64,000 bases of DNA, from assembly GCF_014651635.1 (NCBI RefSeq), contig NZ_BMXG01000013.1:1-64000 (forward strand), read 5' to 3'. The position numbers and the translations under genes were made by a program. Shown here piece by piece: positions 1-64,000 of this stretch. Below the pieces are notes generated by a model that saw nothing but the letters and a program-made list of their open reading frames with translations, was not told where the DNA came from and made no database searches. The stretch's first letter is position 1. Each line of letters opens with the position of its first letter. The stretch comes from Cerasicoccus arenae (lineage in GTDB: Bacteria > Verrucomicrobiota > Verrucomicrobiia > Opitutales > Cerasicoccaceae).

Positions 1-177
1 CAAACCGGAAGACCAACCTCAGCACAAAGCCCCAACACACCAAGGGATGAACACCCAAAATTGAAATTTTGAAACTTAAACTTGAAATGCCTTCTCATGG
101 AAGTCGGCATAGCCAAGACCGATTCCGTCCAATATTGCGATATTCTCTTGGTCGACACTAAAAGGAGTGCACAACAA

Positions 178-741
178 ATGGCTAAGAAAAACCAAATACA
201 TAAATTTGAAGCGGCTCTCCTTCGTCCAGCAAAGACAGGAGACAATGATTCATGGGCATTCGTGGTTTTGCCAAAGAAGATTAGTGAAAATCTGCCGAGA
301 CGAGGAAGAACGACAGTGGAAGGAAAAATACACGGACACCCATTTCAGGCGACACTCGAACCGGATGGTCAGCTCAGCCATTGGCTAAAGATAGATGAAA
401 ATCTCCAGAAAGCAGCATGCCTTGATATTGGCGAAATAGTCACCTTCGAAATATTCTCCATGGAGAAGGAACCCGAGCCTGAAGTTCCACTTGATCTTCA
501 AGAAGCTCTTTCAACTGTGCCTGAAGCTCATAAGGTTTGGAACAAGACGACGACAATCGCTCGGATAGACTGGATTCACTGGATTGAATCAGCTAAACAA
601 TCTCGGACTCGCACAAAAAGAATCAACGATGCTTGTGCGATGCTTTCTGAGGGAAAAAAGAGAGTTTGCTGCTTCGACCCATCTGGCTACTACAGCAAGG
701 CTTTCAAAGCGCCCGAAGCAGCAGTCGTAGTCACACAATGA
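178..741 (+). CDS. DUF1905/YdeI-OmdA family protein
   Basis: Encodes 187 residues. The N-terminal half (about residues 8-95) looks like the small DUF1905 beta-barrel, with the pattern WAFVVLPKK followed by GRTTVEGKIHG and the ending LDIGEIVTFEI. The C-terminal part (VPLDLQEALSTVPEAHKVW, then WIHWIESAKQSRTRTKRIN) resembles the YdeI/OmdA 'bacteriocin-protection' helical region. The exact biochemical role of this family is not established. The frame is open further upstream to 82, but the ATG at 178 is preceded at a good distance by AAAGGAG (161-167), one of the few clear Shine-Dalgarno sites in the window, so I start here. It stands alone, outside the polysaccharide locus. A second, differently built YdeI-family gene lies at 49979. 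Confidence 0.75.
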   Translation: MAKKNQIHKFEAALLRPAKTGDNDSWAFVVLPKKISENLPRRGRTTVEGKIHGHPFQATLEPDGQLSHWLKIDENLQKAACLDIGEIVTFEIFSMEKEPEPEVPLDLQEALSTVPEAHKVWNKTTTIARIDWIHWIESAKQSRTRTKRINDACAMLSEGKKRVCCFDPSGYYSKAFKAPEAAVVVTQ

Positions 742-765
742 ATTTGGCTAACCATGCGCTGGTAT

Positions 766-793
766 TCATCATGCGTAAAAGATGCTTTTTTTT
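766..793 (+). terminator. possible weak terminator after the DUF1905 gene
   Basis: A short CATC...GATG hairpin is followed by eight T residues (786-793). The stem is only about four pairs, so the T-run is the main evidence. Confidence 0.3.
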
Positions 794-819
794 AATTACC
801 CAAAACAAAGAAGACAAAT

Positions 820-924
820 ATGGCTAAAGGACAGGACGCTAAAAAAACCGACAAAAAGAAGCCGGCTAAAACGCCGAAAGAAAAACGCGAAGAGAAGAAG
901 TTAAAAAAAGCCAATAAAAAATAG
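820..924 (+). CDS. 34-residue lysine-rich small protein
   Basis: A short reading frame from ATG (820) to TAG (922-924) encodes 34 residues, about half of them Lys or Arg. It starts MAKGQDAKK and contains PAKTPKEKREEKK. The purine-rich AAAGAAG lies about nine bases before the ATG. I recall short, very basic proteins of this pattern (MxKGxDxKK...KPxKTxKEKR) as recurrent in many bacteria, but no function is known to me. A poly-A-rich sequence could give such a frame by chance, so this is a moderate call. The strong match to that remembered pattern is the main support. Confidence 0.5.
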   Translation: MAKGQDAKKTDKKKPAKTPKEKREEKKLKKANKK

Positions 925-1000
925 GCATAACTTCGATCTCAAAGCTAAATTCACCGACATGAATTAGGGCAATAAGCTCTATCATAGTCGTCACTCCCAA

Positions 1001-1090
1001 TGGTGGAACCCGGTGTCCCAACCGGGCTATTCCATCCTTTTGGCGGTGAGGCAGGGCTTGCCCGGTCGGGACACCAAGCTCCACCTTGGA
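1001..1090. repeat. dispersed palindromic repeat, copy A
   Basis: An imperfect palindrome of about 90 bases. The left arm (GGTGGAACCCGGTGTCCCAA onward, 1002-1027) pairs with the right arm (1060-1085), which contains GCCCGGTCGGGACACC and GCTCCACC. A closely similar copy in the opposite orientation lies at 59401-59490, and the similarity extends through the loop, not just the arms. It fits a small non-coding mobile or REP/MITE-like element. The interval 925-1213 holds nothing else I can support. Confidence 0.7.
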
Positions 1091-1179
1091 CAAACGAAAG
1101 CGTAACTGCCTCCCCGCACTGAAGGTGATCCCATTCGAGCCTACTCCACATGCTGCATTGCTCGAAGTCGTTGTCTCTG

Positions 1180-1199
1180 AAAAGGGCACCCACCCTTTA
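1180..1199 (-). terminator. possible terminator after the aminotransferase gene
   Basis: On the minus strand AAAGGG-TGGGTG-CCCTTTT forms a six-pair hairpin ending in a short T-run, about 15 bases past the stop codon at 1214. The stem is short, so confidence is limited. Confidence 0.35.
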
Positions 1200-1213
1200 A
1201 TTAAACAGGTAGA

Positions 1214-2341
1214 TCAAGAGAGACGTTCTCGCGCAACTGCGATAACTCTGCCTTGCTGTTCAGCACTCAAGCTGCTGCCACTGGGTAAGCAAACACCAGT
1301 CTCAAACAATCGATCTGCAACGCCGCGGTTCAGCGTTTCATAGCCTGCACAAGCAGGTTGGCGATGCATTGGTTGCCAAACGGGTCGAGCTTCGATATTT
1401 TCCGCTTCCAAGGCGTCAATCATTTCAGTTGAGGTGCACGCGGCCGCCTTACCGAGCGTTAGGCATGTCAGCCAGCGGTTGCATCGGCCCCAAGTTGCCT
1501 CAGGCATGAAATCAACTCCTGGCGCATTCCCCAGTTCATCAAAGTAACGGTCAAATATCGCGCGACGGCGGTTGATCATCGAATCCAAACGAGACACCTG
1601 CGCCAGTCCCAGCCCCGCCAGCAAATTGCTCATCCGATAATTGTAACCAACCTCATGGTGAAGGTATTCACGGACTGGTGCGCGCGCCTGGGTCGCCAAA
1701 TGGCGCGCATGCTCGGCGATTTTTGGGTCATTGGTCAAAAGAGCCCCGCCCCCCGAAGTCGTCACGATTTTATTGCCATTAAACGACAAGGCCGCAGCTC
1801 GGCCAAATGAACCGGCACCTCGCCCTTGGTAAGTTGCCCCCAATGCCTCGGAGGCGTCTTCCACCACGGACACACCATAACGTTCACAAAGCGGGATAAT
1901 CGCATCCCAGTTGGCGCACTGTCCATAGACATCGACCACCTGTACTGCCTTGGGCAATTGCCCACGTGCGGCATCACGCTTCAGCATTTCGGCGAGAATA
2001 TCTGGATCGATCTGCCAACTCTGGGCCTCGCTGTCGATAAACACTGGCTCTGCCCCACAGTAACGGATTGCGTTCACTGAGGCAATAAAGGTCAAGGTCG
2101 AGCAGTAAACACGGTCACCCAAGCCAACACCTGCCTCAAGTAGAGCCAAATGCAGTGCAGCGGTACCGGAGGACAGCGCCACAGCGTGCTCGACGCCTGT
2201 GACGGCGCACAAGGCCTCCTCAAACTGCTTCAAGTGCGGCCCGACCGGCGCAATCCATCCTGAATCAAACGCAGCAAGCAAGGCCTCACGCTCAGTGGGC
2301 GTCATGTCGGGAGAGGATAGGAATATGCGGGATGGGCTCAT
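1214..2341 (-). CDS. DegT/DnrJ/EryC1 sugar aminotransferase (PglE/VioA-like)
   Basis: A 375-residue PLP-dependent aminotransferase of the DegT/DnrJ/EryC1/StrS family. Such enzymes transfer an amino group from glutamate to a keto group of a nucleotide-linked 6-deoxy sugar in the cytoplasm. Visible marks are GWIAPVGPHLKQFE near the start, SSGTAALHLAL, VEDASEALGA, and SFNGNKIVTTSGGG, where Lys191 should hold PLP. The opening and the Lys region closely resemble what I remember of Campylobacter PglE, which aminates C4 of UDP-4-keto-6-deoxy-GlcNAc. VioA of dTDP-viosamine synthesis is a related possibility. I chose the ATG at 2341 because the upstream extension (to 2440) would not belong to the family. 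It is divergent from epsI, and a hairpin sits just before its start. Confidence 0.9.
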   Translation of the reverse strand: MSPSRIFLSSPDMTPTEREALLAAFDSGWIAPVGPHLKQFEEALCAVTGVEHAVALSSGTAALHLALLEAGVGLGDRVYCSTLTFIASVNAIRYCGAEPVFIDSEAQSWQIDPDILAEMLKRDAARGQLPKAVQVVDVYGQCANWDAIIPLCERYGVSVVEDASEALGATYQGRGAGSFGRAAALSFNGNKIVTTSGGGALLTNDPKIAEHARHLATQARAPVREYLHHEVGYNYRMSNLLAGLGLAQVSRLDSMINRRRAIFDRYFDELGNAPGVDFMPEATWGRCNRWLTCLTLGKAAACTSTEMIDALEAENIEARPVWQPMHRQPACAGYETLNRGVADRLFETGVCLPSGSSLSAEQQGRVIAVARERLS

Positions 2342-2347
2342 GAAACG

Positions 2348-2367
2348 AAACTTTCGGTTGAAAGTTT
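2348..2367. promoter_or_regulatory. perfect inverted repeat before the aminotransferase start
   Basis: AAACTTTC-GGTT-GAAAGTTT is a perfect 8-4-8 inverted repeat six bases upstream of the aminotransferase ATG, in the 107-base divergent region shared with epsI. It could be an operator, or a leader hairpin affecting initiation. Confidence 0.45.
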
Positions 2368-2448
2368 GGAACGGATGACCGATAATGTCATCTCTATTTA
2401 CAGCGACTTCTCGCGTTATACGACGAATTCGCAGACACATTTTTTCTC

Positions 2449-3162
2449 ATGCGCAAAATCTTTTTAATCTTCGGTGCCATCATTGCAACGGGCAGCTTTA
2501 TTGCCCTCGCATACACCGCGTTTTTCTATACTCCGCCAAAGACGATGAGCGGGGAGCTCCAGCAACGCCTATTATCGCAATATGATGGCTGGGAGATTGA
2601 AGACCAGCCCTTAGCCGAAACCGAGGCAATGGAGGAAACAGTAGAAGGTATTCTGAATTTCTCACAAGCAGTCTACCGGACATATGTGCGTGGAAAAACA
2701 CAGATCGGGGTCTATGTCGCCTATTGGGAACCGAAGATGATGCCCGTGCGCCTTGTTCAGTCCCACACACCCGACGTCTGCTGGGTACGCAGCGGTTGGA
2801 CAATGATCGAGGGCGAAAGCGAATACTCCGTGCCTTGCCGATTGGGCGAGCAGCCACTTTATCCCGCCGAAATACGCACTTTGGAAAAGAACAGTCACAC
2901 TCAGTACGTTGCCTATTGGCATGTATTGGGTGACGAAATTTACGTCAACCGCTCACGTGCAGGTCAATGGGATCGCTGGGACCCCATCAAAACGCTCTTT
3001 ACGTATGGGCTTCATCAGCAGCGCGAACAATTCTTCGTCCGAATCAACAGCAATCAGCCAATTGACGAGATCTGGGACCTACCCATCATGCAGGAAATCC
3101 TCACTGATTTAGCCGAGTTGACTCTGACCCCGCCCCAAGCCCCCGTGCAGGCACAACTGTAG
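2449..3162 (+). CDS. epsI: EpsI-family exosortase-associated protein
   Basis: Encodes 237 residues. Residues about 5-28 form an N-terminal membrane segment, and the rest is predicted periplasmic. SHTPDVCWVRSGW (residues about 105-117) matches the H-x-P-x-x-C...GW signature of the EpsI family. The family accompanies exosortase (Xrt) systems, which anchor PEP-CTERM proteins, and is usually found in exopolysaccharide loci. No exosortase and no PEP-CTERM protein is visible here, so this copy is an orphan or its partner lies elsewhere. It is followed after 15 bases by an acetyltransferase on the same strand, and together they form a short operon divergent from the rest of the locus. The start has no obvious Shine-Dalgarno site. 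Confidence 0.8.
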   Translation: MRKIFLIFGAIIATGSFIALAYTAFFYTPPKTMSGELQQRLLSQYDGWEIEDQPLAETEAMEETVEGILNFSQAVYRTYVRGKTQIGVYVAYWEPKMMPVRLVQSHTPDVCWVRSGWTMIEGESEYSVPCRLGEQPLYPAEIRTLEKNSHTQYVAYWHVLGDEIYVNRSRAGQWDRWDPIKTLFTYGLHQQREQFFVRINSNQPIDEIWDLPIMQEILTDLAELTLTPPQAPVQAQL

Positions 3163-3177
3163 CCTACGGGAAATATA

Positions 3178-3738
3178 ATGAGCCAGCTCGACATTCAAGG
3201 TAATCGTGCAGGGCGGAAACACACATGCAGATACATTGTTCGACGGGGATTATGGGAATGCGGGCGTGTTCTGTTCCGCCTGACTCCAGTCCCTCTTTTC
3301 AAACTGCGCTCCGTAATCCTACGCTGCCACGGCGCGCGTATTGGCCGCGACGTACGTATTCATCCGGCAGCCGTCATTTCCTATCCCTGGAATCTTGAGA
3401 TCGGAGATTTCGCTGCATTGGGTGAAGGCGTGTTCGTGGATAATCACGGCCTCGTCAAGATCGGTCAGCGAGCCACTATTTCCCAATGCGCTCACCTCTG
3501 TAGCGGCACTCACGACTACACAGACAAAACAATGCCCCTCTTGATGCCACCGATCACGATTGGCCAAGATGCTTGGATTTGCGCTGGTGTTTTTGTGGGC
3601 CCAGACGTCACCATAGGAGATGGGGCCGTGGTTGGAGCACGAGCGGTCGTCGTAAATGACATTGCTCCATGGATGGTTGCTGTGGGCCATCCCGCAAAGG
3701 CAATCAAACCGCGGGTATTACAAGACGCCCCTCAATAG
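3178..3738 (+). CDS. WcaF-like sugar O-acetyltransferase (left-handed beta helix)
   Basis: A 186-residue putative acetyl-CoA-dependent acetyltransferase of the WcaF/LbetaH type, acting on a sugar residue of the polysaccharide. Hexapeptide-repeat turns run from about residue 50 (ARIGRDVRIHPAAVI, LEIGDFAALGEGVFV) to 170 (VTIGDGAVVGARAVV). CSGTHDY contains the likely catalytic His, and the ending VAVGHPAKAIK is typical of the family. It is co-directional with epsI and convergent with the LuxE-LuxC gene, whose stop codon lies two bases away. A paralogue with the same architecture is at 22919. Confidence 0.85.
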   Translation: MSQLDIQGNRAGRKHTCRYIVRRGLWECGRVLFRLTPVPLFKLRSVILRCHGARIGRDVRIHPAAVISYPWNLEIGDFAALGEGVFVDNHGLVKIGQRATISQCAHLCSGTHDYTDKTMPLLMPPITIGQDAWICAGVFVGPDVTIGDGAVVGARAVVVNDIAPWMVAVGHPAKAIKPRVLQDAPQ

Positions 3739-3739
3739 C

Positions 3740-6229
3740 TTACATTGGTCCGCCCAGCGTATACCACTTAACCAATCGATCCAGCGGGAACAATCCGTCC
3801 CAAGGCGCTTCAAACAGCGTCATTCGTCCAATATCGGGGAAACGCTCGGCACCGCGTTGAGCGGCTCGGCGCGCAAAGTCGAGCCGCTGCTCACCCGATA
3901 GAGCCAGCCCCACCGTCTGAATACTATCATTGATTAGCGGCAACACATTTTCCGCCTGATCAATCGCCCTTATGGTAATCACACGACCATAGCAAGGGGG
4001 TGCCAACTCCGCACCGGCATCATCAAGGATCACTGTCCATGCGACTCCAGCCGAACGCCATACGCGACCAGTCAATTCGCCACGGATACGACGTGCTTCC
4101 ACGCGTGAAGCGTCGTCTGCGCTGATCGGGGGCGATGGAAAGCGCACCAGCGCCTGATCTAATTCAGCGGCTAATTTCGTGGCAAAGTCTTCTGCCGAAA
4201 ATACCCCGTCACGCTCAATAAATACTGTATGTGGTGAGGCGCATCCCGTCTGTTCGAACACGCATACATCTGTCGCCGCACGGCGGGCAAGTCGTTGAAA
4301 GGCGCGCTCGGTTGCCAGTGCCGAACGACCAATCACCATAAAGGATAACTTCGGCCCAAAGATAATATCTTCGGCGCTCACTTTGCGAGGCAAAGTAGAC
4401 ACCGCTTCCACCGCTTCACGCCCTCCCCAAGCCAAACGCACATCGGCTTCGCGTGAAATCGCTTCTGCTGACACACGATCATCTCGATCACAGTAAACGA
4501 TCGCAAGGGAAGCAAGCAGGTCATCTCCCAATAACGTGCGCCCTCCGGGGGTCTTAATCTCCAACCCACGGAATGATTCCAGCAAGAGCGGCAACACCCG
4601 CGTAAACCGGCTCGCGGCTTTCAGTAAGTTGGCATTACGTGCCAGAATAGACTGCACCAGCGTAAGCATTCCAAGCACTGGCACATTGCCCGCAAGCCAA
4701 TGAACGACTAGCCCACGATGTCGCGCCCCGAGCTGACGCACACGGTTACCGCCGACAGGGCGCGGCCCGTCAAGATAGCTACGATGTCCGCGTAAACTAT
4801 CGTCTGCCAGCCGCGATAAACGCTCTGGCTGACACCATGAGCTTAGGAAAATCAGGCCTTGTTGGCGAAGCTCTGCCAAGGGTGAATCCGGGGCGACCCA
4901 ACGCTCCGCTACGGCTGCAATCAGTGCAATCAAGTCATCCACCGAATAAGCATCCAGACGACTACGACCGATGCGTAGTCGCTCAGCCAAGTCAGCCACA
5001 GAGTCTACTTTGGGCAATGATTCCATCGCCAACGGCGCATCCCAGCGCGCCTGCGTTGCCGGAGCAGCTTCCGACGAAAATAACAATCGTAAATCGCCCT
5101 GCCCTTTAGCCACCCGCTTTCGAGCTGCTGCGACTTTATCGCCCAGAATATCGCCACAGCCTCGAACCTCCGCTTGCTTCGCGCGTCCTAGCACACGAAA
5201 GCGCGTCCCTTGCCAGTCGCCAATGGGGTCACGGCCAGTGATCACCCCGATATCATCCGTCAACACCGAGATACCTGGGTAACTGTGAGGAAGGGGTGTT
5301 AAAAACTGGAGAAGGCCGGGTTCGCCATCGGGTGCGGGCATTAGCGTTTGCGGATCGCGGACAATCACTTCGGCAAAAGCGGGGGCTGTTTTATCGCCCG
5401 TTGGACCATCGGGATAAGTCACACCCATTTGTTCGGTAAAGCCGTAAAAATCCACGACGTTCTCCGGCGGCAACCCAAATACCTTCGCCGCCTTCTCGGC
5501 AAATACATCCTTAGACACTGCGCGATCAGCCAATTTCTTCCATCCACCCAAATGAGCCAGATGCGAGCCAGCAGGCAATTGCAAGGTGACTCCCGCATCC
5601 GCTAGCGGCTCCAGCGCCAATGAATAAAGCAAATAAGTGAAACCAAATAACAGAACCGGCTCTTCAGAATTTCGCCAATGTGCAGCTAGCTCCTCTAAAA
5701 CTTTGCGTTGCAAAGTTAGGACACCGTGCTCGGGTGCCACGACATATTCCACCTCGCGGGCAAGATTAAGAAAGCCCTGCACTGCGGCGCTACGCGCTCC
5801 CAACATGCCACCACCACTACGCGGGTTGACATCGAACACCGCCACCGGACGACGCTTAGGGCCTAACGCAGCGCTCAATACACCAGCCAATGCGCGAACT
5901 TGGCGCTTCGCGGTAATCGCGTCGATCGCAACCGTGCTCGGCAGACCACTAGTGGCTGACGATTGCAACGTTGATTTCACCTGATCGTTCGAAACCGAGC
6001 GCAACAAGTCAGCCGACTCCTTGAATGCCTGTACTGGCAAATAAGGAAAATCAGCTAAATCCAGGAAGACGCTCGAACGGACGAGCCCTCGGCCTTCACA
6101 GAATCGACGGTAGGCAGCACAGTGGTCAAAGTGATGCTGATAAGCCTCATACATCGCCGCTAAAAGCTGCTTTGTTCGCTCATCAGCCGGCAATGAGTAA
6201 GGTGGCGTTTGGAGTAATTGGTCGATCAT
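3740..6229 (-). CDS. LuxE-LuxC fusion: acyl-protein synthetase joined to acyl-thioester reductase
   Basis: One 829-residue chain holds two enzymes that are separate in luminous bacteria. Residues 1 to about 370 resemble LuxE (acyl-protein synthetase), with FPYLPVQAFKES, the SSATSGLPS loop, and VVDFYGFTEQMGVTYPD. Residues from about 430 resemble LuxC (fatty-acyl reductase of the aldehyde-dehydrogenase fold), with VVHWLAGNVPVLGMLTL and FEQTGCASPHTVFIE, in which Cys663 is the likely thioester nucleophile. LuxE activates a fatty acid with ATP and passes it to a Cys of LuxC, which reduces it with NADPH to an aldehyde. Here the chain is translationally coupled (ATGA overlap at 6226-6229) to an alcohol dehydrogenase and follows an acyl ligase and ACP, so the substrate is probably a small acid attached to a surface glycan precursor. 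No luciferase genes are present. Confidence 0.85.
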   Translation of the reverse strand: MIDQLLQTPPYSLPADERTKQLLAAMYEAYQHHFDHCAAYRRFCEGRGLVRSSVFLDLADFPYLPVQAFKESADLLRSVSNDQVKSTLQSSATSGLPSTVAIDAITAKRQVRALAGVLSAALGPKRRPVAVFDVNPRSGGGMLGARSAAVQGFLNLAREVEYVVAPEHGVLTLQRKVLEELAAHWRNSEEPVLLFGFTYLLYSLALEPLADAGVTLQLPAGSHLAHLGGWKKLADRAVSKDVFAEKAAKVFGLPPENVVDFYGFTEQMGVTYPDGPTGDKTAPAFAEVIVRDPQTLMPAPDGEPGLLQFLTPLPHSYPGISVLTDDIGVITGRDPIGDWQGTRFRVLGRAKQAEVRGCGDILGDKVAAARKRVAKGQGDLRLLFSSEAAPATQARWDAPLAMESLPKVDSVADLAERLRIGRSRLDAYSVDDLIALIAAVAERWVAPDSPLAELRQQGLIFLSSWCQPERLSRLADDSLRGHRSYLDGPRPVGGNRVRQLGARHRGLVVHWLAGNVPVLGMLTLVQSILARNANLLKAASRFTRVLPLLLESFRGLEIKTPGGRTLLGDDLLASLAIVYCDRDDRVSAEAISREADVRLAWGGREAVEAVSTLPRKVSAEDIIFGPKLSFMVIGRSALATERAFQRLARRAATDVCVFEQTGCASPHTVFIERDGVFSAEDFATKLAAELDQALVRFPSPPISADDASRVEARRIRGELTGRVWRSAGVAWTVILDDAGAELAPPCYGRVITIRAIDQAENVLPLINDSIQTVGLALSGEQRLDFARRAAQRGAERFPDIGRMTLFEAPWDGLFPLDRLVKWYTLGGPM

Positions 6230-7350
6230 CGACTGGCCTCCAGCACTTCGGCTACGGCAGCAGCGTCAACATCTCGCGGATTCATTCGAGCACATGGGTC
6301 CTCCAACGCGCCAACGGTAATCTGGCCCAAATTAGTGTGAATTTTGTTCGGCAACGCTTCTACTTCTAGCAATGACACCAGCACCTGAATCTGATCGATC
6401 AAGCCCGCGGAATTATTGAAGCCCAACACAGCCGCCAAAACATCGTATTTACTACGTGTCGCAGAATTCCCGCAATTAAAGCGAATCGCGGAAGCCAACA
6501 ACTGGCCTGTTGCCTGTCCATGGGCGACGCCATAACATCCCAACTGGTGTGCGATCGCGTGACCGATGCCGGGGACCTTCTGATTTTGCACCCAGCCAGC
6601 CAGCAGTGCTGCATTCATCAAGCGTTGTGCAAGTCCTTCATCGTCCGGTGTACGCCAATAATCAGGGAGTGCTGAAAAAATTTCTGCCGCTGCCTTCTCG
6701 GCCAACACATCGGCCAAGGTATTTTCCAGCCGCGATCCGTAGCTCTCCACTGCATGCGCCAGTGCGTCAAGCCCGGCATGCGCAATGACCATAGGCGAAC
6801 AGCCAATGGCCAATTGCGGATCGAGCACGACGACATCAGGCAACAGTTCATGCGAAATCAAAGCGCGCTTGGTCCCGGTTTCTGAATCAATTAAAAGCGC
6901 CGACGAGCTCACCTCCGAACCAGTCCCTGCGGTCGTTGGTGCAGCAGCGAATTTTGCTTTGCCGCGCAAAGTTGGCACGCCGCCCATGCGGAATAATCGA
7001 TCTCGCGCGACGGCAGGATGCTCGTAAAGCACCCAGGCACTCTTGGCACCGTCTATCACCGATCCGCCACCCACCGCGATAATCCAGTCCGGCTGAAATG
7101 TTTCCAATTGCGCCAAGATAGGCGTCAAGACATCCAGCGTCGGTTCCCCGCGTGGCATTTCGATCAGCATTAACGCCTCCGCACCAATCGCACGCTCCAA
7201 TGCACCACGATGCTTCGTCAATACCGAAGGTGAAACCAACACCGCCGCCTTGGATGCATCGAGTGCTCGCAACGCACCCAATGATCCCGGGCCACTGAAG
7301 ACTTCTCCAGCAGAAACAAAACGAGGTAAAGGTAGGCGAATTTGCAGCAT
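6226..7350 (-). CDS. iron-containing alcohol dehydrogenase family protein
   Basis: A 374-residue group III (Fe-dependent) alcohol dehydrogenase. It shows the NAD-binding VGGGSVIDGAK (about residues 85-95), TTAGTGSEVSS, and metal-binding His residues in LDALAHAVESY and GIGHAIAHQLG. It probably interconverts an aldehyde and an alcohol, taking the product of the LuxC domain encoded directly downstream. A TTG at 7398 would overlap the ligase stop codon as TTGA and add 16 residues. I prefer the ATG at 7350 because MLQIRLPLPRF resembles the normal beginning of the family. Substrate specificity cannot be read from sequence. Confidence 0.85.
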   Translation of the reverse strand: MLQIRLPLPRFVSAGEVFSGPGSLGALRALDASKAAVLVSPSVLTKHRGALERAIGAEALMLIEMPRGEPTLDVLTPILAQLETFQPDWIIAVGGGSVIDGAKSAWVLYEHPAVARDRLFRMGGVPTLRGKAKFAAAPTTAGTGSEVSSSALLIDSETGTKRALISHELLPDVVVLDPQLAIGCSPMVIAHAGLDALAHAVESYGSRLENTLADVLAEKAAAEIFSALPDYWRTPDDEGLAQRLMNAALLAGWVQNQKVPGIGHAIAHQLGCYGVAHGQATGQLLASAIRFNCGNSATRSKYDVLAAVLGFNNSAGLIDQIQVLVSLLEVEALPNKIHTNLGQITVGALEDPCARMNPRDVDAAAVAEVLEASR

Positions 7351-7394
7351 ACGAACAATCAATAGCCTAAGATGAAAGACGAATAAACCAAGCG

Positions 7395-8786
7395 TCAACC
7401 ACCACCAGAAATAAGCACTTTCCGCTTGAGCTTACCGCTTTCAGTTCGAGGTAAATGGTCGATGCGGACAAACTGCGTGGGCGTTTCGTAGACTTGCAAT
7501 TGCCCGCGGCAATATTGCGTGAGCGCATCTGCATCCAACTCGGAAGCGGCGACATAGTACGCGACGACCGAATCACTGCCCACCACCGCGCACTCAGACA
7601 AACCGGGGAATTGCTCCAACACACGCTCAACAGCGAGCGGGTTGATTTTATAACCGCCGAAATTAATGATGTCGTCAATTCGGCCAGTAATGTAGAGGTA
7701 GCCATCGGCGTCAAAACGACCCAAGTCGCCAGTATGCAGCACGCCAGCGCTTAGTGCGGATTCCGTTGCGGCAAGATCACGCCAATAGCCTGGCGTCACC
7801 GTCGGCCCGCCAATTAGCACTTGGCCATCGGCGTCCAGTTGAAGATCAACGTCCTTCATCGGACGCCCCACGGAACGATAGCGCCCTGGACCCTCGCGAG
7901 TGAGCGAAATAAACGTCGAGCGCGAAGCCTCCGTCAGCCCATAATAGACCAAAACATTAAGCTGCGGCAGTAAGGCCTGAAGCTGCGCTGCGCGCTCTGG
8001 AGGAAGTGGAGCTGAGTTGACAACCATGAACCGTAGCCTTTGCGCACGTTCGGCAAAGGCTTCGCCATAACGATCAAGCAACAAAGCGATGCCAAGCGGC
8101 GTAGTCGGAAAACCAGTCGCGCCAAACTCTTTTATTGCCTTCAATACACGGCCAACGCGGGCCAAGCCAGGTTCCAAATAAACCGCCCCCCCGGCCAGCA
8201 GATTGCAATATACATGCCCAAGACCAAAATTGTGCGATAGAGGCAGCGTAATGACTTCACGGTCTTGCTCAGTATAACCGATAAAATCTACAATGTTCCG
8301 TAACGCAGCGAAGATGTTGGCATGGGTCAGCATAACGCCCTTAGGTTGCCCCGTCGTGCCTGTTGTAAACATGAGCGCTGCTAGATCATCAGCGGCACAG
8401 TTTACTGGCGAAACGAGCGGCGTAGCGGCCTCAATTTCGCCCCAAGACGAATTCGCATCCAACGAACATTTCGGCTCGGCGCTGGCTATAATAGCAGCCA
8501 CCTGTGGAGGCGTTAGCGCGGGGTCCAACGGCACTGAAACCGCTCCCGCCGACTGGACACCGAAATGTGCCACCACAAAGCGAACACTGTTCGGCAAATG
8601 CACAGCGACGCGATCCCCCGGTCGTATCCCCTCCCCTACAAGCCATGCCGCAACACGAGCGGACTGCTCTGCCAGCTCGGCATAAGTTAGCGAGCCACTG
8701 GCGTCAGCAACTGCTTCACGTGTTGGCCAATGAAGCGCGCCTTGGACGATAATGTCCGATAGTTTATGCAAAGCCAAGTGGGTCAC
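7395..8786 (-). CDS. AMP-dependent acyl-CoA/acyl-ACP synthetase
   Basis: A 463-residue member of the ANL adenylate-forming family, which activates a carboxylic acid as acyl-AMP and transfers it to a thiol. It has the phosphate loop FTTGTTGQPKG, YYGLTEAS, TGDLGRF, the hinge GRIDDIINFGGYKINP, and a C-terminal catalytic Lys in TESGKLKRK. Because an acyl carrier protein gene lies immediately upstream in the operon, the acceptor may be the ACP rather than CoA. The GTG at 8786 is preceded by GGGAGGGG about 11 bases upstream. The longer GTG at 8807 has no such site. The acid is unknown. Confidence 0.88.
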   Translation of the reverse strand: MTHLALHKLSDIIVQGALHWPTREAVADASGSLTYAELAEQSARVAAWLVGEGIRPGDRVAVHLPNSVRFVVAHFGVQSAGAVSVPLDPALTPPQVAAIIASAEPKCSLDANSSWGEIEAATPLVSPVNCAADDLAALMFTTGTTGQPKGVMLTHANIFAALRNIVDFIGYTEQDREVITLPLSHNFGLGHVYCNLLAGGAVYLEPGLARVGRVLKAIKEFGATGFPTTPLGIALLLDRYGEAFAERAQRLRFMVVNSAPLPPERAAQLQALLPQLNVLVYYGLTEASRSTFISLTREGPGRYRSVGRPMKDVDLQLDADGQVLIGGPTVTPGYWRDLAATESALSAGVLHTGDLGRFDADGYLYITGRIDDIINFGGYKINPLAVERVLEQFPGLSECAVVGSDSVVAYYVAASELDADALTQYCRGQLQVYETPTQFVRIDHLPRTESGKLKRKVLISGGG

Positions 8787-8822
8787 TGTGTAAAAATCCC
8801 CTCCCACCCAATGCCAATCGGC

Positions 8823-9053
8823 TTAGCGTGCCGAATAGCGTTTGAGCGCATCCTGAAAATCGCCCACCGTTTCCAGATCTACGGCATCGGCGACATCAAA
8901 GGTGATGCGAAACTCGCGTTCGATCGTCATGATGAGATTCATGTGCGCAAGAGAATCCCATTCAGGAATGTCGCCCGCACCGAGGTCATCCGAATACTGG
9001 CTCGGATCAATCTTGAGTTGGGCAATGACGAGGTCGCGAAGTTTATCTTGCAT
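8823..9053 (-). CDS. acyl carrier protein
   Basis: A 76-residue acyl carrier protein. EWDSLAHM holds the DSL motif, with Ser34 as the site for 4'-phosphopantetheine. It presumably carries an acyl chain as a thioester between the ligase and the LuxE-LuxC chain or the PglD/VioB-like acyltransferase. The ATG at 9053 gives the standard ACP length. A TTG at 9089 overlapping the upstream stop would add 12 residues. This is a specialised ACP inside a polysaccharide operon, not the primary AcpP, as shown by the absence of fatty-acid synthesis neighbours such as fabD, fabG and fabF. Confidence 0.9.
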   Translation of the reverse strand: MQDKLRDLVIAQLKIDPSQYSDDLGAGDIPEWDSLAHMNLIMTIEREFRITFDVADAVDLETVGDFQDALKRYSAR

Positions 9054-9085
9054 GGTATTTGAACAGAAGGTCGGCAGCGGCGTTG

Positions 9086-9760
9086 TCAAGCGCGAGGTTT
9101 TTCGTCACGCCGTTTCCGAGAAAAAACAGGCCGTCCGGGCATCGTCGCCAAGGTCACACCAGACTCAACATCGCTGGCAGCAAATGTGTTGGCGGAAACC
9201 AACGCGTAATCGCCAATGGACACACCGGGCTGGAGAACTGCGTTACTGCCGAGAAATGCGCCACGCCCGACTCGGCAACGCCCAGTCACCACCACGCCGG
9301 GACAAAGCTGCGCGCCATCGCCGATGATAGCCTCGTGTCCCACGACCGCAGAAACGTTGATCAGCGCCTGCGCTCCGATAACGGTCTGAGGTGCGATCGA
9401 GGCAAAGTGGCCGATGAAGCTTCCGAGTCCAATCTGGGCATCGGAAGCGATTTCCGCCTTTGGGCTGATGAGTGAGGCTGGCGTTAAGCCCAGTGCAATT
9501 AGTTCATCGGCCAACCGCAAGCGCACGCGATTATCTCCAATAGCAATATGAAAGGCCGTACCCGACGGAAGTTGCTGGGCTGCCACATCGGGCGTCCCGA
9601 GGACAGGCAAGCCGCCTATTGTTTCCCCAGCAGAAACCGAGTCATCGGCAAGTCCAACGAGGTGCCAGTCGGCCGATTTAACGGTATTCATGGCCTCAGC
9701 GAGCCAAATAGCCTCCAAGGCGAAACCGCCAGCGCCAATAATGAGTAAGGGTGTGGACAT
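9086..9760 (-). CDS. PglD/NeuD/VioB-like sugar N-acyltransferase
   Basis: A 224-residue sugar acyltransferase of the NeuD/PglD type. An N-terminal Rossmann-like part opens with LLIIGAGGFALEAIWLAEAM. From about residue 95 there is a left-handed beta helix (IGLGSFIGHFASIAPQTVIG, GRCRVGRGAFLGSNAVL, VSIGDYALVSANTF). NVSAVVGHEAII contains the expected catalytic His. Relatives N-acetylate UDP-4-amino-6-deoxysugars (PglD), dTDP-viosamine (VioB) or sialic acid precursors (NeuD). With the DegT aminotransferase, an acylated 4-amino-6-deoxysugar is the most economical reading. The acyl donor might be the neighbouring ACP-bound acid rather than acetyl-CoA, which is inference. Confidence 0.85.
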   Translation of the reverse strand: MSTPLLIIGAGGFALEAIWLAEAMNTVKSADWHLVGLADDSVSAGETIGGLPVLGTPDVAAQQLPSGTAFHIAIGDNRVRLRLADELIALGLTPASLISPKAEIASDAQIGLGSFIGHFASIAPQTVIGAQALINVSAVVGHEAIIGDGAQLCPGVVVTGRCRVGRGAFLGSNAVLQPGVSIGDYALVSANTFAASDVESGVTLATMPGRPVFSRKRRDEKPRA

Positions 9761-9774
9761 GATGAATCGATGGG

Positions 9775-10224
9775 CTAGTCGGCGAGCGAATGGTTCAGTT
9801 GATAAGAGCCAGGACCGGGTGAGATCAGTTCAATGAGTCCACGTAGGGGATCGTGGAACCACATAATTCGTCGTCCAAAGGCAACACCGATTGCCGGTTT
9901 CCCCAACGGAACACATCCGCCAGACCGAAGTGTCTGAATCGATGAGTCGAAATTATCCACTGCGTAAGCCACGTGATGCAGCGATACTTTGCGCTGTAAA
10001 GCACGCTGTAAATGACTGTCGGTAGAGTCAGGGCTTATCAGTTCAATCCAATGCGAGGCACTCGGTTGACGCAACAAACAAACCAACGCCTGCTGGCCAG
10101 CATCGTGGATGATTTCGCCGTCCAATTCGTAACCATAAACATCAACCCAATGCTGACGCGCCGTATCGATATTCTCGACGAGGTAACCAATGTGATGCAG
10201 ACGAAAAGTTGAATCATGACTCAT
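9775..10224 (-). CDS. VOC (glyoxalase/methylmalonyl-CoA epimerase-like) protein
   Basis: A 149-residue protein with two beta-alpha-beta-beta-beta modules of the vicinal-oxygen-chelate fold. Each module starts with a metal-binding His (LHHIGYLVENID near residue 10, LHHVAYAVDNFD near 83) and ends with a Glu (WIELISPD, LIELISPG). The pattern is closest to methylmalonyl-CoA epimerase and lactoylglutathione lyase. In this operon it might epimerise or rearrange the acyl thioester carried on the ACP or CoA. The substrate is unknown. It overlaps the phosphoglycosyl transferase stop codon by four bases (ATGA). Confidence 0.8.
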   Translation of the reverse strand: MSHDSTFRLHHIGYLVENIDTARQHWVDVYGYELDGEIIHDAGQQALVCLLRQPSASHWIELISPDSTDSHLQRALQRKVSLHHVAYAVDNFDSSIQTLRSGGCVPLGKPAIGVAFGRRIMWFHDPLRGLIELISPGPGSYQLNHSLAD

Positions 10225-10814
10225 TGTTGGTCTCCCATAAACTCTGGCATGGTGTCGGCTCCGGCGGGTGACACGCCCTCACGCCGCAGCACTTTACCAA
10301 GAGTCATCGCAATAATTTTGAGATCAAGGATGAAGCTCCGATGATCGACATACCAGACATCGAGACGGAAACGCTCCTCCCACGTAATAGCATTTCGGCC
10401 ATTAACTTGAGCCCAGCCAGTAATTCCCGGACGCACGGCATGGCGGCGAGCCTGCTCTGGAGTATAACGCACCAGGTAACGCACGAGCAGTGGGCGAGGC
10501 CCGACAAAACTCATTTCACCACGTAAGATATTCCAAAGTTCCGGTAACTCATCCAAACTGACACCGCGCAACCAGCGTCCAAACGACGTTAACCGCTGTG
10601 AATCGGACAATGGATTACCCATTTGGTCGCATGCATCCGTCATCGTTCGGAATTTGATTAAGTTAAACACGTGGCCATTGAGTCCCGGTCGAGGCTGGAT
10701 AAAAAAAATCGGGCTCCCCAACTTAATACGCACTAAAATGCATAAAAGAACCAGCAATGGCGATAATGCAAACAGGAGCGTCGCAGCAAAAAGGAAATCA
10801 AACACGCGCTTCAT
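10221..10814 (-). CDS. PglC-like phosphoglycosyl transferase (initiating sugar transferase)
   Basis: A 197-residue membrane enzyme that transfers a sugar-1-phosphate from a nucleotide sugar to undecaprenyl phosphate, starting a lipid-linked glycan. It has a single N-terminal hydrophobic segment (residues about 3-28, FDFLFAATLLFALSP). The catalytic core follows: NLIKFRTMTDACDQMGNPL, SLDELPELWNIL, SFVGPRPLL, and RPGITGWAQVNGRN. The short form without extra membrane helices is that of PglC, which uses UDP-diacetylbacillosamine, rather than WcaJ. The ATG at 10814 gives MKRVFDFLF, the usual beginning. It is the second initiating enzyme in the locus besides the WecA-like fusion. Confidence 0.92.
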   Translation of the reverse strand: MKRVFDFLFAATLLFALSPLLVLLCILVRIKLGSPIFFIQPRPGLNGHVFNLIKFRTMTDACDQMGNPLSDSQRLTSFGRWLRGVSLDELPELWNILRGEMSFVGPRPLLVRYLVRYTPEQARRHAVRPGITGWAQVNGRNAITWEERFRLDVWYVDHRSFILDLKIIAMTLGKVLRREGVSPAGADTMPEFMGDQQ

Positions 10815-10852
10815 GGATATGCATTTTAGCCGCTCATTGGGCCAGTTCCAGA

Positions 10853-12160
10853 TTACAAACGCCAATATTCAAACCCGGCAGCTTTCGCCTCGTCGCGTCC
10901 AAACATGCCCCGCACATCGATCAAGCTAGGCCGCTCAGGTGAGCATCGAGCTCGCAACGCATCGAGTTTAAGTGTTTCACAAAAATGTCGGTGACGAACG
11001 GCGGCAAGGATACCATCAAATTCACCTTCTGGCGGCAGATCTGAAAGTATTTCCACGCCATATTCCTCCATGACTTCTTCGGGGTCAGCCAAAGGATCGC
11101 ACACGATTGGTTGCACGCCAAACTGCGTCAAATGCTGATAGACATCGACGACGCGGGTATTGCGGGTATCGGGCACATTTTCCTTAAAGGTCCAGCCGAG
11201 GATCAAAACGCGGGCACCTTTCACCATACTGCCAGATTGGATCAACCCATGAATAATTTGCTGCCCGATGTATGCTCCCATCCGATCATTGATACGCCGA
11301 CCGGCGAGAATCAAATCTGGATGCAAGCCGACCTCTTGCGCCTTGTGCGTCAGGTAATACGGGTCCACGCCAATACAATGACCGCCCACCAAGCCAGGTT
11401 GGAACGGTAGGAAATTCCATTTGGACCCGGCAGCGCGGAGCACGGCGTCGGTGGGGATTTCCAACCGGTCAAAGAGCACCGCCAGTTCATTCATGAGGGC
11501 AATATTCAAATCACGCTGGGTGTTTTCAATTACCTTGGCGGCTTCTGCTACCTTGATGCTTTCGGCGCGATGCACTCCGGCAATGATCACACTCCCATAA
11601 AGTTCGGCCAGATAATCAAGTGTCTCAGGAGTATCTCCCGCCACTACTTTAGTAATCTTTTCCACCGTATGTTCACGGTCACCAGGATTGATTCGCTCTG
11701 GCGAATAACCTACGAAAAAGCCTTCGCGCCACTTCAAGCCACTGCTTTCGGTAAGAATCGGTACGCAAACCTCCTCCGTTAAACCAGGATAGACCGTGGA
11801 TTCATAAACGACGATGGCCCCATTTTTCATGTGTCGGCCCACCATTTTACTAGCGGCGCAAACAGCGGTCAGGTCAGGACGGCGATAGACGTCAATTGGA
11901 GTCGGCACCGTAACGATAAAAACGTCTACCTTGGTTAAGAGAGCGGCGTCCGTCGTCAACTCCAGTGTGCTCTTTTCCAGGTCTTCAGGACTGGCCTCAC
12001 CGGTGACATCCAAGCCCGACTTCAGTTGAGTCACTCGCGACTCACTGATGTCAAAGCCAATCACATTGAAATGGCGCGCTAGACAGATCGCCAATGGCAA
12101 GCCCACGTACCCCAAACCAATAACCGCGATGCGGGCTTCATTCAAAGGGGAAAAACTCAT
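10853..12160 (-). CDS. UDP-HexNAc 6-dehydrogenase family (TviB/WbpO-like)
   Basis: A 435-residue nucleotide-sugar dehydrogenase that oxidises C6 of a UDP-sugar to a uronic acid with NAD. The Rossmann start is VIGLGYVGLPLAICLA. TVPTPID, YESTVYPG, SPERINPGD and GGHCIGVDPYYL follow, with the catalytic Cys262. ERINPGD and the Cys context are those of TviB/WbpO/WbpA (UDP-GlcNAc or UDP-GalNAc dehydrogenases) rather than UDP-glucose dehydrogenase, which is encoded separately at 48399. It is separated by 38 bases from the downstream phosphoglycosyl transferase. Confidence 0.9.
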   Translation of the reverse strand: MSFSPLNEARIAVIGLGYVGLPLAICLARHFNVIGFDISESRVTQLKSGLDVTGEASPEDLEKSTLELTTDAALLTKVDVFIVTVPTPIDVYRRPDLTAVCAASKMVGRHMKNGAIVVYESTVYPGLTEEVCVPILTESSGLKWREGFFVGYSPERINPGDREHTVEKITKVVAGDTPETLDYLAELYGSVIIAGVHRAESIKVAEAAKVIENTQRDLNIALMNELAVLFDRLEIPTDAVLRAAGSKWNFLPFQPGLVGGHCIGVDPYYLTHKAQEVGLHPDLILAGRRINDRMGAYIGQQIIHGLIQSGSMVKGARVLILGWTFKENVPDTRNTRVVDVYQHLTQFGVQPIVCDPLADPEEVMEEYGVEILSDLPPEGEFDGILAAVRHRHFCETLKLDALRARCSPERPSLIDVRGMFGRDEAKAAGFEYWRL

Positions 12161-12223
12161 ACAGAAATTCGATTATTTAAACGGTCCATCATAACCATGC
12201 GCATGAATGCGCCAATGGAAAAA

Positions 12224-14152
12224 TTACTTCGGTATAGAAGGTTTTTGAGGCTCCTGCTGTCCTTCATGTGTCTCATGCATGATTTCATCGGTTACCGTGC
12301 TCCAGAGACTCAGGAGTACGCCTCGCCGAGCAGTGATTTCGCGGATCCGGGATTCATTAACCTCGAGCAGATCCGCCGTGATAACAATTTCGTCGATATC
12401 GTGGGAACCCAGAATATCTTCTAGCTCTTCCAAATGCCCGAGCACACGGACCCCATGCACGAATCGACGACGCAGATTCACATCATCATCAATAAAGCCG
12501 ATGATTTTACGCGTGGCCATTTCATCTGGATGAACTAGTCGAAGCTCACGCAGGTAAAGCGCACCACGGTTACCAGCACCATAAAGCAGTATATGCCGGA
12601 CGACATAGCGACTCGCTGCCCGCTCATTCAGCGCAGATATCATCATCCACTCCCGTAAGGTCTGAGTGATCACCCGCACTCCAAAAATCCCGAACATACT
12701 GAAGTAGGCGAACATAATGCTGATGCGGAGGTTCTCGGTTTTCAGATCCGCATCCGCTGCCGATAGAAAGGCAAATGTCAGCAGCACACCAACTGTAAGC
12801 GAAAAGAATAAAATTAGGTAATCACGAAAATTGCTGCGCGACCAGACCCTTGAATAGGTGTGTCCCAATACCAACATTAAGAATACTGGAGAAATCCAAA
12901 CTGGAAGCAATTGTGCCCATTCTCCCACGCCCAACCCCATCATTGCGGGGTATTGTAGCAACATTGCAGCCACCAGCGATATCGAGAGCCAGATTAAGTC
13001 GCAAACCGGATATACGATCATACCGATCACTGCACGCCCCGGACGCTTAATGCCCTCTGCCAAAAGACGCCCAGTATCCCAGATTTCGACGTGCACCACG
13101 TGCCGCACAACGACGTATACACCCGAAATAAACACGATGAGAAAGAGCCCGACCAACGCCTTGCTCATGAAAATAGAAAACAACCCAATCGCTACCAGCA
13201 ACAAGTTACCCATGTAGAGAATAACCGCGACTTTGCGCTGCGAGAACCCGGCTTCTAACAGACGGTGGTGCAGGTGCTCCTTGTCCGCCCCCATGATCTT
13301 TGGACCTTCTTCCCCCCCCCCCAGTTTGGCAGTCAAACGCCGAGCTGAACGCCGCCAAATCGCAAGGATTGTATCCATGATCGGCACGCCAGCGGCAAGA
13401 AAAGGTACCCCAATGCTCACTAGCACCGTAGATTTGCCCGCACTCTCCAAAGCAAGCGAGGCCAATGCAAACCCCAAGAACATGGAGCCAGTGTCTCCCA
13501 GAAAAATGCGCGCCGGATGAAAATTGTAACGAAGAAAACCCAAAACCGAACCGATCAGCGCCAAAACAATGAGAGAATCTGCTGGCTCCGCACGCAGCAG
13601 GAAGGCCGCACCTATACCTAGGCTAGAAATAATCGCCAAACCACCACAAAGGCCATCCAGCCCATCAATCAGATTGAACGCGTTGATTAGCGCAACACAC
13701 CAGACAATAGTCAGGATCAGATTAATAAACCAAGGGAAGTCTATCCCCAGCATGTGATCGAACCCTTTACCCGAGAGAAAGAACAAGACGCAACTGGCAG
13801 CAATTTGACCTCCCAGCTTAATAATTGGACTCGTTCCTTTTATATCGTCCCAGATACCAACTGCACAGAGGATCGAAGATGCTGCCAAGAAACTGAGCCA
13901 CCACTGCTCATCCAGTCGTCCAGTAAAGGTCCAAGGCCAAATATAGGCGTACAGACAAACCGCAGCGAAATTGAAGGCCAAGAATACCGCAACTCCCCCA
14001 GCCCTAGGTATCGGCGTTTTGTGGATACGACGCTCATCCGGCATGTCAATCATGCCCAAACGCGGCCCGAGCCATATCATGACTCGCGTGAGGATCAGCG
14101 ATACAGCAAAGCCGACGCCAAAAACCACGAAGTATTTCGACAACTCATTCAT
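12224..14152 (-). CDS. WecA/MraY-like phosphotransferase fused to CapD/WbpM-type N-terminal half
   Basis: A 642-residue protein with two unrelated parts. Residues 1 to about 370 are a polytopic UDP-GlcNAc:undecaprenyl-phosphate GlcNAc-1-phosphate transferase (WecA/TagO type), with DERRIHKTPIPRAGG, AFNLIDGLDGLCGG, FLGDTGSMFLG and HLHHRLLEAG. Residues about 380-510 add further membrane helices. These are followed by a soluble Rossmann domain (HILLYGAGNRGALYLREL, IGFIDDD, IDEIVITADLL) of the kind at the N-terminus of CapD/WbpM/PglF. The catalytic dehydratase (SDR) domain that follows in those proteins is absent, and the chain ends shortly after. A run of 11 G residues on the coding strand (13312-13322) lies at residues 277-281, before the HHRL motif. 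Confidence 0.88.
   Translation of the reverse strand: MNELSKYFVVFGVGFAVSLILTRVMIWLGPRLGMIDMPDERRIHKTPIPRAGGVAVFLAFNFAAVCLYAYIWPWTFTGRLDEQWWLSFLAASSILCAVGIWDDIKGTSPIIKLGGQIAASCVLFFLSGKGFDHMLGIDFPWFINLILTIVWCVALINAFNLIDGLDGLCGGLAIISSLGIGAAFLLRAEPADSLIVLALIGSVLGFLRYNFHPARIFLGDTGSMFLGFALASLALESAGKSTVLVSIGVPFLAAGVPIMDTILAIWRRSARRLTAKLGGGEEGPKIMGADKEHLHHRLLEAGFSQRKVAVILYMGNLLLVAIGLFSIFMSKALVGLFLIVFISGVYVVVRHVVHVEIWDTGRLLAEGIKRPGRAVIGMIVYPVCDLIWLSISLVAAMLLQYPAMMGLGVGEWAQLLPVWISPVFLMLVLGHTYSRVWSRSNFRDYLILFFSLTVGVLLTFAFLSAADADLKTENLRISIMFAYFSMFGIFGVRVITQTLREWMMISALNERAASRYVVRHILLYGAGNRGALYLRELRLVHPDEMATRKIIGFIDDDVNLRRRFVHGVRVLGHLEELEDILGSHDIDEIVITADLLEVNESRIREITARRGVLLSLWSTVTDEIMHETHEGQQEPQKPSIPK
13312..13322. 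repeat. poly-C/poly-G tract (11) within the WecA-like fusion gene
   Basis: Eleven consecutive C residues on the plus strand encode the Gly run in AKLGGGEEG. A change of one base would remove the HHRL active-site motif and the whole C-terminal half. Confidence 0.9.
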
Positions 14153-14237
14153 GCTGGATTGGAAAGAGGAATATATTCAACGCACTGTAGGTACCCTCTA
14201 GTCACGGATGGGTGCAAGCTGAAATGATTACCCCAGA

Positions 14238-16697
14238 TCATTCGGAAAAAGCCATGCTCTCGTCAGAACCCATACGATATTGCAAATCAATCCCATTAAT
14301 TTCGATCCAGTCATCAGGAAACTGATCAGAAACATTAACCTGAACACAAACATGTGTCATCCCCTCAGGCATAGGGGTCATTGCTGCCAGAGTTACCCAT
14401 TCAGCGAACTCTCCCGGGTAAAGACGGTCGCGGCGTATTGGGGAGGAAAAGTTGCCCTTAGCATCCATAAAATAAAGTTGGATCTCTGCTTGGCTACCAG
14501 GGCTGATAACGCCTCGCATTAATGCTTCCATCCGAAATTCGCCCTGAACTCCCGGTTGGATTTCAAGCCAGCGTAGCATTACGAAATAATCGGCTCCACT
14601 AACCCGCAGACGCCCTTCTGGGCCCGCGATGCGGATGACATGCATATTCTCAGCATGCGAAGCCTTTGTGGCCCATCCCCGCACAAAACGGGTCGGATCA
14701 ATCGATTCCGGACCACCGCCTAAGAGGTCTCCCTCAAAAATCGGCCCGCCAAAATCTTCCATCGCCACGCTTTCCCAACCGGTCGACCAGCGCGCAGCTG
14801 GATTTAGGTGATCCAACTGATTGATGAAATTTGCCGCAGAAGGAAACATATCTTTCTTGCTTTCCAGCCAATTTGAATGAGCGGCCCTAAAGGCAACCAG
14901 CTCCTCGGTAGGCCTTCCAACGCCCGAGGATGGATAAGGCACCTCGCGCCAAGCCTCATAGAGAGTGGCCCCCGCCTGAGTCACCGCCCACGCTTCCTGA
15001 GTTTGTGCGATCAGTGACATCACTCGCGCCCGATCAGCCGACTCGGAAATCGCGTTTGCGCGCGCAGTCGCTTCATCAAGCAAACCGTTCATTTCGTCGC
15101 ATTTAGCAGGCGGGAACAGGGCAAACTGGTCTGGATTGTCCCAATATTTCAGCCACATGCCCTCGCCCGGCTGCGTCATCCAAGCCACTTCGCATGCATC
15201 AAAGAACGCGGCCATTGATTCTGCCGCAGGACCATACGTCGCTTGAAAATAGTGTTTCAGCAGCTCGCGATGATTTTGTTCAACTCCCCATGCTAATTGC
15301 CCTGCAAGCCAATACTTGGGGCCATCGAACCCCCACACAGGTCGGCCGGAAAAAAAGACCCCACGACCACGATGATCCCAGAGCCAGCCCAAGCTTTCCG
15401 CCATGATTGTTGGAAAATACCGGGGGATCAGGAAAGGCTGCCCTTGATAGTATTCCCAAGCACCCAGCATGCGCGGGCCCGCCTCGCTCCAGGCGGTGAT
15501 CAGGGCCTCGTCATCTGCCCGGTATTGTGGGTCGTACCACTGGCTTTGGTCCGAGCAGAGATAAGGCATTATGCGTGCATTGACCGCGAAATCGGGGGGG
15601 GGCTCCGCCCACATATAGGCAAGTTGCGTGATGTAAGGGGGGGGGGGGGAATTATTGGTTTCGGAGTCATCCGTAGTGAGTTCAGCAACGCGGTCCGTGA
15701 AGCCGAACACTAAATTCGAGAAATTCGGCTTGCCTCGGAAATACGCCCAGGGCGTGAGTGCGTCTCGGGTGGGGGGGGAGTCGTCGTAGCGGATGGAGTC
15801 GTTCGTGGCCAAGGAAACGGTCAATAAATCAGCGTTCGCTTGGGCATGTTTTGTTACATAATCCGCCGCAAATGTCACCACTTCGGGATTTATTAAGTCG
15901 GGCTGCGACCCACTGCCCTTAATGTCACTCAGTGGGGACCTTTTACCAAAGCGCCAGGCCCGCCACTCTTCATTATCAGCCATCACGCCGGGCGTAAAAA
16001 TCCGATACAGGTTGTGGTTAAAGTCGAAATGGGCGCTCGCTCCATTGCGCAAGGCCCAAAGGCCGTCCGCTTGGTCAACTCTCAAGCCACCGCCGAGCAG
16101 GAATTTGCGGTCGTAAAAGTCTGGTTGCAGTGTGCGACGCCCTCCGCGTAAAGCGAATCGCTTTGGTTGGGGAATCACTTCCCCGCTCTCACCCGGCTGC
16201 ACCCAAATGCAGCCCAAATCCTCCTGTAGAAAGCGATAAACGCCGCTGCGGGTGGCTTCAGCCGTCGTTCCATTGATAACCAATCGGTGCGGATGCGCGA
16301 GAACCTCTGTTCGCTCCCACGAATCCGAATCGAGCAGCTCGCGCCGGGTTTGCCCAGTCATTGGGCGACCATCCACAGTCCCATAAACGCCATCCAGCCG
16401 CGCCCGAATGGTCTCCCCAATGAAGATTCCATGCGCTGTAATCGTGTCCGTCGGCTCTGGAGCCACGGGCCAATCGCACTGAGCGGCAATGCCAAGAATG
16501 CGGGCAAAGTCTTCTGCAACCTGCCGCACGGGTGAGCCCGCCTGTTCGTGCGCCGAATAATAGACCGGGCCAATAATCGTATCCGCGCTCCACAGAAGAA
16601 CGATTTCGTTATCGGTTGGCGACGTGCGCGGACCCTTCGCCCAAAGCGCCAGTGGAAGCGCAAACAGACAAAGTAATATTGCGCGAAAAAGAATCAT
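14238..16697 (-). CDS. secreted DUF4838 protein (alpha-glucuronidase-related)
   Basis: An 819-residue exported protein. Residues 1-20 (LLCLFALPLALWAKG) look like a signal peptide. The N-terminal region has the fold of the alpha-glucuronidase/GH20 small domain, with HGIFIGET and VYRFLQEDLGCIWVQPGE. The middle region, with ALRNGASAHFDFNHN, MWAEPPPDFAVNARIMPYLCS and MLGAWEYYQG, is the DUF4838 type found in Verrucomicrobia and Planctomycetes. The C-terminal about 180 residues look like a beta-sandwich. A carbohydrate-active role is likely, but no substrate is established. It starts one base inside the stop of the epimerase gene (TAATG). Three poly-C tracts on the coding strand (residues 307-310, 350-354 and 366-369) encode Pro runs. 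Confidence 0.8.
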   Translation of the reverse strand: MILFRAILLCLFALPLALWAKGPRTSPTDNEIVLLWSADTIIGPVYYSAHEQAGSPVRQVAEDFARILGIAAQCDWPVAPEPTDTITAHGIFIGETIRARLDGVYGTVDGRPMTGQTRRELLDSDSWERTEVLAHPHRLVINGTTAEATRSGVYRFLQEDLGCIWVQPGESGEVIPQPKRFALRGGRRTLQPDFYDRKFLLGGGLRVDQADGLWALRNGASAHFDFNHNLYRIFTPGVMADNEEWRAWRFGKRSPLSDIKGSGSQPDLINPEVVTFAADYVTKHAQANADLLTVSLATNDSIRYDDSPPTRDALTPWAYFRGKPNFSNLVFGFTDRVAELTTDDSETNNSPPPPYITQLAYMWAEPPPDFAVNARIMPYLCSDQSQWYDPQYRADDEALITAWSEAGPRMLGAWEYYQGQPFLIPRYFPTIMAESLGWLWDHRGRGVFFSGRPVWGFDGPKYWLAGQLAWGVEQNHRELLKHYFQATYGPAAESMAAFFDACEVAWMTQPGEGMWLKYWDNPDQFALFPPAKCDEMNGLLDEATARANAISESADRARVMSLIAQTQEAWAVTQAGATLYEAWREVPYPSSGVGRPTEELVAFRAAHSNWLESKKDMFPSAANFINQLDHLNPAARWSTGWESVAMEDFGGPIFEGDLLGGGPESIDPTRFVRGWATKASHAENMHVIRIAGPEGRLRVSGADYFVMLRWLEIQPGVQGEFRMEALMRGVISPGSQAEIQLYFMDAKGNFSSPIRRDRLYPGEFAEWVTLAAMTPMPEGMTHVCVQVNVSDQFPDDWIEINGIDLQYRMGSDESMAFSE
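15594..15602. repeat. poly-G tract (9) within the DUF4838 gene
   Basis: Nine consecutive G residues on the plus strand, encoding the Pro residues of AEPPPDF on the minus strand. Confidence 0.85.
15637..15649. repeat. poly-G tract (13) within the DUF4838 gene
   Basis: Thirteen consecutive G residues on the plus strand, encoding NNSPPPPY on the minus strand. This is the longest homopolymer inside a coding region here. A length change would truncate the protein in its middle. Confidence 0.9.
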
Positions 16698-17689
16698 TAT
16701 AAGGAAGCTCGCCCTGCCCTCATTTCGTTCTCAATCCAAGCGTAGGTCTGTGCCAGCCCCTCACGAAGCCGAATCGATGGTGCCCAGCCGAGACGCTCTT
16801 GGATCATCGCATTGTCACTGCATCGACCACGGACTCCCTTGGGCGCGTCGAGCTCGTAGCGCCGCTTGAGCGTTACGCCCGCAATGGATTCCACCATGCT
16901 AACGAGTTCATTGATGGTGACCAGCTCATCGCTCCCCAGATTAATCGGGTCCACCACATCACTTGCCATGATTTTATCGATCCCCATCACGCAATCGTCA
17001 ATGTAGGTAAAAGAGCGCGTCTGCTCGCCATCTCCCCAGATGACGATTTCCAGCGGGCCAAAAAGCTTGGCGGCGGCCACCTTACGGCAGATCGCGGCGG
17101 GTGCCTTTTCCCGTCCACCGTCAAACGAACCATGCGGACCATAGACATTATGGAATCTGGCCACACGGGTTTGCAGTCCAAAATCTTCACGGAAGTGACG
17201 GCACATGCGCTCACTGAAAAGCTTTTCCCAGCCGTAACCATCTTCTGGCTCTGCGGGATAGGCATCCGCCTCCTTGAGCCCGGGATTGTGAACATCGAGC
17301 TGCTTGCCAGCCGCGTAAACACAAGCCGAGGAAGCGTAGAAATAATCTCGTGCGCCCGCATCCCGAGCCGCCATCAGTAGATGGGTATTGATAAGGACGC
17401 TGAGCATGCAGAGTGCCCGGTTGTTCTCGATGAAACCCATGCCACCCATATCCGCCGCCAGATTGTAAACAGCGCCACATTCGGCGACCGCCTCCTGACA
17501 GACTGCCAAATGCTGAAGGTCGAGCACCTGATTTTCCACATCGTCAAAACGCTGATGCCACTGATCCAACGGCTTATGATCCACCGCACGGATGTGGGCA
17601 CCGCGCCGACGCAGGTGGTCAATCCAATGGCCGCCAATGAAGCCGCCGCCGCCCGCAACTAAGATGAGTGGAGTTGAGAATCGCCCCAT
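16697..17689 (-). CDS. gme: GDP-mannose 3,5-epimerase family protein
   Basis: A 330-residue extended SDR protein. The cofactor loop is VAGGGGFIGGHWIDHL. NLAADMGGMGFIENN, the catalytic stretch FYASSACVYAAGKQL, and DGYGWEKLFSERMCRH follow. The tail contains FHNVYGPHGSFDGGREKAPA, WGDGEQTRSFTYIDDC and GVRGRCSDN. This series closely follows the plant GDP-mannose 3,5-epimerase, which makes GDP-L-galactose. GDP-mannose-using enzymes (gmd-fcl) are also in this window, so a GDP-L-galactose or similar product for the polysaccharide is plausible. One residue differs in the usual Tyr-x-x-x-Lys motif context (YGWEK instead of YGLEK), and the motif itself is intact. Confidence 0.87.
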   Translation of the reverse strand: MGRFSTPLILVAGGGGFIGGHWIDHLRRRGAHIRAVDHKPLDQWHQRFDDVENQVLDLQHLAVCQEAVAECGAVYNLAADMGGMGFIENNRALCMLSVLINTHLLMAARDAGARDYFYASSACVYAAGKQLDVHNPGLKEADAYPAEPEDGYGWEKLFSERMCRHFREDFGLQTRVARFHNVYGPHGSFDGGREKAPAAICRKVAAAKLFGPLEIVIWGDGEQTRSFTYIDDCVMGIDKIMASDVVDPINLGSDELVTINELVSMVESIAGVTLKRRYELDAPKGVRGRCSDNAMIQERLGWAPSIRLREGLAQTYAWIENEMRAGRASL

Positions 17690-17701
17690 GCCAATATTAG
17701 G

Positions 17702-18598
17702 CTATAATTGAGTACCCAAAACCGTGTATTTCTTAGCACTTTTCAGCCTTTCCTGCACGTAGTCATGATCCCTAATAAAGATAGTATTACCTTTCTCACT
17801 GCTACCACTCTTAAGAGGAGTCAATTTCCTCATAAATGGATCATAGCTATAGGCCTGAAACCCCTTACTAGTGAGTAAATTGATGATCAACGATTCATCA
17901 TACCCATATCGCATACCAAGCTCGTTTGTTTCCAAAATCAGGCATTTTAGAGAGGATGAATCCAGAATCGAATCCGCGCCTTGTAATACTGGCCATTCAT
18001 AGCCCTCAACATCAATCTTCATTAAGGCTGGAGACACATTCGCTAATTCGTCATCTAAACGCGTGACCGGAACTGAGATCATGTCAACCGCTTGCTCCTG
18101 CTCACCCTCGGAAATGGCATGATTCATCGTATCCCTACCAGACGTAAACTTCAATTCCCCCTTTTCCGCACCGACGCCTTTATTAATACAAACAACAATG
18201 TCCTCCATTTTATTGAGGCGCACATTATCGACTAGTCGCGAGTAAGTCGTGGGTATCGGCTCAAAAGCATAACCATGCGCTCCAACAACGGCACAAGCTA
18301 AGACGGTGTATGAACCTACGTTTGCTCCAACATCAATGAAGACATCCTCATCTCTTAGGAAATGTAATAGGAATCCCATGTCCGTAAACTCATGTAGCCC
18401 ACAATAGACATTTCCGGTTAGACCGGTCTCTCCGGGATGTACGAGAATCCTTGAGCCGTTTATCCAATTATATGCAATAGCGCCTGGAGCGATTCGGCTG
18501 GAAATTTGCCATTTTGCAAAACGCATCAATGCCTGCACTGACGCCCCCTTATTCATGGGATGATCCAAAATACTTTTTAGAATGCGGAGTAAAAGCAT
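17702..18598 (-). CDS. FkbM family methyltransferase
   Basis: A 298-residue SAM-dependent methyltransferase of the FkbM family. It has the SAM loop FIDVGANVGSYTV (about residues 88-100), the acidic FEPIPTTYSRL, and LMKIDVEGYEWPVLQGA. Members O-methylate sugars in polysaccharides and antibiotics, and in this setting a sugar hydroxyl is the likely acceptor. The gene is 12 bases upstream of the epimerase start in the direction of transcription. It appears more AT-rich than the genes to its left. Confidence 0.88.
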   Translation of the reverse strand: MLLLRILKSILDHPMNKGASVQALMRFAKWQISSRIAPGAIAYNWINGSRILVHPGETGLTGNVYCGLHEFTDMGFLLHFLRDEDVFIDVGANVGSYTVLACAVVGAHGYAFEPIPTTYSRLVDNVRLNKMEDIVVCINKGVGAEKGELKFTSGRDTMNHAISEGEQEQAVDMISVPVTRLDDELANVSPALMKIDVEGYEWPVLQGADSILDSSSLKCLILETNELGMRYGYDESLIINLLTSKGFQAYSYDPFMRKLTPLKSGSSEKGNTIFIRDHDYVQERLKSAKKYTVLGTQL

Positions 18599-18630
18599 AA
18601 CAATTTGTTAAGAAATAAATGACTACTGTA

Positions 18631-19842
18631 TTATTCAATACAAACACTAAATTTGTCCATGAGATACGCCTTCCCCATGCCTTCCTCAAGCGCCCGGTGT
18701 CCCGCTTCGCCCTTGGCCTTTAAGACCTCCGGAGACAAATCCGCCAAGGAACGCAGAAGACGCTCTGCTTCATCTACCGCCCCATGATCAACACGCCAAC
18801 CGCAATTGCGCGCGGCCAGTACATCGGCAATGTGGCAACGCTCCGGCCCCAAGAGCAGGATCGGCTTGGCCAAGGCCAGTGCGGCATAATACTTACAGGG
18901 GTGGACGATGCCCGCCATGTTGTCGCCCATGCTGACCAAGTGCACGTCTGCCGCCGATAGGGAATACTTAATCTGATCGAGCGGCAGATACGACAACGAG
19001 CGGATGTTGCTCGGGCGATGCTCAACCATCAGCGCCTCCAGTTCTTCCTTCCCTACCCCGCCGCCAATGAACAGAAATACGATGTCTTCGCGGTCCTGCA
19101 TGCGCAAGGCTGCTTGAAAAATCGTACTGAGCGGGTGGACCATGGAATGGTTACCACTGTACATCACCACAAATTTGCCATCTAGCTGATGCTCTTTCCG
19201 AAAGGGATTCTCGGCATGGGCAATCTTTTCCAGATGGCCCTCCATCGGCCAAGGTGGGATGTCGTGGAAACGCGCGGGACTGGTGGATAGTTTTTGGCGC
19301 ATCGTCGCCTCCATGTAGCGATCCAAAACGATGACATCGGACGCACGCGCGAGGACCCGCTTGTTTCCCCATTCCAGCAGCCGTGCCATAGGTGAGTTAG
19401 CGGTAACCTTGCCCATTACGAGTGCCTGGTCCGGGTTGATATCCATGACCCAATATTTCAGGGGGACGCGCCGCACCAGGCTTATTGCCCAGCCCAAGAT
19501 GCCGCCCATCGGCGGAGAGGTCGTCACCAAAACTGCATCTAGTTTACGCGTAAAAACCGCATGAATAAATGCCTGTGCGCAGAAGAGTAATTGGCCAGCT
19601 AAGCGCTGCTTCATGCTGGCCTTGCCCAACGACGAAAATGGCAAGCGGCGAATAGAAACCCCGCCCAGTTCTTCGTGAGAGGGAAAACGCTGCGTGGGAT
19701 CGTCATAGCCATGATCCGCAGTGAGCACCCGAACTTGCCAATCGCGCTCCGCTAAGGCCTCGGCAGCCTCGGCCATGTATTGGCCCACGGCCGCCGGATC
19801 GGGCACGTAGACTTGGCTGATCATGAGGAGACGTTTTTTCAT
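18631..19842 (-). CDS. glycosyltransferase family 4 (WcaI/WbuB-like)
   Basis: A 403-residue GT-B glycosyltransferase. N-terminal ISQVYVPDPAAVGQYMAEAA and VRVLTADHGYDD resemble WcaI/WbuB enzymes of colanic acid and O-antigen synthesis. TTSPPMGGILGWAI and the C-terminal VMYSGNHSMVHPL and VHPCKYYAALALAKPILLLG mark the nucleotide-sugar side. The frame is open to 19929, but the ATG at 19842 (MKKRLLMISQ) follows the stop of the previous gene by one base and gives the normal beginning. Donor and linkage are unknown. Confidence 0.85.
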   Translation of the reverse strand: MKKRLLMISQVYVPDPAAVGQYMAEAAEALAERDWQVRVLTADHGYDDPTQRFPSHEELGGVSIRRLPFSSLGKASMKQRLAGQLLFCAQAFIHAVFTRKLDAVLVTTSPPMGGILGWAISLVRRVPLKYWVMDINPDQALVMGKVTANSPMARLLEWGNKRVLARASDVIVLDRYMEATMRQKLSTSPARFHDIPPWPMEGHLEKIAHAENPFRKEHQLDGKFVVMYSGNHSMVHPLSTIFQAALRMQDREDIVFLFIGGGVGKEELEALMVEHRPSNIRSLSYLPLDQIKYSLSAADVHLVSMGDNMAGIVHPCKYYAALALAKPILLLGPERCHIADVLAARNCGWRVDHGAVDEAERLLRSLADLSPEVLKAKGEAGHRALEEGMGKAYLMDKFSVCIE

Positions 19843-19843
19843 T

Positions 19844-20857
19844 TTAAGCGATGGCGGCGTAAACAGCTTCATATTGGCGGGCGACCGAAGAAGCCGTAAA
19901 ACGCTGGGCATTGGCAAGGCCCTTCTCAATTAAATCGGCGCGTAAACTTGGCTCAGCGAGAAGACGCTTCATGCCTTCGCGTATGTCGTCGACACTCATT
20001 GGATCCACCAAAAGCGCCCCCTCCCCCGCTGTCTCAGGCATGGCGCAGGTGTTGGAGGTAATCACCGGTCGCCCAATTGCCTGCCCTTCAACAATTGGCA
20101 AACCAAACCCCTCAAAGGTTGAAACCAACGACACAATATCCGCTGCCTGATATTCTTCAAAAATCTCGTCCGCCGTCAGCTTCGCGGCAGTCGTGTAGCG
20201 GACGCCATGCTTGGCCAACGCCGCATTCTGAGACTCGCTTAGCTGTCCAATAATTCGCAGTTCGACCGGCAGACCACCCACGGCTTCGGCCAAGCGTTCG
20301 ATGTTCTTGTTCGTCTTCGTTCCCAAGCAGAGAACACGTGGATTACTTTCGGGAAATACTTTGGGCGAATAAACGAAGCGGGCCGAAACGGGATCAGGAA
20401 TCACCCAAGCGTGCTTAATCGGAAAGCCGACCAACGACTCAACTGATTCACGAGCGAAGGTGGAAATAAAAGTAACGGCAGCGGCGCGACGAATCGGCCA
20501 AGTATACCAGAGGCAGCGGAAAATCGCCTGCTTCCATCCACGAAAGGCGTTGGTGTCGCCACTGTCATGAATCGTCAGCACGAGACCGCGTCGTGGTAAT
20601 GCGAGCGCCAGATAATGTACCTCGCCCGTAATGTGATTCACCACGCATTGGCTGCGCCGAGCCTGTCGGACATTGGCCCACATCGCGGATGGCGAAGCAC
20701 GTCGGTGAGGACAGTAGAACGCCTCTTGCTGAATCCCCTCGGACAAGGCACCACGCACGTCAGAAAATACCTGCTCCAAGCTGAAAGCGCAGCCTTCTTG
20801 GCGATAATGATAGGCGACGGATGGCATCACCCGCTTGTCTGTTTTATTGGCGATCAT
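19844..20857 (-). CDS. glycosyltransferase family 4
   Basis: A 337-residue retaining GT-B glycosyltransferase. VLCLGTKTNKNIERLAEAV begins the C-terminal donor domain, and VSTFEGFGLPIVEGQAIGRP contains the E-x7-E type motif that contacts the nucleotide sugar, followed by SNTCAMPETAGEGALLVDP. The N-terminal domain includes LVLTIHDSGD. It sits seven bases after one glycosyltransferase and one base before the next, so they are probably co-transcribed. M11 (MPSVAYHY) is an alternative start. Confidence 0.87.
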   Translation of the reverse strand: MIANKTDKRVMPSVAYHYRQEGCAFSLEQVFSDVRGALSEGIQQEAFYCPHRRASPSAMWANVRQARRSQCVVNHITGEVHYLALALPRRGLVLTIHDSGDTNAFRGWKQAIFRCLWYTWPIRRAAAVTFISTFARESVESLVGFPIKHAWVIPDPVSARFVYSPKVFPESNPRVLCLGTKTNKNIERLAEAVGGLPVELRIIGQLSESQNAALAKHGVRYTTAAKLTADEIFEEYQAADIVSLVSTFEGFGLPIVEGQAIGRPVITSNTCAMPETAGEGALLVDPMSVDDIREGMKRLLAEPSLRADLIEKGLANAQRFTASSVARQYEAVYAAIA

Positions 20858-20864
20858 ACCACAA

Positions 20865-22070
20865 CTAGCTCACTTGACGCTCAAGCCAATCTGCCCAGCG
20901 GGGATAAGTCTTTGCACGGTCAAAATGCTCAGCAAACAGTTTTTTTGCAGCAGGACGTTCTCGGCGAGCGAGTTGACGATCTATGGCATAAGGCCTAAGA
21001 GTATTGGCCAAGGATTTTGCATCACCCACTTGATAAAACCGACCGCATTTCGCGCTTTCGAGCAGGGATTTCAGTTCTCCCGGCAAGCTATTGATCACTG
21101 GTAATCCCGCGCCAAGGTAATCCCCAGCTTTGTAGGGAACGGCCACTAGTGAATCCGGCAACATCGGAATAACGCCGACATCACTCGCTGCCAACAAATC
21201 GTTCAACGGCTGCCCTTGCAGATAGCCATGAAACGTAACACATTCATTCAATTGCAGTTCATCGCATAGCACCTTGAGCAATGCTTGGCGTTCTCCTTCA
21301 CCCGCAATATCCAACCTTACAGACCAGTTTTCGGATCGTAATTGACTGATCGCATACAGCAAGGTTTCTAAATCGTAGGCCGAACCCATCGCTCCCAAAT
21401 AGAGGATTCGTAAATCGCCGCCAAGTGGACGATCTACGTAATGAGTTCCTTGCGTAGATGCGCCGAGATAACAAACGTGTACACCATCCGGCCCGCCATA
21501 TTGGCGGACAAAATCCGCAAAAGCCTGAGATTGGGCAGAAGCGGCGTCAACTAGCTGGCAAACTTCGGTCGCGCGCCGAAACCAAGGTTGGAGGAGCCCA
21601 CGCAATAATCTACGGACGCCGGGTAGTTTTGGTACCAGCATTAAAAAATTATCAGGCCAGGCGTCCATTAAATCAATGGTGACTCGGCAGCCGCAGCGTT
21701 CGCGCCAATGAAATGCCGCCGTGGCGGTTCCCATCGGCGGCCAACTGAAGAGGACCAAATCGGGCGCATACCCAGCGGCAATTTGTTCATCACCCGCTAC
21801 CTGAAGCTGCCGTGCAAACTGACGATGATTGCGAACGCGAGCCCAACTAACATTGTGGCTGTAAGCTGGCGCGTCGATCAATCGAAGGCTATATGATTCG
21901 CTGCCAAGTGTAGGTTGATCCCGATTCTGCTTACGACGATGACTCCACCGCGAAGACCACCAGATAACTTCATGCCCTCGTTGCGCAAGCACCGCACAGA
22001 GCGTCCGATAACGTTGTGGCGTGCCCTCGCCAGGGATGTCGTCGAAAGGGTTAACAATCCAGATGCGCAT
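20865..22070 (-). CDS. glycosyltransferase family 4 (WbuB-like)
   Basis: A 401-residue GT-B enzyme beginning MRIWIVNPFDDIPGEGTPQR, close to the N-terminus of WbuB-type enzymes. The C-terminal half has LRILYLGAMGSAYDLETLLY and IPMLPDSLVAVPYKAGDYLG. In known loci WbuB-type enzymes add an early sugar such as FucNAc to the lipid-linked acceptor, but the donor here cannot be read from sequence. The gene lies 14 bases after a GT2 gene. Confidence 0.85.
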   Translation of the reverse strand: MRIWIVNPFDDIPGEGTPQRYRTLCAVLAQRGHEVIWWSSRWSHRRKQNRDQPTLGSESYSLRLIDAPAYSHNVSWARVRNHRQFARQLQVAGDEQIAAGYAPDLVLFSWPPMGTATAAFHWRERCGCRVTIDLMDAWPDNFLMLVPKLPGVRRLLRGLLQPWFRRATEVCQLVDAASAQSQAFADFVRQYGGPDGVHVCYLGASTQGTHYVDRPLGGDLRILYLGAMGSAYDLETLLYAISQLRSENWSVRLDIAGEGERQALLKVLCDELQLNECVTFHGYLQGQPLNDLLAASDVGVIPMLPDSLVAVPYKAGDYLGAGLPVINSLPGELKSLLESAKCGRFYQVGDAKSLANTLRPYAIDRQLARRERPAAKKLFAEHFDRAKTYPRWADWLERQVS

Positions 22071-22084
22071 TCAAAATAATCCAG

Positions 22085-22915
22085 CTACCCCTGCTCATTT
22101 TTACGGCGATACCTCGCCTCTTGTAGCTTAATATCAATCATGAATTCGTAAGCAGCTCGCATCGTGCTGAACCTGAATCCCGCCGCCCCGTCAAGAAATC
22201 CACCCCGGACAATATACAAATAAATAAATGCCCCAAAGGGACGGAATGGCATCCGATAGGCGAACTGCTTTAGCGCCCGACGACGCAGCATTGGGTCTTT
22301 ATTTAAAAACAATTTCCAAGGAATACTCTGACTGGACAATTCCATTTCAAGCCGATCCGTCTCCATTGAGGAATATATATTATGACGGGTGATCCAATAT
22401 TCGATGCCTTTATTAAAGGGATAATGAATCAGATGCTCCCGGAGCAAACCGACTTTACCATCGGTATAATACTCTTCGTTTACTTCTCGCTCCACCCTTA
22501 CTTTTCCACGACGAAAAAGCCGCCCAAACCATGTCGGGTAACCGCTCGATCGGCGAAGCCACTTCCCCATGAACATATCCTTCCGCCGCACACGATACAA
22601 AGTGACGGAGGAGTTATTACTTTGGATAACGCTCTGTATTTCGGTCGCAAGTTCGGGTGAGATACGCTCATCGGCGTCGAGCATAAGGATCCAATCATGC
22701 TTAAAATCCTGCTGGAGACCATACATACGTTGTGCCGCATAATTATCGAAAGCACGAGTAAGCACTGTTGCACCACCACTACGGGCGATCGCTACAGTTT
22801 GGTCAGAGCTTTGGGAATCCAAAACCCATACATCATCGGAGAAAGCCACCGACTCCAAACATTTCTGGAGGTTCACCTCCTCATTATAAGTTAATATTAA
22901 AACGGATACCGACAT
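22085..22915 (-). CDS. glycosyltransferase family 2 (WaaE/KdtX-like)
   Basis: A 276-residue GT-A fold enzyme. VSVLILTYNEEVNLQKCLES, VLDSQSSDQTVAI and ILMLDADERISPEL (the DxD site) are those of the WaaE/KdtX group, which adds glucose to inner-core heptose in LPS. In this setting it may act on the polysaccharide repeat instead. The tail (FRPFGAFIYLYIVRGGFLDG) carries an amphipathic membrane-associated region typical of the group. It ends 14 bases before the next gene and starts three bases after an acetyltransferase. Confidence 0.87.
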   Translation of the reverse strand: MSVSVLILTYNEEVNLQKCLESVAFSDDVWVLDSQSSDQTVAIARSGGATVLTRAFDNYAAQRMYGLQQDFKHDWILMLDADERISPELATEIQSVIQSNNSSVTLYRVRRKDMFMGKWLRRSSGYPTWFGRLFRRGKVRVEREVNEEYYTDGKVGLLREHLIHYPFNKGIEYWITRHNIYSSMETDRLEMELSSQSIPWKLFLNKDPMLRRRALKQFAYRMPFRPFGAFIYLYIVRGGFLDGAAGFRFSTMRAAYEFMIDIKLQEARYRRKNEQG

Positions 22916-22918
22916 TTT

Positions 22919-23482
22919 TCACGTCTGCATTTCTACGCAGTTTCGATGTTTAATTTTCTTAGCTGGATTACCAGCAACAACGGCCCAGGCCTCGACATTT
23001 TTAATAACCACAGCACGAGCTGCCACAACTGCTCCCTCAAAGATTGTCACGCCTGGCCCTACAAACGCCTCAGCACAAACCCAAACGTGTTGTTCGATAG
23101 TAATGGGGGCATGAATCAGAGGCCGCTGCAAAGAATCGATGTCATGTGACGCCGTGCAGAGAAAGCTACGTTGGCTCACAGTAACTTTGTCTTTAAGCAC
23201 AATCTTGTCCACATTGTAACAATCAACACTTGCCGCAATACAAACAAAGTTACCCAATTTCAAATTCCAGGGTGCCCATATATGCGCTGAGGGGGACACA
23301 CGACAACCTTGACCATGAGTCGCCCCAAACATTCGTAAGAGCAAAAGCCGCCAGCCATGCATGCAACACTCTGGTGTAAAACGAAAAAATACAATTGAGA
23401 CTAACTGCCAAATCAACCGCATGATACGATTGGAATAAGATAGCTTATTCTCATATTTGTATTTTTTAATCTCCTCGATCAT
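22919..23482 (-). CDS. WcaF-like sugar O-acetyltransferase
   Basis: A 187-residue left-handed beta-helix acetyltransferase with the same layout as the one at 3178. A short helical N-terminus (LIWQLVSIVFFRFTP) is followed by GCRVSPSAHIWAPWNLKLG, KDKVTVSQRSFLCTASHD with the likely catalytic His, and the ending VVAGNPAKKIK. The ATG at 23482 lies eight bases past the stop of the nitroreductase-like gene. The longer frame to 23578 would overlap that gene heavily. It probably acetylates one sugar of the repeat unit. Confidence 0.85.
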   Translation of the reverse strand: MIEEIKKYKYENKLSYSNRIMRLIWQLVSIVFFRFTPECCMHGWRLLLLRMFGATHGQGCRVSPSAHIWAPWNLKLGNFVCIAASVDCYNVDKIVLKDKVTVSQRSFLCTASHDIDSLQRPLIHAPITIEQHVWVCAEAFVGPGVTIFEGAVVAARAVVIKNVEAWAVVAGNPAKKIKHRNCVEMQT

Positions 23483-23489
23483 GGCGAAT

Positions 23490-24446
23490 TTATGGATGAA
23501 ACAACAATACTGATTCGAGTGGGATTCTGGCCGATCTGGCTGCCAGTAAGTTTTCCTCACCCGGCTCCCCAAACGCAATCATCATTATCAATCGCTCTCG
23601 TTGATGAATGCCCGAAATCCTCTTAATATTCGCTTCCTTCGCATTGGTTATCGCTAGGTTGAGCGGACAGGAAGCCAGCCCATGCACATGAAGTGCCAGC
23701 ATAAGGTTTTGTGAAAAGAGTCCGCCATCAACGTAGCTCTGGCTTCGTTGGCCATAACCACCCCAAGCAGTCAGTTCAGACGTAACAACAAAAAGGTTAT
23801 GAATCGATTCGGTGAACCCTGAAGTCCCCCCCTGTAATGACAAGAGGCTGCTAATCTGATCAGGAGACTGAAAACAATGAACGCGAACTGACTGGCGGTT
23901 ACACTGCGAAGGAGCAGATTGAGCAATCTCCAGAACCTTGCGAATAGTTTCTTTTGAGACTTTCACTGGCGCATAGTTCCGGCAGCTGAATCGGGATTGG
24001 ATAAAAACCTGCCCGACCTGACGTGACGCTTCACTCGGGAAATGCCCAGGCTCAATATTGCGAGCGCCCCCATTACCTTCGCATTGCGATAGGGTTTCAG
24101 AATTGGCGAGATACGCCTCTAGTTCTTCAAGAAATGGGGCATCCGGAGTCTTACTTCGATGAAGCTTCACATAGGACTCGATAGCACCTTTAGCCATTTC
24201 AACTGGGAAGGGCGAAAAGCCGACATCATAACGATCGAGAAGGCCCATCATATCGCGCAATTTCTTGATCCCAAATAGATCGCGTGGATCCTTCAAGGAA
24301 AGCCCCTTCTCGATTGCATGGGCAAGAATGATGATCCGATAATACAGTCGCCGATTCTCTTCTTCGAAAGGCGAATGATAACTATAACCCAGCGTCAGGC
24401 GGAAATCACGCAGGTACTCCCAGAAATATTGTATGACCTTTAGCAT
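23490..24446 (-). CDS. nitroreductase-family protein of polysaccharide loci
   Basis: About 318 residues. The C-terminal two thirds (SRFSCRNYAPVKVSKETI, APSQCNRQSVRVHCF, HVHGLASCPLNLAI, IMMIAFGEPGEE) are a flavin-binding nitroreductase domain. The N-terminal about 100 residues (LAHAIEKGLSLKDPRDLFG) form an extra region seen in relatives next to polysaccharide pyruvyl transferases. The natural reaction of this subgroup is not known to me. The upstream frame reaches 24539 but overlaps the pyruvyl transferase gene. ATG 24446, 11 bases past that stop, and ATG 24473 are the better starts. Confidence 0.78.
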   Translation of the reverse strand: MLKVIQYFWEYLRDFRLTLGYSYHSPFEEENRRLYYRIIILAHAIEKGLSLKDPRDLFGIKKLRDMMGLLDRYDVGFSPFPVEMAKGAIESYVKLHRSKTPDAPFLEELEAYLANSETLSQCEGNGGARNIEPGHFPSEASRQVGQVFIQSRFSCRNYAPVKVSKETIRKVLEIAQSAPSQCNRQSVRVHCFQSPDQISSLLSLQGGTSGFTESIHNLFVVTSELTAWGGYGQRSQSYVDGGLFSQNLMLALHVHGLASCPLNLAITNAKEANIKRISGIHQRERLIMMIAFGEPGEENLLAARSARIPLESVLLFHP

Positions 24447-24456
24447 GTAGAAAAAC

Positions 24457-25569
24457 TTAGCCTTCAATGGCATCCTTAAGATATTTTTGGGCATCCGAGC
24501 GCCAGATCGCCACAGCTGCATGAATACGCTCGTAATCAATTTCTTGGGCGGCTAAAGCAGAGAGATCAACCTCATTATCGCTAGACACAAACCGATCGGT
24601 GCAATTCAATCGCTCAAGTAATGACAGAGAACGTTCATTGAAACTGTTCTTCTTTCCTTGTAGTCCCACAAAGAAAAATGGCTTACGAAAAATAATGCTA
24701 AACAAGGTGCCATGGTAACTGTTGGTGATCACAAAACGAGCATTCTTTAGATAGCCCAGCCACTCAAGTGGGCCAATCCTCTCCTTACGCTCATGCAGGG
24801 TTTCCGGAGATATAACCGAAAACCCAGTCTGACTGGCGACCTTCTCTTCAATCTGCTGTACGAATTCACGGCTACGAAGTGTATAAGAAAAAATATAATC
24901 TTTATCGCTGTCTGGTTCAATCGCCAGAGGATAACCGTCATCAACTAATAATGTAGGGTCGGGCGACCATTCAGCCAATCGCCCACACAGGCCTTGTACT
25001 AGAGGGACTGCACTTTTTTCGCGAACCGAAATCGCGTCGAGTGGCTTTATCAAGCGGGCAGTTTCCTCTTGAAAACGCGGCAGCACGTAAGGGCGACCGA
25101 AACTGGCCGCATAAGAAATTCGCTTCACCTCTGCCGATCCAAAATCCAAGAAATAGGCGGGATCAATACCGAACTGCTCCGACGCATTCCATATCTGGTC
25201 ACTCCCACACACATAGACATCGCCCTCGGGCGGGCGGGCTTTCAAATCTTGAAGGTTATCATAAGTTGTGCCTTCGATACGTAGATGTGTGCGGTGAAAT
25301 TCTTCAAATTTCTTTGTTTTACCACCGTCTCCCATGAGCTGCTTACGAAGATGCATCACACGGAGATAAACATTAATCAAATTAGCGCGCCGAGACCAAC
25401 GATCTCGCGGCCAGATTAAGCCTCCCCCTTTCGTTAAGTGATCTGGCCGGTAGTCGATGAACGAGACTTCATACCCCATCTTTGCAATGGCCTGCTGTAG
25501 CCCATATGCCTGTAATGCCGCGCCGAAGTTAGCAGGATGGTGATAGGTGATAATTCGAATTTTTCGCAT
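24457..25569 (-). CDS. polysaccharide pyruvyl transferase family protein
   Basis: A 370-residue protein of the CsaB/WcaK family, which transfers pyruvate from PEP to a sugar as a ketal. Visible marks are ITYHHPANFGAALQAYGL, DVYVCGSDQIWN, ISYAASFGR, ISVREKSAV and the C-terminal FVITNSYHGTLFSIIF with the conserved His. The beginning MRKIRIITYHH supports the ATG at 25569. An ATG at 25587 overlapping the previous stop is possible. The pairing with the nitroreductase-like gene suggests that the two act on the same residue. Confidence 0.87.
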   Translation of the reverse strand: MRKIRIITYHHPANFGAALQAYGLQQAIAKMGYEVSFIDYRPDHLTKGGGLIWPRDRWSRRANLINVYLRVMHLRKQLMGDGGKTKKFEEFHRTHLRIEGTTYDNLQDLKARPPEGDVYVCGSDQIWNASEQFGIDPAYFLDFGSAEVKRISYAASFGRPYVLPRFQEETARLIKPLDAISVREKSAVPLVQGLCGRLAEWSPDPTLLVDDGYPLAIEPDSDKDYIFSYTLRSREFVQQIEEKVASQTGFSVISPETLHERKERIGPLEWLGYLKNARFVITNSYHGTLFSIIFRKPFFFVGLQGKKNSFNERSLSLLERLNCTDRFVSSDNEVDLSALAAQEIDYERIHAAVAIWRSDAQKYLKDAIEG

Positions 25570-25583
25570 ATGCGACATAGTCC

Positions 25584-26777
25584 TCATGTAATGATTCGTT
25601 CTTTGGGCTGAGCATTTGCTTTGGCCATAATCTCGGACATTCGTTTAAACATGCGCTCTTTTGAAAATGACTTAACGTGCTCCAGCCCAACTTGTCGCCG
25701 ACTGAGCCGGTCTTCGTCATTGTCGAGGCATTGTTGGATTTCGACTACAAGCGAATCAACGTCTCCCGGCCTTGCCATAAAGCCTGCCTCCCCTTGTTTC
25801 AAGACTTCTGGAATACCTCCTGCATCAGTTGCGACCACGGGTAAGCCCGCTGCCAATGCCTCGAGAAAGGCGACCCCCAGTGCCTCCCGACGAGAAGGTA
25901 CACAAAAAAAATCCGCTGTAGCGTAATGCTCGATAATCTGCTCGCGAGGCACAATCCCGAGTTGAATTAACTCACCTAGATACCCGGCTTTACTAGCCAA
26001 CTTACGAATCTCATCTTGCTCCGTCTCGTCTGCTACCCCAATGACAGAAAGCGTAAACGACCGAGTCGATAAATTTGCCAACGCCTGCAAAAGAACATCC
26101 AGCCCGCCTATATGCCACTGATTTTTAACAAACAGCACTCGATAGGGTGACGTTAGTTTGGCTTTCACTGGACTAGGCTGAAAGGCATCCAAGTCGACAG
26201 CTTTATACAAATGCACCATTTTGGATGGCTGTAGATCGTAGCATTTGGCCAGTTGATCGGAGAGGAAATGAGAGTTCACTACCGTCAAACCAGCCCGACG
26301 CGTAATGAATTTATCCAAGGCGAAAAAAATCCGAGTCCGAATTCGACAGAAAAAGTTACTGACAGTAGGCGCTAATTTCACCGCTCCTTCCAATTCCATA
26401 ATTCGTGTACCATCATTGACCATTACAACAACAGAACGACGTAGCCGTCGATCCATCACGCAAAAAAGCGCAAAAAAACGATCGGCAAACCAAACGTTCG
26501 AGCAACTACGATAGCGCCCACCGATTCGCAAACGGAGATACACAATAAAACTAGCAATGATCCAGCTTCCCGGAAATTTATTGTAAAATGGTTCAGCGCT
26601 AGGCAAAAAATTTATAAATGGGCGATCTGCTCCAAAAACGCCCACGTGCGAATGGGGGTAAAGGATTTCCGCATCCAACCTCTCGGCACCGATTCCTTCA
26701 ATTAGATAGCGCATGAATGTACCGGGGCCACTGTAGATAAGTCTCCCCTGAGTACCTATAATTAGAGATCTACCCAT
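25584..26777 (-). CDS. glycosyltransferase family 4
   Basis: A 397-residue GT-B glycosyltransferase. The N-terminal domain includes SGPGTFMRYLIEGIG and NSHFLSDQLAKCY. The C-terminal domain has VLFVKNQWHIGGLDVLLQAL, FFCVPSRREALGVAFLEALA with the catalytic Glu motif, and GLPVVATDAGGIPEVL. It overlaps the end of the preceding GT2 gene by eight bases, which suggests translational coupling. Donor sugar unknown. Confidence 0.88.
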   Translation of the reverse strand: MGRSLIIGTQGRLIYSGPGTFMRYLIEGIGAERLDAEILYPHSHVGVFGADRPFINFLPSAEPFYNKFPGSWIIASFIVYLRLRIGGRYRSCSNVWFADRFFALFCVMDRRLRRSVVVMVNDGTRIMELEGAVKLAPTVSNFFCRIRTRIFFALDKFITRRAGLTVVNSHFLSDQLAKCYDLQPSKMVHLYKAVDLDAFQPSPVKAKLTSPYRVLFVKNQWHIGGLDVLLQALANLSTRSFTLSVIGVADETEQDEIRKLASKAGYLGELIQLGIVPREQIIEHYATADFFCVPSRREALGVAFLEALAAGLPVVATDAGGIPEVLKQGEAGFMARPGDVDSLVVEIQQCLDNDEDRLSRRQVGLEHVKSFSKERMFKRMSEIMAKANAQPKERIIT

Positions 26778-27612
26778 TGACTAAAGATTTCCCACGATTA
26801 CGCAGCGTTGCCAATATGGAGCGAGGTAATGAGAAATTTAAAATCCGATACATCCTGACAAGACATAACGCCAACCAGCGAGCAAAGGATGACTTACAAG
26901 GATGGTATTGCTTCCGAATTTGAAGCGCTTCTGCAGCCATCGCAGGCGGACACTCCCCACCCACAACGGCACTGGCTGTTTTAGCCTGATCATGCAAGCG
27001 CAGTCCCCAAAAATAAATCGGCATCCGTATAAAACGTTGACCGCTGCTCACAATCCGCCACCAGTACTCGGCATCCATACAGTAATGCATCTCCTCATTC
27101 AGTGGGCCAACTTTCTGGTATAGATCACGATGTATAAACGAACTGGGGCCAAAAATGTTCAACAACCCCAAACGCACTGCAAACGCCTCAAAGCCACCTC
27201 CACACAAATAGCGAATGACGCGACCATCGGCATTCAAGTAAATAGTATTCGCCGTAATCCATGCCTCATCACTTTTCGATAGAAAATCTAATACTCCTCT
27301 AAGCGAGCCTGGGCAAATAACGTCGTCTGAATTTAGCCATGTAAAGTAGCGGCCCCTAGCCCGCCGAAATCCTTTATTAAAGGCTTCGCTCTGCCCGCTA
27401 TCTGGCTCGGACATAATTACGTCTAACACGTCACGATAACGCTTACAAATATCTAAGGTTTCATCGGAGCTAGCCCCATCAACCAGAATAAATTCAACGC
27501 CAGCCGTCGCTTCACGCGCCACTGAATCCAAACAATCGACCAAATATTGGGCACTATTGAACGTGGGGATGACAACACTGAGGATGATCTTTGTCACTCG
27601 TCTATGACGCAT
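26770..27612 (-). CDS. glycosyltransferase family 2
   Basis: A 280-residue GT-A enzyme with ILSVVIPTFNSAQYLVDCLD, FILVDGASSDETLDI, the donor-binding TWLNSDDVICPGSL, and MDAEYWWRIVSSG as the probable base region. The ATG at 27612 has GAGGTGA about 12 bases upstream and overlaps the previous gene by 19 bases. A GTG at 27597 would form a GTGA overlap instead. It ends in a cluster of basic residues, and no membrane helices are evident. Confidence 0.87.
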   Translation of the reverse strand: MRHRRVTKIILSVVIPTFNSAQYLVDCLDSVAREATAGVEFILVDGASSDETLDICKRYRDVLDVIMSEPDSGQSEAFNKGFRRARGRYFTWLNSDDVICPGSLRGVLDFLSKSDEAWITANTIYLNADGRVIRYLCGGGFEAFAVRLGLLNIFGPSSFIHRDLYQKVGPLNEEMHYCMDAEYWWRIVSSGQRFIRMPIYFWGLRLHDQAKTASAVVGGECPPAMAAEALQIRKQYHPCKSSFARWLALCLVRMYRILNFSLPRSILATLRNRGKSLVNG

Positions 27613-28766
27613 TGGGGCTTATCACCTCGACCAAGTAGCCACTCGTAAAACTGAGCAAGCTGCCGTGCGAGTGGCTCCCAGAGGAATGATTCGTGCACCC
27701 ATGGAATTCCTTTTTCGCCCATCGCACTCAGAGCTTCAGGCGTCATGTTTAGAGCCTCGCCCAATGCACCGCCAAAGGCGTCAACTGTTGGCTCCACCCA
27801 CCAGCCACAACCTCTCACTGACAATTCCTCCCAGGGCGTTCCAGTAGTGGTGATGACAGGAAGACCATATTGTAGCGCCTCCGTCACAACGATGCCAAAA
27901 TTCTCAGAAAAAGTGGGTAGTACGAATAAATCCGCACGGCGAAAAATTGTGTCCTTATCGGCACCGAACATGGGGCCAGGTATCGAAATAGAATCTGATA
28001 ATCCAAGTTTCTCAACCATGGCAATGAGTTCCGGAGTAACTCCTTCGCTATCATTACCTACAATGATCAATTCCCAGTCTTTTGGTCGCAATTTAGCCCA
28101 TGACTCTATCAGAGTAGGCACATTTTTCTTTTGGCTAAGTCGTGAGAAATAAAGCGCAATTCGGCGCTGCTTGGTCTTATTCACGGCCTCGGGATCTAAA
28201 GGCTGAGCAGAAATTTCTGACACACCATTAGGGATCAGTGCAATGGGTTGCTTCATCCCCAGATCACGTACTGCCTGAGCTTCCATCTTTGAGGTCGCAT
28301 GAAAAGCCCGTGCACCATGGCAATCTGATTTTTGGTATAGATTCCACGCGAGCCGTTTCTTTAGGCGATTGTGCGCCAAAGACCACTTTTCAAACATCCC
28401 GTGCGGCGAAATCACCAAAGGTAAACCGGCTTCGCGACAGGCGACACTAACATCATGAGCGGTGCGTAACCAAACCCCATGATGATGCACTAGATCAAAA
28501 CGGCTACTACTGTTTGCAAGCAAGGTGGCTTGCTTGAACCCAGTAGGCAAAATCCGCTGCCATGGCTTGCGTGCAATGAAAGGTATTGGCCGCCGCTGAA
28601 TGAGAGGGTCAACGGGATATGGCTGCTGCTTACCATCCTCACCATGCTGCAGTTGAATTTCGAACTCAGGAAAATGACTAATCGGGTCAATCAAACCCGC
28701 TACCGCTCGAGGCACGCCGCCATCAACCACTTGAAAAGCACTAACTGAATGCAATAGTTTGATCAT
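27594..28766 (-). CDS. glycosyltransferase family 4
   Basis: A 390-residue GT-B glycosyltransferase with FDLVHHHGVWLRTAHDVS, PLVISPHGMFEKWSL, and the C-terminal RIALYFSRLSQKKNVPTLIE and LPTFSENFGIVVTEALQYG, which holds the catalytic Glu motif. It resembles enzymes of WcaL/WcaC type in exopolysaccharide loci. It overlaps the previous gene by four bases (ATGA at 28763-28766). Donor and acceptor cannot be deduced. Confidence 0.88.
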   Translation of the reverse strand: MIKLLHSVSAFQVVDGGVPRAVAGLIDPISHFPEFEIQLQHGEDGKQQPYPVDPLIQRRPIPFIARKPWQRILPTGFKQATLLANSSSRFDLVHHHGVWLRTAHDVSVACREAGLPLVISPHGMFEKWSLAHNRLKKRLAWNLYQKSDCHGARAFHATSKMEAQAVRDLGMKQPIALIPNGVSEISAQPLDPEAVNKTKQRRIALYFSRLSQKKNVPTLIESWAKLRPKDWELIIVGNDSEGVTPELIAMVEKLGLSDSISIPGPMFGADKDTIFRRADLFVLPTFSENFGIVVTEALQYGLPVITTTGTPWEELSVRGCGWWVEPTVDAFGGALGEALNMTPEALSAMGEKGIPWVHESFLWEPLARQLAQFYEWLLGRGDKPQCVIDE

Positions 28767-29851
28767 TCGATAACAGAACGGTTAAAATGTCTCTCAACTC
28801 GTAAAAAAGTGTCGGCCATACGCTCAAAGCTGTAACGATTAGCCGTGTCCTCGGCAATACTCCCACGACGTGAATGCCATAGCTCACGTTCGCTGTAAAC
28901 TTTACCAATCAGATCCGCTAGAGCACTAATATCATTTGATGGGAAAAAGAGAGAATTGAAACCATCACGACAAACTTCAATCTCTGGGGAATGAGGTTCA
29001 TCTCTAGCCACTAGGACAGGCACACCAAAACCCGTTGCCTGAGTAACTGATAAGCCAACGTATCCAGGCGATACTGCCGCAATCGCGCGCTTGTATAAAT
29101 TTCGAAGTTGTGACTTATCATGGATAGATCCGGTGAAAATTATTCGATCTGCGATTCCACTGTCCGCCGCTAAGCCCTCTAAATCTGAGCGGGCCTGATC
29201 ATCTCCGACAAGCACTAGCCGTGCGACCGCAGGAATCAACTCACGTTGCACTGCGTTAACAAACGCTTTAATAAGAAGGGCCGGTTTTTTTCGAGCTGTT
29301 AATCGTCCAACAAAAATGAAATCGGTGTATTCAGCTAATGTCACTGGCGCAGGTGCACAATCTTCTATGCCCAAACAAGCATTACACATCGACCATATCG
29401 GCAAGTTCTTATGCTGTTCACTAAGCTCTAGTCTCTGGCTCTCTGTATAAGCAATAATCCCGGAGAACCTGCCATAGTAATATTTTCTAAAAAACTGACC
29501 GATACGACTTTTACCACTAGCATGTCCCCATGCAACTGTAGGCAATCCACGCAGTCGACGACTGAGCAATAGCAATAAAGTTGAAACAAAACGCATGTTA
29601 GAATCAACCACTACCAGAGGACAATCTTTTAGAAGCCGATACGCACCCTGCTGCCATAGCAAACGATCACCGGCAAAATAGTGGTTTCTAACCTTTGATG
29701 CAAAATCCCACACCTCAACCGGTGTACGCTGATTCGGATCGGTTGTTTGCTCACCGCAAACCACCTTTAAGTCATTACTCAACTGTTCGCGCAAGATACG
29801 ATATAATCCAAGTCGATACTCAAGCACTGTAGATTGTATAATAGCGATCAT
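28763..29851 (-). CDS. glycosyltransferase family 4
   Basis: A 362-residue GT-B glycosyltransferase. The short N-terminus is MIAIIQSTVLEYRLGLYRIL, and the donor half has DFIFVGRLTARKKPALLIKA, AIAAVSPGYVGLSVTQATGF and FGVPVLVARDEPHSPEIE. These enzymes add one sugar to a lipid-linked oligosaccharide at the inner membrane. It lies in the more AT-rich part of the locus (about 28.7-36.1 kb), which looks recently exchanged. Confidence 0.85.
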   Translation of the reverse strand: MIAIIQSTVLEYRLGLYRILREQLSNDLKVVCGEQTTDPNQRTPVEVWDFASKVRNHYFAGDRLLWQQGAYRLLKDCPLVVVDSNMRFVSTLLLLLSRRLRGLPTVAWGHASGKSRIGQFFRKYYYGRFSGIIAYTESQRLELSEQHKNLPIWSMCNACLGIEDCAPAPVTLAEYTDFIFVGRLTARKKPALLIKAFVNAVQRELIPAVARLVLVGDDQARSDLEGLAADSGIADRIIFTGSIHDKSQLRNLYKRAIAAVSPGYVGLSVTQATGFGVPVLVARDEPHSPEIEVCRDGFNSLFFPSNDISALADLIGKVYSERELWHSRRGSIAEDTANRYSFERMADTFLRVERHFNRSVIE

Positions 29852-29858
29852 ACAACGA

Positions 29859-30809
29859 TCATCCGAACAAATGAATCCGCTTAACTATCTTAAATTGATT
29901 TAAGAATAAAGTCGTCGTCAGAGACAGTATAAAAACCAAAACAGTTATCATTAATACAAACAACAGACTATCACTGGCGAATCCAATCCGAGCCAATAAG
30001 ACCTGAAGTGATTCAATAAATAGCGCATGAATCAAGTAAATGCCCATCACAGATTTAGAGACTAACTTGATCCATTTTTGGGGCTTCAATCGAATACATA
30101 ATCCTGCCCCAAATATCATAGTCCCGTAAGCTAACTCAAAAAGAAAAAATTGATCAGAGATAAAAGAGGAAGCCACAAACAACAGTGACATAATAGCGAT
30201 GTAAGTGACCTGCCGCTGCACATCAATTCCTACACGATAGCTAATAGCCAACAATATGCCTACAAACGCAAAAGGTAAGTGATAAAAAAAACGATTCTCA
30301 AATCCACTCGAAAAGCCATCGAACAATGGTGACAACACCAAGTATGTCAGGACAATTAACAACAGACTAGAAACAAAAATCGACAGGTAGCGTTTATTCT
30401 TTTTGTCCGTCAAGATCATCGACATTAGTTGATATAAGAAAATAGCAGGAAGAAACCATAATTGATATGAAGCCTTTCCTTCAAACAATCCTATGAAGCT
30501 CAATTGAGGCAGCTCTTGATCTAGAAAAATGCCTTTTGCGTATCATGCAACCATATAGACAGTTGACCATAGAATTAAGGGAACAAATAGCCTAATCAAA
30601 CGTTTGTGAAGATAAGCAACCTTATCCTGCGGCGGAATTTGGTGTATTCCGATCAGATAGACACCCATCAAAACAAACACAGGCACAGCATATTGATTGA
30701 ATATATTCAATGCCTGAGCCACCGGTGCTGTATCGCAAGAGTGTATCCATATGACAGATACAATTCCTACGATTCGCAAATAGCCGAAACCTGGAAAGTA
30801 CTTAGTCAC
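29859..30809 (-). pseudogene. acyltransferase 3 (OafA/WecH-like) interrupted by an in-frame TGA
   Basis: Two collinear open frames, 30543-30809 and 29859-30503, are in the same phase and together give a membrane acyltransferase of about 316 codons. They are separated only by a TGA at 30543-30545, after LILWSTVYMVA. The codons following the stop (YAKGIFLDQELPQ) continue smoothly to FIGLFEGKASYQLWFLPAIF. The N-terminal GYLRIVGIVSVIWIHSC holds the catalytic His of the family, and about ten membrane segments follow. The enzyme would O-acetylate the glycan. The GTG start (30807-30809) overlaps the upstream stop by eight bases and has GGAGGTG 13 bases before it. A nonsense mutation is the simplest reading. 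A base-call error is possible. Confidence 0.75.
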
Positions 30810-32163
30810 TCAGAGAAGAAACACCTCCAGAAGCTCCTGAAATAAACTCGGCAACATCCATCCAGTACATTTGCCGAGTGCCTTCATGAATCGAATCAAA
30901 GCAAATATGCTTGAAATCACCTCCCCAACGTGGATGCAAATCGCAATGCAAACCACTCCGAGTGAAAGCAAACTCATTTACATCAAACTTCTTAAGGACA
31001 CGTGGATCCATACCGTACTGGGCCTGCTCTATGCTCTCCATATCCGCGAGAGCGTCAAGCTTCCTGTATGATCCTAAATGAGTCACTTGCTCAGTCAGGA
31101 AATTAAATAGCATCAGATTTCGAACACCATGAGCATCAGGATAATCGTCCACTGCCACCCAATCCGAATAAATGCGATTGCACATTGGGTGCCCGTCTCG
31201 AGTGAGCTTAGATACACCTATAGGTTCAATCGAACCATCAAGCACGTTAATCCTCAAATAACTGCTTCTTCCAGTAGCTAAGGCACGACGCGTTATGCGA
31301 CGTTTAAACTTCCGCGCCACGGCCAACAATGGGGATATCAACCTTGCACTTGTCCCACGCATGGAGCGAGCTGCATCCAGTGCGCTTTTACGCCGCCCCC
31401 AAATCATGATTGATTGTTCATTCTGCCAAGCGGAATGACTATACTCGCCAACGGCCAATAGCTTTAACTCTCGACTCTCTATATTAAAACAGAGGACGCG
31501 AGTCGTTAAGCCGCCATCAGGCAGCCAGTAGCGGTGCAAAAACACAACTCGTCGACCGTCTGGGCTCCATACGGCATGAGTCAGATAGTGCAAAGATGCA
31601 TCAGTCACAGTAAAGTCACCGCACGCCATCACCTCACTTAAGCTGAAGGAATCCAGTCGGTTGCCAGTTTTTACATCAATAAATATGACACCGCTCTCTG
31701 CGTCATCTGCTTGAGAGACATCTTCAATGCCTATATATCCATATCCACCCAAACGATGCATCCGTTCAAAATTGAGACACATCGCAATATCCCCGCCGGG
31801 GCTAATCGCGTAAATAGCACGGTCATATTCCATTACGACGTGTCCGCCTAAATCCATACGTACGGCACCCCAACCATCAGCATTTTTTTTGTTGAACACA
31901 AATTCTAGCGTTCTAGGTATCCATTGCTGCCGAGCGCCCTGTGGAAAATTAAACGCTTCAGTTTCCGAAAGCTTAGTAAATTCACCATTCTCGGTTGAGA
32001 TATAACCGACACTCACTGATTGACCAGGAATCGGCGGACGATCAATAATTTCCGTTTCTAATGCTAGAACGTACCGCCCGAACTCGTCTGAGCAAACAAT
32101 GTCATGAAACCCGAAAAAATAGTGTTTGGAGCCGTTAGACAGTCTATCCCCTGAAAAAATCAT
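30802..32163 (-). CDS. beta-propeller protein of polysaccharide locus, unknown function
   Basis: A 453-residue cytoplasmic protein without signal peptide or membrane segment. It begins DRLSNGSKHYFFGFHD and shows repeated strand patterns such as YAISPGGDIAMCLNF, HAVWSPDGRRVVFLHRYW and HPRWGGDFKHICFDS followed by HEGTRQMYWMDV. These patterns match TolB/oligogalacturonate-lyase-like propellers, which may bind sugar. I recall homologues in other O-antigen and capsule loci, but I know of no demonstrated function. It directly precedes the broken acyltransferase, overlapping by eight bases. A role in glycan modification or in a glycosyltransferase complex is speculation. Confidence 0.6.
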   Translation of the reverse strand: MIFSGDRLSNGSKHYFFGFHDIVCSDEFGRYVLALETEIIDRPPIPGQSVSVGYISTENGEFTKLSETEAFNFPQGARQQWIPRTLEFVFNKKNADGWGAVRMDLGGHVVMEYDRAIYAISPGGDIAMCLNFERMHRLGGYGYIGIEDVSQADDAESGVIFIDVKTGNRLDSFSLSEVMACGDFTVTDASLHYLTHAVWSPDGRRVVFLHRYWLPDGGLTTRVLCFNIESRELKLLAVGEYSHSAWQNEQSIMIWGRRKSALDAARSMRGTSARLISPLLAVARKFKRRITRRALATGRSSYLRINVLDGSIEPIGVSKLTRDGHPMCNRIYSDWVAVDDYPDAHGVRNLMLFNFLTEQVTHLGSYRKLDALADMESIEQAQYGMDPRVLKKFDVNEFAFTRSGLHCDLHPRWGGDFKHICFDSIHEGTRQMYWMDVAEFISGASGGVSSLSD

Positions 32164-32194
32164 CTGATGTGTAAATTAATAATTTATAGGCATG

Positions 32195-33325
32195 CTACAC
32201 TTTAGTTAACCGTGGATGATTTACGGAAACCCAATCAAGAAAAGCATCTACCCTTGCCTCCCAAGTGTGCATTGATGGATCAACTCCAAGTGGAATCGCT
32301 TCATCAGAAAGCGTTTTTCCAATAGCCCGCGCCATAGATTTCAAATCACCTGGTTGGTAAAGATAGTCCTCTTGCTTAAACATTTGTGCAGCCTCGCCAA
32401 TTTTGCAGGTGATAATCGGCTTCCGATAAGGCAGGTATAAATACAATTTACTAGGACACCTAGCCCAATCTTGGACAGTGTCACGTAGCGGACAAATAAA
32501 GGCGTACGCAAGAGAGCAATACGTAGCTAGTAATTCTTCGGGAACGTAGCCTGCAAACTTCACATGCTCCTCTAAACCCAACTCTTTCACTAGTATCTTC
32601 GCACGTTCTTCTTCGCGCCCTTGCCCCATCAAAATCAATCGCACATCACTATAATTCTTACTGACCTCAGAAATCGCTCGTATCATATCAAATATCCCAT
32701 AGTTCTCAGAGAATGTCCCGAGGTAAACGATACAGCGGTACCTCGCATGCTCTGATACGATACTTTTATTAATAGAACTATTTTCGGTTAACATCACTTT
32801 GCTATTAAAAGCATAAGGGAAATAAAAAGGGTCCACCTTGCGTCCTAACATCCTCAAACGCCTTTTTAGGTTATCTCTGAGATATACACTCGAAACAACG
32901 TGCTCTTGTATGACTGAAGCAAAGAACGTCTCTACCAGATAATCGTAAGCACGCCTAAAAAAATGCCGATTCTTGATCGCAGACAACAATTCAGAGTGAT
33001 CAGCAATAACTAATCCTTCTGGGCACCCCTTTATCTTCGTTACAAAATTCCTGATTCCAGGGCCACAAACCCAAACACAATCTGGCTTAATTTCGTTCAC
33101 CTTTCCAATTCGAGCCTTCAAATCCTCTCGCACTCCCCCGGCTTTGATATAATAGGCATGTACAGTCGGACATTCAAGCTGCACACGCAATCGATTTTCC
33201 TCTGTATCTTGAATAAGAATTGAGACTTTGTGCCCACGCTCCATCAACGGGCCAGCCATTCCGGTTGCCCGTTTCAATGTCGCAATTTTCGAAATACTAC
33301 CGTATGTTAAAAAACAAATATGCAT
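32195..33325 (-). CDS. glycosyltransferase family 4
   Basis: A 376-residue GT-B glycosyltransferase. It starts MHICFLTYGSISKIATLKRA. The donor half has CIVYLGTFSENYGIFDMIRA, VRLILMGQGREEERA and FAGYVPEELLATYCSLAYAF, and ends with FICPLRDTVQDWARCPSKLY. The frame is open to 33361, but the ATG at 33325 gives the usual beginning. It is AT-rich like its neighbours. Donor unknown. Confidence 0.83.
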   Translation of the reverse strand: MHICFLTYGSISKIATLKRATGMAGPLMERGHKVSILIQDTEENRLRVQLECPTVHAYYIKAGGVREDLKARIGKVNEIKPDCVWVCGPGIRNFVTKIKGCPEGLVIADHSELLSAIKNRHFFRRAYDYLVETFFASVIQEHVVSSVYLRDNLKRRLRMLGRKVDPFYFPYAFNSKVMLTENSSINKSIVSEHARYRCIVYLGTFSENYGIFDMIRAISEVSKNYSDVRLILMGQGREEERAKILVKELGLEEHVKFAGYVPEELLATYCSLAYAFICPLRDTVQDWARCPSKLYLYLPYRKPIITCKIGEAAQMFKQEDYLYQPGDLKSMARAIGKTLSDEAIPLGVDPSMHTWEARVDAFLDWVSVNHPRLTKV

Positions 33326-33379
33326 AAAATAAGACAATAACCCACATACCACGAGGCGCATATAGACGTAATCCCACCA

Positions 33380-34687
33380 TTACTTCAAAGCCATCAATAG
33401 CCCTTTATTACGATTTGACGATCGATCCATGTAAACTACATAACTCGCCAAAACAAATCCCATTGTAAAGCGAACAGAAATGGAGGGTGGCGAGAAAAAG
33501 TAGTCCCAGAAGAACATCGCCATAGTTGGGATAATGAATGCCAATATTGGATTATCAAAGGACAGATAATATGCGAATACACGAACAGAGAGATAGCCAA
33601 TAGCAATTACACACATAGCCGCAATCAGTCCGTTTTCGACCCATGTTTGAAATAACACTGAGTGGCCAGCCCCACCTTTAAGCGATTTTGAACGCAGCCG
33701 ATCAATCACCTGAGCATCAGTACCTAAGGAAGAAATAGCCTCCAGAAGGTAATATGAGGTCAAATCCTGTCGCCATGAACCAAAGCCCAATATTGGCTTA
33801 TCCACAATACCTAGCATTGCTGCATAAACTTGTGGACGCCCTGACAAGAAAAAGCCCAGTGGAGTAACACCAAAAACAGTTCGTCTCTGATTTTCAAATT
33901 TTTGTTGCTGATCGTCACCTAGCATACCTTTTGGTGCTGCGTAGACATAAAACCCATAAATAATCACCAGTGATGTCGCAGCAATTGCACACAGAAATGA
34001 CTTACGGGCAAAGTTCATTTGGAATCGCCTCCTAGATCCCGAAAGAACGGCCAAAAAAAGCATTACAGCTGATGACAGCACCATGATAAGCAGCGTTGAT
34101 CTCGCACCTCCAACTAACACCATAGCCACTCCGCCCAATAAAAGCGCTAGACTGGACAGATACTTGCTTTTTTGGTACACTAATATTGCCAGAGCAATCG
34201 AAATAGCCAGAACCATCGGAGTTACACGAAAAACGATACCCGCATAGCTTCCAACATCAAGAGCAACCTCCGATTCAAACGAGGAAGGCCGAAAATATTT
34301 AACGACTCCCGTAATGACATTACCATAGGCGAAGGCGAGTATGGACCGAGGGTTTTGACTTAAAACACCAATAAAAAACAGTACATATAACAGCACAAAC
34401 ACAGGCCTCGCAGCAGATCTCAAAAAAAGGAAAAATGGAGTTCCATTAATGAGATCACAAATCATAACTCCAAAAACCCACAAACAAATCAGCGCAAAAG
34501 CCCGATAAAAATTTGCGTTAAACCAGTTCCATTTCCGCCACATGAAAAGTGGTATAATTGAGAGAGCAATTATTAGCTCGGCCACAGCAACCCGTCCAAT
34601 AAGGGTAACATCAAATCCCATGGTTGCACCTACAAGAAATGCCAATATGCAACTGACATTTTTATAATTATTTAGAAAACCAAACAT
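33380..34687 (-). CDS. Wzy/WaaL-type O-antigen polymerase or ligase
   Basis: A 435-residue polytopic membrane protein with about 11-12 hydrophobic segments and a large loop around residues 260-340. The loop contains GFFLSGRPQVYAAMLGI, VDKPILGFGSWRQDL and GAGHSVLFQTWVENGL, a pattern found in Wzy/WaaL (PF04932-like) proteins. With the flippase next door it is the better candidate for the polymerase that joins repeat units in the periplasm. The start at 34687 avoids a 44-base overlap with the flippase gene. AT-rich. Confidence 0.72.
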   Translation of the reverse strand: MFGFLNNYKNVSCILAFLVGATMGFDVTLIGRVAVAELIIALSIIPLFMWRKWNWFNANFYRAFALICLWVFGVMICDLINGTPFFLFLRSAARPVFVLLYVLFFIGVLSQNPRSILAFAYGNVITGVVKYFRPSSFESEVALDVGSYAGIVFRVTPMVLAISIALAILVYQKSKYLSSLALLLGGVAMVLVGGARSTLLIMVLSSAVMLFLAVLSGSRRRFQMNFARKSFLCAIAATSLVIIYGFYVYAAPKGMLGDDQQQKFENQRRTVFGVTPLGFFLSGRPQVYAAMLGIVDKPILGFGSWRQDLTSYYLLEAISSLGTDAQVIDRLRSKSLKGGAGHSVLFQTWVENGLIAAMCVIAIGYLSVRVFAYYLSFDNPILAFIIPTMAMFFWDYFFSPPSISVRFTMGFVLASYVVYMDRSSNRNKGLLMALK

Positions 34688-34730
34688 AAATTTAAAGTAA
34701 TTTTGAGTAATTAATTTATTGCCAAAAGCT

Positions 34731-36074
34731 TTAGAATGTTGGATCCATCGATCTGGCAATATACTGACGTACACCTCGATAAGTCACCCCAATCATTATC
34801 GGCAAAAAGAAGAAGTATTGAGAGGCCGATAGAACCAGCAATGTCGTGCGTAGACTCGTATCATATACCCCGAGCATGACATATGCGCATAGCAGCACAA
34901 ATGCTGCGTTGACCGCCTGAACTTGATAAATCCAGTCTTTCTTAAACGCACAGTTGAAGATATTCATCGCTACAGCAGGCAGACGAGAGAAGTAGAAAAT
35001 GAATACAAATGCGATGTCAGTCATTCCCAAAATTCGATCTGAGAATGGCAGATGTAGCTGTGATATCAGCGCAAAAGCCAGGTACAACAGAACGAACGCA
35101 CCCAAGCAAAAGCCCATCATTTGCCAACAAGATTTCTGGAAATGAGTTCTTAGCCCAAGCCAATCACGCGATACCACCAAATTCCCATACAGTGGTGCCT
35201 TAGTAGACACCCAAGCCATAGCCAGATTAGTAACCAAAAGTGCTACTGATAACACGAAACCAAATCGTCCCGCAATTGCTGGACTCATCGCTGCAAAGAC
35301 AATTGGCGTCAGTCCTTGTGTTAGGGCATAACCAGATGCCCATGAACAGGCAACTTTAGACTGAAGGGGTAACACATCACTTAAAAAGTGAATCTGGCTT
35401 GTTGAAGAATCTCCGGAACGACACCGCTTCAATTCGGATCGAAACATGTAAAAAGGGAGAACCAAAGATATAACGCTGCCCACAAGTAAAGAGAAACCGA
35501 CAGAATACAATTTCCAGCCCAAAGCCAGCGATCCCCAGTTAACAAGCGTGAGAATGACTGTGGAAATCAGGCCGATTGCCACAACATCTTTTACTCGGTT
35601 AAATCCAGTGGCGATTGAACTCAGTGGGGTCGAAGCCAAACCAATTGATGCTCCGATGCTCACCAAGACCAACGGCACTTGCCAAGCCACATCATCAGAC
35701 TTAGCTGAAAAGATATAATAGCCAATAATTGCGACCCCAAAAAATAAAGCAACCGAGGACAATCCGTACCAAACAAACGATATCTTATATATTTTACTAA
35801 GATCTGCTTCAACTGATTTCCCCGACAATGCATGGACAATGTATTGAGCGAGGACTTGGCCAAGACCGGCATTAAAGAGCATTCTAGCACCAATGAGACT
35901 GAACATTGTATAATAGTATCCTTGCTCTGGTAATGTGAGAAATGTTACTATAAAGAACAGGGTAATTGGCCCTGCAAGAGCACCCCAGCCCTGACGTACG
36001 ATTGAGAGGAAAATTGCTTTATCAATACCTGCCCACCGAAAAACTGCTGGTATACCTACTGAGAACAATCTCAT
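34731..36074 (-). CDS. Wzx-like polysaccharide flippase
   Basis: A 447-residue protein with about 12 transmembrane segments (for example ALAGPITLFFIVTFLTL and ARFGFVLSV-like stretches) and short cytoplasmic loops. This is the layout of the Wzx/RfbX branch of the MATE/MOP superfamily, which moves undecaprenyl-diphosphate-linked repeat units across the inner membrane. The conserved beginning SIVRQGWGALAGPIT and the context support it, but sequence conservation in this family is low. No other Wzx candidate is in the locus. Confidence 0.72.
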   Translation of the reverse strand: MRLFSVGIPAVFRWAGIDKAIFLSIVRQGWGALAGPITLFFIVTFLTLPEQGYYYTMFSLIGARMLFNAGLGQVLAQYIVHALSGKSVEADLSKIYKISFVWYGLSSVALFFGVAIIGYYIFSAKSDDVAWQVPLVLVSIGASIGLASTPLSSIATGFNRVKDVVAIGLISTVILTLVNWGSLALGWKLYSVGFSLLVGSVISLVLPFYMFRSELKRCRSGDSSTSQIHFLSDVLPLQSKVACSWASGYALTQGLTPIVFAAMSPAIAGRFGFVLSVALLVTNLAMAWVSTKAPLYGNLVVSRDWLGLRTHFQKSCWQMMGFCLGAFVLLYLAFALISQLHLPFSDRILGMTDIAFVFIFYFSRLPAVAMNIFNCAFKKDWIYQVQAVNAAFVLLCAYVMLGVYDTSLRTTLLVLSASQYFFFLPIMIGVTYRGVRQYIARSMDPTF

Positions 36075-36113
36075 ATTAACCGTCTTCTCTTAACTTAATA
36101 TGCCAGTAATTAA

Positions 36114-37619
36114 TCATCTTAGCTGCAATGGATTCCTAGATACACTCTTCGATGACATGCAAGAGCCAATCATTAAAAGTAGAAGCCATGCACTGAGACT
36201 AATTGAATTCTGCAGGAAGAAATCACCCATGTTGTGCACTAAAAACACAAAGCTCACTCCTACCACCATCAATAAGTTGATTAAGACTGAGCCTGTCATC
36301 GCAGGAAAAAACAAACAATATGCACCGCATAAAACGAGCAAAGAGCAGCCAAAAATTCCATATTCAGCCAAAAACTGGAAAAGGTCATTGTGCGACTGCT
36401 TATAGTTATTTGTTACTTTACCATAGGATTTCCAACCTGGCTTCCCGGCAAAATATAACTCTGGATAAGAAAGCCCATAGTATGGAAATTGGTATTGAAA
36501 ACTTCCAGCCCCCCAACCTGTCCATGGTTTTTCTTCAAACATCTCCCAAGTCAATCTGCTCAGAATAAAGCGTGCATTAAACGACACATCATCTCCTTCA
36601 CTAAAAGTCGCCCACTTCTTCTCTATTTCAGAAAAATCCATAGTTCGCGCCACCCAGAAGCCAACTCCAAGAAGTGCTAAAACAATCACTGCCGAACTAA
36701 TAAGCACCGGCAGAGAAATACCCTGAGTCCAACGTATTGAAAACGGCAACAGGACAAGGAATAACGCCAATATCCCCCCTGCGCCTAACCAACCGCCCCG
36801 AGAGGGGTTTAGAGCCACCCCCAGCAGGCAGGCAAAAGATAATGCCAAGGCAACCCAAGGCAATCCTGAGCGCATATGGCCTCGCCGGAGGAAATGGAGG
36901 AACATCGCTAATCCCAGTCCCATCGTCAGATACAGATACACAGCTCCCTGGTTTCGATAAACAAAGGGCCCAAAAGCTCCAATGCTTCGCTTATATTTTG
37001 AAAGCCAAAACAGATTCGGATCAGATGACAAATGATGCGCGATACTGGCCAAGCTTAGAATCGCACCAGTTACTAATGCGATCCACCCCAATGCCAACCA
37101 AGCTGAGCGGTTCTTCAGCCCCATCCACATCGCAGCGACAAACAGCCAAGCGCCAGACCAGAACACCACCATACGCCAAGCGTTCATGGTGTAGAAATTT
37201 GTGTTCATGCTCGTGGGTAGCCACTGAATAAAATATTCTGGCTTTCGCTCAGTGACGTAAGACTGTGTCTCGCTGATGTAGATCTGCTCCCAACTCGGAT
37301 TGAGCGCCTGGATGGTAACATATAATACAAATAAGCCGCCCAACCAAAAGGGTGGGAAGCGCAGTAAACGCACCATTCGTCCGCGCCAAGAAGCGAGGCC
37401 CGTTATGGGCGTGGCAACCAGAACAAAAGCCAGAACCTGTAGACAAGCAATTGTAACTTGTGACCACCAAACCATGCCGCCCAAAAGAAAGGGTGAAATC
37501 ACCACCGCCGGCGCTAGCGCGGCCAAAGCAAACCATTCCTCCTTCTCAATCCGTAATTTTGATTTACGGTTCGGGTCCGTAGCTTGCCGATAGGCTTCGA
37601 CTGATAGGGCTTTGCTCAA
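36114..37619 (-). CDS. O-antigen ligase family membrane protein (WaaL/Wzy-like)
   Basis: A 501-residue polytopic membrane protein with about 11 helices. A large periplasmic loop (about residues 330-420) holds FEEKPWTGWGAGSFQYQFP and the HNDLFQFLAEYGIFG signature typical of O-antigen ligases (PF04932). Such proteins transfer polymer from lipid carrier to lipid A-core, or polymerise it. With a second family member at 33380, one may be Wzy and the other WaaL. The first start codon is a TTG at 37619, and no ATG is close by, so the N-terminus is uncertain. Confidence 0.82.
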   Translation of the reverse strand: MSKALSVEAYRQATDPNRKSKLRIEKEEWFALAALAPAVVISPFLLGGMVWWSQVTIACLQVLAFVLVATPITGLASWRGRMVRLLRFPPFWLGGLFVLYVTIQALNPSWEQIYISETQSYVTERKPEYFIQWLPTSMNTNFYTMNAWRMVVFWSGAWLFVAAMWMGLKNRSAWLALGWIALVTGAILSLASIAHHLSSDPNLFWLSKYKRSIGAFGPFVYRNQGAVYLYLTMGLGLAMFLHFLRRGHMRSGLPWVALALSFACLLGVALNPSRGGWLGAGGILALFLVLLPFSIRWTQGISLPVLISSAVIVLALLGVGFWVARTMDFSEIEKKWATFSEGDDVSFNARFILSRLTWEMFEEKPWTGWGAGSFQYQFPYYGLSYPELYFAGKPGWKSYGKVTNNYKQSHNDLFQFLAEYGIFGCSLLVLCGAYCLFFPAMTGSVLINLLMVVGVSFVFLVHNMGDFFLQNSISLSAWLLLLMIGSCMSSKSVSRNPLQLR

Positions 37620-37684
37620 ATGGATAACAAAATTCGACAGTCTCGCTGACTAGGCCTCACCCAAGCCAATTGAGTTTTGTTGCC

Positions 37685-38545
37685 TCATTGAAGAATCGTC
37701 CGTAGATATTCTCCATAGCCGGATTTATCTAGCTTGGATGCCAACTCGAGTAGTTGCTCGTCGTTAATAAATCCACTACGATAGGCCACTTCTTCAATAC
37801 AACCGATCTTAAGTCCCTGACGCTCCTCGACAATACGAACAAAGGTCGAAGCTTCATTGAGGGATGCGAAAGTCCCTGTATCGAGCCAAGCAGTACCACG
37901 GTTAAAAATTTCCACGCTCAATCGCCCTTGATCCAGATAAGCCTGATGGATCGCGGTAATTTCATATTCACCTCGAGCAGAAAGCTCTACTGACTCTGCA
38001 ATAGCGATGACATCGTTATCGTAAAAATAGAGACCGGGAACCGCATAATTGGACTTTGGGTGGGGCGGTTTCTCCTCGATAGAAATCGCATGCTTGCTTT
38101 GATCAAATTCGATTACGCCATAATGCTGAGGGTCCTGTACGGGGGCAGCAAACACCACCGCGCCAGACGGGTCCGTATGACTTTGAACAAGTTCGCTAAA
38201 GCCAGATCCGTAAAAAATATTATCTCCAAGCACCAAAGCAACTTTGCTATCTCCAATGAACTCTTTGCCGATGACAAACGCTTGCGCAAGACCGTTAGGC
38301 ACTTCTTGAACTGCGTAATGAAACTCACACCCTAAAGACTTACCATCCCCTAGAAGCCTCTGAAAAGCTGGCCCGTCTTCGGCAGTTGTGACAATCAGAA
38401 TTTCGCGTATGCCCGCTAGCATGAGTACCGACAACGGATAATAGATCATCGGCTTATCGTAGATCGGCATCAACTGCTTGGAAACAGCGAGTGTGATCGG
38501 ATATAGACGAGTCCCAGTACCAGCAGCTAAGATGATTCCCTTCAT
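37685..38545 (-). CDS. rmlA: glucose-1-phosphate thymidylyltransferase
   Basis: A 286-residue enzyme that makes dTDP-glucose from dTTP and glucose-1-phosphate. The start is [18 protein letters not shown], followed by [50 protein letters not shown], and [14 protein letters not shown], all canonical for RmlA. It is coupled to rmlB by a four-base overlap. rmlC and rmlD, needed for dTDP-L-rhamnose, are not in the window, so the pathway may branch after RmlB to another sugar. Confidence 0.96.
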
Positions 38546-39600
38546 CCGATTTTACCCAATCTCTCGAGTTGGTAATCGCCACGCAGAATACACTCCCACC
38601 AACTGCGATTCTCTAAATACCATTGAACCGTTTTACGAAAACCGTTTCCGCCTCCTTCAAGTGGTGACCATCCGAGTTCACGCACGATCTTTGATGCATC
38701 GATCGCAACACGCAGATCATGACCAGGCCGATCCGAGACAAAAGTAATGAGCGATGCGTGTCCACCCGCCGGAGCCTCTTCCACGAGTTCATCCATGATC
38801 GAACAAAGCGTCTGAACAAGATCGATATTCCTCAGTTCATTTCCCCCGCCAATGTTATAAGTCTCACCGACTCTTCCGCGTGTAAGCACCGTATACAATG
38901 CCTCGGCATGGTCGGTTACATACAGCCAGTCGCGGACATTTTCACCCCGTCCATAAACCGGGATTGATTCGCCTCGAAGACATTTGAGGATTACCACCGG
39001 GATCAGCTTTTCCGGAAACTGAAAAGGCCCGTAATTATTAGAGCAATTGGTAACAATGACTGGTAGGCCATAGGTTTCGCCCCAAGCCCGCGCCAAGTGA
39101 TCTGACGCCGCTTTACTCGCGGAATATGGAGAGTGAGGGTCGTAAGCCGTGCTCTCTGAAAAAGCTGGATCATCGGCCATCAACGAGCCAAAAACTTCGT
39201 CAGTCGATACATGGACAAAACGAAACGCTTCACGACGCTCAGTCGCCAGTGATTCGTAATATTCACGCGCAGCTTGCAAGAGAACAAACGTACCGACGAC
39301 ATTGGTCTGTATGAATTCGGCCGGACCGTCGATTGAGCGATCCACGTGGCTCTCTGCTGCTAAATGAAGCACTGCGTCCGGTTGATGCTGCGCAAATAGA
39401 CGGTTCAAATCGGTTGCCGATGCGATGTCAGCCTGCTCGAATGAATAAGCCCGATGATTCTCCAAATCTTTTAAAGATTCCTGATTACCAGCGTAAGTTA
39501 GCTTATCTACGTTAACCACGCTTTCGGATTTTTCCAACACCAGCAAACGGATCAGATTTGATCCAATAAAACCACAACCACCTGTAACCAATATCTTCAT
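38542..39600 (-). CDS. rmlB: dTDP-glucose 4,6-dehydratase
   Basis: A 352-residue extended SDR enzyme that converts dTDP-glucose to dTDP-4-keto-6-deoxyglucose. The cofactor loop is [72 protein letters not shown] and [14 protein letters not shown] are the RmlB signatures, including the catalytic Tyr-x-x-x-Lys. The ATG at 39600 gives the normal N-terminus. A TTG at 39612 overlapping the kdsD end is less likely. Its product could feed the DegT aminotransferase at 1214. Confidence 0.96.
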
Positions 39601-39608
39601 TCCAATAC

Positions 39609-40619
39609 TCAACTCCGACGAGAATTTGGCGAGAAGTCTGCCAGAATATCGTGCATCCGCAACATCCCCACCAATATCTGTTTCGGGCCTTCAACAACCG
39701 GCAACACGTAAATTTTGCGCGCCTCCATCAGTTCCAGTGCATCATTGATCGTGGTACTGATATCAATAGCCACTGGGTTGACTGTCATAAGCTCACGGGC
39801 AAGGGCTTGAATGATGTCAGGCTGCAAAAGTGAGCGACGAACATCTCCATCAGTGATAATCCCTTGGAGGGCACCAGCTTCATCAACCACACACGCCGCA
39901 CCCAAATTAGGACGAGTCGATTCGGCGATCACATCACGAAAAGAAGCATTCGGCAGTATCTTCGGAAGCTCATCACCACGGTGCATGAGATCGCTCACCT
40001 TGAGCAGGAGGCGAACACCCAAACCGCCACCAGGATGACGCAGTGCAAATTCGTCTGGGCGAAATCCTCGTGCTTTCATTAACGCCGCGGCCAGCGCATC
40101 ACCAATGACCAATGCGCACGTAGTGCTGCTCATCGGCGCTAGATTCAAAGGGCATGCTTCTTTTTCTACCGCAGCGTTAAGCACAACGTCACAGCGCCGA
40201 GCCAGCGGCGTATCGCATTTTCCCAAAAGACCAATGATCGGCGCGCCCAATCGGTCCAAACTCGGCAGCATCTTCACTAGCTCAATGGTAGCGCCGCTAT
40301 TCGATAGCATTAGCACTGCATCCCCCTGAGATACGTAACCTAAATCGCCGTGCAGTGCCTCTGCTGCATTCATGAATATTGCTGGTGTCCCCGTGCTGGC
40401 TAATGTCGCGGCGATCTTCGCTCCGATGAGTCCAGATTTGCCCAAGCCAGTCACCACCACTTTACCCTTCACAGAGAGGATAAGGTCTACCGCCTCATTA
40501 AACTGACTGCTGATGCGCTGAAGCGTCAGGTCCAGCGAAGCCATTTCGTCTCGGAAGACTTGTTGGGCTGTTTCGTAGTGATTCAAATGTCTAATGTTAT
40601 CGCAAAACCTGCGATTCAT
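39609..40619 (-). CDS. kdsD: D-arabinose-5-phosphate isomerase
   Basis: A 336-residue enzyme that interconverts ribulose-5-phosphate and arabinose-5-phosphate, the first step to Kdo. An N-terminal SIS domain has [36 protein letters not shown] and [11 protein letters not shown]. Two CBS domains follow (from about residue 210, with [11 protein letters not shown]). It lies four bases past kdsA, so the two Kdo genes are clearly paired. The family includes KpsF/GutQ, which have the same activity. Confidence 0.95.
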
Positions 40620-40622
40620 TTT

Positions 40623-41402
40623 CTAATTCAATGCTTCCCAAAGTCGTACCAACGCAGGCAGTGTCTCTTTCAACTCTTCGAGCGGCACTTGGCTTTGCGC
40701 ATCAGAAATTGCTTGGGATGGCTCGGGGTGAGTCTCCAGAAAAAGCCCATCGGCACCCGCAGCTAAGGCGGCCCGGGCCAATGGAAGGACAAATTCACGC
40801 TGCCCACCACTCTGACCTCCAGCACCACCCGGAATCTGGACACTATGCGTGGCGTCGAAAATCACTGGGTGCCCCCATTGCCCCATGATGCTGAAATTAC
40901 GCATGTCGGCGACGAGGTTCTGATAACCAAAAGTCGAGCCCCGTTCCGTGAGCCAAATCTCCTTGGCATTGGCCCCTTCCAACTTACGGACAACGTATTC
41001 CATCTCAAACGGCGAGAGGAATTGGCCCTTTTTGACGTTAACGATACGGCCAGTTTCAGCGGCAGCCACGAGCAAGTCTGTTTGCCGACAGAGAAATGCC
41101 GGAACCTGTAATACATCGCACACCTCCCCCACTGCTGCCGCTTGCTGCGGCAAATGGAAATCGGTCAGTACAGGTAGCCCAAATTCTTGTTTTACACGAG
41201 CCAGCAAGGCCAGCCCCTCATCTATCCCAGGCCCACGAGGGCTATCCAGAGATGTGCGGTTGGCCTTGTCGAAAGACCCCTTGAAAGTCAGTTGCAAGCA
41301 GGCAAATTCATCTCGCCAACGAACAAGCTGTTCAGCAACGGGCGCACAGATATCCCAGTTTTCCAGAGCGCAAGGCCCAGCAATAAAAATGAGCGGCTTC
41401 AT
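40623..41402 (-). CDS. kdsA: 3-deoxy-8-phosphooctulonate synthase
   Basis: A 259-residue enzyme that condenses arabinose-5-phosphate with PEP to Kdo-8-phosphate. Visible marks are [86 protein letters not shown], and [16 protein letters not shown]. The ATG at 41402 follows the epimerase stop by one base. The upstream extension to 41483 is not part of the family. The Asn of KANR is typical of the metal-free class. Confidence 0.96.
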
Positions 41403-41403
41403 G

Positions 41404-42375
41404 TTAAACTTCGATATCCTTAAGCCAGGACTTATTCTCCAGATACCAATCGACACAGCGTTGGAGGCCGTCGCGGACATCAATCTTTGGCGTCCAGTCT
41501 AGGAGGCGCTCAGCCTTTGAGATGTCGGCCCAAGTCTCCATCATGTCTGCACAATGGAAGGGTTTACGCTCATATTCAGCCTTTTTGCCGAGGGCTTCTT
41601 CGATCCAGCCAATGATCGTGTTGAGCGAAATTGGATTACGCCCCCCCCCTATATTGAAAATTTCGTAGCCGACCTTTTTTTCTGCCGCAATGGCACCAGC
41701 AGCAACATCTTCGACGAAGGTAAAATCACGGCTCTGCTCACCATCGCCAAAGAGTAAAATTGGCACACCTTCGTCGATCCATTTGATGAATCGATAGATG
41801 CTCATGTCTGGTCGACCGCACGGGCCAAAGACCGTGAAAAAGCGAACGACCGACACATCGAAACCATAAAGATGATGATAGCTGTAGGCCATCACTTCAG
41901 CCGCTTTCTTAGAGGCCGCGTAGGGTGAAAGTGGTGTATTAACGGGCAGGTCCTCCGTAAAAGGCATTTTCTGCCCCGCATAGAGCGACGAAGTCGAGGC
42001 GAGCACAAGCTTTTGACAGTCATGACGGCGCATCCCCTCCAAGAGATTCAGCGTGCCTTCAGCATTTGTGCTTAAATACACGTGAGGGTTCTCCATGCTG
42101 TAACGAACTCCAGCACGAGCAGCCAAATTGAAGACCGTCTCGATCGGAAATTCGTCGAATAACGCGTCTACCGTCGCCGCATCTTCGATGTCGATATGAC
42201 GAAAGCTAAAGTTCTCGTGGTTATCAAGTTGTTGACGACGATAGTCTTTAAGACGAACGTCGTAGTAATCATTGAGGTTGTCCACGCCAATAACGTGGTC
42301 ACCCCGGGCCAAAAGCTGGGAGGCTGTTTGCTGGCCGATAAAACCGGCAGCGCCAGTGACAAGTTGAACGGGCAT
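41404..42375 (-). CDS. NAD-dependent epimerase (UDP-glucuronate 4-epimerase-like)
   Basis: A 323-residue extended SDR epimerase with [63 protein letters not shown], and [20 protein letters not shown] with the catalytic Tyr-Lys pair. [16 protein letters not shown] follows. The NDYYDVRLK and GRPDM stretches are typical of CapI/LpsL-type UDP-glucuronate 4-epimerases, and ugd in the same locus would supply the substrate. A run of nine G residues on the coding strand (41641-41649) encodes NIGGGRN at residues 243-245. Its start overlaps the hldA stop by one base. Confidence 0.88.
41641..41649. repeat. poly-C/poly-G tract (9) within the epimerase gene
   Basis: Nine C residues on the plus strand encode the conserved Gly run of NIGGGRN. 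The tract is shorter than others in the window, and part of it is explained by the conserved protein motif. Confidence 0.7.
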
Positions 42376-43385
42376 CAGATTTGTTTGAGGGCTGGAGATG
42401 AATCAATCAATGGCAAATGAGAATCGCGGCATGCATTGCCAAGCTGATCGGGCGAAACTGTAGCGGCACCAAATTTACCGACGACTACGCCAGCGGCGGC
42501 GTTGGCTAGGTGCGCGGCGTCTAGTAAGCTGGCTCCAACTGCCAATGCAGCAGTGAGCACCGCGATTACAGTGTCTCCGGCACCAGAAACATCAAAGACC
42601 TCCTGAGCACGTGTCGGCAAACGCCCGAGAATCTTACCCTCTTCGGCCAGTAGCATACCATCGCCACCCAATGTAACAACGAGGCGATGCGGTTGGTAGC
42701 GCTCCCAAATCGCCTGACAAACAGCTTTAGCTGGGAATTCATCATGCAGACCGATCGAAATTTCGGCGAGTTCAAGGGCTTCACTACGATTGGGCGTCAT
42801 CAGATCAGCACCCTTGTAATCCAATCGACGACGTGGCTTGGGATCTACTGCGAGCAGACATTTTTGGTCGGCACAAATAGCAGTAAGCTCCGTCAGAAGG
42901 TCCCCCGTCACAACGCCTTTGGCGTAATCAGAAACGATAACCGCATTCACTCCATCACAGACAGAGCGAAGCGCATCACCAGTCTGTAAAGCATATGCAA
43001 CTGGCGCAGCCTCACGGTCAATGCGACATATCTGCTGCTTCTGCACGACGACACGGGTCTTGAGGATGGTCGGTGCATTGGCTGCTGTCTGTAAACCAGA
43101 GTAGCCAACCTTTCGATCAGTGAAAATCTCCTTGAGCTTGGTACCAGCGTCATCGTCGGCGCAAACGCCCATGATCGTGGTGGAGACTTGCAGCGAGGTC
43201 AGATTGAGCGCGACATTTGCCGCACCACCAGCCTGCCAAGTGTCATTAAAAACATGAACCACAGGCACGGGTGCCTCGGGTGAAATGCGGGTTGCATCGC
43301 CCCATATGTAGTGGTCAAGCATGACGTCGCCGACGACGAGCAATTTCGCCTCAGGAAGCTTCTTAATAATGGCGTCTAAATCCAT
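42375..43385 (-). CDS. hldA: D-glycero-beta-D-manno-heptose-7-phosphate kinase
   Basis: A 336-residue PfkB/ribokinase-type kinase, equivalent to the RfaE domain I. It phosphorylates heptose-7-phosphate at C1 for ADP-heptose synthesis. Marks are LLVVGDVMLDHYIWGD, ISPEAPVPVV, WQAGGAANVALNL, VSDYAKGVVT, VDPKPRRRLDYKGADLMTPN, and VFDVSGAGDTVIAVL with the catalytic Asp. The adenylyltransferase domain of the bifunctional HldE is absent, so a separate HldC should be encoded elsewhere. The ATG at 43385 follows gmhA by seven bases. Confidence 0.93.
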   Translation of the reverse strand: MDLDAIIKKLPEAKLLVVGDVMLDHYIWGDATRISPEAPVPVVHVFNDTWQAGGAANVALNLTSLQVSTTIMGVCADDDAGTKLKEIFTDRKVGYSGLQTAANAPTILKTRVVVQKQQICRIDREAAPVAYALQTGDALRSVCDGVNAVIVSDYAKGVVTGDLLTELTAICADQKCLLAVDPKPRRRLDYKGADLMTPNRSEALELAEISIGLHDEFPAKAVCQAIWERYQPHRLVVTLGGDGMLLAEEGKILGRLPTRAQEVFDVSGAGDTVIAVLTAALAVGASLLDAAHLANAAAGVVVGKFGAATVSPDQLGNACRDSHLPLIDSSPALKQI

Positions 43386-43392
43386 AAAAAAT

Positions 43393-43956
43393 TTACCAAG
43401 TCTCGGCTTCAACCATTTCCAACCAGCAGTGTAAAATCAGCGTGTGAATCTCTTGGATGCGGGCCGTCGTCTCGCTGGGAGCGATGATTTCGTAGTCACA
43501 CTGGCCACGCGCTTTACCTCCGTCTTTTCCGCTGAGTAATATCGTGGTCATCCCCTTCGCCTTGGCGGCTTCAAACGCTCGGAGGATATTGGCGGAATTA
43601 CCACTGGTACTTATGCCAACTAACACATCGCCGGGATGGCCGAGCCCCTCGACAGCACGCGAAAAAACGGCCTCGAAACCATAGTCATTCGCGATACATG
43701 TCAGCACAGACACATCGGCGCTCAAGCAGATCGCTGGCAGCGAAGCGCGTTCGCCATCATAGCGGCCAACAAATTCTTCTGCCAGGTGCAAGGCATCCGT
43801 AGCGCTACCACCATTACCACAGGTAAGAATTTTCCCGCCGGAGCGAAGGACCTTGATGAGATGGCGGCCAGAATCACTAATTTTCGGTGCCAAAGAGCGA
43901 CTAGCCGCTACGACTTCGCCCAGCTCATTGATCTGCTTTAGTATATGCGCTTCCAT
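43393..43956 (-). CDS. gmhA: sedoheptulose-7-phosphate isomerase
   Basis: A 187-residue SIS-domain enzyme that makes D-glycero-D-manno-heptose-7-phosphate, the first step to ADP-heptose. It has GGKILTCGNGGSATDALHLAEE, FVGRYDGERASLPAICL, LTCIANDYGFEAVFSR, GISTSGNSANILRA and IQEIHTLILHCWLEMVE, all close to GmhA/LpcA. The ATG at 43956 is preferred over the TTG at 43971. It is the first gene of a coupled run gmhA-hldA-epimerase-kdsA-kdsD. Confidence 0.95.
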   Translation of the reverse strand: MEAHILKQINELGEVVAASRSLAPKISDSGRHLIKVLRSGGKILTCGNGGSATDALHLAEEFVGRYDGERASLPAICLSADVSVLTCIANDYGFEAVFSRAVEGLGHPGDVLVGISTSGNSANILRAFEAAKAKGMTTILLSGKDGGKARGQCDYEIIAPSETTARIQEIHTLILHCWLEMVEAETW

Positions 43957-44089
43957 CAGTGATTTAATCAAGCTGCCGCCCTTGGCCGGGACCGCGAGAT
44001 GCGGAAAGCCAATTTAAAAAGTGGTTTACTGTGTTAAGGCCCATAAGGGCGTTTCTGGGTAGTTTCCCAGGAAACAAAATGGTGCTCGG

Positions 44090-44620
44090 TTAGAGCAATT
44101 TTCGGATGATTGGCAGCAGAGTCGTGGTTTTGCCAAGCCATGACTGTAGATAGCCCAAGCGCTGTTCGGCAACGCTACGGCGTTCCTCGGGCAAATCTTT
44201 TAACAAAGTTTCCAAGTGTTCCAGGCGTTCTTTTCCGCCATTCAGATGGGGCTGGACTTGGTCGCTAATGAAACCGGAGACCAATTTACGCAGGCGGAGT
44301 TCCGCCGAATAATGGTCCCGACGATCCCCGATAATAAAAACGGTTTTGACAGCACCAATCTGCCGGAGGGTTTTTAGCCCCATGCTCGCAGAGCCTTTGC
44401 TAATACCTAAAGCCGTCATGATACTGTCCATCGACAACGGCTCTTCCCTGCAAAAAAGCAGGCCGTAAATCTGCCCGACCGATTTTGGGATGCCGATTAG
44501 CTGCGCGGCGTGGACGAAGGTTTCAATGATCGTCAATTCCCACTCATCCAAAACAAGTCCGGGAGGCGCTGGAACGACTCCTTCGGGGGGGGGGGTAGAC
44601 TGAGGCGAAACCTTCGACAC
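44090..44620 (-). CDS. GbsR/MarR-type transcriptional regulator
   Basis: A protein of about 176 residues with a winged helix-turn-helix of the GbsR branch of MarR. GIPKSVGQIYGLLFCREEPL, MDSIMTALGISKGSASMGL (recognition helix) and IGAVKTVFIIGDRRDHY form the core. A long helical C-terminus follows. The frame is open to 44725, but a palindrome lies at 44649-44670, so I infer a start near the GTG at 44620. A C11 tract on the coding strand (44585-44595) falls at residues 9-12, before the DNA-binding domain, so a length change would switch the gene off. It is divergent from the protein at 44753, which is a likely target together with itself. Confidence 0.8.
   Translation of the reverse strand: MSKVSPQSTPPPEGVVPAPPGLVLDEWELTIIETFVHAAQLIGIPKSVGQIYGLLFCREEPLSMDSIMTALGISKGSASMGLKTLRQIGAVKTVFIIGDRRDHYSAELRLRKLVSGFISDQVQPHLNGGKERLEHLETLLKDLPEERRSVAEQRLGYLQSWLGKTTTLLPIIRKLL
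44585..44595. repeat. poly-G tract (11) at the start of the regulator gene
   Basis: Eleven consecutive G residues on the plus strand, encoding STPPPEG at the N-terminus of the GbsR-like protein. Its place near the start of a regulator gene fits a contingency locus. Confidence 0.9.
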
Positions 44621-44648
44621 AAGGTAGATGACATACAAAAACACGACA

Positions 44649-44670
44649 ATGTTCAAGTTTTCTTGAACAT
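44649..44670. promoter_or_regulatory. perfect palindrome, candidate operator of the GbsR-like regulator
   Basis: ATGTTCAAG-TTTT-CTTGAACAT is a perfect 9-4-9 inverted repeat in the region between the divergent regulator and the gene at 44753. A dimeric winged-helix protein could bind it and control both genes. Confidence 0.65.
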
Positions 44671-44752
44671 TTTTTACTAAGATGAACGCCCCAGCTTCAA
44701 GGGCCGCAAAACACGCATTGCACAAAGGCTATTTTTGCTGCAATTTGTTTGA

Positions 44753-45514
44753 ATGCAAAAAATCTTCGCACCGTTAGTCTTTCTTGTTTGGCTCTCTACT
44801 CAGACACTAAGCGCCGCGACCGCCACCACCACGCTACAGCTCATCTGGCCCACGGACATGCTTGGCCTAAACCAAGAGCAAGTGATCGGCAAAGCAGTGA
44901 CCTACCTCCAAACCAGTGATTTTGCCAAATCCGTGGGCCAAATGCCCAATGAATGGAAGGAACGATATGCCAACAGCGTGGGCATCAACAACTACCAGAA
45001 CTCGGACGCCATCACCAACAGCATTCAACAGAACATCACGGCGAACACTGATCCCGAGCAAGCGGGGGCCATCACCATTTCATTCTCGAATTCAGACTCC
45101 AACGTCGCCCTCTACATGGCAAAGCGCTGTGGAGATGCCGCAGTAAAGGAATCCCATTACAGAATTGCCGAAAAGAGTGATCCAGCCGTCGAAAAAATCG
45201 CCCAGCAAATGGAGCAGGTCTTGGACAATGTTCAGCAGTTAAAGCTCCAGAAAAAGATTAGCCAACAGCAAGCGAGAACGCCTAACCTACGCGGCTCCAG
45301 CATTGGCGCTCCGATGGGCATGGGCCCGGTGGCCAATCCCGAGGGAGTTCAGCGACAATCCGAGATGAGTAATATCCAAACGCAAATAGCCGCCGGCCAA
45401 CAAGAGTATAATGCCTTGAACCGGCAACTCCAACAGGCTGTCAACGAGGCATGGAAGGGCAAGCCCAAGGCCGGTCTCGTCGTCGTAGATCAGGCTGACC
45501 TCGATGCCGAGTAG
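44753..45514 (+). CDS. secreted protein with Wzz-like periplasmic segment, unknown function
   Basis: A 253-residue protein with an N-terminal signal peptide (residues 1-21, LVFLVWLSTQTLSAA) and no further membrane segment. Residues about 85-130 (IQQNITANTDPEQAGAITIS, then FSNSDSNVALYMAKRCGDA) faintly resemble the periplasmic domain of Wzz/Wzc chain-length regulators. Residues about 140-240 are Gln-rich and probably form a coiled coil (QQMEQVLDNVQQLKLQKKIS). Unlike Wzz it lacks a C-terminal helix. It stands divergent from the GbsR-like regulator and convergent with hldD. A periplasmic role in polysaccharide length or export is inference from weak similarity. Confidence 0.6.
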   Translation: MQKIFAPLVFLVWLSTQTLSAATATTTLQLIWPTDMLGLNQEQVIGKAVTYLQTSDFAKSVGQMPNEWKERYANSVGINNYQNSDAITNSIQQNITANTDPEQAGAITISFSNSDSNVALYMAKRCGDAAVKESHYRIAEKSDPAVEKIAQQMEQVLDNVQQLKLQKKISQQQARTPNLRGSSIGAPMGMGPVANPEGVQRQSEMSNIQTQIAAGQQEYNALNRQLQQAVNEAWKGKPKAGLVVVDQADLDAE

Positions 45515-45534
45515 CTTCGAGGCGGCAGCTGAAT

Positions 45535-46518
45535 TTAATCGCCGAGGTGACGACCCGGCGTGAGATACTGCGCCACGTAGTCCGTAACCGCCTCCGCAAG
45601 CGAATATTGGCAACCCGCAAAACCACTACCTTGCAGCTTTGTGGTGTCGGCTTTCGTGAAATACTGATACTTCCCGCGCAGTTGATCGGGCATCTCGATG
45701 AACTCAATATTCACTGGCAAGTTTAGAGCCGTGAAAATTGGCGTCACGAGGGAAATCCAAGTGTTCGCCTGACCGCTGCCCAAGTTGAACAAACCATTGG
45801 CGGAAGACGTTTCTGCCAGATGAAGGGTCATCGCCACTGCATCCTTCACGTAGAGGAAGTCGCGCATCTGCCCGCCATCGGCATAGTCTGGGAGGTAACT
45901 CTTAAAGAGCGACACCTTGCCCGTTTCACGGATCTGCCCGAAAGCCTTATGTACGACGCTGCGCATGTCGCCCTTATGGTCTTCATTTGGACCGTAAACG
46001 TTGAAATACTTTAGACCGACGATTTTATTTAACCACCCCTCACGCTGCGCGTAACAGTCGAACAGGTGCTTGGAATATCCATACATATTGAGCGGTCGCA
46101 GTGCGTGCAGATCCTCCAGTTGGTCATCCATCCCCTGCGCACCGTCGCCGTAAGTTGCAGCGGAGGAGGCATAGACGAACCGCGCCCCGCGCCCCAGCGC
46201 CCAGCTGGCCAGCGACTTCGTGTATTCAAAATTATTCTGGATGAGATACCGGCAATCGCGCTCCGTTGTGGCCGAGCACGCCCCCAAGTGCAGGACCAGC
46301 TCAATGTCCGTCAAGGCATCGTCCTCGAGTAATTCGAGCAACTCATCCGCCTCAACGTAGTCCGCAAATTTAAGCGGCACGAGGTTCTTCCATTTCTCGT
46401 CCTCACCGAGGAAATCAGCCACAAGGATGTCATCGCGCCCAAGTTCGTTCAGTGCCCAAACCAGCGCGCTTCCAATGAAGCCCGCTCCGCCGGTAACGAG
46501 GATTTTTGGCTTGGCCAT
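45535..46518 (-). CDS. hldD: ADP-glyceromanno-heptose 6-epimerase
   Basis: A 327-residue SDR epimerase that makes ADP-L-glycero-D-manno-heptose for the LPS inner core. It has VTGGAGFIGSALVWALNELG, HLGACSATTERD, FVYASSAATYGDG, MYGYSKHLFD with the catalytic Tyr and Lys, KYFNVYGPNEDHKGDMRSV, and GGQMRDFLYVKDAV, all matching RfaD/HldD. It is convergent with the gene at 44753 (20 bases between stops) and follows glmS by six bases. Confidence 0.95.
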   Translation of the reverse strand: MAKPKILVTGGAGFIGSALVWALNELGRDDILVADFLGEDEKWKNLVPLKFADYVEADELLELLEDDALTDIELVLHLGACSATTERDCRYLIQNNFEYTKSLASWALGRGARFVYASSAATYGDGAQGMDDQLEDLHALRPLNMYGYSKHLFDCYAQREGWLNKIVGLKYFNVYGPNEDHKGDMRSVVHKAFGQIRETGKVSLFKSYLPDYADGGQMRDFLYVKDAVAMTLHLAETSSANGLFNLGSGQANTWISLVTPIFTALNLPVNIEFIEMPDQLRGKYQYFTKADTTKLQGSGFAGCQYSLAEAVTDYVAQYLTPGRHLGD

Positions 46519-46524
46519 CGCTAC

Positions 46525-48384
46525 TTACTCCACCGTGACACTCTTGGCGAGGTTGCGCGGCTTATCGACGTCGCACTCACGATTGACGGCGATGTAGTAG
46601 GCCAGCAACTGAAGCGGGATCGTCGCCAAGATTGGCATGACGCAATCGTGGGCATGCGGAATATGAATGACGTCATCGGCACCCTCTTCCGGGAAGTCTT
46701 TGCCCGCGCTGGTAATCGCGATTACACGGCCTTTACGCGCCCGCGTTTCCTGGATATTGGAGAGCACTTTCGAAAACGTGTCACCATGCGGAGACAACAC
46801 CACACTCGGACATTTCTCACTGATCAGAGCGATGGGCCCATGCTTCATCTCCGCCGCTGGATAGCCCTCGGCGTGAATATAGGAAATTTCTTTGAGCTTG
46901 AGTGCTCCTTCGAGCGCAATCGGAAACATGCTCTGACGACCGAGGAATAGGAAGTCTTCGTAATCGGTGTAGCGACTGGCGATTTCCTTAATCTGCTCGG
47001 CTTGCCCGAGGACTTGGCTAACCAAGCCTGGCAAGCTGCGGAAGGCCTTAACCATCTCCCGGCCATCACTGAAGGACAAATCACGCATTCGGCCCAAATG
47101 CAGGGCGAGCATACCGCCGATCAAGACCTGAGAGGTGAATGCCTTCGTGGAAGCGACGCCGATTTCCGGCCCCGCATGTTGGTAAACACCGCCATCGGTC
47201 TCACGAGCAATCGTGGAGCCGACGCCATTGGTGATGCCGAGCACGCGGTAACCCTTGCGCTTGGCCTCGCGGAGGGCCTCCAGCGTATCGAGGGTTTCAC
47301 CGCTTTGGCTGATCACGAAGACCAGCGTATTCTTGTCCAGCGGCGCATTACGGTAGCGAAATTCACTGGCATACTCCACCTCAACGGGAATACGGGCATA
47401 TTTCTCGATTAAATATTCGGCAACGAGACAGGCGTGCCAGGCAGTGCCACAGGCCAGAAAAACAATGCGGTCCACGTGACGAAACTCACGCGCATCCAGA
47501 TTCAAACCGCCAAATTTGGAAGTCGATTCATCGTCGGAGAAGCGGCCACGCATGGCGTTTTCCAGTGCCATCGGCTGCTCGAAAATCTCCTTCTCCATGT
47601 AGTGGGTGAAGGCACCAAGCTCGGCTTGCTCAATCTTCCAGTCGATCTGGCTGATGACTGGGTCCACCGACTCCTCGGCTTCATTGACCGTGGTGATGGA
47701 AAAGTCGTCCGCGGTAAGGTGGCAGATTTGGCCGTCGTCCAGATAGACAACGTTCTGAGTGCGCCCGACAAAGGCTGCCACATCACTGGCCAACAGGTTT
47801 TCCCCGTTGCCAATCCCCAAGCAAAGCGGGCTGCCCTTGCGCGCGCCAACGATGTCCTTGGGCAATTCGGTGCAGATGACGGCGATGCCATAAGTGCCCT
47901 CAATCAGACGTAAGCTGTGGCGGACAGCGGCAATGAGGCGCGTAGCCCCCTCACCTTCCAGAGATTCCCGGGCGTAGTGATAGGCAATCAAGTTAGCCAG
48001 CACTTCGGTATCCGTCTGGCTCACGAATTCGATGCCTTCGCCCTTGAGGAAGCGCCGCAACGCATCGTGGTTTTCGATAACGCCGTTGTGCACAATTGAG
48101 ATTCGGCCATCCCAGGAAAGGTGTGGGTGGGCATTGGCGTCAGTGACGCCGCCATGCGTCGCCCAGCGGGTGTGGCTGATGCCAATCTGGGCCGTGGAAT
48201 TGCGGCGGTTCACGATCGTAGCGACGTTCTCCACGCGCCCGGTTTTCTTCATGACTTCGATGCCGCTGTCGTCCAGCAGGGCTACGCCCGCCGAGTCATA
48301 GCCTCGATACTCAAGTCGCTTTAAACCCTCCAGCAGAATGGCACTCGCCCGCTGCTTACCAATGTATCCAACAATTCCACACAT
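46525..48384 (-). CDS. glmS: glutamine-fructose-6-phosphate aminotransferase (isomerizing)
   Basis: A 619-residue enzyme making glucosamine-6-phosphate, the entry to UDP-GlcNAc. It begins MCGIVGYIGKQ with the Cys nucleophile of the glutaminase domain, followed by RLEYRGYDSAGVAL, HTRWATHGGV and HNGVIEN. Two SIS domains follow (ACGTAWHACLVAEYLIEK, ISQSGETLDTLEAL, LGRQSMFPIALEGALKLKE) and the ending PRNLAKSVTVE is conserved. Full length compared with the family (about 610). It lies 14 bases after ugd. Confidence 0.97.
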   Translation of the reverse strand: MCGIVGYIGKQRASAILLEGLKRLEYRGYDSAGVALLDDSGIEVMKKTGRVENVATIVNRRNSTAQIGISHTRWATHGGVTDANAHPHLSWDGRISIVHNGVIENHDALRRFLKGEGIEFVSQTDTEVLANLIAYHYARESLEGEGATRLIAAVRHSLRLIEGTYGIAVICTELPKDIVGARKGSPLCLGIGNGENLLASDVAAFVGRTQNVVYLDDGQICHLTADDFSITTVNEAEESVDPVISQIDWKIEQAELGAFTHYMEKEIFEQPMALENAMRGRFSDDESTSKFGGLNLDAREFRHVDRIVFLACGTAWHACLVAEYLIEKYARIPVEVEYASEFRYRNAPLDKNTLVFVISQSGETLDTLEALREAKRKGYRVLGITNGVGSTIARETDGGVYQHAGPEIGVASTKAFTSQVLIGGMLALHLGRMRDLSFSDGREMVKAFRSLPGLVSQVLGQAEQIKEIASRYTDYEDFLFLGRQSMFPIALEGALKLKEISYIHAEGYPAAEMKHGPIALISEKCPSVVLSPHGDTFSKVLSNIQETRARKGRVIAITSAGKDFPEEGADDVIHIPHAHDCVMPILATIPLQLLAYYIAVNRECDVDKPRNLAKSVTVE

Positions 48385-48398
48385 ATAAAACGCCTATA

Positions 48399-49772
48399 TT
48401 ACCGACCGATTCCGTAAACCTCAAACCCCATCTTACGTAAAGCAGGCGCGTCCAGGATGTTGCGACCGTCGAAGACAAAGGCAGGCTTGAGCATATTATC
48501 GTAGATGCGCTGCCAGTCGAGATCACGGAAGCGGTCCCATTCTGTCAGGATGGCCACAGCATGTGCATTTTCACAGGCAGCATAAACATCCTCTTCGATG
48601 ATAATGTTTGGGTTCGGCTCGCCATTCCCATTGAGGGCATCCTGCTGCAGGTCCGCAAAAACCTGCGAAGCCTTGACCTTGGGGTCGAAGATGTGGACCT
48701 CTGCCTGCTCCTCAAGCAGATCGCGGCAGACGTAGATCGCTGGCGATTCACGCGTATCGTTGGTGTCCTTCTTGAAGGCGAAGCCGAGGATAGCGATTTT
48801 CTTGCCCGAAACCGTGTTGAACAACGTCCGCACCAAGCGCCGCACAAAACGGCTCTTCTGGTAGTCGTTCATGATGATAACCTGCTCCCAATAAGCCGCG
48901 ACCTCCGGCAAGCCAAAGTGTTCGCACAGATAAACCAAGTTCAGGATGTCCTTCTGGAAGCACGAACCGCCGAAACCGACTGAGCTCTTGAGAAACTTGG
49001 GGCCGATGCGACTGTCTGTCCCAATGGCGCGCGCCACCTCGTCTACATTGGCCTCGGTCGCTTCGCACAGGGCGCTGATCGCATTGATCGACGACACTCG
49101 CTGAGCCAGAAATGCGTTAGCGGTCAGCTTGGACAACTCGGAAGACCAGACATTGGTGGTCAGAATGCGTTCTCGTGGCACCCATTTCGCGTAGACATCG
49201 GCCAGCGTCTTGGCGGCTTCGTCGCCCTCAGGCGTCTGCTCGCCGCCAATAAGCACGCGGTCCGGATTGAGTAAATCAGGGACTGCCGTGCCTTCGGCCA
49301 GAAACTCTGGATTGGACAGCACTTGGAAAGTGAATTCGCCGCCGCAACCCTCAAGAATCCGACGGATAGACTCCGCCGTGCGTACTGGCAGGGTGGATTT
49401 TTCCACAACGATAATGTTGCCCTTGGCAACTTCGGCAATCTGGCGGGCACAGCGTTCGATGAATTTCAGGTCTGCCGCACGCCCAGCACCCACACCGTAG
49501 CTTTTGGTGGGCGTATTGACCGAGATAAAGATCATATCCGCCTCGGCGATGCTCCCATTGACATCGGTCGAGAAAAAGAGGTTGCGGCCCCGCGCTTCAC
49601 TGACCACCTCATCCAAGCCAGGCTCATATACGGGCAGCTCGTTGGAGTTCCAGGCAGCGATGCGTTTTTCGTTGATGTCGACCACCGTCACGCGGTGTTC
49701 CGGGCATTTAAGGGCGATCATGGCCATCGTGGGTCCACCCACGTAGCCAGCTCCGATACAACAAATATTCAT
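48399..49772 (-). CDS. ugd: UDP-glucose 6-dehydrogenase, eukaryote-like
   Basis: A 457-residue dehydrogenase oxidising UDP-glucose to UDP-glucuronate. Visible marks are [67 protein letters not shown], and [20 protein letters not shown] with the catalytic Cys271. [16 protein letters not shown] and AFVFDGRN follow. These stretches match the animal and plant UGDH much more closely than the short bacterial Ugd. It is the first gene of the ugd-glmS-hldD run and supplies UDP-glucuronate to the epimerase at 41404. A perfect inverted repeat (49799-49825) lies just upstream. Confidence 0.95.
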
Positions 49773-49798
49773 AAATTGGGCAGTTTCGGGAAATGCGA

Positions 49799-49825
49799 AT
49801 CGTTTTTACCGTCTAGAAAAACGAT
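49799..49825. promoter_or_regulatory. inverted repeat upstream of ugd
   Basis: ATCGTTTTT and AAAAACGAT form perfect nine-base arms around a nine-base loop, 27 bases before the ugd start. It could be an operator or leader hairpin. Confidence 0.4.
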
Positions 49826-49858
49826 GTGGCGTAATCAATAGCGCCTGTAGAGGCGATA

Positions 49859-49893
49859 AAAAAAGGCGCACCCTCCTTTTGCAGGGAGGTTAA
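49859..49893 (-). terminator. possible terminator after the YdeI-like gene
   Basis: On the minus strand CCTCC-CTGCAAAA-GGAGG forms a hairpin, and a run of seven T follows after GTGCGCC. The gap between stem and T-run is larger than usual. Confidence 0.35.
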
Positions 49894-49978
49894 AGTGGTG
49901 AGCTTAAAGGTTAAAGTGGTGGATAAAATTCAGATGAAGCAAGCAAATGATTGGGCCACAGAAGCCACTTAATAATTG

Positions 49979-50590
49979 TCAATTAAAGGTCTCCCCCTGC
50001 CCCAACATGACGATCGAACGGTCGATCCAGCGCTGGCGCGTTTCCGCGCGCTTGGCCGTGGTGATCCGAAAAAGAAACGAATACCGGCGAGTCTTCGTCA
50101 GCGACTCATAAAACGCCTTGGCATGTGGGTCAGCGTCGAGTGCTGCTTGAAAATCATCCGGCACGCCGATCTTAGACGAGGCCTTATACGCCACCGCCCA
50201 ACGACCATCCGCCTGAGCAGCGTCGACCTCCTGCTGCCCACGCGGCTGCATTTTGCCAGCGGCAATTAGCTCTGCAACAATGCCCACATTGCGCTGTGAC
50301 CATAGGCTACGGGCGCGACGTGGGGTGAAGCGCTGAAGGAAATATTGCTCGTCACACTTCCGTTTCTGCCCGTCGATCCAGCCGTAGCATAGGCCAACGC
50401 GGAACGCCTGCTGATAATCAACGGTGGCAATACCGCTGTCTTTTTTAGCAATTTTCATCCAAATGCCCAGTTCGTCGTTTTGGTGGGCAGCGAGCCATGT
50501 CTCCCACGCCCGAGCATCAGCGAAGGCCAAGTGCGGTGGTTCAGGTTTGAGCGAGGAGATGGATTTCACGTCCAGAAATCTGGCAGACAC
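49979..50590 (-). CDS. YdeI/OmpD-associated family protein
   Basis: A 203-residue protein of the YdeI/OmdA family. It has HLAFADARAWETWLAAHQ, GIWMKIAKK, VDYQQAFRVGLCYGWIDGQK, FLQRFTPRRARSLWSQRN, and a C-terminal helical tail with KTRRYSFLFRITTAKRAETR. Members are widespread and their molecular role is unclear. Some have been linked to bacteriocin or antimicrobial-peptide tolerance. The start codon is GTG, and another GTG (50569) would give a slightly shorter protein. It stands upstream of the polysaccharide locus, separated from ugd by 206 bases with no gene. Confidence 0.82.
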   Translation of the reverse strand: MSARFLDVKSISSLKPEPPHLAFADARAWETWLAAHQNDELGIWMKIAKKDSGIATVDYQQAFRVGLCYGWIDGQKRKCDEQYFLQRFTPRRARSLWSQRNVGIVAELIAAGKMQPRGQQEVDAAQADGRWAVAYKASSKIGVPDDFQAALDADPHAKAFYESLTKTRRYSFLFRITTAKRAETRQRWIDRSIVMLGQGETFN

Positions 50591-50608
50591 GAAGGATCGC
50601 GTCGAGGC

Positions 50609-52153
50609 TCAAGCGAGTTCGGCGTCGGCCTCTCGCTCAAATTCAACTTCCTCGTCAGTCTGGCGCTGGCCAATCGTTTCGAGGTTCAGCCCCCGCGTCT
50701 CAATCGCAAAAATGAAAGTGACCACGGCCCCCAGCACCGAGGCACCCACGAGGAAAAAGAGCAGCATTTCCGTACCAATATCAGCCAACAAGATCGGGAA
50801 CAGAAAAGCCGTCAACACTGCGCCAATCTTGGCAAATGACGCTGCAAACCCAGCCCCCATACCGCGCACGTGCGTCGGGAAGACCTCGCCCGCTATCAGG
50901 TAAGTCATCGCATTGGGCCCGAGATTCGTCATGAAGAAAAACAGCATGAAGCCAACGAACAGCAGAAGCATGTTGTTCCCGCCGTCCGCATTCATCGATA
51001 ACCCAGCCAGCAAGAGCCCCAGCGCACAGCCGATAAAGCCAATGATCTGCAACTTGATCCGCCCAACGCGGTCAACCAGCATGATCGCACAGACAATCCC
51101 CAAAACGAACAGGATATCCATAATCGCCGACCCCTTCGAGGCCAGCATGTCGTTATGGATGATGTCCTTGATCGTCGTTTCTGAAGTCTTGGCTCCGATC
51201 ATCGCTGCCAGAATTGTTGGCGTAAAAATGCCGATGCCATAAGTGCTCAGGTCCTGCAAAAACCAAGGGAGTGAGGCCAAAATAGTCGCCTTGCGATTGT
51301 CTTTGTTAAACAACAGGCCGTAGTGCGCTTTGGGCCGGGGCTTCTTGGCGTCGTGGGTGTGCCTAAGCTTCACCTCCTTAGGATACTGCGGACGGCGATT
51401 GAGCAGCCGTTTTGTCTCATATTCAGCATCTTCCATGCGCCCTTTTGACACCAGCCAATGCACGCTGTCGGTCACGAAAAAACGGCCAATAACAACGAGG
51501 ACCGCTGGAATAATCGCCGTAGCGTACATCCATCGCCAGGCACTCGGTGCAGGGTCTTTCAGCAAAATAATACAACCAATAATCGTGCCCATCAGCGCGC
51601 CAATAGCCTGGAAAGCAAACGCGCTGAGCACGAGTCGACCCCGCATCGACGTGGGGATACTCTCTGAAATGACGAGGTGCGCCGTCGGGTAATCGCAGCC
51701 TAGCGCCACCCCGACCCCAAAGAGAAACACCACCAGCCAGAAGAAATTGGGTGCCAGCGACAGCGCGATCAAAAACACTGTGAAGATAACCATCTCGGCG
51801 ATAAACATCGTTTTACGGCCTACCAAATCCGAGAGCCCGCCCAGCGCCGAGGCCCCCACCAAAATACCCGCTAATGTCGCCGCTGTTACAAAGCCTTTAT
51901 CCGCCGCCGATAGCCCGAACTCCACCGAGATAAGGGGCAGGCAAACGCCCGTCATGAAGACCACCATGCCTTCGAAAAACTTCCCCGCTGAGGCCAACAT
52001 CCAGATGCGCCACTGCATAACTGTCATCGGCGTAACGGATGACTTGGTGCCGTCTGACCACACGGGGCATTCATCAATGTATTCCTGCACGGTCTTCGCC
52101 GATGCTTCCTGATACAGCTCAGACTCTGTGGGCGGTGTGTCTGGAGAATACAT
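50609..52153 (-). CDS. major facilitator superfamily transporter (sugar/metabolite:H+ symporter type)
   Basis: A 514-residue inner-membrane transporter with 12 predicted helices. Loop 2-3 carries GGLSDLVGRKTMF, the MFS signature. VDRVGRIKLQIIGFIG is the second copy after helix 8, and ETRGLNLETIGQ is close to the sugar-porter ending. A long N-terminal cytoplasmic tail (about 45 residues) and a long central loop (about residues 240-290) are present. The ATG at 52153 (MYSPDTPPTES) is preferred, and the frame extends to 52195 without a better start. Substrate is unknown. It lies 18 bases upstream of the YdeI-like gene in transcription order. Confidence 0.87.
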   Translation of the reverse strand: MYSPDTPPTESELYQEASAKTVQEYIDECPVWSDGTKSSVTPMTVMQWRIWMLASAGKFFEGMVVFMTGVCLPLISVEFGLSAADKGFVTAATLAGILVGASALGGLSDLVGRKTMFIAEMVIFTVFLIALSLAPNFFWLVVFLFGVGVALGCDYPTAHLVISESIPTSMRGRLVLSAFAFQAIGALMGTIIGCIILLKDPAPSAWRWMYATAIIPAVLVVIGRFFVTDSVHWLVSKGRMEDAEYETKRLLNRRPQYPKEVKLRHTHDAKKPRPKAHYGLLFNKDNRKATILASLPWFLQDLSTYGIGIFTPTILAAMIGAKTSETTIKDIIHNDMLASKGSAIMDILFVLGIVCAIMLVDRVGRIKLQIIGFIGCALGLLLAGLSMNADGGNNMLLLFVGFMLFFFMTNLGPNAMTYLIAGEVFPTHVRGMGAGFAASFAKIGAVLTAFLFPILLADIGTEMLLFFLVGASVLGAVVTFIFAIETRGLNLETIGQRQTDEEVEFEREADAELA

Positions 52154-52299
52154 GAGTCTTTTCTTGGTTTTTGCGCCGCAACGGCGTCGACCCAATCACA
52201 TCACCCAAACCGCCCCAACAGACAAGGACCAAGCCTGCCCGTAACCAAACTCTTACCTTGCCGACACCTCAGCGTAATCTGTTCCGAACGACTCCGGCG

Positions 52300-54039
52300 C
52301 TACAGCCCCAAATACGTCTTAATCTCAGCCAACGGGCGGGTATTGAGCACGTGCTTAGGTTCGATCCAGCCTTTCCGCGCCACATTAACTCCCGCCACGA
52401 ACAGCCCGAGGCCATCTGTATCGTGCGCGTCAGGATTGATTGATGTCAGCAACCCCTTCTCCACCGCCTGACGCCAGTAGCGCCAGTCCAGATCAAGGCG
52501 CCAAGGGTTAGCGTTAAGCTCGATAATGGTGTCGTTCGCAATGGCGGCATCGATCACTTTGGGAATATTCACCGCATAAGCCTCACGCTTCAACAGCAAG
52601 CGGCCAGTCATATGTCCCAACATGGTGACGTGCTCGTTCTCAATCGCTCGAATAATCCGCTTGGTCATCTCCTCTTCGCTCAACGTGAGCGAATTATGCA
52701 CTGAAGCGACGACGTAATCCAGGCTCGCGAGGACGTCGTCCGCGAAATCCAGACTGCCGTCCTTGAGAATGTCCACCTCGCTGCCGGCAAAGACGTGACA
52801 GGTAAATTTCCCGCTGGCGTTCAGCTCGCTAATTTTCTCAATCTGCGCAGCAAGGCGTTCTTCGTCGAGGCCGTTGGCTTGAAAGCTGGCCTTGGAATGG
52901 TCGGCAATGCCCAGGTATTCGAAGCCCAGTTCCTGCGCAGCGGTAACCATTTCCTCGAGCGTGTTGTGCCCATCGCTGGCAGTGGTGTGATTGTGAAAAA
53001 CGCCCTTAATATCTTCGATTTCAAGGAACTTCGGAAAATCTCCCTTCTCCGCGACTGCGATCTCGTCACGGTCTTCACGAAGCTCCGGCGGCACGAATTT
53101 CAGACCAAGTTTCGCGTAGATATCAGCCTCGGATTCGGCCTGAATAACGGACTGGCGATCCGGATCATCCGCCTTGGTATCCTTGTCAAACAAGCCCCAT
53201 TCCGACAACGACCAGCCGCGCTCCAACGCTCGTTGGCGCATGTGCACATTGTGCTCCTTGCTCCCCGTGAAGTGCAGCAGCGCAAAGGCAAATTGCTCCG
53301 GCGGCACGACACGTAAATCTGCCTGTAAACCGCCTTGAAAGCGGACGCTGGATTTTGTTTGTCCATGAGCGGTGACTTCTTCCACGCCTTCCAGTCCAAC
53401 GAACCAATCCATAACCGGCTTCGGTGTTTTCGAGGCCACAATAAAATCGAGATCGCCCACCGTTTCACGCTTGCGACGCAGGCTGCCCGCCGCCTCCGCA
53501 CGGTCGACTTCGGGCAGCTCGCGCAAGGCCTCGACAATTGGCTCGGCAACGGTGGCAGCAGTCCACCAATGGTGGCGCGCTTGGTAGGCCACGCGGTTGG
53601 CAATACCCGTCAGCAGCTTGCTCTCGGTCTTAGCCCCAAAGCCCGCCAAATCAGCAACTTTGCCCGCTTCACAGGCAGCTTTGAGCGAGTCAATGCTGTC
53701 GATGCCCAGCTCGTCGTGGAGCTTTTTAATCTTCTTGGGCCCAAGGTTGGGAATAGTCAGCAGCTCAATCATGCTCTCGGGCACTGAGGCCTTGAGCTCG
53801 TCATAATAAGCCAGCTTGCCTGTCTCATGCAGCGAGGTGATTTTCTCCACGAGCGCCTTACCGATGCCCTTAATCTGGCCGAGGCGTTTGTCTTCGATAA
53901 CCGTGCCCAGATCTTCCTCCAGCGACTCCAGCGCGCGGGCACCCGATTGGTAAGCTCTTACCTTAAATGGGTTCTCCCCCTTAAGCTCCAACAACTCGGA
54001 AATCTCCTCCAACACTCCGACAATCTCGCTTTTTTCCAT
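52300..54039 (-). CDS. polX: DNA polymerase/3'-5' exonuclease PolX
   Basis: A 579-residue family X polymerase of the bacterial type, used in gap-filling base excision repair. Residues 1-150 hold helix-hairpin-helix elements ([41 protein letters not shown]). The nucleotidyltransferase domain has [19 protein letters not shown] with Asp196 and Asp198 and a third Asp in LQADLRVV. From about residue 345 a PHP domain follows ([41 protein letters not shown]), which provides the 3'-5' exonuclease. Full length for the family. It stands alone, unrelated to the polysaccharide locus. Confidence 0.95.
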
Positions 54040-54118
54040 GGGCGAACAGTGATGCCCTCCTCGCCCAAGGGCAATTCAAACCGGAGGATTTTGCTACCTT
54101 TGATAACGAACGCGACGA

Positions 54119-54220
54119 GGAATTTTCTCACGGAGACACGGAGTTCACAGAGGTTAGCTTGGTAAAGAAGAATTCGTTGGAGTGGCCTTGGTGAGCTCCG
54201 TGTCTCCGTGAGAAAATTCC
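54119..54220. repeat. palindromic element with 25-base perfect arms (CACGGAGACACGGAG type)
   Basis: The left arm (54119-54143, containing TCTCACGGAGACACGGAG) and right arm (54196-54220, its exact reverse complement) are perfect over 25 bases. Partly matching sequence continues inward (TTCACAGAGG against CCTTGGTGAG). The CACGGAGACACGGAG motif is a widely seen interspersed repeat in environmental bacteria. It sits 63 bases upstream of gmd. Confidence 0.75.
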
Positions 54221-54283
54221 CTCATCTGCTCAAGCAGTCGATTCGCGCTAGCCAATGCAGACCATGTTGTTATAAAGTCCGCC

Positions 54284-55315
54284 ATGCCCAAGAAAGCCCT
54301 GATTACGGGAATCACCGGCCAGGACGGTTCCTACCTCGCTGAATTACTCCTCGAAAAAGGTTACGAAGTGCACGGCGTCATCCGCCGGGCCTCGACCTTT
54401 AACACCGAGCGCATTGACCATCTCTACCGCGACCCTCACCTGAAGAACACCCGCCTGTTCCTTCATTATGGTGACATGGCCGACAGCAGTCGCATGGTAA
54501 AGCTGCTCTACGAGCTCAAGCCCGACGAAATCTACAACCTCGGTGCCCAAAGCCACGTCCGCGTGTCCTTTGACAACCCCGAATATACAGGCGATGTTAC
54601 CGGCCTGTCGACAGTCCGCATCCTGGAGGCCATTCGCGAAGCTGGCCTCACGCAAGATGTGCGTTACTATCAGGCTAGCTCCTCGGAAATGTTTGGTAAG
54701 GTGCAGCAGGTTCCTCAGACCGAAGCCACTCCGTTCTGGCCGCGGTCGCCCTACGGCTGCGCCAAGGTGTTCGCTTACTGGACCACCGTCAATTATCGCG
54801 AAGCCTACAACTTGCACGCGAGCAACGGCATCCTCTTCAACCACGAATCTCCGCGCCGTGGCGAGACCTTCGTCACCCGTAAAATCACCCGTGCCGCGAC
54901 CCGCATCAAGGTCGGACTGCAAGACAAGCTCTACCTCGGCAATCTCGATGCCCAGCGCGACTGGGGCTACGCCAAGGAATACGTCGAAGCGATGTGGCTG
55001 ATGCTCCAACAGGACAATCCCGATGACTACGTTTGCGCGACCAACGAGACCCATTCCGTCCGCGAATTCGTCCAGGAAACCTTTGCCCGACTCGATCTCG
55101 ATTGGGAGAAATACGTGGACTACGACGACCGCTACGACCGCCCGAGCGAGGTCGACTTGCTCATCGGCGCCCCTGCCAAGCTCAAGAAACAAATCGGCTG
55201 GGAGCCCAAGATTAAGTTCAAGGAGCTCGTCCAGATCATGGTCGACGCCGACCTCGAACTCGCCCAGCAAGAGCTTGCTTATCAAAACGCCACCGGCGTG
55301 GCGCGACGGTTTTAG
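54284..55315 (+). CDS. gmd: GDP-mannose 4,6-dehydratase
   Basis: A 343-residue SDR enzyme converting GDP-mannose to GDP-4-keto-6-deoxymannose. It starts [111 protein letters not shown], and [18 protein letters not shown] are all signatures of Gmd. It is followed by fcl, giving GDP-L-fucose. The opposite strand is open over most of the gene (54344-55348), a shadow of high-GC codon use. Confidence 0.97.
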
Positions 55316-55430
55316 CACATCTCTTGTTTCCCCCCCAGCTCTGCGCATTGCGTAAAACCTTAGTCTGGCGGAACGCTGGCTTGACCCGTCCGCAATCTAT
55401 GTTCTCTCTTTTGCCAGAAATTTTTACCCA

Positions 55431-56378
55431 ATGAATTCTGATTCCAAAATCTACGTTGCTGGGCACCGCGGCATGGTTGGCGCTGGCACGGTCCGCGCGC
55501 TCCAGGCTAAGGGCTACACGAACATTGTTACCCGCACCCGAGCTGAGCTCGACCTAACCAACTCGGTGGCGGTTGATCAATTTCTCGCCGACGAAAAGCC
55601 CGACGTCATCGTCGTTGCGGCAGCCAAGGTGGGCGGCATCCACGCCAACAACACCTACCCGGCAGAGTTCATTTACGAAAACCTAGCCTCGGCGCAAAAC
55701 TGCATCCACGGTGCCTACAAGCATGGCGTCGGCCGCGTGCTTTTCCTCGGCAGCTCCTGTATCTACCCGAAGCTCGCAGAGCAGCCCATGCGCGAGGACG
55801 CCCTACTCACCGGCCCACTGGAGCCTACCAATGAAGCCTACGCCATCGCCAAGATCGCGGGCCTCAAGCTCTGCGAATACTACCGCAAGCAATATGGCGT
55901 GTGCTATCATTCGGCCATGCCCACCAATCTTTACGGACCGCGGGACAACTACCACGGCGAGAATTCTCACGTGCTCCCTGCCCTGCTCCGCCGCTTCCAT
56001 GAGGCCAAAGAGTCCGGCGCGCCTAGCATCACGCTCTGGGGCACTGGTTCGCCAATGCGTGAATTCCTCCATGTGGACGATCTCGCCGCCGCTCTTGTCT
56101 ATCTACTCGAGCTCGAAGAGCCGCCCGACTTGGTCAACGTTGGCTATGGCTCGGACGTCACGATTAAGGAACTCGCTGAAATCATCCGCGATGTCGTGGG
56201 TTTTGAAGGCGAGTTGGTCTGGGACACTTCCCGCCCCGACGGCAGCCCGCGCAAGCTCATGGACTCATCCCGCATGCGCGCTCTCGGCTGGACGCCACAA
56301 ATCGATTTGCCTGCTGGCGTTCGTCAGACCTACGCCAGCTTCCTTGAAGAAATGACCTCCGGCGAGCTGCGGGCCTAA
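55431..56378 (+). CDS. fcl: GDP-L-fucose synthase
   Basis: A 315-residue epimerase/reductase converting GDP-4-keto-6-deoxymannose to GDP-L-fucose. It has [87 protein letters not shown] with the catalytic Tyr and Lys, and [34 protein letters not shown] is also typical. It follows gmd by 115 bases. The GDP-mannose used here is probably also the substrate of the GME-like enzyme at 16697. Confidence 0.96.
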
Positions 56379-56435
56379 TCGACCTAGCTCTGGCAATCGA
56401 CCATTGCATCCAAAGATTTTTGCCCAGCAAAAATT

Positions 56436-56466
56436 AAAGACGCGCAGTCCGGTGAAGACTGCGCGC
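56436..56466 (-). terminator. hairpin terminator between fcl and the GH5 gene
   Basis: CGCGCAGTC-CGGTGAA-GACTGCGCG is a nine-pair GC-rich hairpin (56441-56465). Read on the minus strand it is followed by TCTTTAATTTTT, so it would mainly stop the GH5 transcript, which ends at 56545. It may also serve fcl. Confidence 0.6.
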
Positions 56467-56544
56467 CTGTGCAAAATGTCTGTGAATTGCGCCTACACCG
56501 CTTCATTGCTCAACGAGTAAATCGTTGGATAAAGCCGTAGGTCC

Positions 56545-58752
56545 CTAGCGCATTTTTTTCATTTCAAATTGCTTACCGGCGAGGGCTTCCTTGGCCGGAA
56601 CGCCCCAGAATGGCGTGGGCGTATAGTCCCAATCCAACAGCATGCGCGGTGTCGCGCGTGGGTGGAAGCACCAGCCAGTCCAATTGATTTTATGCTTTTG
56701 GATGAAGCCTAGCATGTCGGGCACCCAAGTTGCGGGATCTTCCTGATCGTCAGCCGGGACGAATTCCATCTTCTTTGGGTCAGCACCAACTTCGCCTAGG
56801 AAAATTGGGTATTTTTCGGCGACGGGCAACACCTTCTCCTCCCAGCCCTCATGCCAGTTATAGGTGTGCCAGGAATACATGATACCATTGCCGCCCTTGT
56901 CATCCAACGCGTAGCCATTGACGATGCCCCTCAAGTCGTTGCACCAGAAAATACCACCCGCGATGACGATGTTCTTGGCCCCAGTAGAGCGCACGGCATC
57001 CACGAGCCCCTGCATACCAACGGACTGGAACCCCCGGTTCTTCTTTTTCTCATCATCGGTGAGGAATGCGGATTCATCCTGGCCCTTCTCCTCACCCACA
57101 AAACCACCATTGCGCCAAACCTCCCAAGAGATGCCGTGTGGCTCGTTCATAACGTCGAATAGCACCGCTGGATGATCCTTGTATAAGGCTGCAAATTCCT
57201 TCCAGAAGTCCGCGTGTTCCTGCTTGGGAGCACGGTAGCGATGCAGGTCGATCACAATGTAGGCCCCTCGGTTGGCTGCCAACGTGATCATCTTGTCGAT
57301 TTTTTCGCGAAAGGCCTTGCCACCGTCTTGCTGATAGGGGCTCTTGCCCCACCAGAATTCTTCCTTCATTGGCACGCGGACGCAGTTTGAGTTCCATTCG
57401 TCAATGGCGACGACGAGAGATTTCACGGGTTGGTCATCCTGGGGCAGGGTTTCCAAGCCGCCAGCATTGACGCCTTGTAGCCAGACTTCGTTGCCATCGG
57501 TGTCATGGAGGCGATTGCCCACAACCTTCAGCATCTTGGGCCACTTGCTTTTGTCAGGCTTTTCATCAGGCACAAAGCGTGCAGCAATCTGTCGTTCACG
57601 GGCAGCTTTACGCTCCAGAATGTCTGCCGGATCCGTTGGCTTGAGAATGAAATCGTCCAACTCGTAAGTGCCAGCCTTTGCTTGAAAGAGGCAAGACATC
57701 ATCACCAGCGTTACAGCGCCATCGGGCACCAGAAAATCAGTGCGTTTCTCCACCCAGCCATTGGTGTCTTTTTGAGTGTAGGGCGGAGATGGTTTCGTGC
57801 TGAGTTTCTTGCCGTGGGCGTCCTTCCACTCCATCATAATGCGGGCGTCGAACCACGGCTTATCGCCTTTTTTCAAGCCAGTAACGCGCTGTTTCCAGCT
57901 AAGCTCCAGCGCCTCCACTCCGGCAGGAATGTCCACCTCTCGGTAATCCATAACCATTTTACCTGGCTCAGGACTGACGAGGCGCAGGAATTTGTTCCCG
58001 TCTTCCTCAGCAATGTTACCCTTGCCAGCCTGCTTATTTTCGTGGTTCCAATGGGGAACGAGTGTGCCGTTTTCGGCGAGAACTTTAGCGGCCTTCGCCT
58101 GTTTTTTCTCCAGATGAGCCTGATCCTTGATCGCCTTCGCCGCCTGTGCGACCTCCGCTGCCTCACGAAGTGGCTCAGGGTCAGTCGGCATCAGCGTCAA
58201 GTCGTCGATATCGAACGTGCCTGATTGAACCTGCAACAAACTCGGCATAAATTTAAGGATCGTAGCACCGTCCGGCACGAGAAACGCGATTTCCTTTTCC
58301 TCCCAACCGTCAGTGTCCTTGCCAGAATGCGGAGTTGGTGGCGAAGGGCTGACCTTGTTACGCTCAGCGTCCATGAATTCCATCATGATACGAGCATCAA
58401 ACCACGAATTTTTACCACGTTGGAGGCCGGTAATGCGTTGCTTCCAGGTCATCTTGATCGCTCCTACCCCTTCAGGGATAGAAATTTCCTGGTAAAGCAT
58501 CGTCGTGCCGTTTGGCTCCATGCTGGTTAAGCGCAAGAAACGATTACCGTTTTCCTCTTCCCAGCTACCACCAGTCTTGAGCTTGGCCCAAGAGTCCGGC
58601 CAACCGTCGGCATCAAGATCCGTCTCAAATCCGGTATTCGGGACGATCGGTTCTGCTTGGGCGATAACAACGTCTTGGGCCATGGCGGATTGAGCCGCAA
58701 ACCAAGCTGCCAACAAGAGAGGGAAAAGCGCGCGAGAAAATAGTTTATTCAT
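56545..58752 (-). CDS. secreted glycoside hydrolase family 5 enzyme with two tandem carbohydrate-binding-like domains
   Basis: A 735-residue exported enzyme. Residues 1-25 are a signal peptide ([15 protein letters not shown]). Two repeated beta-sandwich domains follow (about 35-190 and 235-390). They share W-x-x-E-x-GN-x-FLRL, the pair [22 protein letters not shown], and KDTDGW/KDTNGW with FLVPDG. The catalytic part (about 410-735) is a GH5 cellulase-type barrel with [35 protein letters not shown] (acid/base Glu537), and [10 protein letters not shown] (nucleophile Glu654). Beta-glucan or mannan hydrolysis is likely, substrate not determined. It is a single gene transcribed towards fcl and stands outside the locus proper. 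Confidence 0.88.
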
Positions 58753-58962
58753 TGATACACTGGGGAAGTCTGTTTGCCACTAGGTAGTGCACAAGCAGTA
58801 CGGATTACTATTAGTTTAATAAGCAATATTGAATCCATGTTCCAATCGAGGGACAAGGAAAGCCGAACGCAATAGGTTGCAATAATCGTCGTTTCTTTCG
58901 CTCCACCTCCCACCTACTATTTTCCTTCTGCATCGATTGATTATTCTATAAATTACTGATTA

Positions 58963-59286
58963 ATGAATCCCGCAGACCCAAAAATCGCCATCGGCTGGAC
59001 AACCGCTCCCCAGCGCGAAGTGGCAGAATCAATTGGCCGAGCTCTGGTTGACCAAAAGCTCGTTGCCTGCGCTCAGGTCACCGGCCCCGTCACATCAATC
59101 TACCGCTGGCAAAGCAAGCTGTGCCAAGAGGAAGAATTTCGCCTCATACTGAAGTTTTCCGCCAATCGGCAAGAAGCCGTCCGCGACGCACTGCTGGCCC
59201 TGCATCCCTACGACACTCCCCAGTGGATTGTCACCCTGGCCGACAGCAGCTCGACAGATTATGCCGCTTGGGTGGGAGGAGGCTAA
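58963..59286 (+). CDS. cutA: divalent-cation tolerance protein CutA
   Basis: A 107-residue CutA1 protein, a trimeric ferredoxin-like protein related in fold to PII. It has GWTTAPQREVAESIGRALVD, KLVACAQVTGPVTSIYRWQ, EEFRLILKFSANRQEAV and HPYDTPQWIVTLA, all typical. Its function is uncertain, and an effect on copper tolerance has been reported for E. coli. It is preceded by a 210-base divergent region shared with the GH5 gene. Confidence 0.93.
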   Translation: MNPADPKIAIGWTTAPQREVAESIGRALVDQKLVACAQVTGPVTSIYRWQSKLCQEEEFRLILKFSANRQEAVRDALLALHPYDTPQWIVTLADSSSTDYAAWVGGG

Positions 59287-59400
59287 AGGTTAAAGTCCGA
59301 TGCGCTGGCCCATGTCGCTAACGCTAACTTCGAGTGTCGCGTGTTCAGTGTCCTCGCGATTATGCAATGGGGGCCCTTTTTCTAATTTTGTTTAATCAAA

Positions 59401-59490
59401 AGTGGAGCGCAGTGTCCCAACCAGGCATTCCTTGCCTCACTCATCAATAGGATGAAACAGCCCGGTTGGGACACCAGGCTCCACCTTGGG
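59401..59490. repeat. dispersed palindromic repeat, copy B
   Basis: An inverted copy of the element at 1001-1090. Its reverse complement begins AAGGTGGAGCCTGGTGTCCC and continues through CAACCGGGCTGTTTCATCCT, matching copy A through arms and loop with a few substitutions and small gaps. GGTTAAAG motifs lie on both sides (59285 region and 59500-59535). The interval 59287-59575 otherwise holds no gene I can support. Confidence 0.7.
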
Positions 59491-59575
59491 AATGGCTGAC
59501 TTTAACCTTTAACCTCCCAACTTTAACCTTCTTACCAACCTTGACCCCACCGCCGCCAGTTGGCAGTCTACGGGC

Positions 59576-59956
59576 ATGCGTCCACACTGTACTCTTTTCC
59601 TAATCGGCGCTGCGGCGTTGCTCGCCGCCTGCCAACCACGCACTCAAACACCACCGCCCGCTACCGAGTTGATTGGCGGCCCATGCAAATATGATAGCAC
59701 GTCGGCGGTCGCGGTCGTTTCCGACAGTGACGACGAACAAGTCCGGTTTCTGATTAACGGTCGAGTGACGTCCTATTCCCGCTCTGATTTGCCCGATTTC
59801 GATTACCAGTCAGGCGCGCGGTTTAGTGTCGTTGAAAAACGCATTACACAAGGAACCTGCACGCCATATATTCTGGAGGTTGTCGGCCCAACTACGATGC
59901 CACCGCCAGCTTCGCAAACCACCAAGTGGCACCAGCCAAACCCCGATCTTATGTAA
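59576..59956 (+). CDS. putative small lipoprotein
   Basis: A 126-residue protein with an N-terminal signal and lipobox (IGAAALLAACQP, Cys19 as the lipidated residue), so it is probably anchored in a membrane. The rest has no motif that I recognise. It includes an acidic stretch (VVSDSDDEQVRFLINGRV), two Cys residues that could pair (CKYDS and GTCTPYI) and a Pro-rich tail. It follows cutA after 289 bases that contain repeat copy B. Function unknown. Confidence 0.65.
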   Translation: MRPHCTLFLIGAAALLAACQPRTQTPPPATELIGGPCKYDSTSAVAVVSDSDDEQVRFLINGRVTSYSRSDLPDFDYQSGARFSVVEKRITQGTCTPYILEVVGPTTMPPPASQTTKWHQPNPDLM

Positions 59957-60509
59957 CGCGGCTCAAACCCGCAAATCACCAGCAAAGGCGCAGAGCCGTA
60001 ACGAAAGCCAACCTCCTCATAAGGTTACGTCTGGGTGTCTTGAGTAAATTAGGCGTAGTTGGCTGCTTTCATGAATTCAGAGTCAATACCTGACTCACGG
60101 CACTAGATAGAGGAGACTCTGCCTCTCCGCGCACACGTAGGAGTGCATTCTGCACCATAAGCTTTCGTAGCCTTATAGTTACCCGGCGATGAATTGCGCT
60201 GCATTTTGCAAAGATTACAGCGCTCAAGCCATGCTATTTGAGGCTGATTCAACCCGTTTCAGCATCTTGCCGAGCTTTTGCTAGCCACGAAGGGATTTTC
60301 AGCCAAAACGGCGTGAATCGACCTCTAAAACAATTGCAGCAAGGCATAGGCATTGCATTTACAATGCATTTACAATGCACAGCAGTCTTACTTAAAAACC
60401 CTACTTTTGTAGGGCTATTTATATCATCTTAATTATCAATGATTTACAATTAAATAAAAAATGTGGCATGTGCTCTGCTAATTGTTTGTTAATTAAACTT
60501 TAAAAAATC
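59957..60509. other. intergenic region upstream of the sigma-factor gene
   Basis: About 550 bases with no gene I can support. Near its right end are a tandem duplication of GCATTTACAAT (60355-60376) and a perfect hairpin CCCTAC-TTTT-GTAGGG (60399-60414). An AT-rich stretch (60420-60509) leads into the sigma factor and could hold its promoter. Confidence 0.6.
60399..60414 (-). terminator. perfect hairpin followed by T-run on the minus strand
   Basis: CCCTAC-TTTT-GTAGGG is preceded by AAAAA on the plus strand. Read on the minus strand it is a short intrinsic terminator (stem of six pairs followed by TTTTT), yet there is no minus-strand gene close to its right. Confidence 0.4.
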
Positions 60510-61298
60510 ATGTACGCCGACCACCCAATCTCCGATTCATCTGACAATCAAAACGCACAGCCCACCCGTGATGAGCTGATTGAAGAATATTACCCTCTTG
60601 TGCGAGCCGTTGTAAATGGCATGCTGGCCCACCTGCCTTCGTGCGCCGATGCCGATGAACTTCACAGCGTTGGAGTCACCGGACTCGTTGCCGCCATTGA
60701 CCGCTATGAGCCGAAGCACGCCAAGACCTTTAAGTCCTATGCAGGCACCCGCATCCGCGGCGCAATTCTAGACGAACTGCGCCGCATGGACGCCCTTCCA
60801 CGCACCCGCCGCGCCAAGGTCCGCCAACTGCGCCAAACCGTTGACAAACTGGAGCAAACGCTAGGTCGCGCCCCTAACGACTCCGAAATTGCCAAAGAGC
60901 TTAAGCTGTCGGCCAAGCAATATGACCGTTTTCGCGTCAACGCTGAGACGATCCATTTTGTCTCCCTTGACCAAAGCCACGCCACCAAACGCGACGACGA
61001 GCCAAATCTCCACGAAACCATCGCCGATGAGCGCGATGAACCAGTTTTCCAGCGCCTGGAGCGCAATGAAATGATCGGCGAAGTCGCCGAACTGATCAAT
61101 CAATTACCCGAACGCCAGCGCTCGATCATCATCCAATATTACTACGAGGGCAAACGCCTGTCGGACATTGCCGAAGTTTACGGCGTTACCGAGGCACGCA
61201 TCTGCCAGATCCACACGCAGGCTGTCGCCAAGCTCCGCCGCAGCTTCCAAAAAGTCAGCGCAGGCGCCACCCCCTCAGAACTTGCTGAAAGCATCTAA
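60510..61298 (+). CDS. fliA: RNA polymerase sigma factor, FliA/WhiG family
   Basis: A 262-residue sigma-70 factor of the sigma-28 group. Region 2 has YYPLVRAVVNGMLAHLP, ADADELHSVGVTGLVAAIDR and the promoter-melting TFKSYAGTRIRGAILDELRR. Region 3 has LEQTLGRAPNDSEIAKEL. Region 4 has INQLPERQRSIIIQYYYEGK and LSDIAEVYGVTEARICQIH with the recognition helix. Members transcribe late flagellar or motility genes in most bacteria. No flagellar gene is visible here, so the regulon is unknown. The ATG lies in an AT-rich leader without clear Shine-Dalgarno site. Its stop is inside an inverted repeat. Confidence 0.92.
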   Translation: MYADHPISDSSDNQNAQPTRDELIEEYYPLVRAVVNGMLAHLPSCADADELHSVGVTGLVAAIDRYEPKHAKTFKSYAGTRIRGAILDELRRMDALPRTRRAKVRQLRQTVDKLEQTLGRAPNDSEIAKELKLSAKQYDRFRVNAETIHFVSLDQSHATKRDDEPNLHETIADERDEPVFQRLERNEMIGEVAELINQLPERQRSIIIQYYYEGKRLSDIAEVYGVTEARICQIHTQAVAKLRRSFQKVSAGATPSELAESI

Positions 61299-61310
61299 TT
61301 ATTTAGATGC
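61291..61310 (+). terminator. inverted repeat over the sigma-factor stop codon
   Basis: GCATCTAA-TTAT-TTAGATGC is a perfect 8-4-8 inverted repeat that includes the TAA stop (61296-61298). A weak T-run (ATTTTC) follows, so termination is plausible but not strong. Confidence 0.4.
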
Positions 61311-61455
61311 CCAAATTTTCACCATAAAAGACTTGCGCGATACCCGATAATCGGCATTCTTAGATAAGTGAAGTGAGCGTCTCAATGGCGACACTTGGCG
61401 AGATTCATTTCCCCAATCAGTAGACGAGCGAAATTCTGTCGGCCTGATAACTCAG

Positions 61456-61485
61456 CCCCCCCCCCCCCCCCCCCCCCCCCGGGGG
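61456..61485. repeat. poly-C tract of 25 followed by five G
   Basis: Twenty-five consecutive C residues (61456-61480) then GGGGG (61481-61485), in the 269-base interval between the sigma factor and the TonB-like gene. It lies about 80-110 bases before the latter's start. It is the longest homopolymer in the window and a likely slippage site. Confidence 0.9.
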
Positions 61486-61567
61486 CGGAATCAGATAAGG
61501 GAAAATTTGCGGAAACAAATTACCCGCTTTTCTTTTCCTTAGTACTGAGACAGAATTGGACTCCCTA

Positions 61568-62356
61568 ATGAATAACAATCGCCAAGCCTTTATTGCCTCA
61601 ATCGTACTGCATAGCATTGCGATTGGTTTGCTGGCGTTAGTCATCTTTATCAACCCAATCAAGGCCGAGGAGCAACCCATTGTCTTGGAACTGGTGATAC
61701 TCCCTGACGAGTCCCCTCTCACTCCTGCCACCCCCGCCCCGCCAAGGCTTGAGGTCGAGAAAATACAGGTAAACGAGATCATGCCCCGCGACATGCCGGA
61801 CATCAATTTGCCCGAACCCGAACCAGAGCCAATCGTCGAAACACCCCCTCCCCCCCCCTCCCCACCGGTAACCCCACCCAAACCAGAACCTAAGCCTGAA
61901 GTAGTAAAACCAGAGCCGCGCAAGCCGCAGATGGTCGATCTCAAGGATTTCCTCAAGGATAACAAACGCCGCGAAACCAAGCCTGCTCCCACTCCACAGC
62001 ACCAAGTCGAGGCCCCGAAAATCAACATCAAGCCTGACCTTTCCAACCTCACCTCCGCGCAACCCAGCCACACCGCCCAAGCTGCTTCCCCCTTCTTGGC
62101 CAGCTACCAGCAGCGACTCCGCAACGCAGTTGAACTGAATTGGAACAAGCCCAGCGCTGGTTCCGGCCAGGAAACTGCCGATGTCCGCTTCCGCGTCTAT
62201 CCCAATGGCAGCATTGGTGAAGTCACAATTCTCCGCTCCAACGGCCCTACCGCCTTTGTCGAGTCTATCAAACAGGCCGTCCAAAGCACGATCTCCATTG
62301 GCCCCCGCCCATCCGGCTGGGATGGCCTGATGACAATCACCTTCCGCCTCAAGTAG
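61568..62356 (+). CDS. TonB/TolA-like energy-transducing protein
   Basis: A 262-residue inner-membrane protein. One N-terminal transmembrane helix (about 8-28, ASIVLHSIAIGLLALVIFI) is followed by a long Pro/Lys/Glu-rich periplasmic stretch (PEPEPEPIVETPPPPPSPP). The C-terminal TonB-like domain (about 175-262) contains YQQRLRNAVELNWNKPSAG and VRFRVYPNGSIGEVTILRS. It would span the periplasm and pass energy from an ExbB/ExbD-type pump to outer-membrane proteins. No exbB/exbD or tolQ/tolR lies in the window. The ATG at 61568 is preferred over a TTG four codons upstream. C-runs (61850-61858 inside, 62357-62368 just past the stop) recur here. Confidence 0.85.
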   Translation: MNNNRQAFIASIVLHSIAIGLLALVIFINPIKAEEQPIVLELVILPDESPLTPATPAPPRLEVEKIQVNEIMPRDMPDINLPEPEPEPIVETPPPPPSPPVTPPKPEPKPEVVKPEPRKPQMVDLKDFLKDNKRRETKPAPTPQHQVEAPKINIKPDLSNLTSAQPSHTAQAASPFLASYQQRLRNAVELNWNKPSAGSGQETADVRFRVYPNGSIGEVTILRSNGPTAFVESIKQAVQSTISIGPRPSGWDGLMTITFRLK

Positions 62357-62368
62357 CCCCCCCCCCCC
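62357..62368. repeat. poly-C tract (12) directly after the TonB-like stop codon
   Basis: Twelve consecutive C residues start immediately after the TAG (62354-62356), in the 70-base interval before tatA. Confidence 0.85.
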
Positions 62369-62426
62369 TGCAACTCGAATTGATTTTGAGGGTTTACTTC
62401 GGCGAAACTTGAGTTACATTAATCCT

Positions 62427-62705
62427 ATGAACATGTTTCTAAACAGCCTGCCTATGGGCTTTCTTGGAAATCTACAGGGCTGGGAAATCCCCCTGCTGGT
62501 GATCTTTGGTCTGATTATATTCGGCGGCAAAAAACTGCCGGAATTCGCTCGCGGCGCTGGACAAGCCATCCGTGAATTCAAAAACGCTTCCAAAAGCGCG
62601 GAAGACACCTTTAAGCAGGCCCTCAACGAAGATGAGCAGGCAAAAGCCAAGGCTGATAAGCCTGCTGCATCTGAACCCAAGAAAGAAGAAGCCCTTAAGG
62701 CTTAA
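62427..62705 (+). CDS. tatA: Sec-independent translocase protein TatA/TatE
   Basis: A 92-residue TatA-family component of the twin-arginine protein-export pore. One N-terminal helix (LQGWEIPLLVIFGLIIFGG) ends in the conserved FGGKKLPEFARG. An amphipathic helix follows (GQAIREFKNASKSAEDTF), then a charged Lys/Glu/Ala-rich tail. The first ATG at 62427 is preferred, and a TTG at 62409 would add six residues. No tatB or tatC is adjacent. Confidence 0.93.
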   Translation: MNMFLNSLPMGFLGNLQGWEIPLLVIFGLIIFGGKKLPEFARGAGQAIREFKNASKSAEDTFKQALNEDEQAKAKADKPAASEPKKEEALKA

Positions 62706-62819
62706 TCTGCTCTAAGGACATTAGCACGGCTAACGATTGCGTTAGTCAGGTAAACTTTACGCCCAGAAGCCAAGTTTCGTCTTGTCAGCAACCCAGAGGC
62801 GGCGAGAATCGGACGCCCT

Positions 62820-64000
62820 ATGGCCACTGTAAAGACTGTTCAAGATGTCAATCTCGCCGGCAAGCGCGTTCTCGTGCGTTGCGACTTCAACGTTCCATTT
62901 GATTCGGAAGGCAAAATATCCGATGACACTCGAATTGTTGGTGCCCTGCCGACCATTAAGCACCTCGTCGCACAAGGCGCAAAAGTAATTCTCTGCTCTC
63001 ACTTGGGTCGTCCCAAGGGGAAAAAGAACCTCGATTTCACCTTGGCACCCATCGCCGTGGAACTCGCAGATAAACTCGGTGCGCCCGTCACGTTCGTCGA
63101 TGACTGCATTGGCGAGTCCGTTAAATCCGCAGTCGCTGCCATGACTAATGGTGATGTCGTCCTTTTGGAAAATGTCCGCTTCTACGCTGGTGAAGAAGCC
63201 AATGACCCAGCCTTCGCCAAGGAACTTGCGAGCGTTGCCGACGCTTACGTCAACGATGCCTTCGGAACCGCACACCGCGCCCACGCCTCCACCGAAGGTG
63301 TTGCACACCTCGTAGAAACGAAGGTGGCTGGTTTGCTCATCGAAAAGGAACTGGAATATCTCGGCAGCAAAACTGAGGTTCCTGAACGCCCATTCGTTGT
63401 TATCCTCGGCGGTGCCAAGGTTTCCGACAAGATCACCGTGATCGACACACTTCTCGACAAGTGCGACACCATGCTGATTGGGGGTGCAATGGCCTACACC
63501 TTTGCCCTAGCCAACGGCAAAAAAGTCGGCGACAGCCTTTCTGAGCCCGACAAAGTAGACACCGCCAAGCAAGCCATTGCCAAGGCCAAGGCCAAAGGCG
63601 TGAATCTTCTTCTGCCCGTTGACAACCTGATCACTGACAAGCTCGACTTTGGCGCAGGTGAAGTGAACTCAGTCAAGGTCGTCGAAGGCGACATCCCTGA
63701 AGGCTGGGAAGGCGTCGACATCGGCCCAAAGACCATTGAAATCTATCAAGACGCCGTCAAAAGCGCCAAGACAGTCCTCTGGAACGGCCCCATGGGCGTC
63801 TTCGAAATTAAGGCCTGTGCCCAAGGCACCTTTGCAGTTGCCGACGCAGTTGCTGCGGCAGACTGCATCTCGATCATTGGCGGCGGTGACTCCGTCAAAG
63901 CCGTGAAGAAGAGCGGCAATGGCGACAATGTCAGCTTCATTAGCACGGGCGGCGGTGCCTCCCTCGAATTCCTCGAAGGCAAGACCCTCCCAGGTGTTGC
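62820..64000 (+). CDS. pgk: phosphoglycerate kinase (3' end outside the window)
   Basis: At least 393 codons without a stop, running off the window end. The enzyme makes ATP from 1,3-bisphosphoglycerate in glycolysis. Visible signatures are [105 protein letters not shown] and [16 protein letters not shown]. Only the last about 10-20 residues are missing. The ATG at 62820 fits the usual N-terminus. It lies 114 bases past tatA. Long frames on the other strand (62757-63308, 63245-63982) are shadows of this gene. Confidence 0.97.

Follow-up and report, generated by a model that had tools for sequence, protein, structure and literature searches.

A probable tetronate-type acyl-group cassette with a fused LuxE-LuxC protein in a polysaccharide locus of Cerasicoccus arenae

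The window analyzed here, a stretch of 64,000 nucleotides from Cerasicoccus arenae (contig NZ_BMXG01000013.1) with ORF annotation reaching up to 43971, carries on its minus strand, running from 10224 to 3740, genes for a VOC protein, a NeuD/PglD acyltransferase, an acyl carrier protein, an AMP-forming ligase, an iron alcohol dehydrogenase and a LuxE-LuxC fusion (Table 1). The original prediction had placed six reading frames of these families here and had described LuxE and LuxC halves in a single chain; the ORF list and the domain profiles bear out both points. As called, successive ORFs are spaced by +14, -4, +15, -4 and -4 bases, starting at the VOC gene. Because homologues begin at ATG 7350 and ATG 9053, these codons are probably the true starts of the dehydrogenase and the carrier protein, respectively, so that two of the three ORF overlaps become gaps of 44 and 32 bases. 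The DegT aminotransferase, judged against the related locus L018, probably starts near 2341.

Table 1. Genes of the operon and of its glycan setting in the window
Feature	Position	Strand	Supporting matches
DegT/LegC/perosamine-synthetase-type sugar aminotransferase	1214..2440	-	PF01041
WcaF-like hexapeptide acetyltransferase, convergent with the operon, membership uncertain	3178..3738	+	NF007797, 175.1 bits, under the cut-off of 192
LuxE-LuxC fusion, 829 aa, RfbN-like	3740..6229	-	PF04443 (1.2e-88) and PF05893 (8e-79) in a single chain
Iron-containing alcohol dehydrogenase, RfbM-like	6226..7398	-	PF00465 and PF25137
AMP-forming acyl ligase, 470 aa, RfbL-like	7395..8807	-	PF00501 and PF13193
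Acyl carrier protein, RfbK-like	8823..9089	-	PP-binding PF00550, 1.9e-05, above cut-off
NeuD/PglD/VioB-type hexapeptide acyltransferase	9086..9760	-	PglD_N, Hexapep, NCBIfam TIGR03570 (NeuD)
VOC-superfamily protein, methylmalonyl-CoA-epimerase-like	9775..10224	-	Glyoxalase_4 PF13669
Initiating sugar-phosphate transferase (PGT), immediately upstream of the VOC gene	10221..10865	-	PF02397
RmlA and RmlB	37685..39612	-	TIGR01207 and TIGR01181, above cut-offs

The fusion comprises a LuxE half (residues ~3-366), a linker and a LuxC half (~427-822). Its domains and cysteines align with those of the LuxC-LuxE fatty-acid reductase of luminous bacteria (7xc6), in which the two proteins are separate chains, whereas the window protein is a single one. 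Cys358 aligns with Cys364 of the LuxE chain 7xc6_E, and alignments of 10 and of 11 fused proteins, the window protein included, keep both Cys358 and Cys663 without exception, which makes them the likely acyl-carrying cysteines. A structure model of the fusion (mean pLDDT 70.3, with a poor LuxC half) and the PDB fold search made with it, in which PaaK-type ligases were the top matches and 7xc6_A appeared at rank 46 (1.6e-07, 17 Å rmsd), are too weak to add to this result. The residue alignments of the operon proteins, from which L131 was excluded as a near-copy of L130, place further conserved positions in the remaining enzymes. In the dehydrogenase, D211, H215, H280 and H293, which we take to be ligand positions, are invariant across 15 rows, as are the P-loop residues, the YGLTE motif and the C-terminal GK of the ligase (15 rows); the WDS motif of the carrier protein is invariant in 13 rows, its serine lying in GDIPEWDSLAHM. 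The NeuD-type protein scores 166.2 bits against TIGR03570 (cut-off 160.8) and matches solved PglD-type, VioB and perosamine N-acetyltransferase chains; its His142, presumably the catalytic position of the PglD active site, aligns with a histidine of 4m98. By these criteria it is probably an amino-sugar N-acyltransferase.

A role in bioluminescence can be dismissed. The LuxC half scores 96.3 bits against its bioluminescence equivalog (threshold 750; NF052251) and the LuxE half 90.1 bits (threshold 550; NF052244), and the bacterial-luciferase family PF00296 has no match anywhere in the genome, where 10 of 14 control genomes do match; the fusion is the only LuxC of its genome. The proposals that luxA and luxB are missing and that the LuxE-LuxC protein serves something other than light therefore hold, the former by the luciferase search and the latter by that search together with the domain scores.

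How widely is this arrangement shared? In a tree built without L020 and L023, whose LuxE stretch is shorter than 280 residues, the window protein sits in a clade of 16 rows (99/93), all of them fused and all accompanied by the dehydrogenase. Four members are probable Vibrionaceae, and the window fusion descends from a common ancestor with them and the other fused proteins of the clade. The order carrier-ligase-iron dehydrogenase-fused LuxEC recurs in L120 and L130-L133, found via one Alteromonas and one probable Vibrionaceae genome, and in eight of the ten fused loci L010-L019, L014 and L017 ending before the carrier at a contig end. Cerasicoccus frondis and C. maritimus have this operon as well. 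Among 329 genomes of one family, eight gave matches, with four full-length fused homologues and none identifiable as V. cholerae, and a plasmid search for the fusion returned 81 records, every one below 60% identity. A scan of genome contigs yielded 80 related loci, V. cholerae rfbN not among them, all of which were counted, contig-end losses included; a ligase lies within 3.5 kb in 75 of them and a carrier in 62. Match densities within 3.5 kb of LuxE exceed those beyond for the ligase (1.17 vs 0.011 per 10 kb), the carrier (0.94 vs 0.079) and the dehydrogenase (0.30 vs 0.057). The gene set exceeds chance clustering, and LuxE-LuxC with adjoining ligase and carrier is widespread, occurring in many phyla and some archaea. 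The accessory VOC and NeuD genes vary among relatives, as they might in a chance or decayed neighbourhood of no joint function; however, the order is kept across phyla, ligase and carrier are strongly clustered, and reading frames and active sites are intact. Given the densities of ligase, carrier and dehydrogenase near LuxE, we reject such a neighbourhood, to which we give next to no credence. Neither of two simpler markers holds up: fusion is not confined to the 16-row clade (23 of the 80 loci are fused, 10 of those inside it), and the dehydrogenase does not mark the fused clade, since 9 of the 25 labelled rows fall beyond that clade and lack the fusion.

In Vibrio cholerae O1, the genes rfbKLMNO (wbe, VC0248-VC0252) are credited with making the tetronate of the O-antigen, malate is the stated precursor, and deletion of the ligase gene wbeL leaves no O1 antigen. 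The literature drawn on in this analysis comprises PMC12208996, PMC3441752, PMC4772473, PMC7874193, PMC4875605, PMC9201469, PMC11264103 and PMC10746206. Going by the printed annotation, rfbKLMN and the window operon have the same carrier-ligase-iron dehydrogenase-LuxE/LuxC core in identical order; orthology of the fusion to RfbN would rest on printed gene names and order. The surroundings differ. In V. cholerae the acetyltransferase gene rfbO (VC0252) follows rfbN, whereas the window has a NeuD-type gene upstream instead and no RfbO-type gene directly after LuxEC, the adjoining WcaF-like gene being on the opposite strand. The window operon also includes a VOC gene, for which VC0248-VC0252 as printed have no equivalent, and no perosamine pathway was identified among the annotated window ORFs, with dehydratases typed by general families only. 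The original prediction was aware of no published pathway that uses precisely these genes, a statement at odds with the printed V. cholerae annotation; it had also named a characterized pathway with the same genes as the finding that would overturn it, and the shared core and order, together with the wbeL deletion phenotype, largely amount to that. We therefore read the cluster in the window as another example of a pathway already described, not as a new one. Morona et al. in 1995 reportedly labelled the V. cholerae tetronate route, in their title, a putative pathway. For Verrucomicrobiota, a narrow combined text search for the cassette matched only a Riemerella paper.

Other glycan loci combine these genes differently. 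L120 and L130-L133, the latter probably from Vibrionaceae, share the four-gene core, the fusion and the clade with the window; by sequence, unlike the window, they adjoin nonulosonic-acid-type genes (NeuB-, NeuC- and LegC-like) and encode a different acyltransferase-like protein as well as one resembling polysaccharide deacetylases. Flagellin glycosylation islands of Aeromonas group II and Enterobacteriaceae, as described in the excerpts available, likewise place carrier, AMP ligase, luxE and luxC within a glycan locus, but with luxE and luxC as separate genes, a 3-oxoacyl-ACP reductase of the FabG type and no mention there of an iron dehydrogenase. For such carrier-FabG-ligase-LuxE-LuxC sets a 'liposugar' has been proposed, and fatty-acid reduction is what LuxC and LuxE carry out in luminous bacteria; both points would fit a window operon in which a (fatty) acyl group on the carrier is reduced to an aldehyde or alcohol, to be used as an alkyl or lipid substituent. 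Set against this are the scores far under the bioluminescence equivalogs and the assignment, in print, of the same four-gene order to tetronate. Moreover, because a dedicated ligase, carrier and N-acyltransferase are all present, the product can be argued to end as an acyl group. We regard an alkyl or lipid product as quite improbable. The original suggestion that the carrier-bound acyl group is itself reduced also becomes less likely with malate as the stated precursor, which instead places the reduction at the far carboxylate, before carrier loading.

What, then, might the operon make? We put at about two in three the probability that it is a tetronate-type (RfbKLMN-type) acyl-group cassette in a polysaccharide locus, leading from malate via 2,4-dihydroxybutyrate and the carrier to an amide on a 4-amino sugar. 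The tetronate role of the genes and the malate origin are borrowed from the printed accounts of V. cholerae O1; substrate, product and sugar in the window organism are inferred, as is any role of the VOC protein. We envision that the LuxE half would adenylate the 4-carboxylate of malate, or of a close relative, and take it onto Cys358; that the flexible linker would pass the acyl group to Cys663 of the LuxC half, to be reduced there with NAD(P)H to the semialdehyde; and that the iron dehydrogenase would convert the semialdehyde to 2,4-dihydroxybutyrate (3-deoxytetronate). The ligase would then activate the remaining carboxylate and load the product onto the carrier protein, and the NeuD/PglD-type enzyme would use the loaded carrier to N-acylate a nucleotide-linked 4-amino-6-deoxy sugar supplied by the DegT aminotransferase. 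Alternatively, the same cassette and logic might act on another dicarboxylic or hydroxy acid reduced at one end, giving, for example, a 4-hydroxybutyryl or other hydroxyacyl amide. Identity of the window ligase to its counterparts in L120, L130, L132 and L133 reaches only 29-31%, compared with 40-42% between the dehydrogenases, and the substrate may therefore have shifted; the window acyltransferase is also of another type. Yet the would-be selectors of the acid, LuxE-LuxC and the dehydrogenase, show conservation throughout the clade, and a different acid seems to us unlikely, if well worth bearing in mind. The tetronate-type cassette would extend the tetronate idea beyond Vibrio and suggests that LuxE-LuxC, familiar from light production, may, where it adjoins a ligase and a carrier, supply glycans with small acyl groups; a Cerasicoccus relative or the purified enzymes would be a handy test bed for the proposed reaction chain.

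As to the acceptor, the DegT protein is the likely maker of the 4-amino sugar: it scores 374.3 bits against TIGR04181, under the cut-off of 420, and perosamine synthetases are among its nearest solved chains. RmlA and RmlB might provide its 4-keto sugar substrate, and the RmlC family PF00908 has no match in the genome. Two more strong DegT proteins and a CapD-type dehydratase are encoded elsewhere in the genome, so that other acceptor sugars are possible. The domain families support the earlier view in which an acid is activated and attached to a carrier of its own, its probable destination being an amino sugar in the glycan locus. Across the 80 loci, neither NeuD (0.29 vs 0.18 per 10 kb) nor DegT (0.24 vs 0.25) is clearly enriched near LuxE, which we count against the tetronate-type reading.

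The VOC protein is a possible epimerase. H11, E61, H84 and E132, which we take to be metal-ligand positions in the methylmalonyl-CoA epimerase pattern, are invariant in all four rows aligned; the score against TIGR03081 (methylmalonyl-CoA epimerase) is 51.4 bits, under the cut-off of 114.95. A profile survey for further VOC genes showed no wider association, returning only its own building sequences and thus being circular. Conceivably, the protein acts on a carrier-bound 2-hydroxyacyl group and inverts C2 of 2,4-dihydroxybutyryl-ACP, in which case the amino sugar here and in the L120 lineage would receive the opposite tetronate enantiomer, or a mixture; we consider this decidedly speculative and rather improbable. 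If true, this would add a new activity to the VOC superfamily as well as a new substituent to glycans, and a single gene could switch the stereochemistry of a bacterial surface. A VOC gene was found in no more than 4 of the 16 clade members, which counts against an epimerase role; two of the others (L014 and L017) are cut near the ligase by contig ends. In L120, as in the window, a VOC gene is present, 20 bases from LuxEC.

The operon is a member of the tetronate kind described for Vibrio cholerae, as judged from its gene order, names and domains and from its clade with probable Vibrionaceae, the V. cholerae side of the comparison being printed annotation only. From 10224 to 3740, six genes follow one another on the minus strand in one run, and ORF calls and family matches bear out the coordinates and names first proposed for them. 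The dehydrogenase and carrier genes probably start internally, so that two apparent overlaps become short gaps.

Genes of the operon and its flanks
Feature	Position	Strand	Basis
VOC protein	first of six operon genes	minus	domain/family matches
NeuD/PglD-type hexapeptide acyltransferase	second of six	minus	domain/family matches
Acyl carrier protein	third of six; probable start ATG 9053	minus	domain/family matches; start internal to longest ORF
AMP-forming ligase	fourth of six	minus	domain/family matches
Iron-containing alcohol dehydrogenase	fifth of six; probable start ATG 7350	minus	domain/family matches; start internal to longest ORF
LuxE-LuxC fusion, 829 residues	last of six; LuxE half 3-366, LuxC half 427-822	minus	domain/family matches
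Sugar-phosphate transferase	10221-10865; directly upstream of operon		
WcaF-like acetyltransferase	past LuxE-LuxC stop	convergent with operon	
EpsI-like (DUF3485, exosortase-associated)	2449-3162; between DegT and LuxE-LuxC	opposite to both	
DegT aminotransferase	past LuxE-LuxC stop, beyond EpsI-like gene		

In print, VC0248-VC0252 of V. cholerae O1 are assigned to tetronate, the acyl substituent on perosamine's amino group, and deletion of wbeL leaves cells without O1 antigen (PMC3441752). RfbL is credited with activating 2,4-dihydroxybutanoic acid and joining it either to CoA or to RfbK, the carrier (PMC12208996), a LuxE domain is stated for RfbN (PMC4772473), and malate is named as the source of tetronate (PMC10746206, citing a 2004 review). 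As far as these printed sources go, V. cholerae O1 has the same core as this operon; the original prediction, which knew of no described pathway with this set, concerned a real operon, but one of a described kind. In a table for a Vibrio vulnificus isolate, NeuC and a carrier protein appear along with two RfbN pieces and a polysaccharide deacetylase (PMC11264103), a set like that of four further fused loci, L130-L133. New to us are the occurrence of the operon in Verrucomicrobiota, a NeuD-type partner instead of RfbO, and the VOC protein, which may set stereochemistry.

How might such an operon build its product? From the parts and their conservation, which are observed, we infer a route from malate to an amide. 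The LuxE half would activate malate at C4, the activated malate would be handed from one cysteine to the other, and the LuxC half would reduce it to the semialdehyde. The dehydrogenase would convert this to 2,4-dihydroxybutyrate, the ligase would place that acid onto the carrier, and the NeuD-type enzyme would make the amide on a 4-amino sugar supplied by the DegT enzyme. In alignment, Cys358 of the fusion corresponds to Cys364 of Photobacterium LuxE (structure 7xc6), which we take to be the acylated residue. The RGCGD motif around Cys358 is invariant among 10 fused proteins, as is Cys663, within CASPH of the LuxC half, in alignments of fused proteins. Residues 352-376 of the fusion model fall below pLDDT 50, as a swinging arm might, though the model is weak and has equally low values elsewhere. 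Cassette members also keep dehydrogenase D211, H215, H280 and H293 and the ligase P-loop and YGLTE residues (15 rows each), as well as the carrier WDS (13 rows). A four-residue VOC pattern, probably metal-binding, is kept in all four sequences, that of the distant locus L120 among them.

Alternatively, the carrier-bound group might be a fatty acyl that is reduced to an aldehyde or alcohol, one of the two fates originally predicted for the acyl group. Authors of papers on flagellin islands do propose a liposugar for related FabG-containing sets. However, the LuxE and LuxC scores lie far under the bioluminescence equivalogs and the luciferase family has no match in the genome, in agreement with the reported absence of luxA and luxB, which makes this fate less likely; activation, carrier loading and transfer to an amino sugar are the predicted steps that the malate route retains. 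It is quite possible that this route uses a different small hydroxy acid: the ligase shares only 29-31% identity with its counterparts in L120, L130, L132 and L133.

As to the acceptor, the solved relatives of the NeuD-type enzyme include PglD-type, VioB and perosamine N-acetyltransferase chains, and perosamine synthetases are among the nearest solved relatives of the DegT enzyme. RmlA and RmlB are encoded in a genome that has no match to the RmlC family, which hints at a dTDP-4-keto sugar as precursor. However, the genome also encodes a CapD-type dehydratase, located on a different contig, and two further strong DegT proteins, so that more than one acceptor sugar is possible.

Descent was followed in a LuxE-part tree of 84 rows (the window, 78 of the 80 loci described below, L120 and L130-L133). 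The window falls within a 16-row set (support 99/93) whose members are all fused and all accompanied by the dehydrogenase. The dehydrogenase is no simple marker of this set, as 9 of 25 rows carrying it are unfused and lie outside. L120 comes from a genome of the same order as an Alteromonas, and this L120 genome has no match to a Vibrio 16S probe. The probe site occurs in one of 35 genomes, and L130-L133, which come from the family of that sole carrier, are therefore probably Vibrionaceae. Of the 329 genomes searched in this family, 8 match at 1e-50, four with the full fusion; of the 295 in the Alteromonas-order sample, 36 match at 1e-30, one with the full fusion. Carrier, ligase, dehydrogenase and fusion stand in that order in all five of these loci.

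The window lies on contig C13 of a 4.1 Mb genome. A common gene order (CapD-like, UDP-sugar dehydrogenase, PGT, VOC, NeuD, ACP, ligase, dehydrogenase, LuxE-LuxC, EpsI, DegT) is kept in Cerasicoccus frondis and C. maritimus. Their fusions, 77% and 76% identical respectively, are the closest named relatives among the matches listed, which points to a Cerasicoccus relative as the probable source of the window. The EpsI-like gene has the identical place in loci L010, L011 and L018. Among sampled genomes of the window's phylum the LuxE-LuxC protein is rare, with matches in 4 of 288 genomes at 1e-20 (its own included), two of them full length; the LuxE family occurs in five.

A scan of genome contigs gave at least 513 relatives, of which the best 80 loci were counted, same-strand genes up to 3.5 kb away being taken as neighbours. 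LuxC is fused to LuxE or lies within 300 bases in 78 of these 80 (fused in 23); ligase is present in 75, carrier in 62, iron dehydrogenase in 20 and all three in 17. By density inside versus outside 3.5 kb, ligase and carrier cluster strongly, the dehydrogenase moderately and NeuD weakly, and DegT shows no clustering. The loci span Verrucomicrobiota, Pseudomonadota, Bacillota, Bacteroidota, Acidobacteriota, Actinomycetota and several archaea. On seven archaeal contigs (L020, L021, L028, L033, L036, L039, L050; Lokiarchaeota, Heimdallarchaeota, Thorarchaeota and others) LuxE and LuxC adjoin an iron dehydrogenase, with ligase and carrier within the same limits in all except L021. Another locus, L121, carries a four-gene rml-like block twice (281-3713 and 6648-10077, about 6 kb apart), the two copies resembling each other in length and in their initial residues.

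Elsewhere in the window, annotated up to 43971, lie numerous glycosyltransferase genes, one for a protein of the O-antigen-ligase type, those for RmlA and RmlB, and the Kdo and heptose genes. The last of these (KpsF/KdsD-type isomerase, Kdo-8-phosphate synthase, GmhA, HldE kinase-type) occupy 39609-43971 in the same run, after RmlA/RmlB. A 642-aa protein (12224-14152) fuses a glycosyltransferase family 4 (WecA-type) domain with a CoA_binding_3 domain, and an 819-aa DUF4838 protein (14238-16697) lies within the glycan gene run; compared by length and place, L018 has an equally long ORF at a similar position. The G+C content differs mildly, at 55.2% for 3740-10224 versus 49.7% for 10225-48400.
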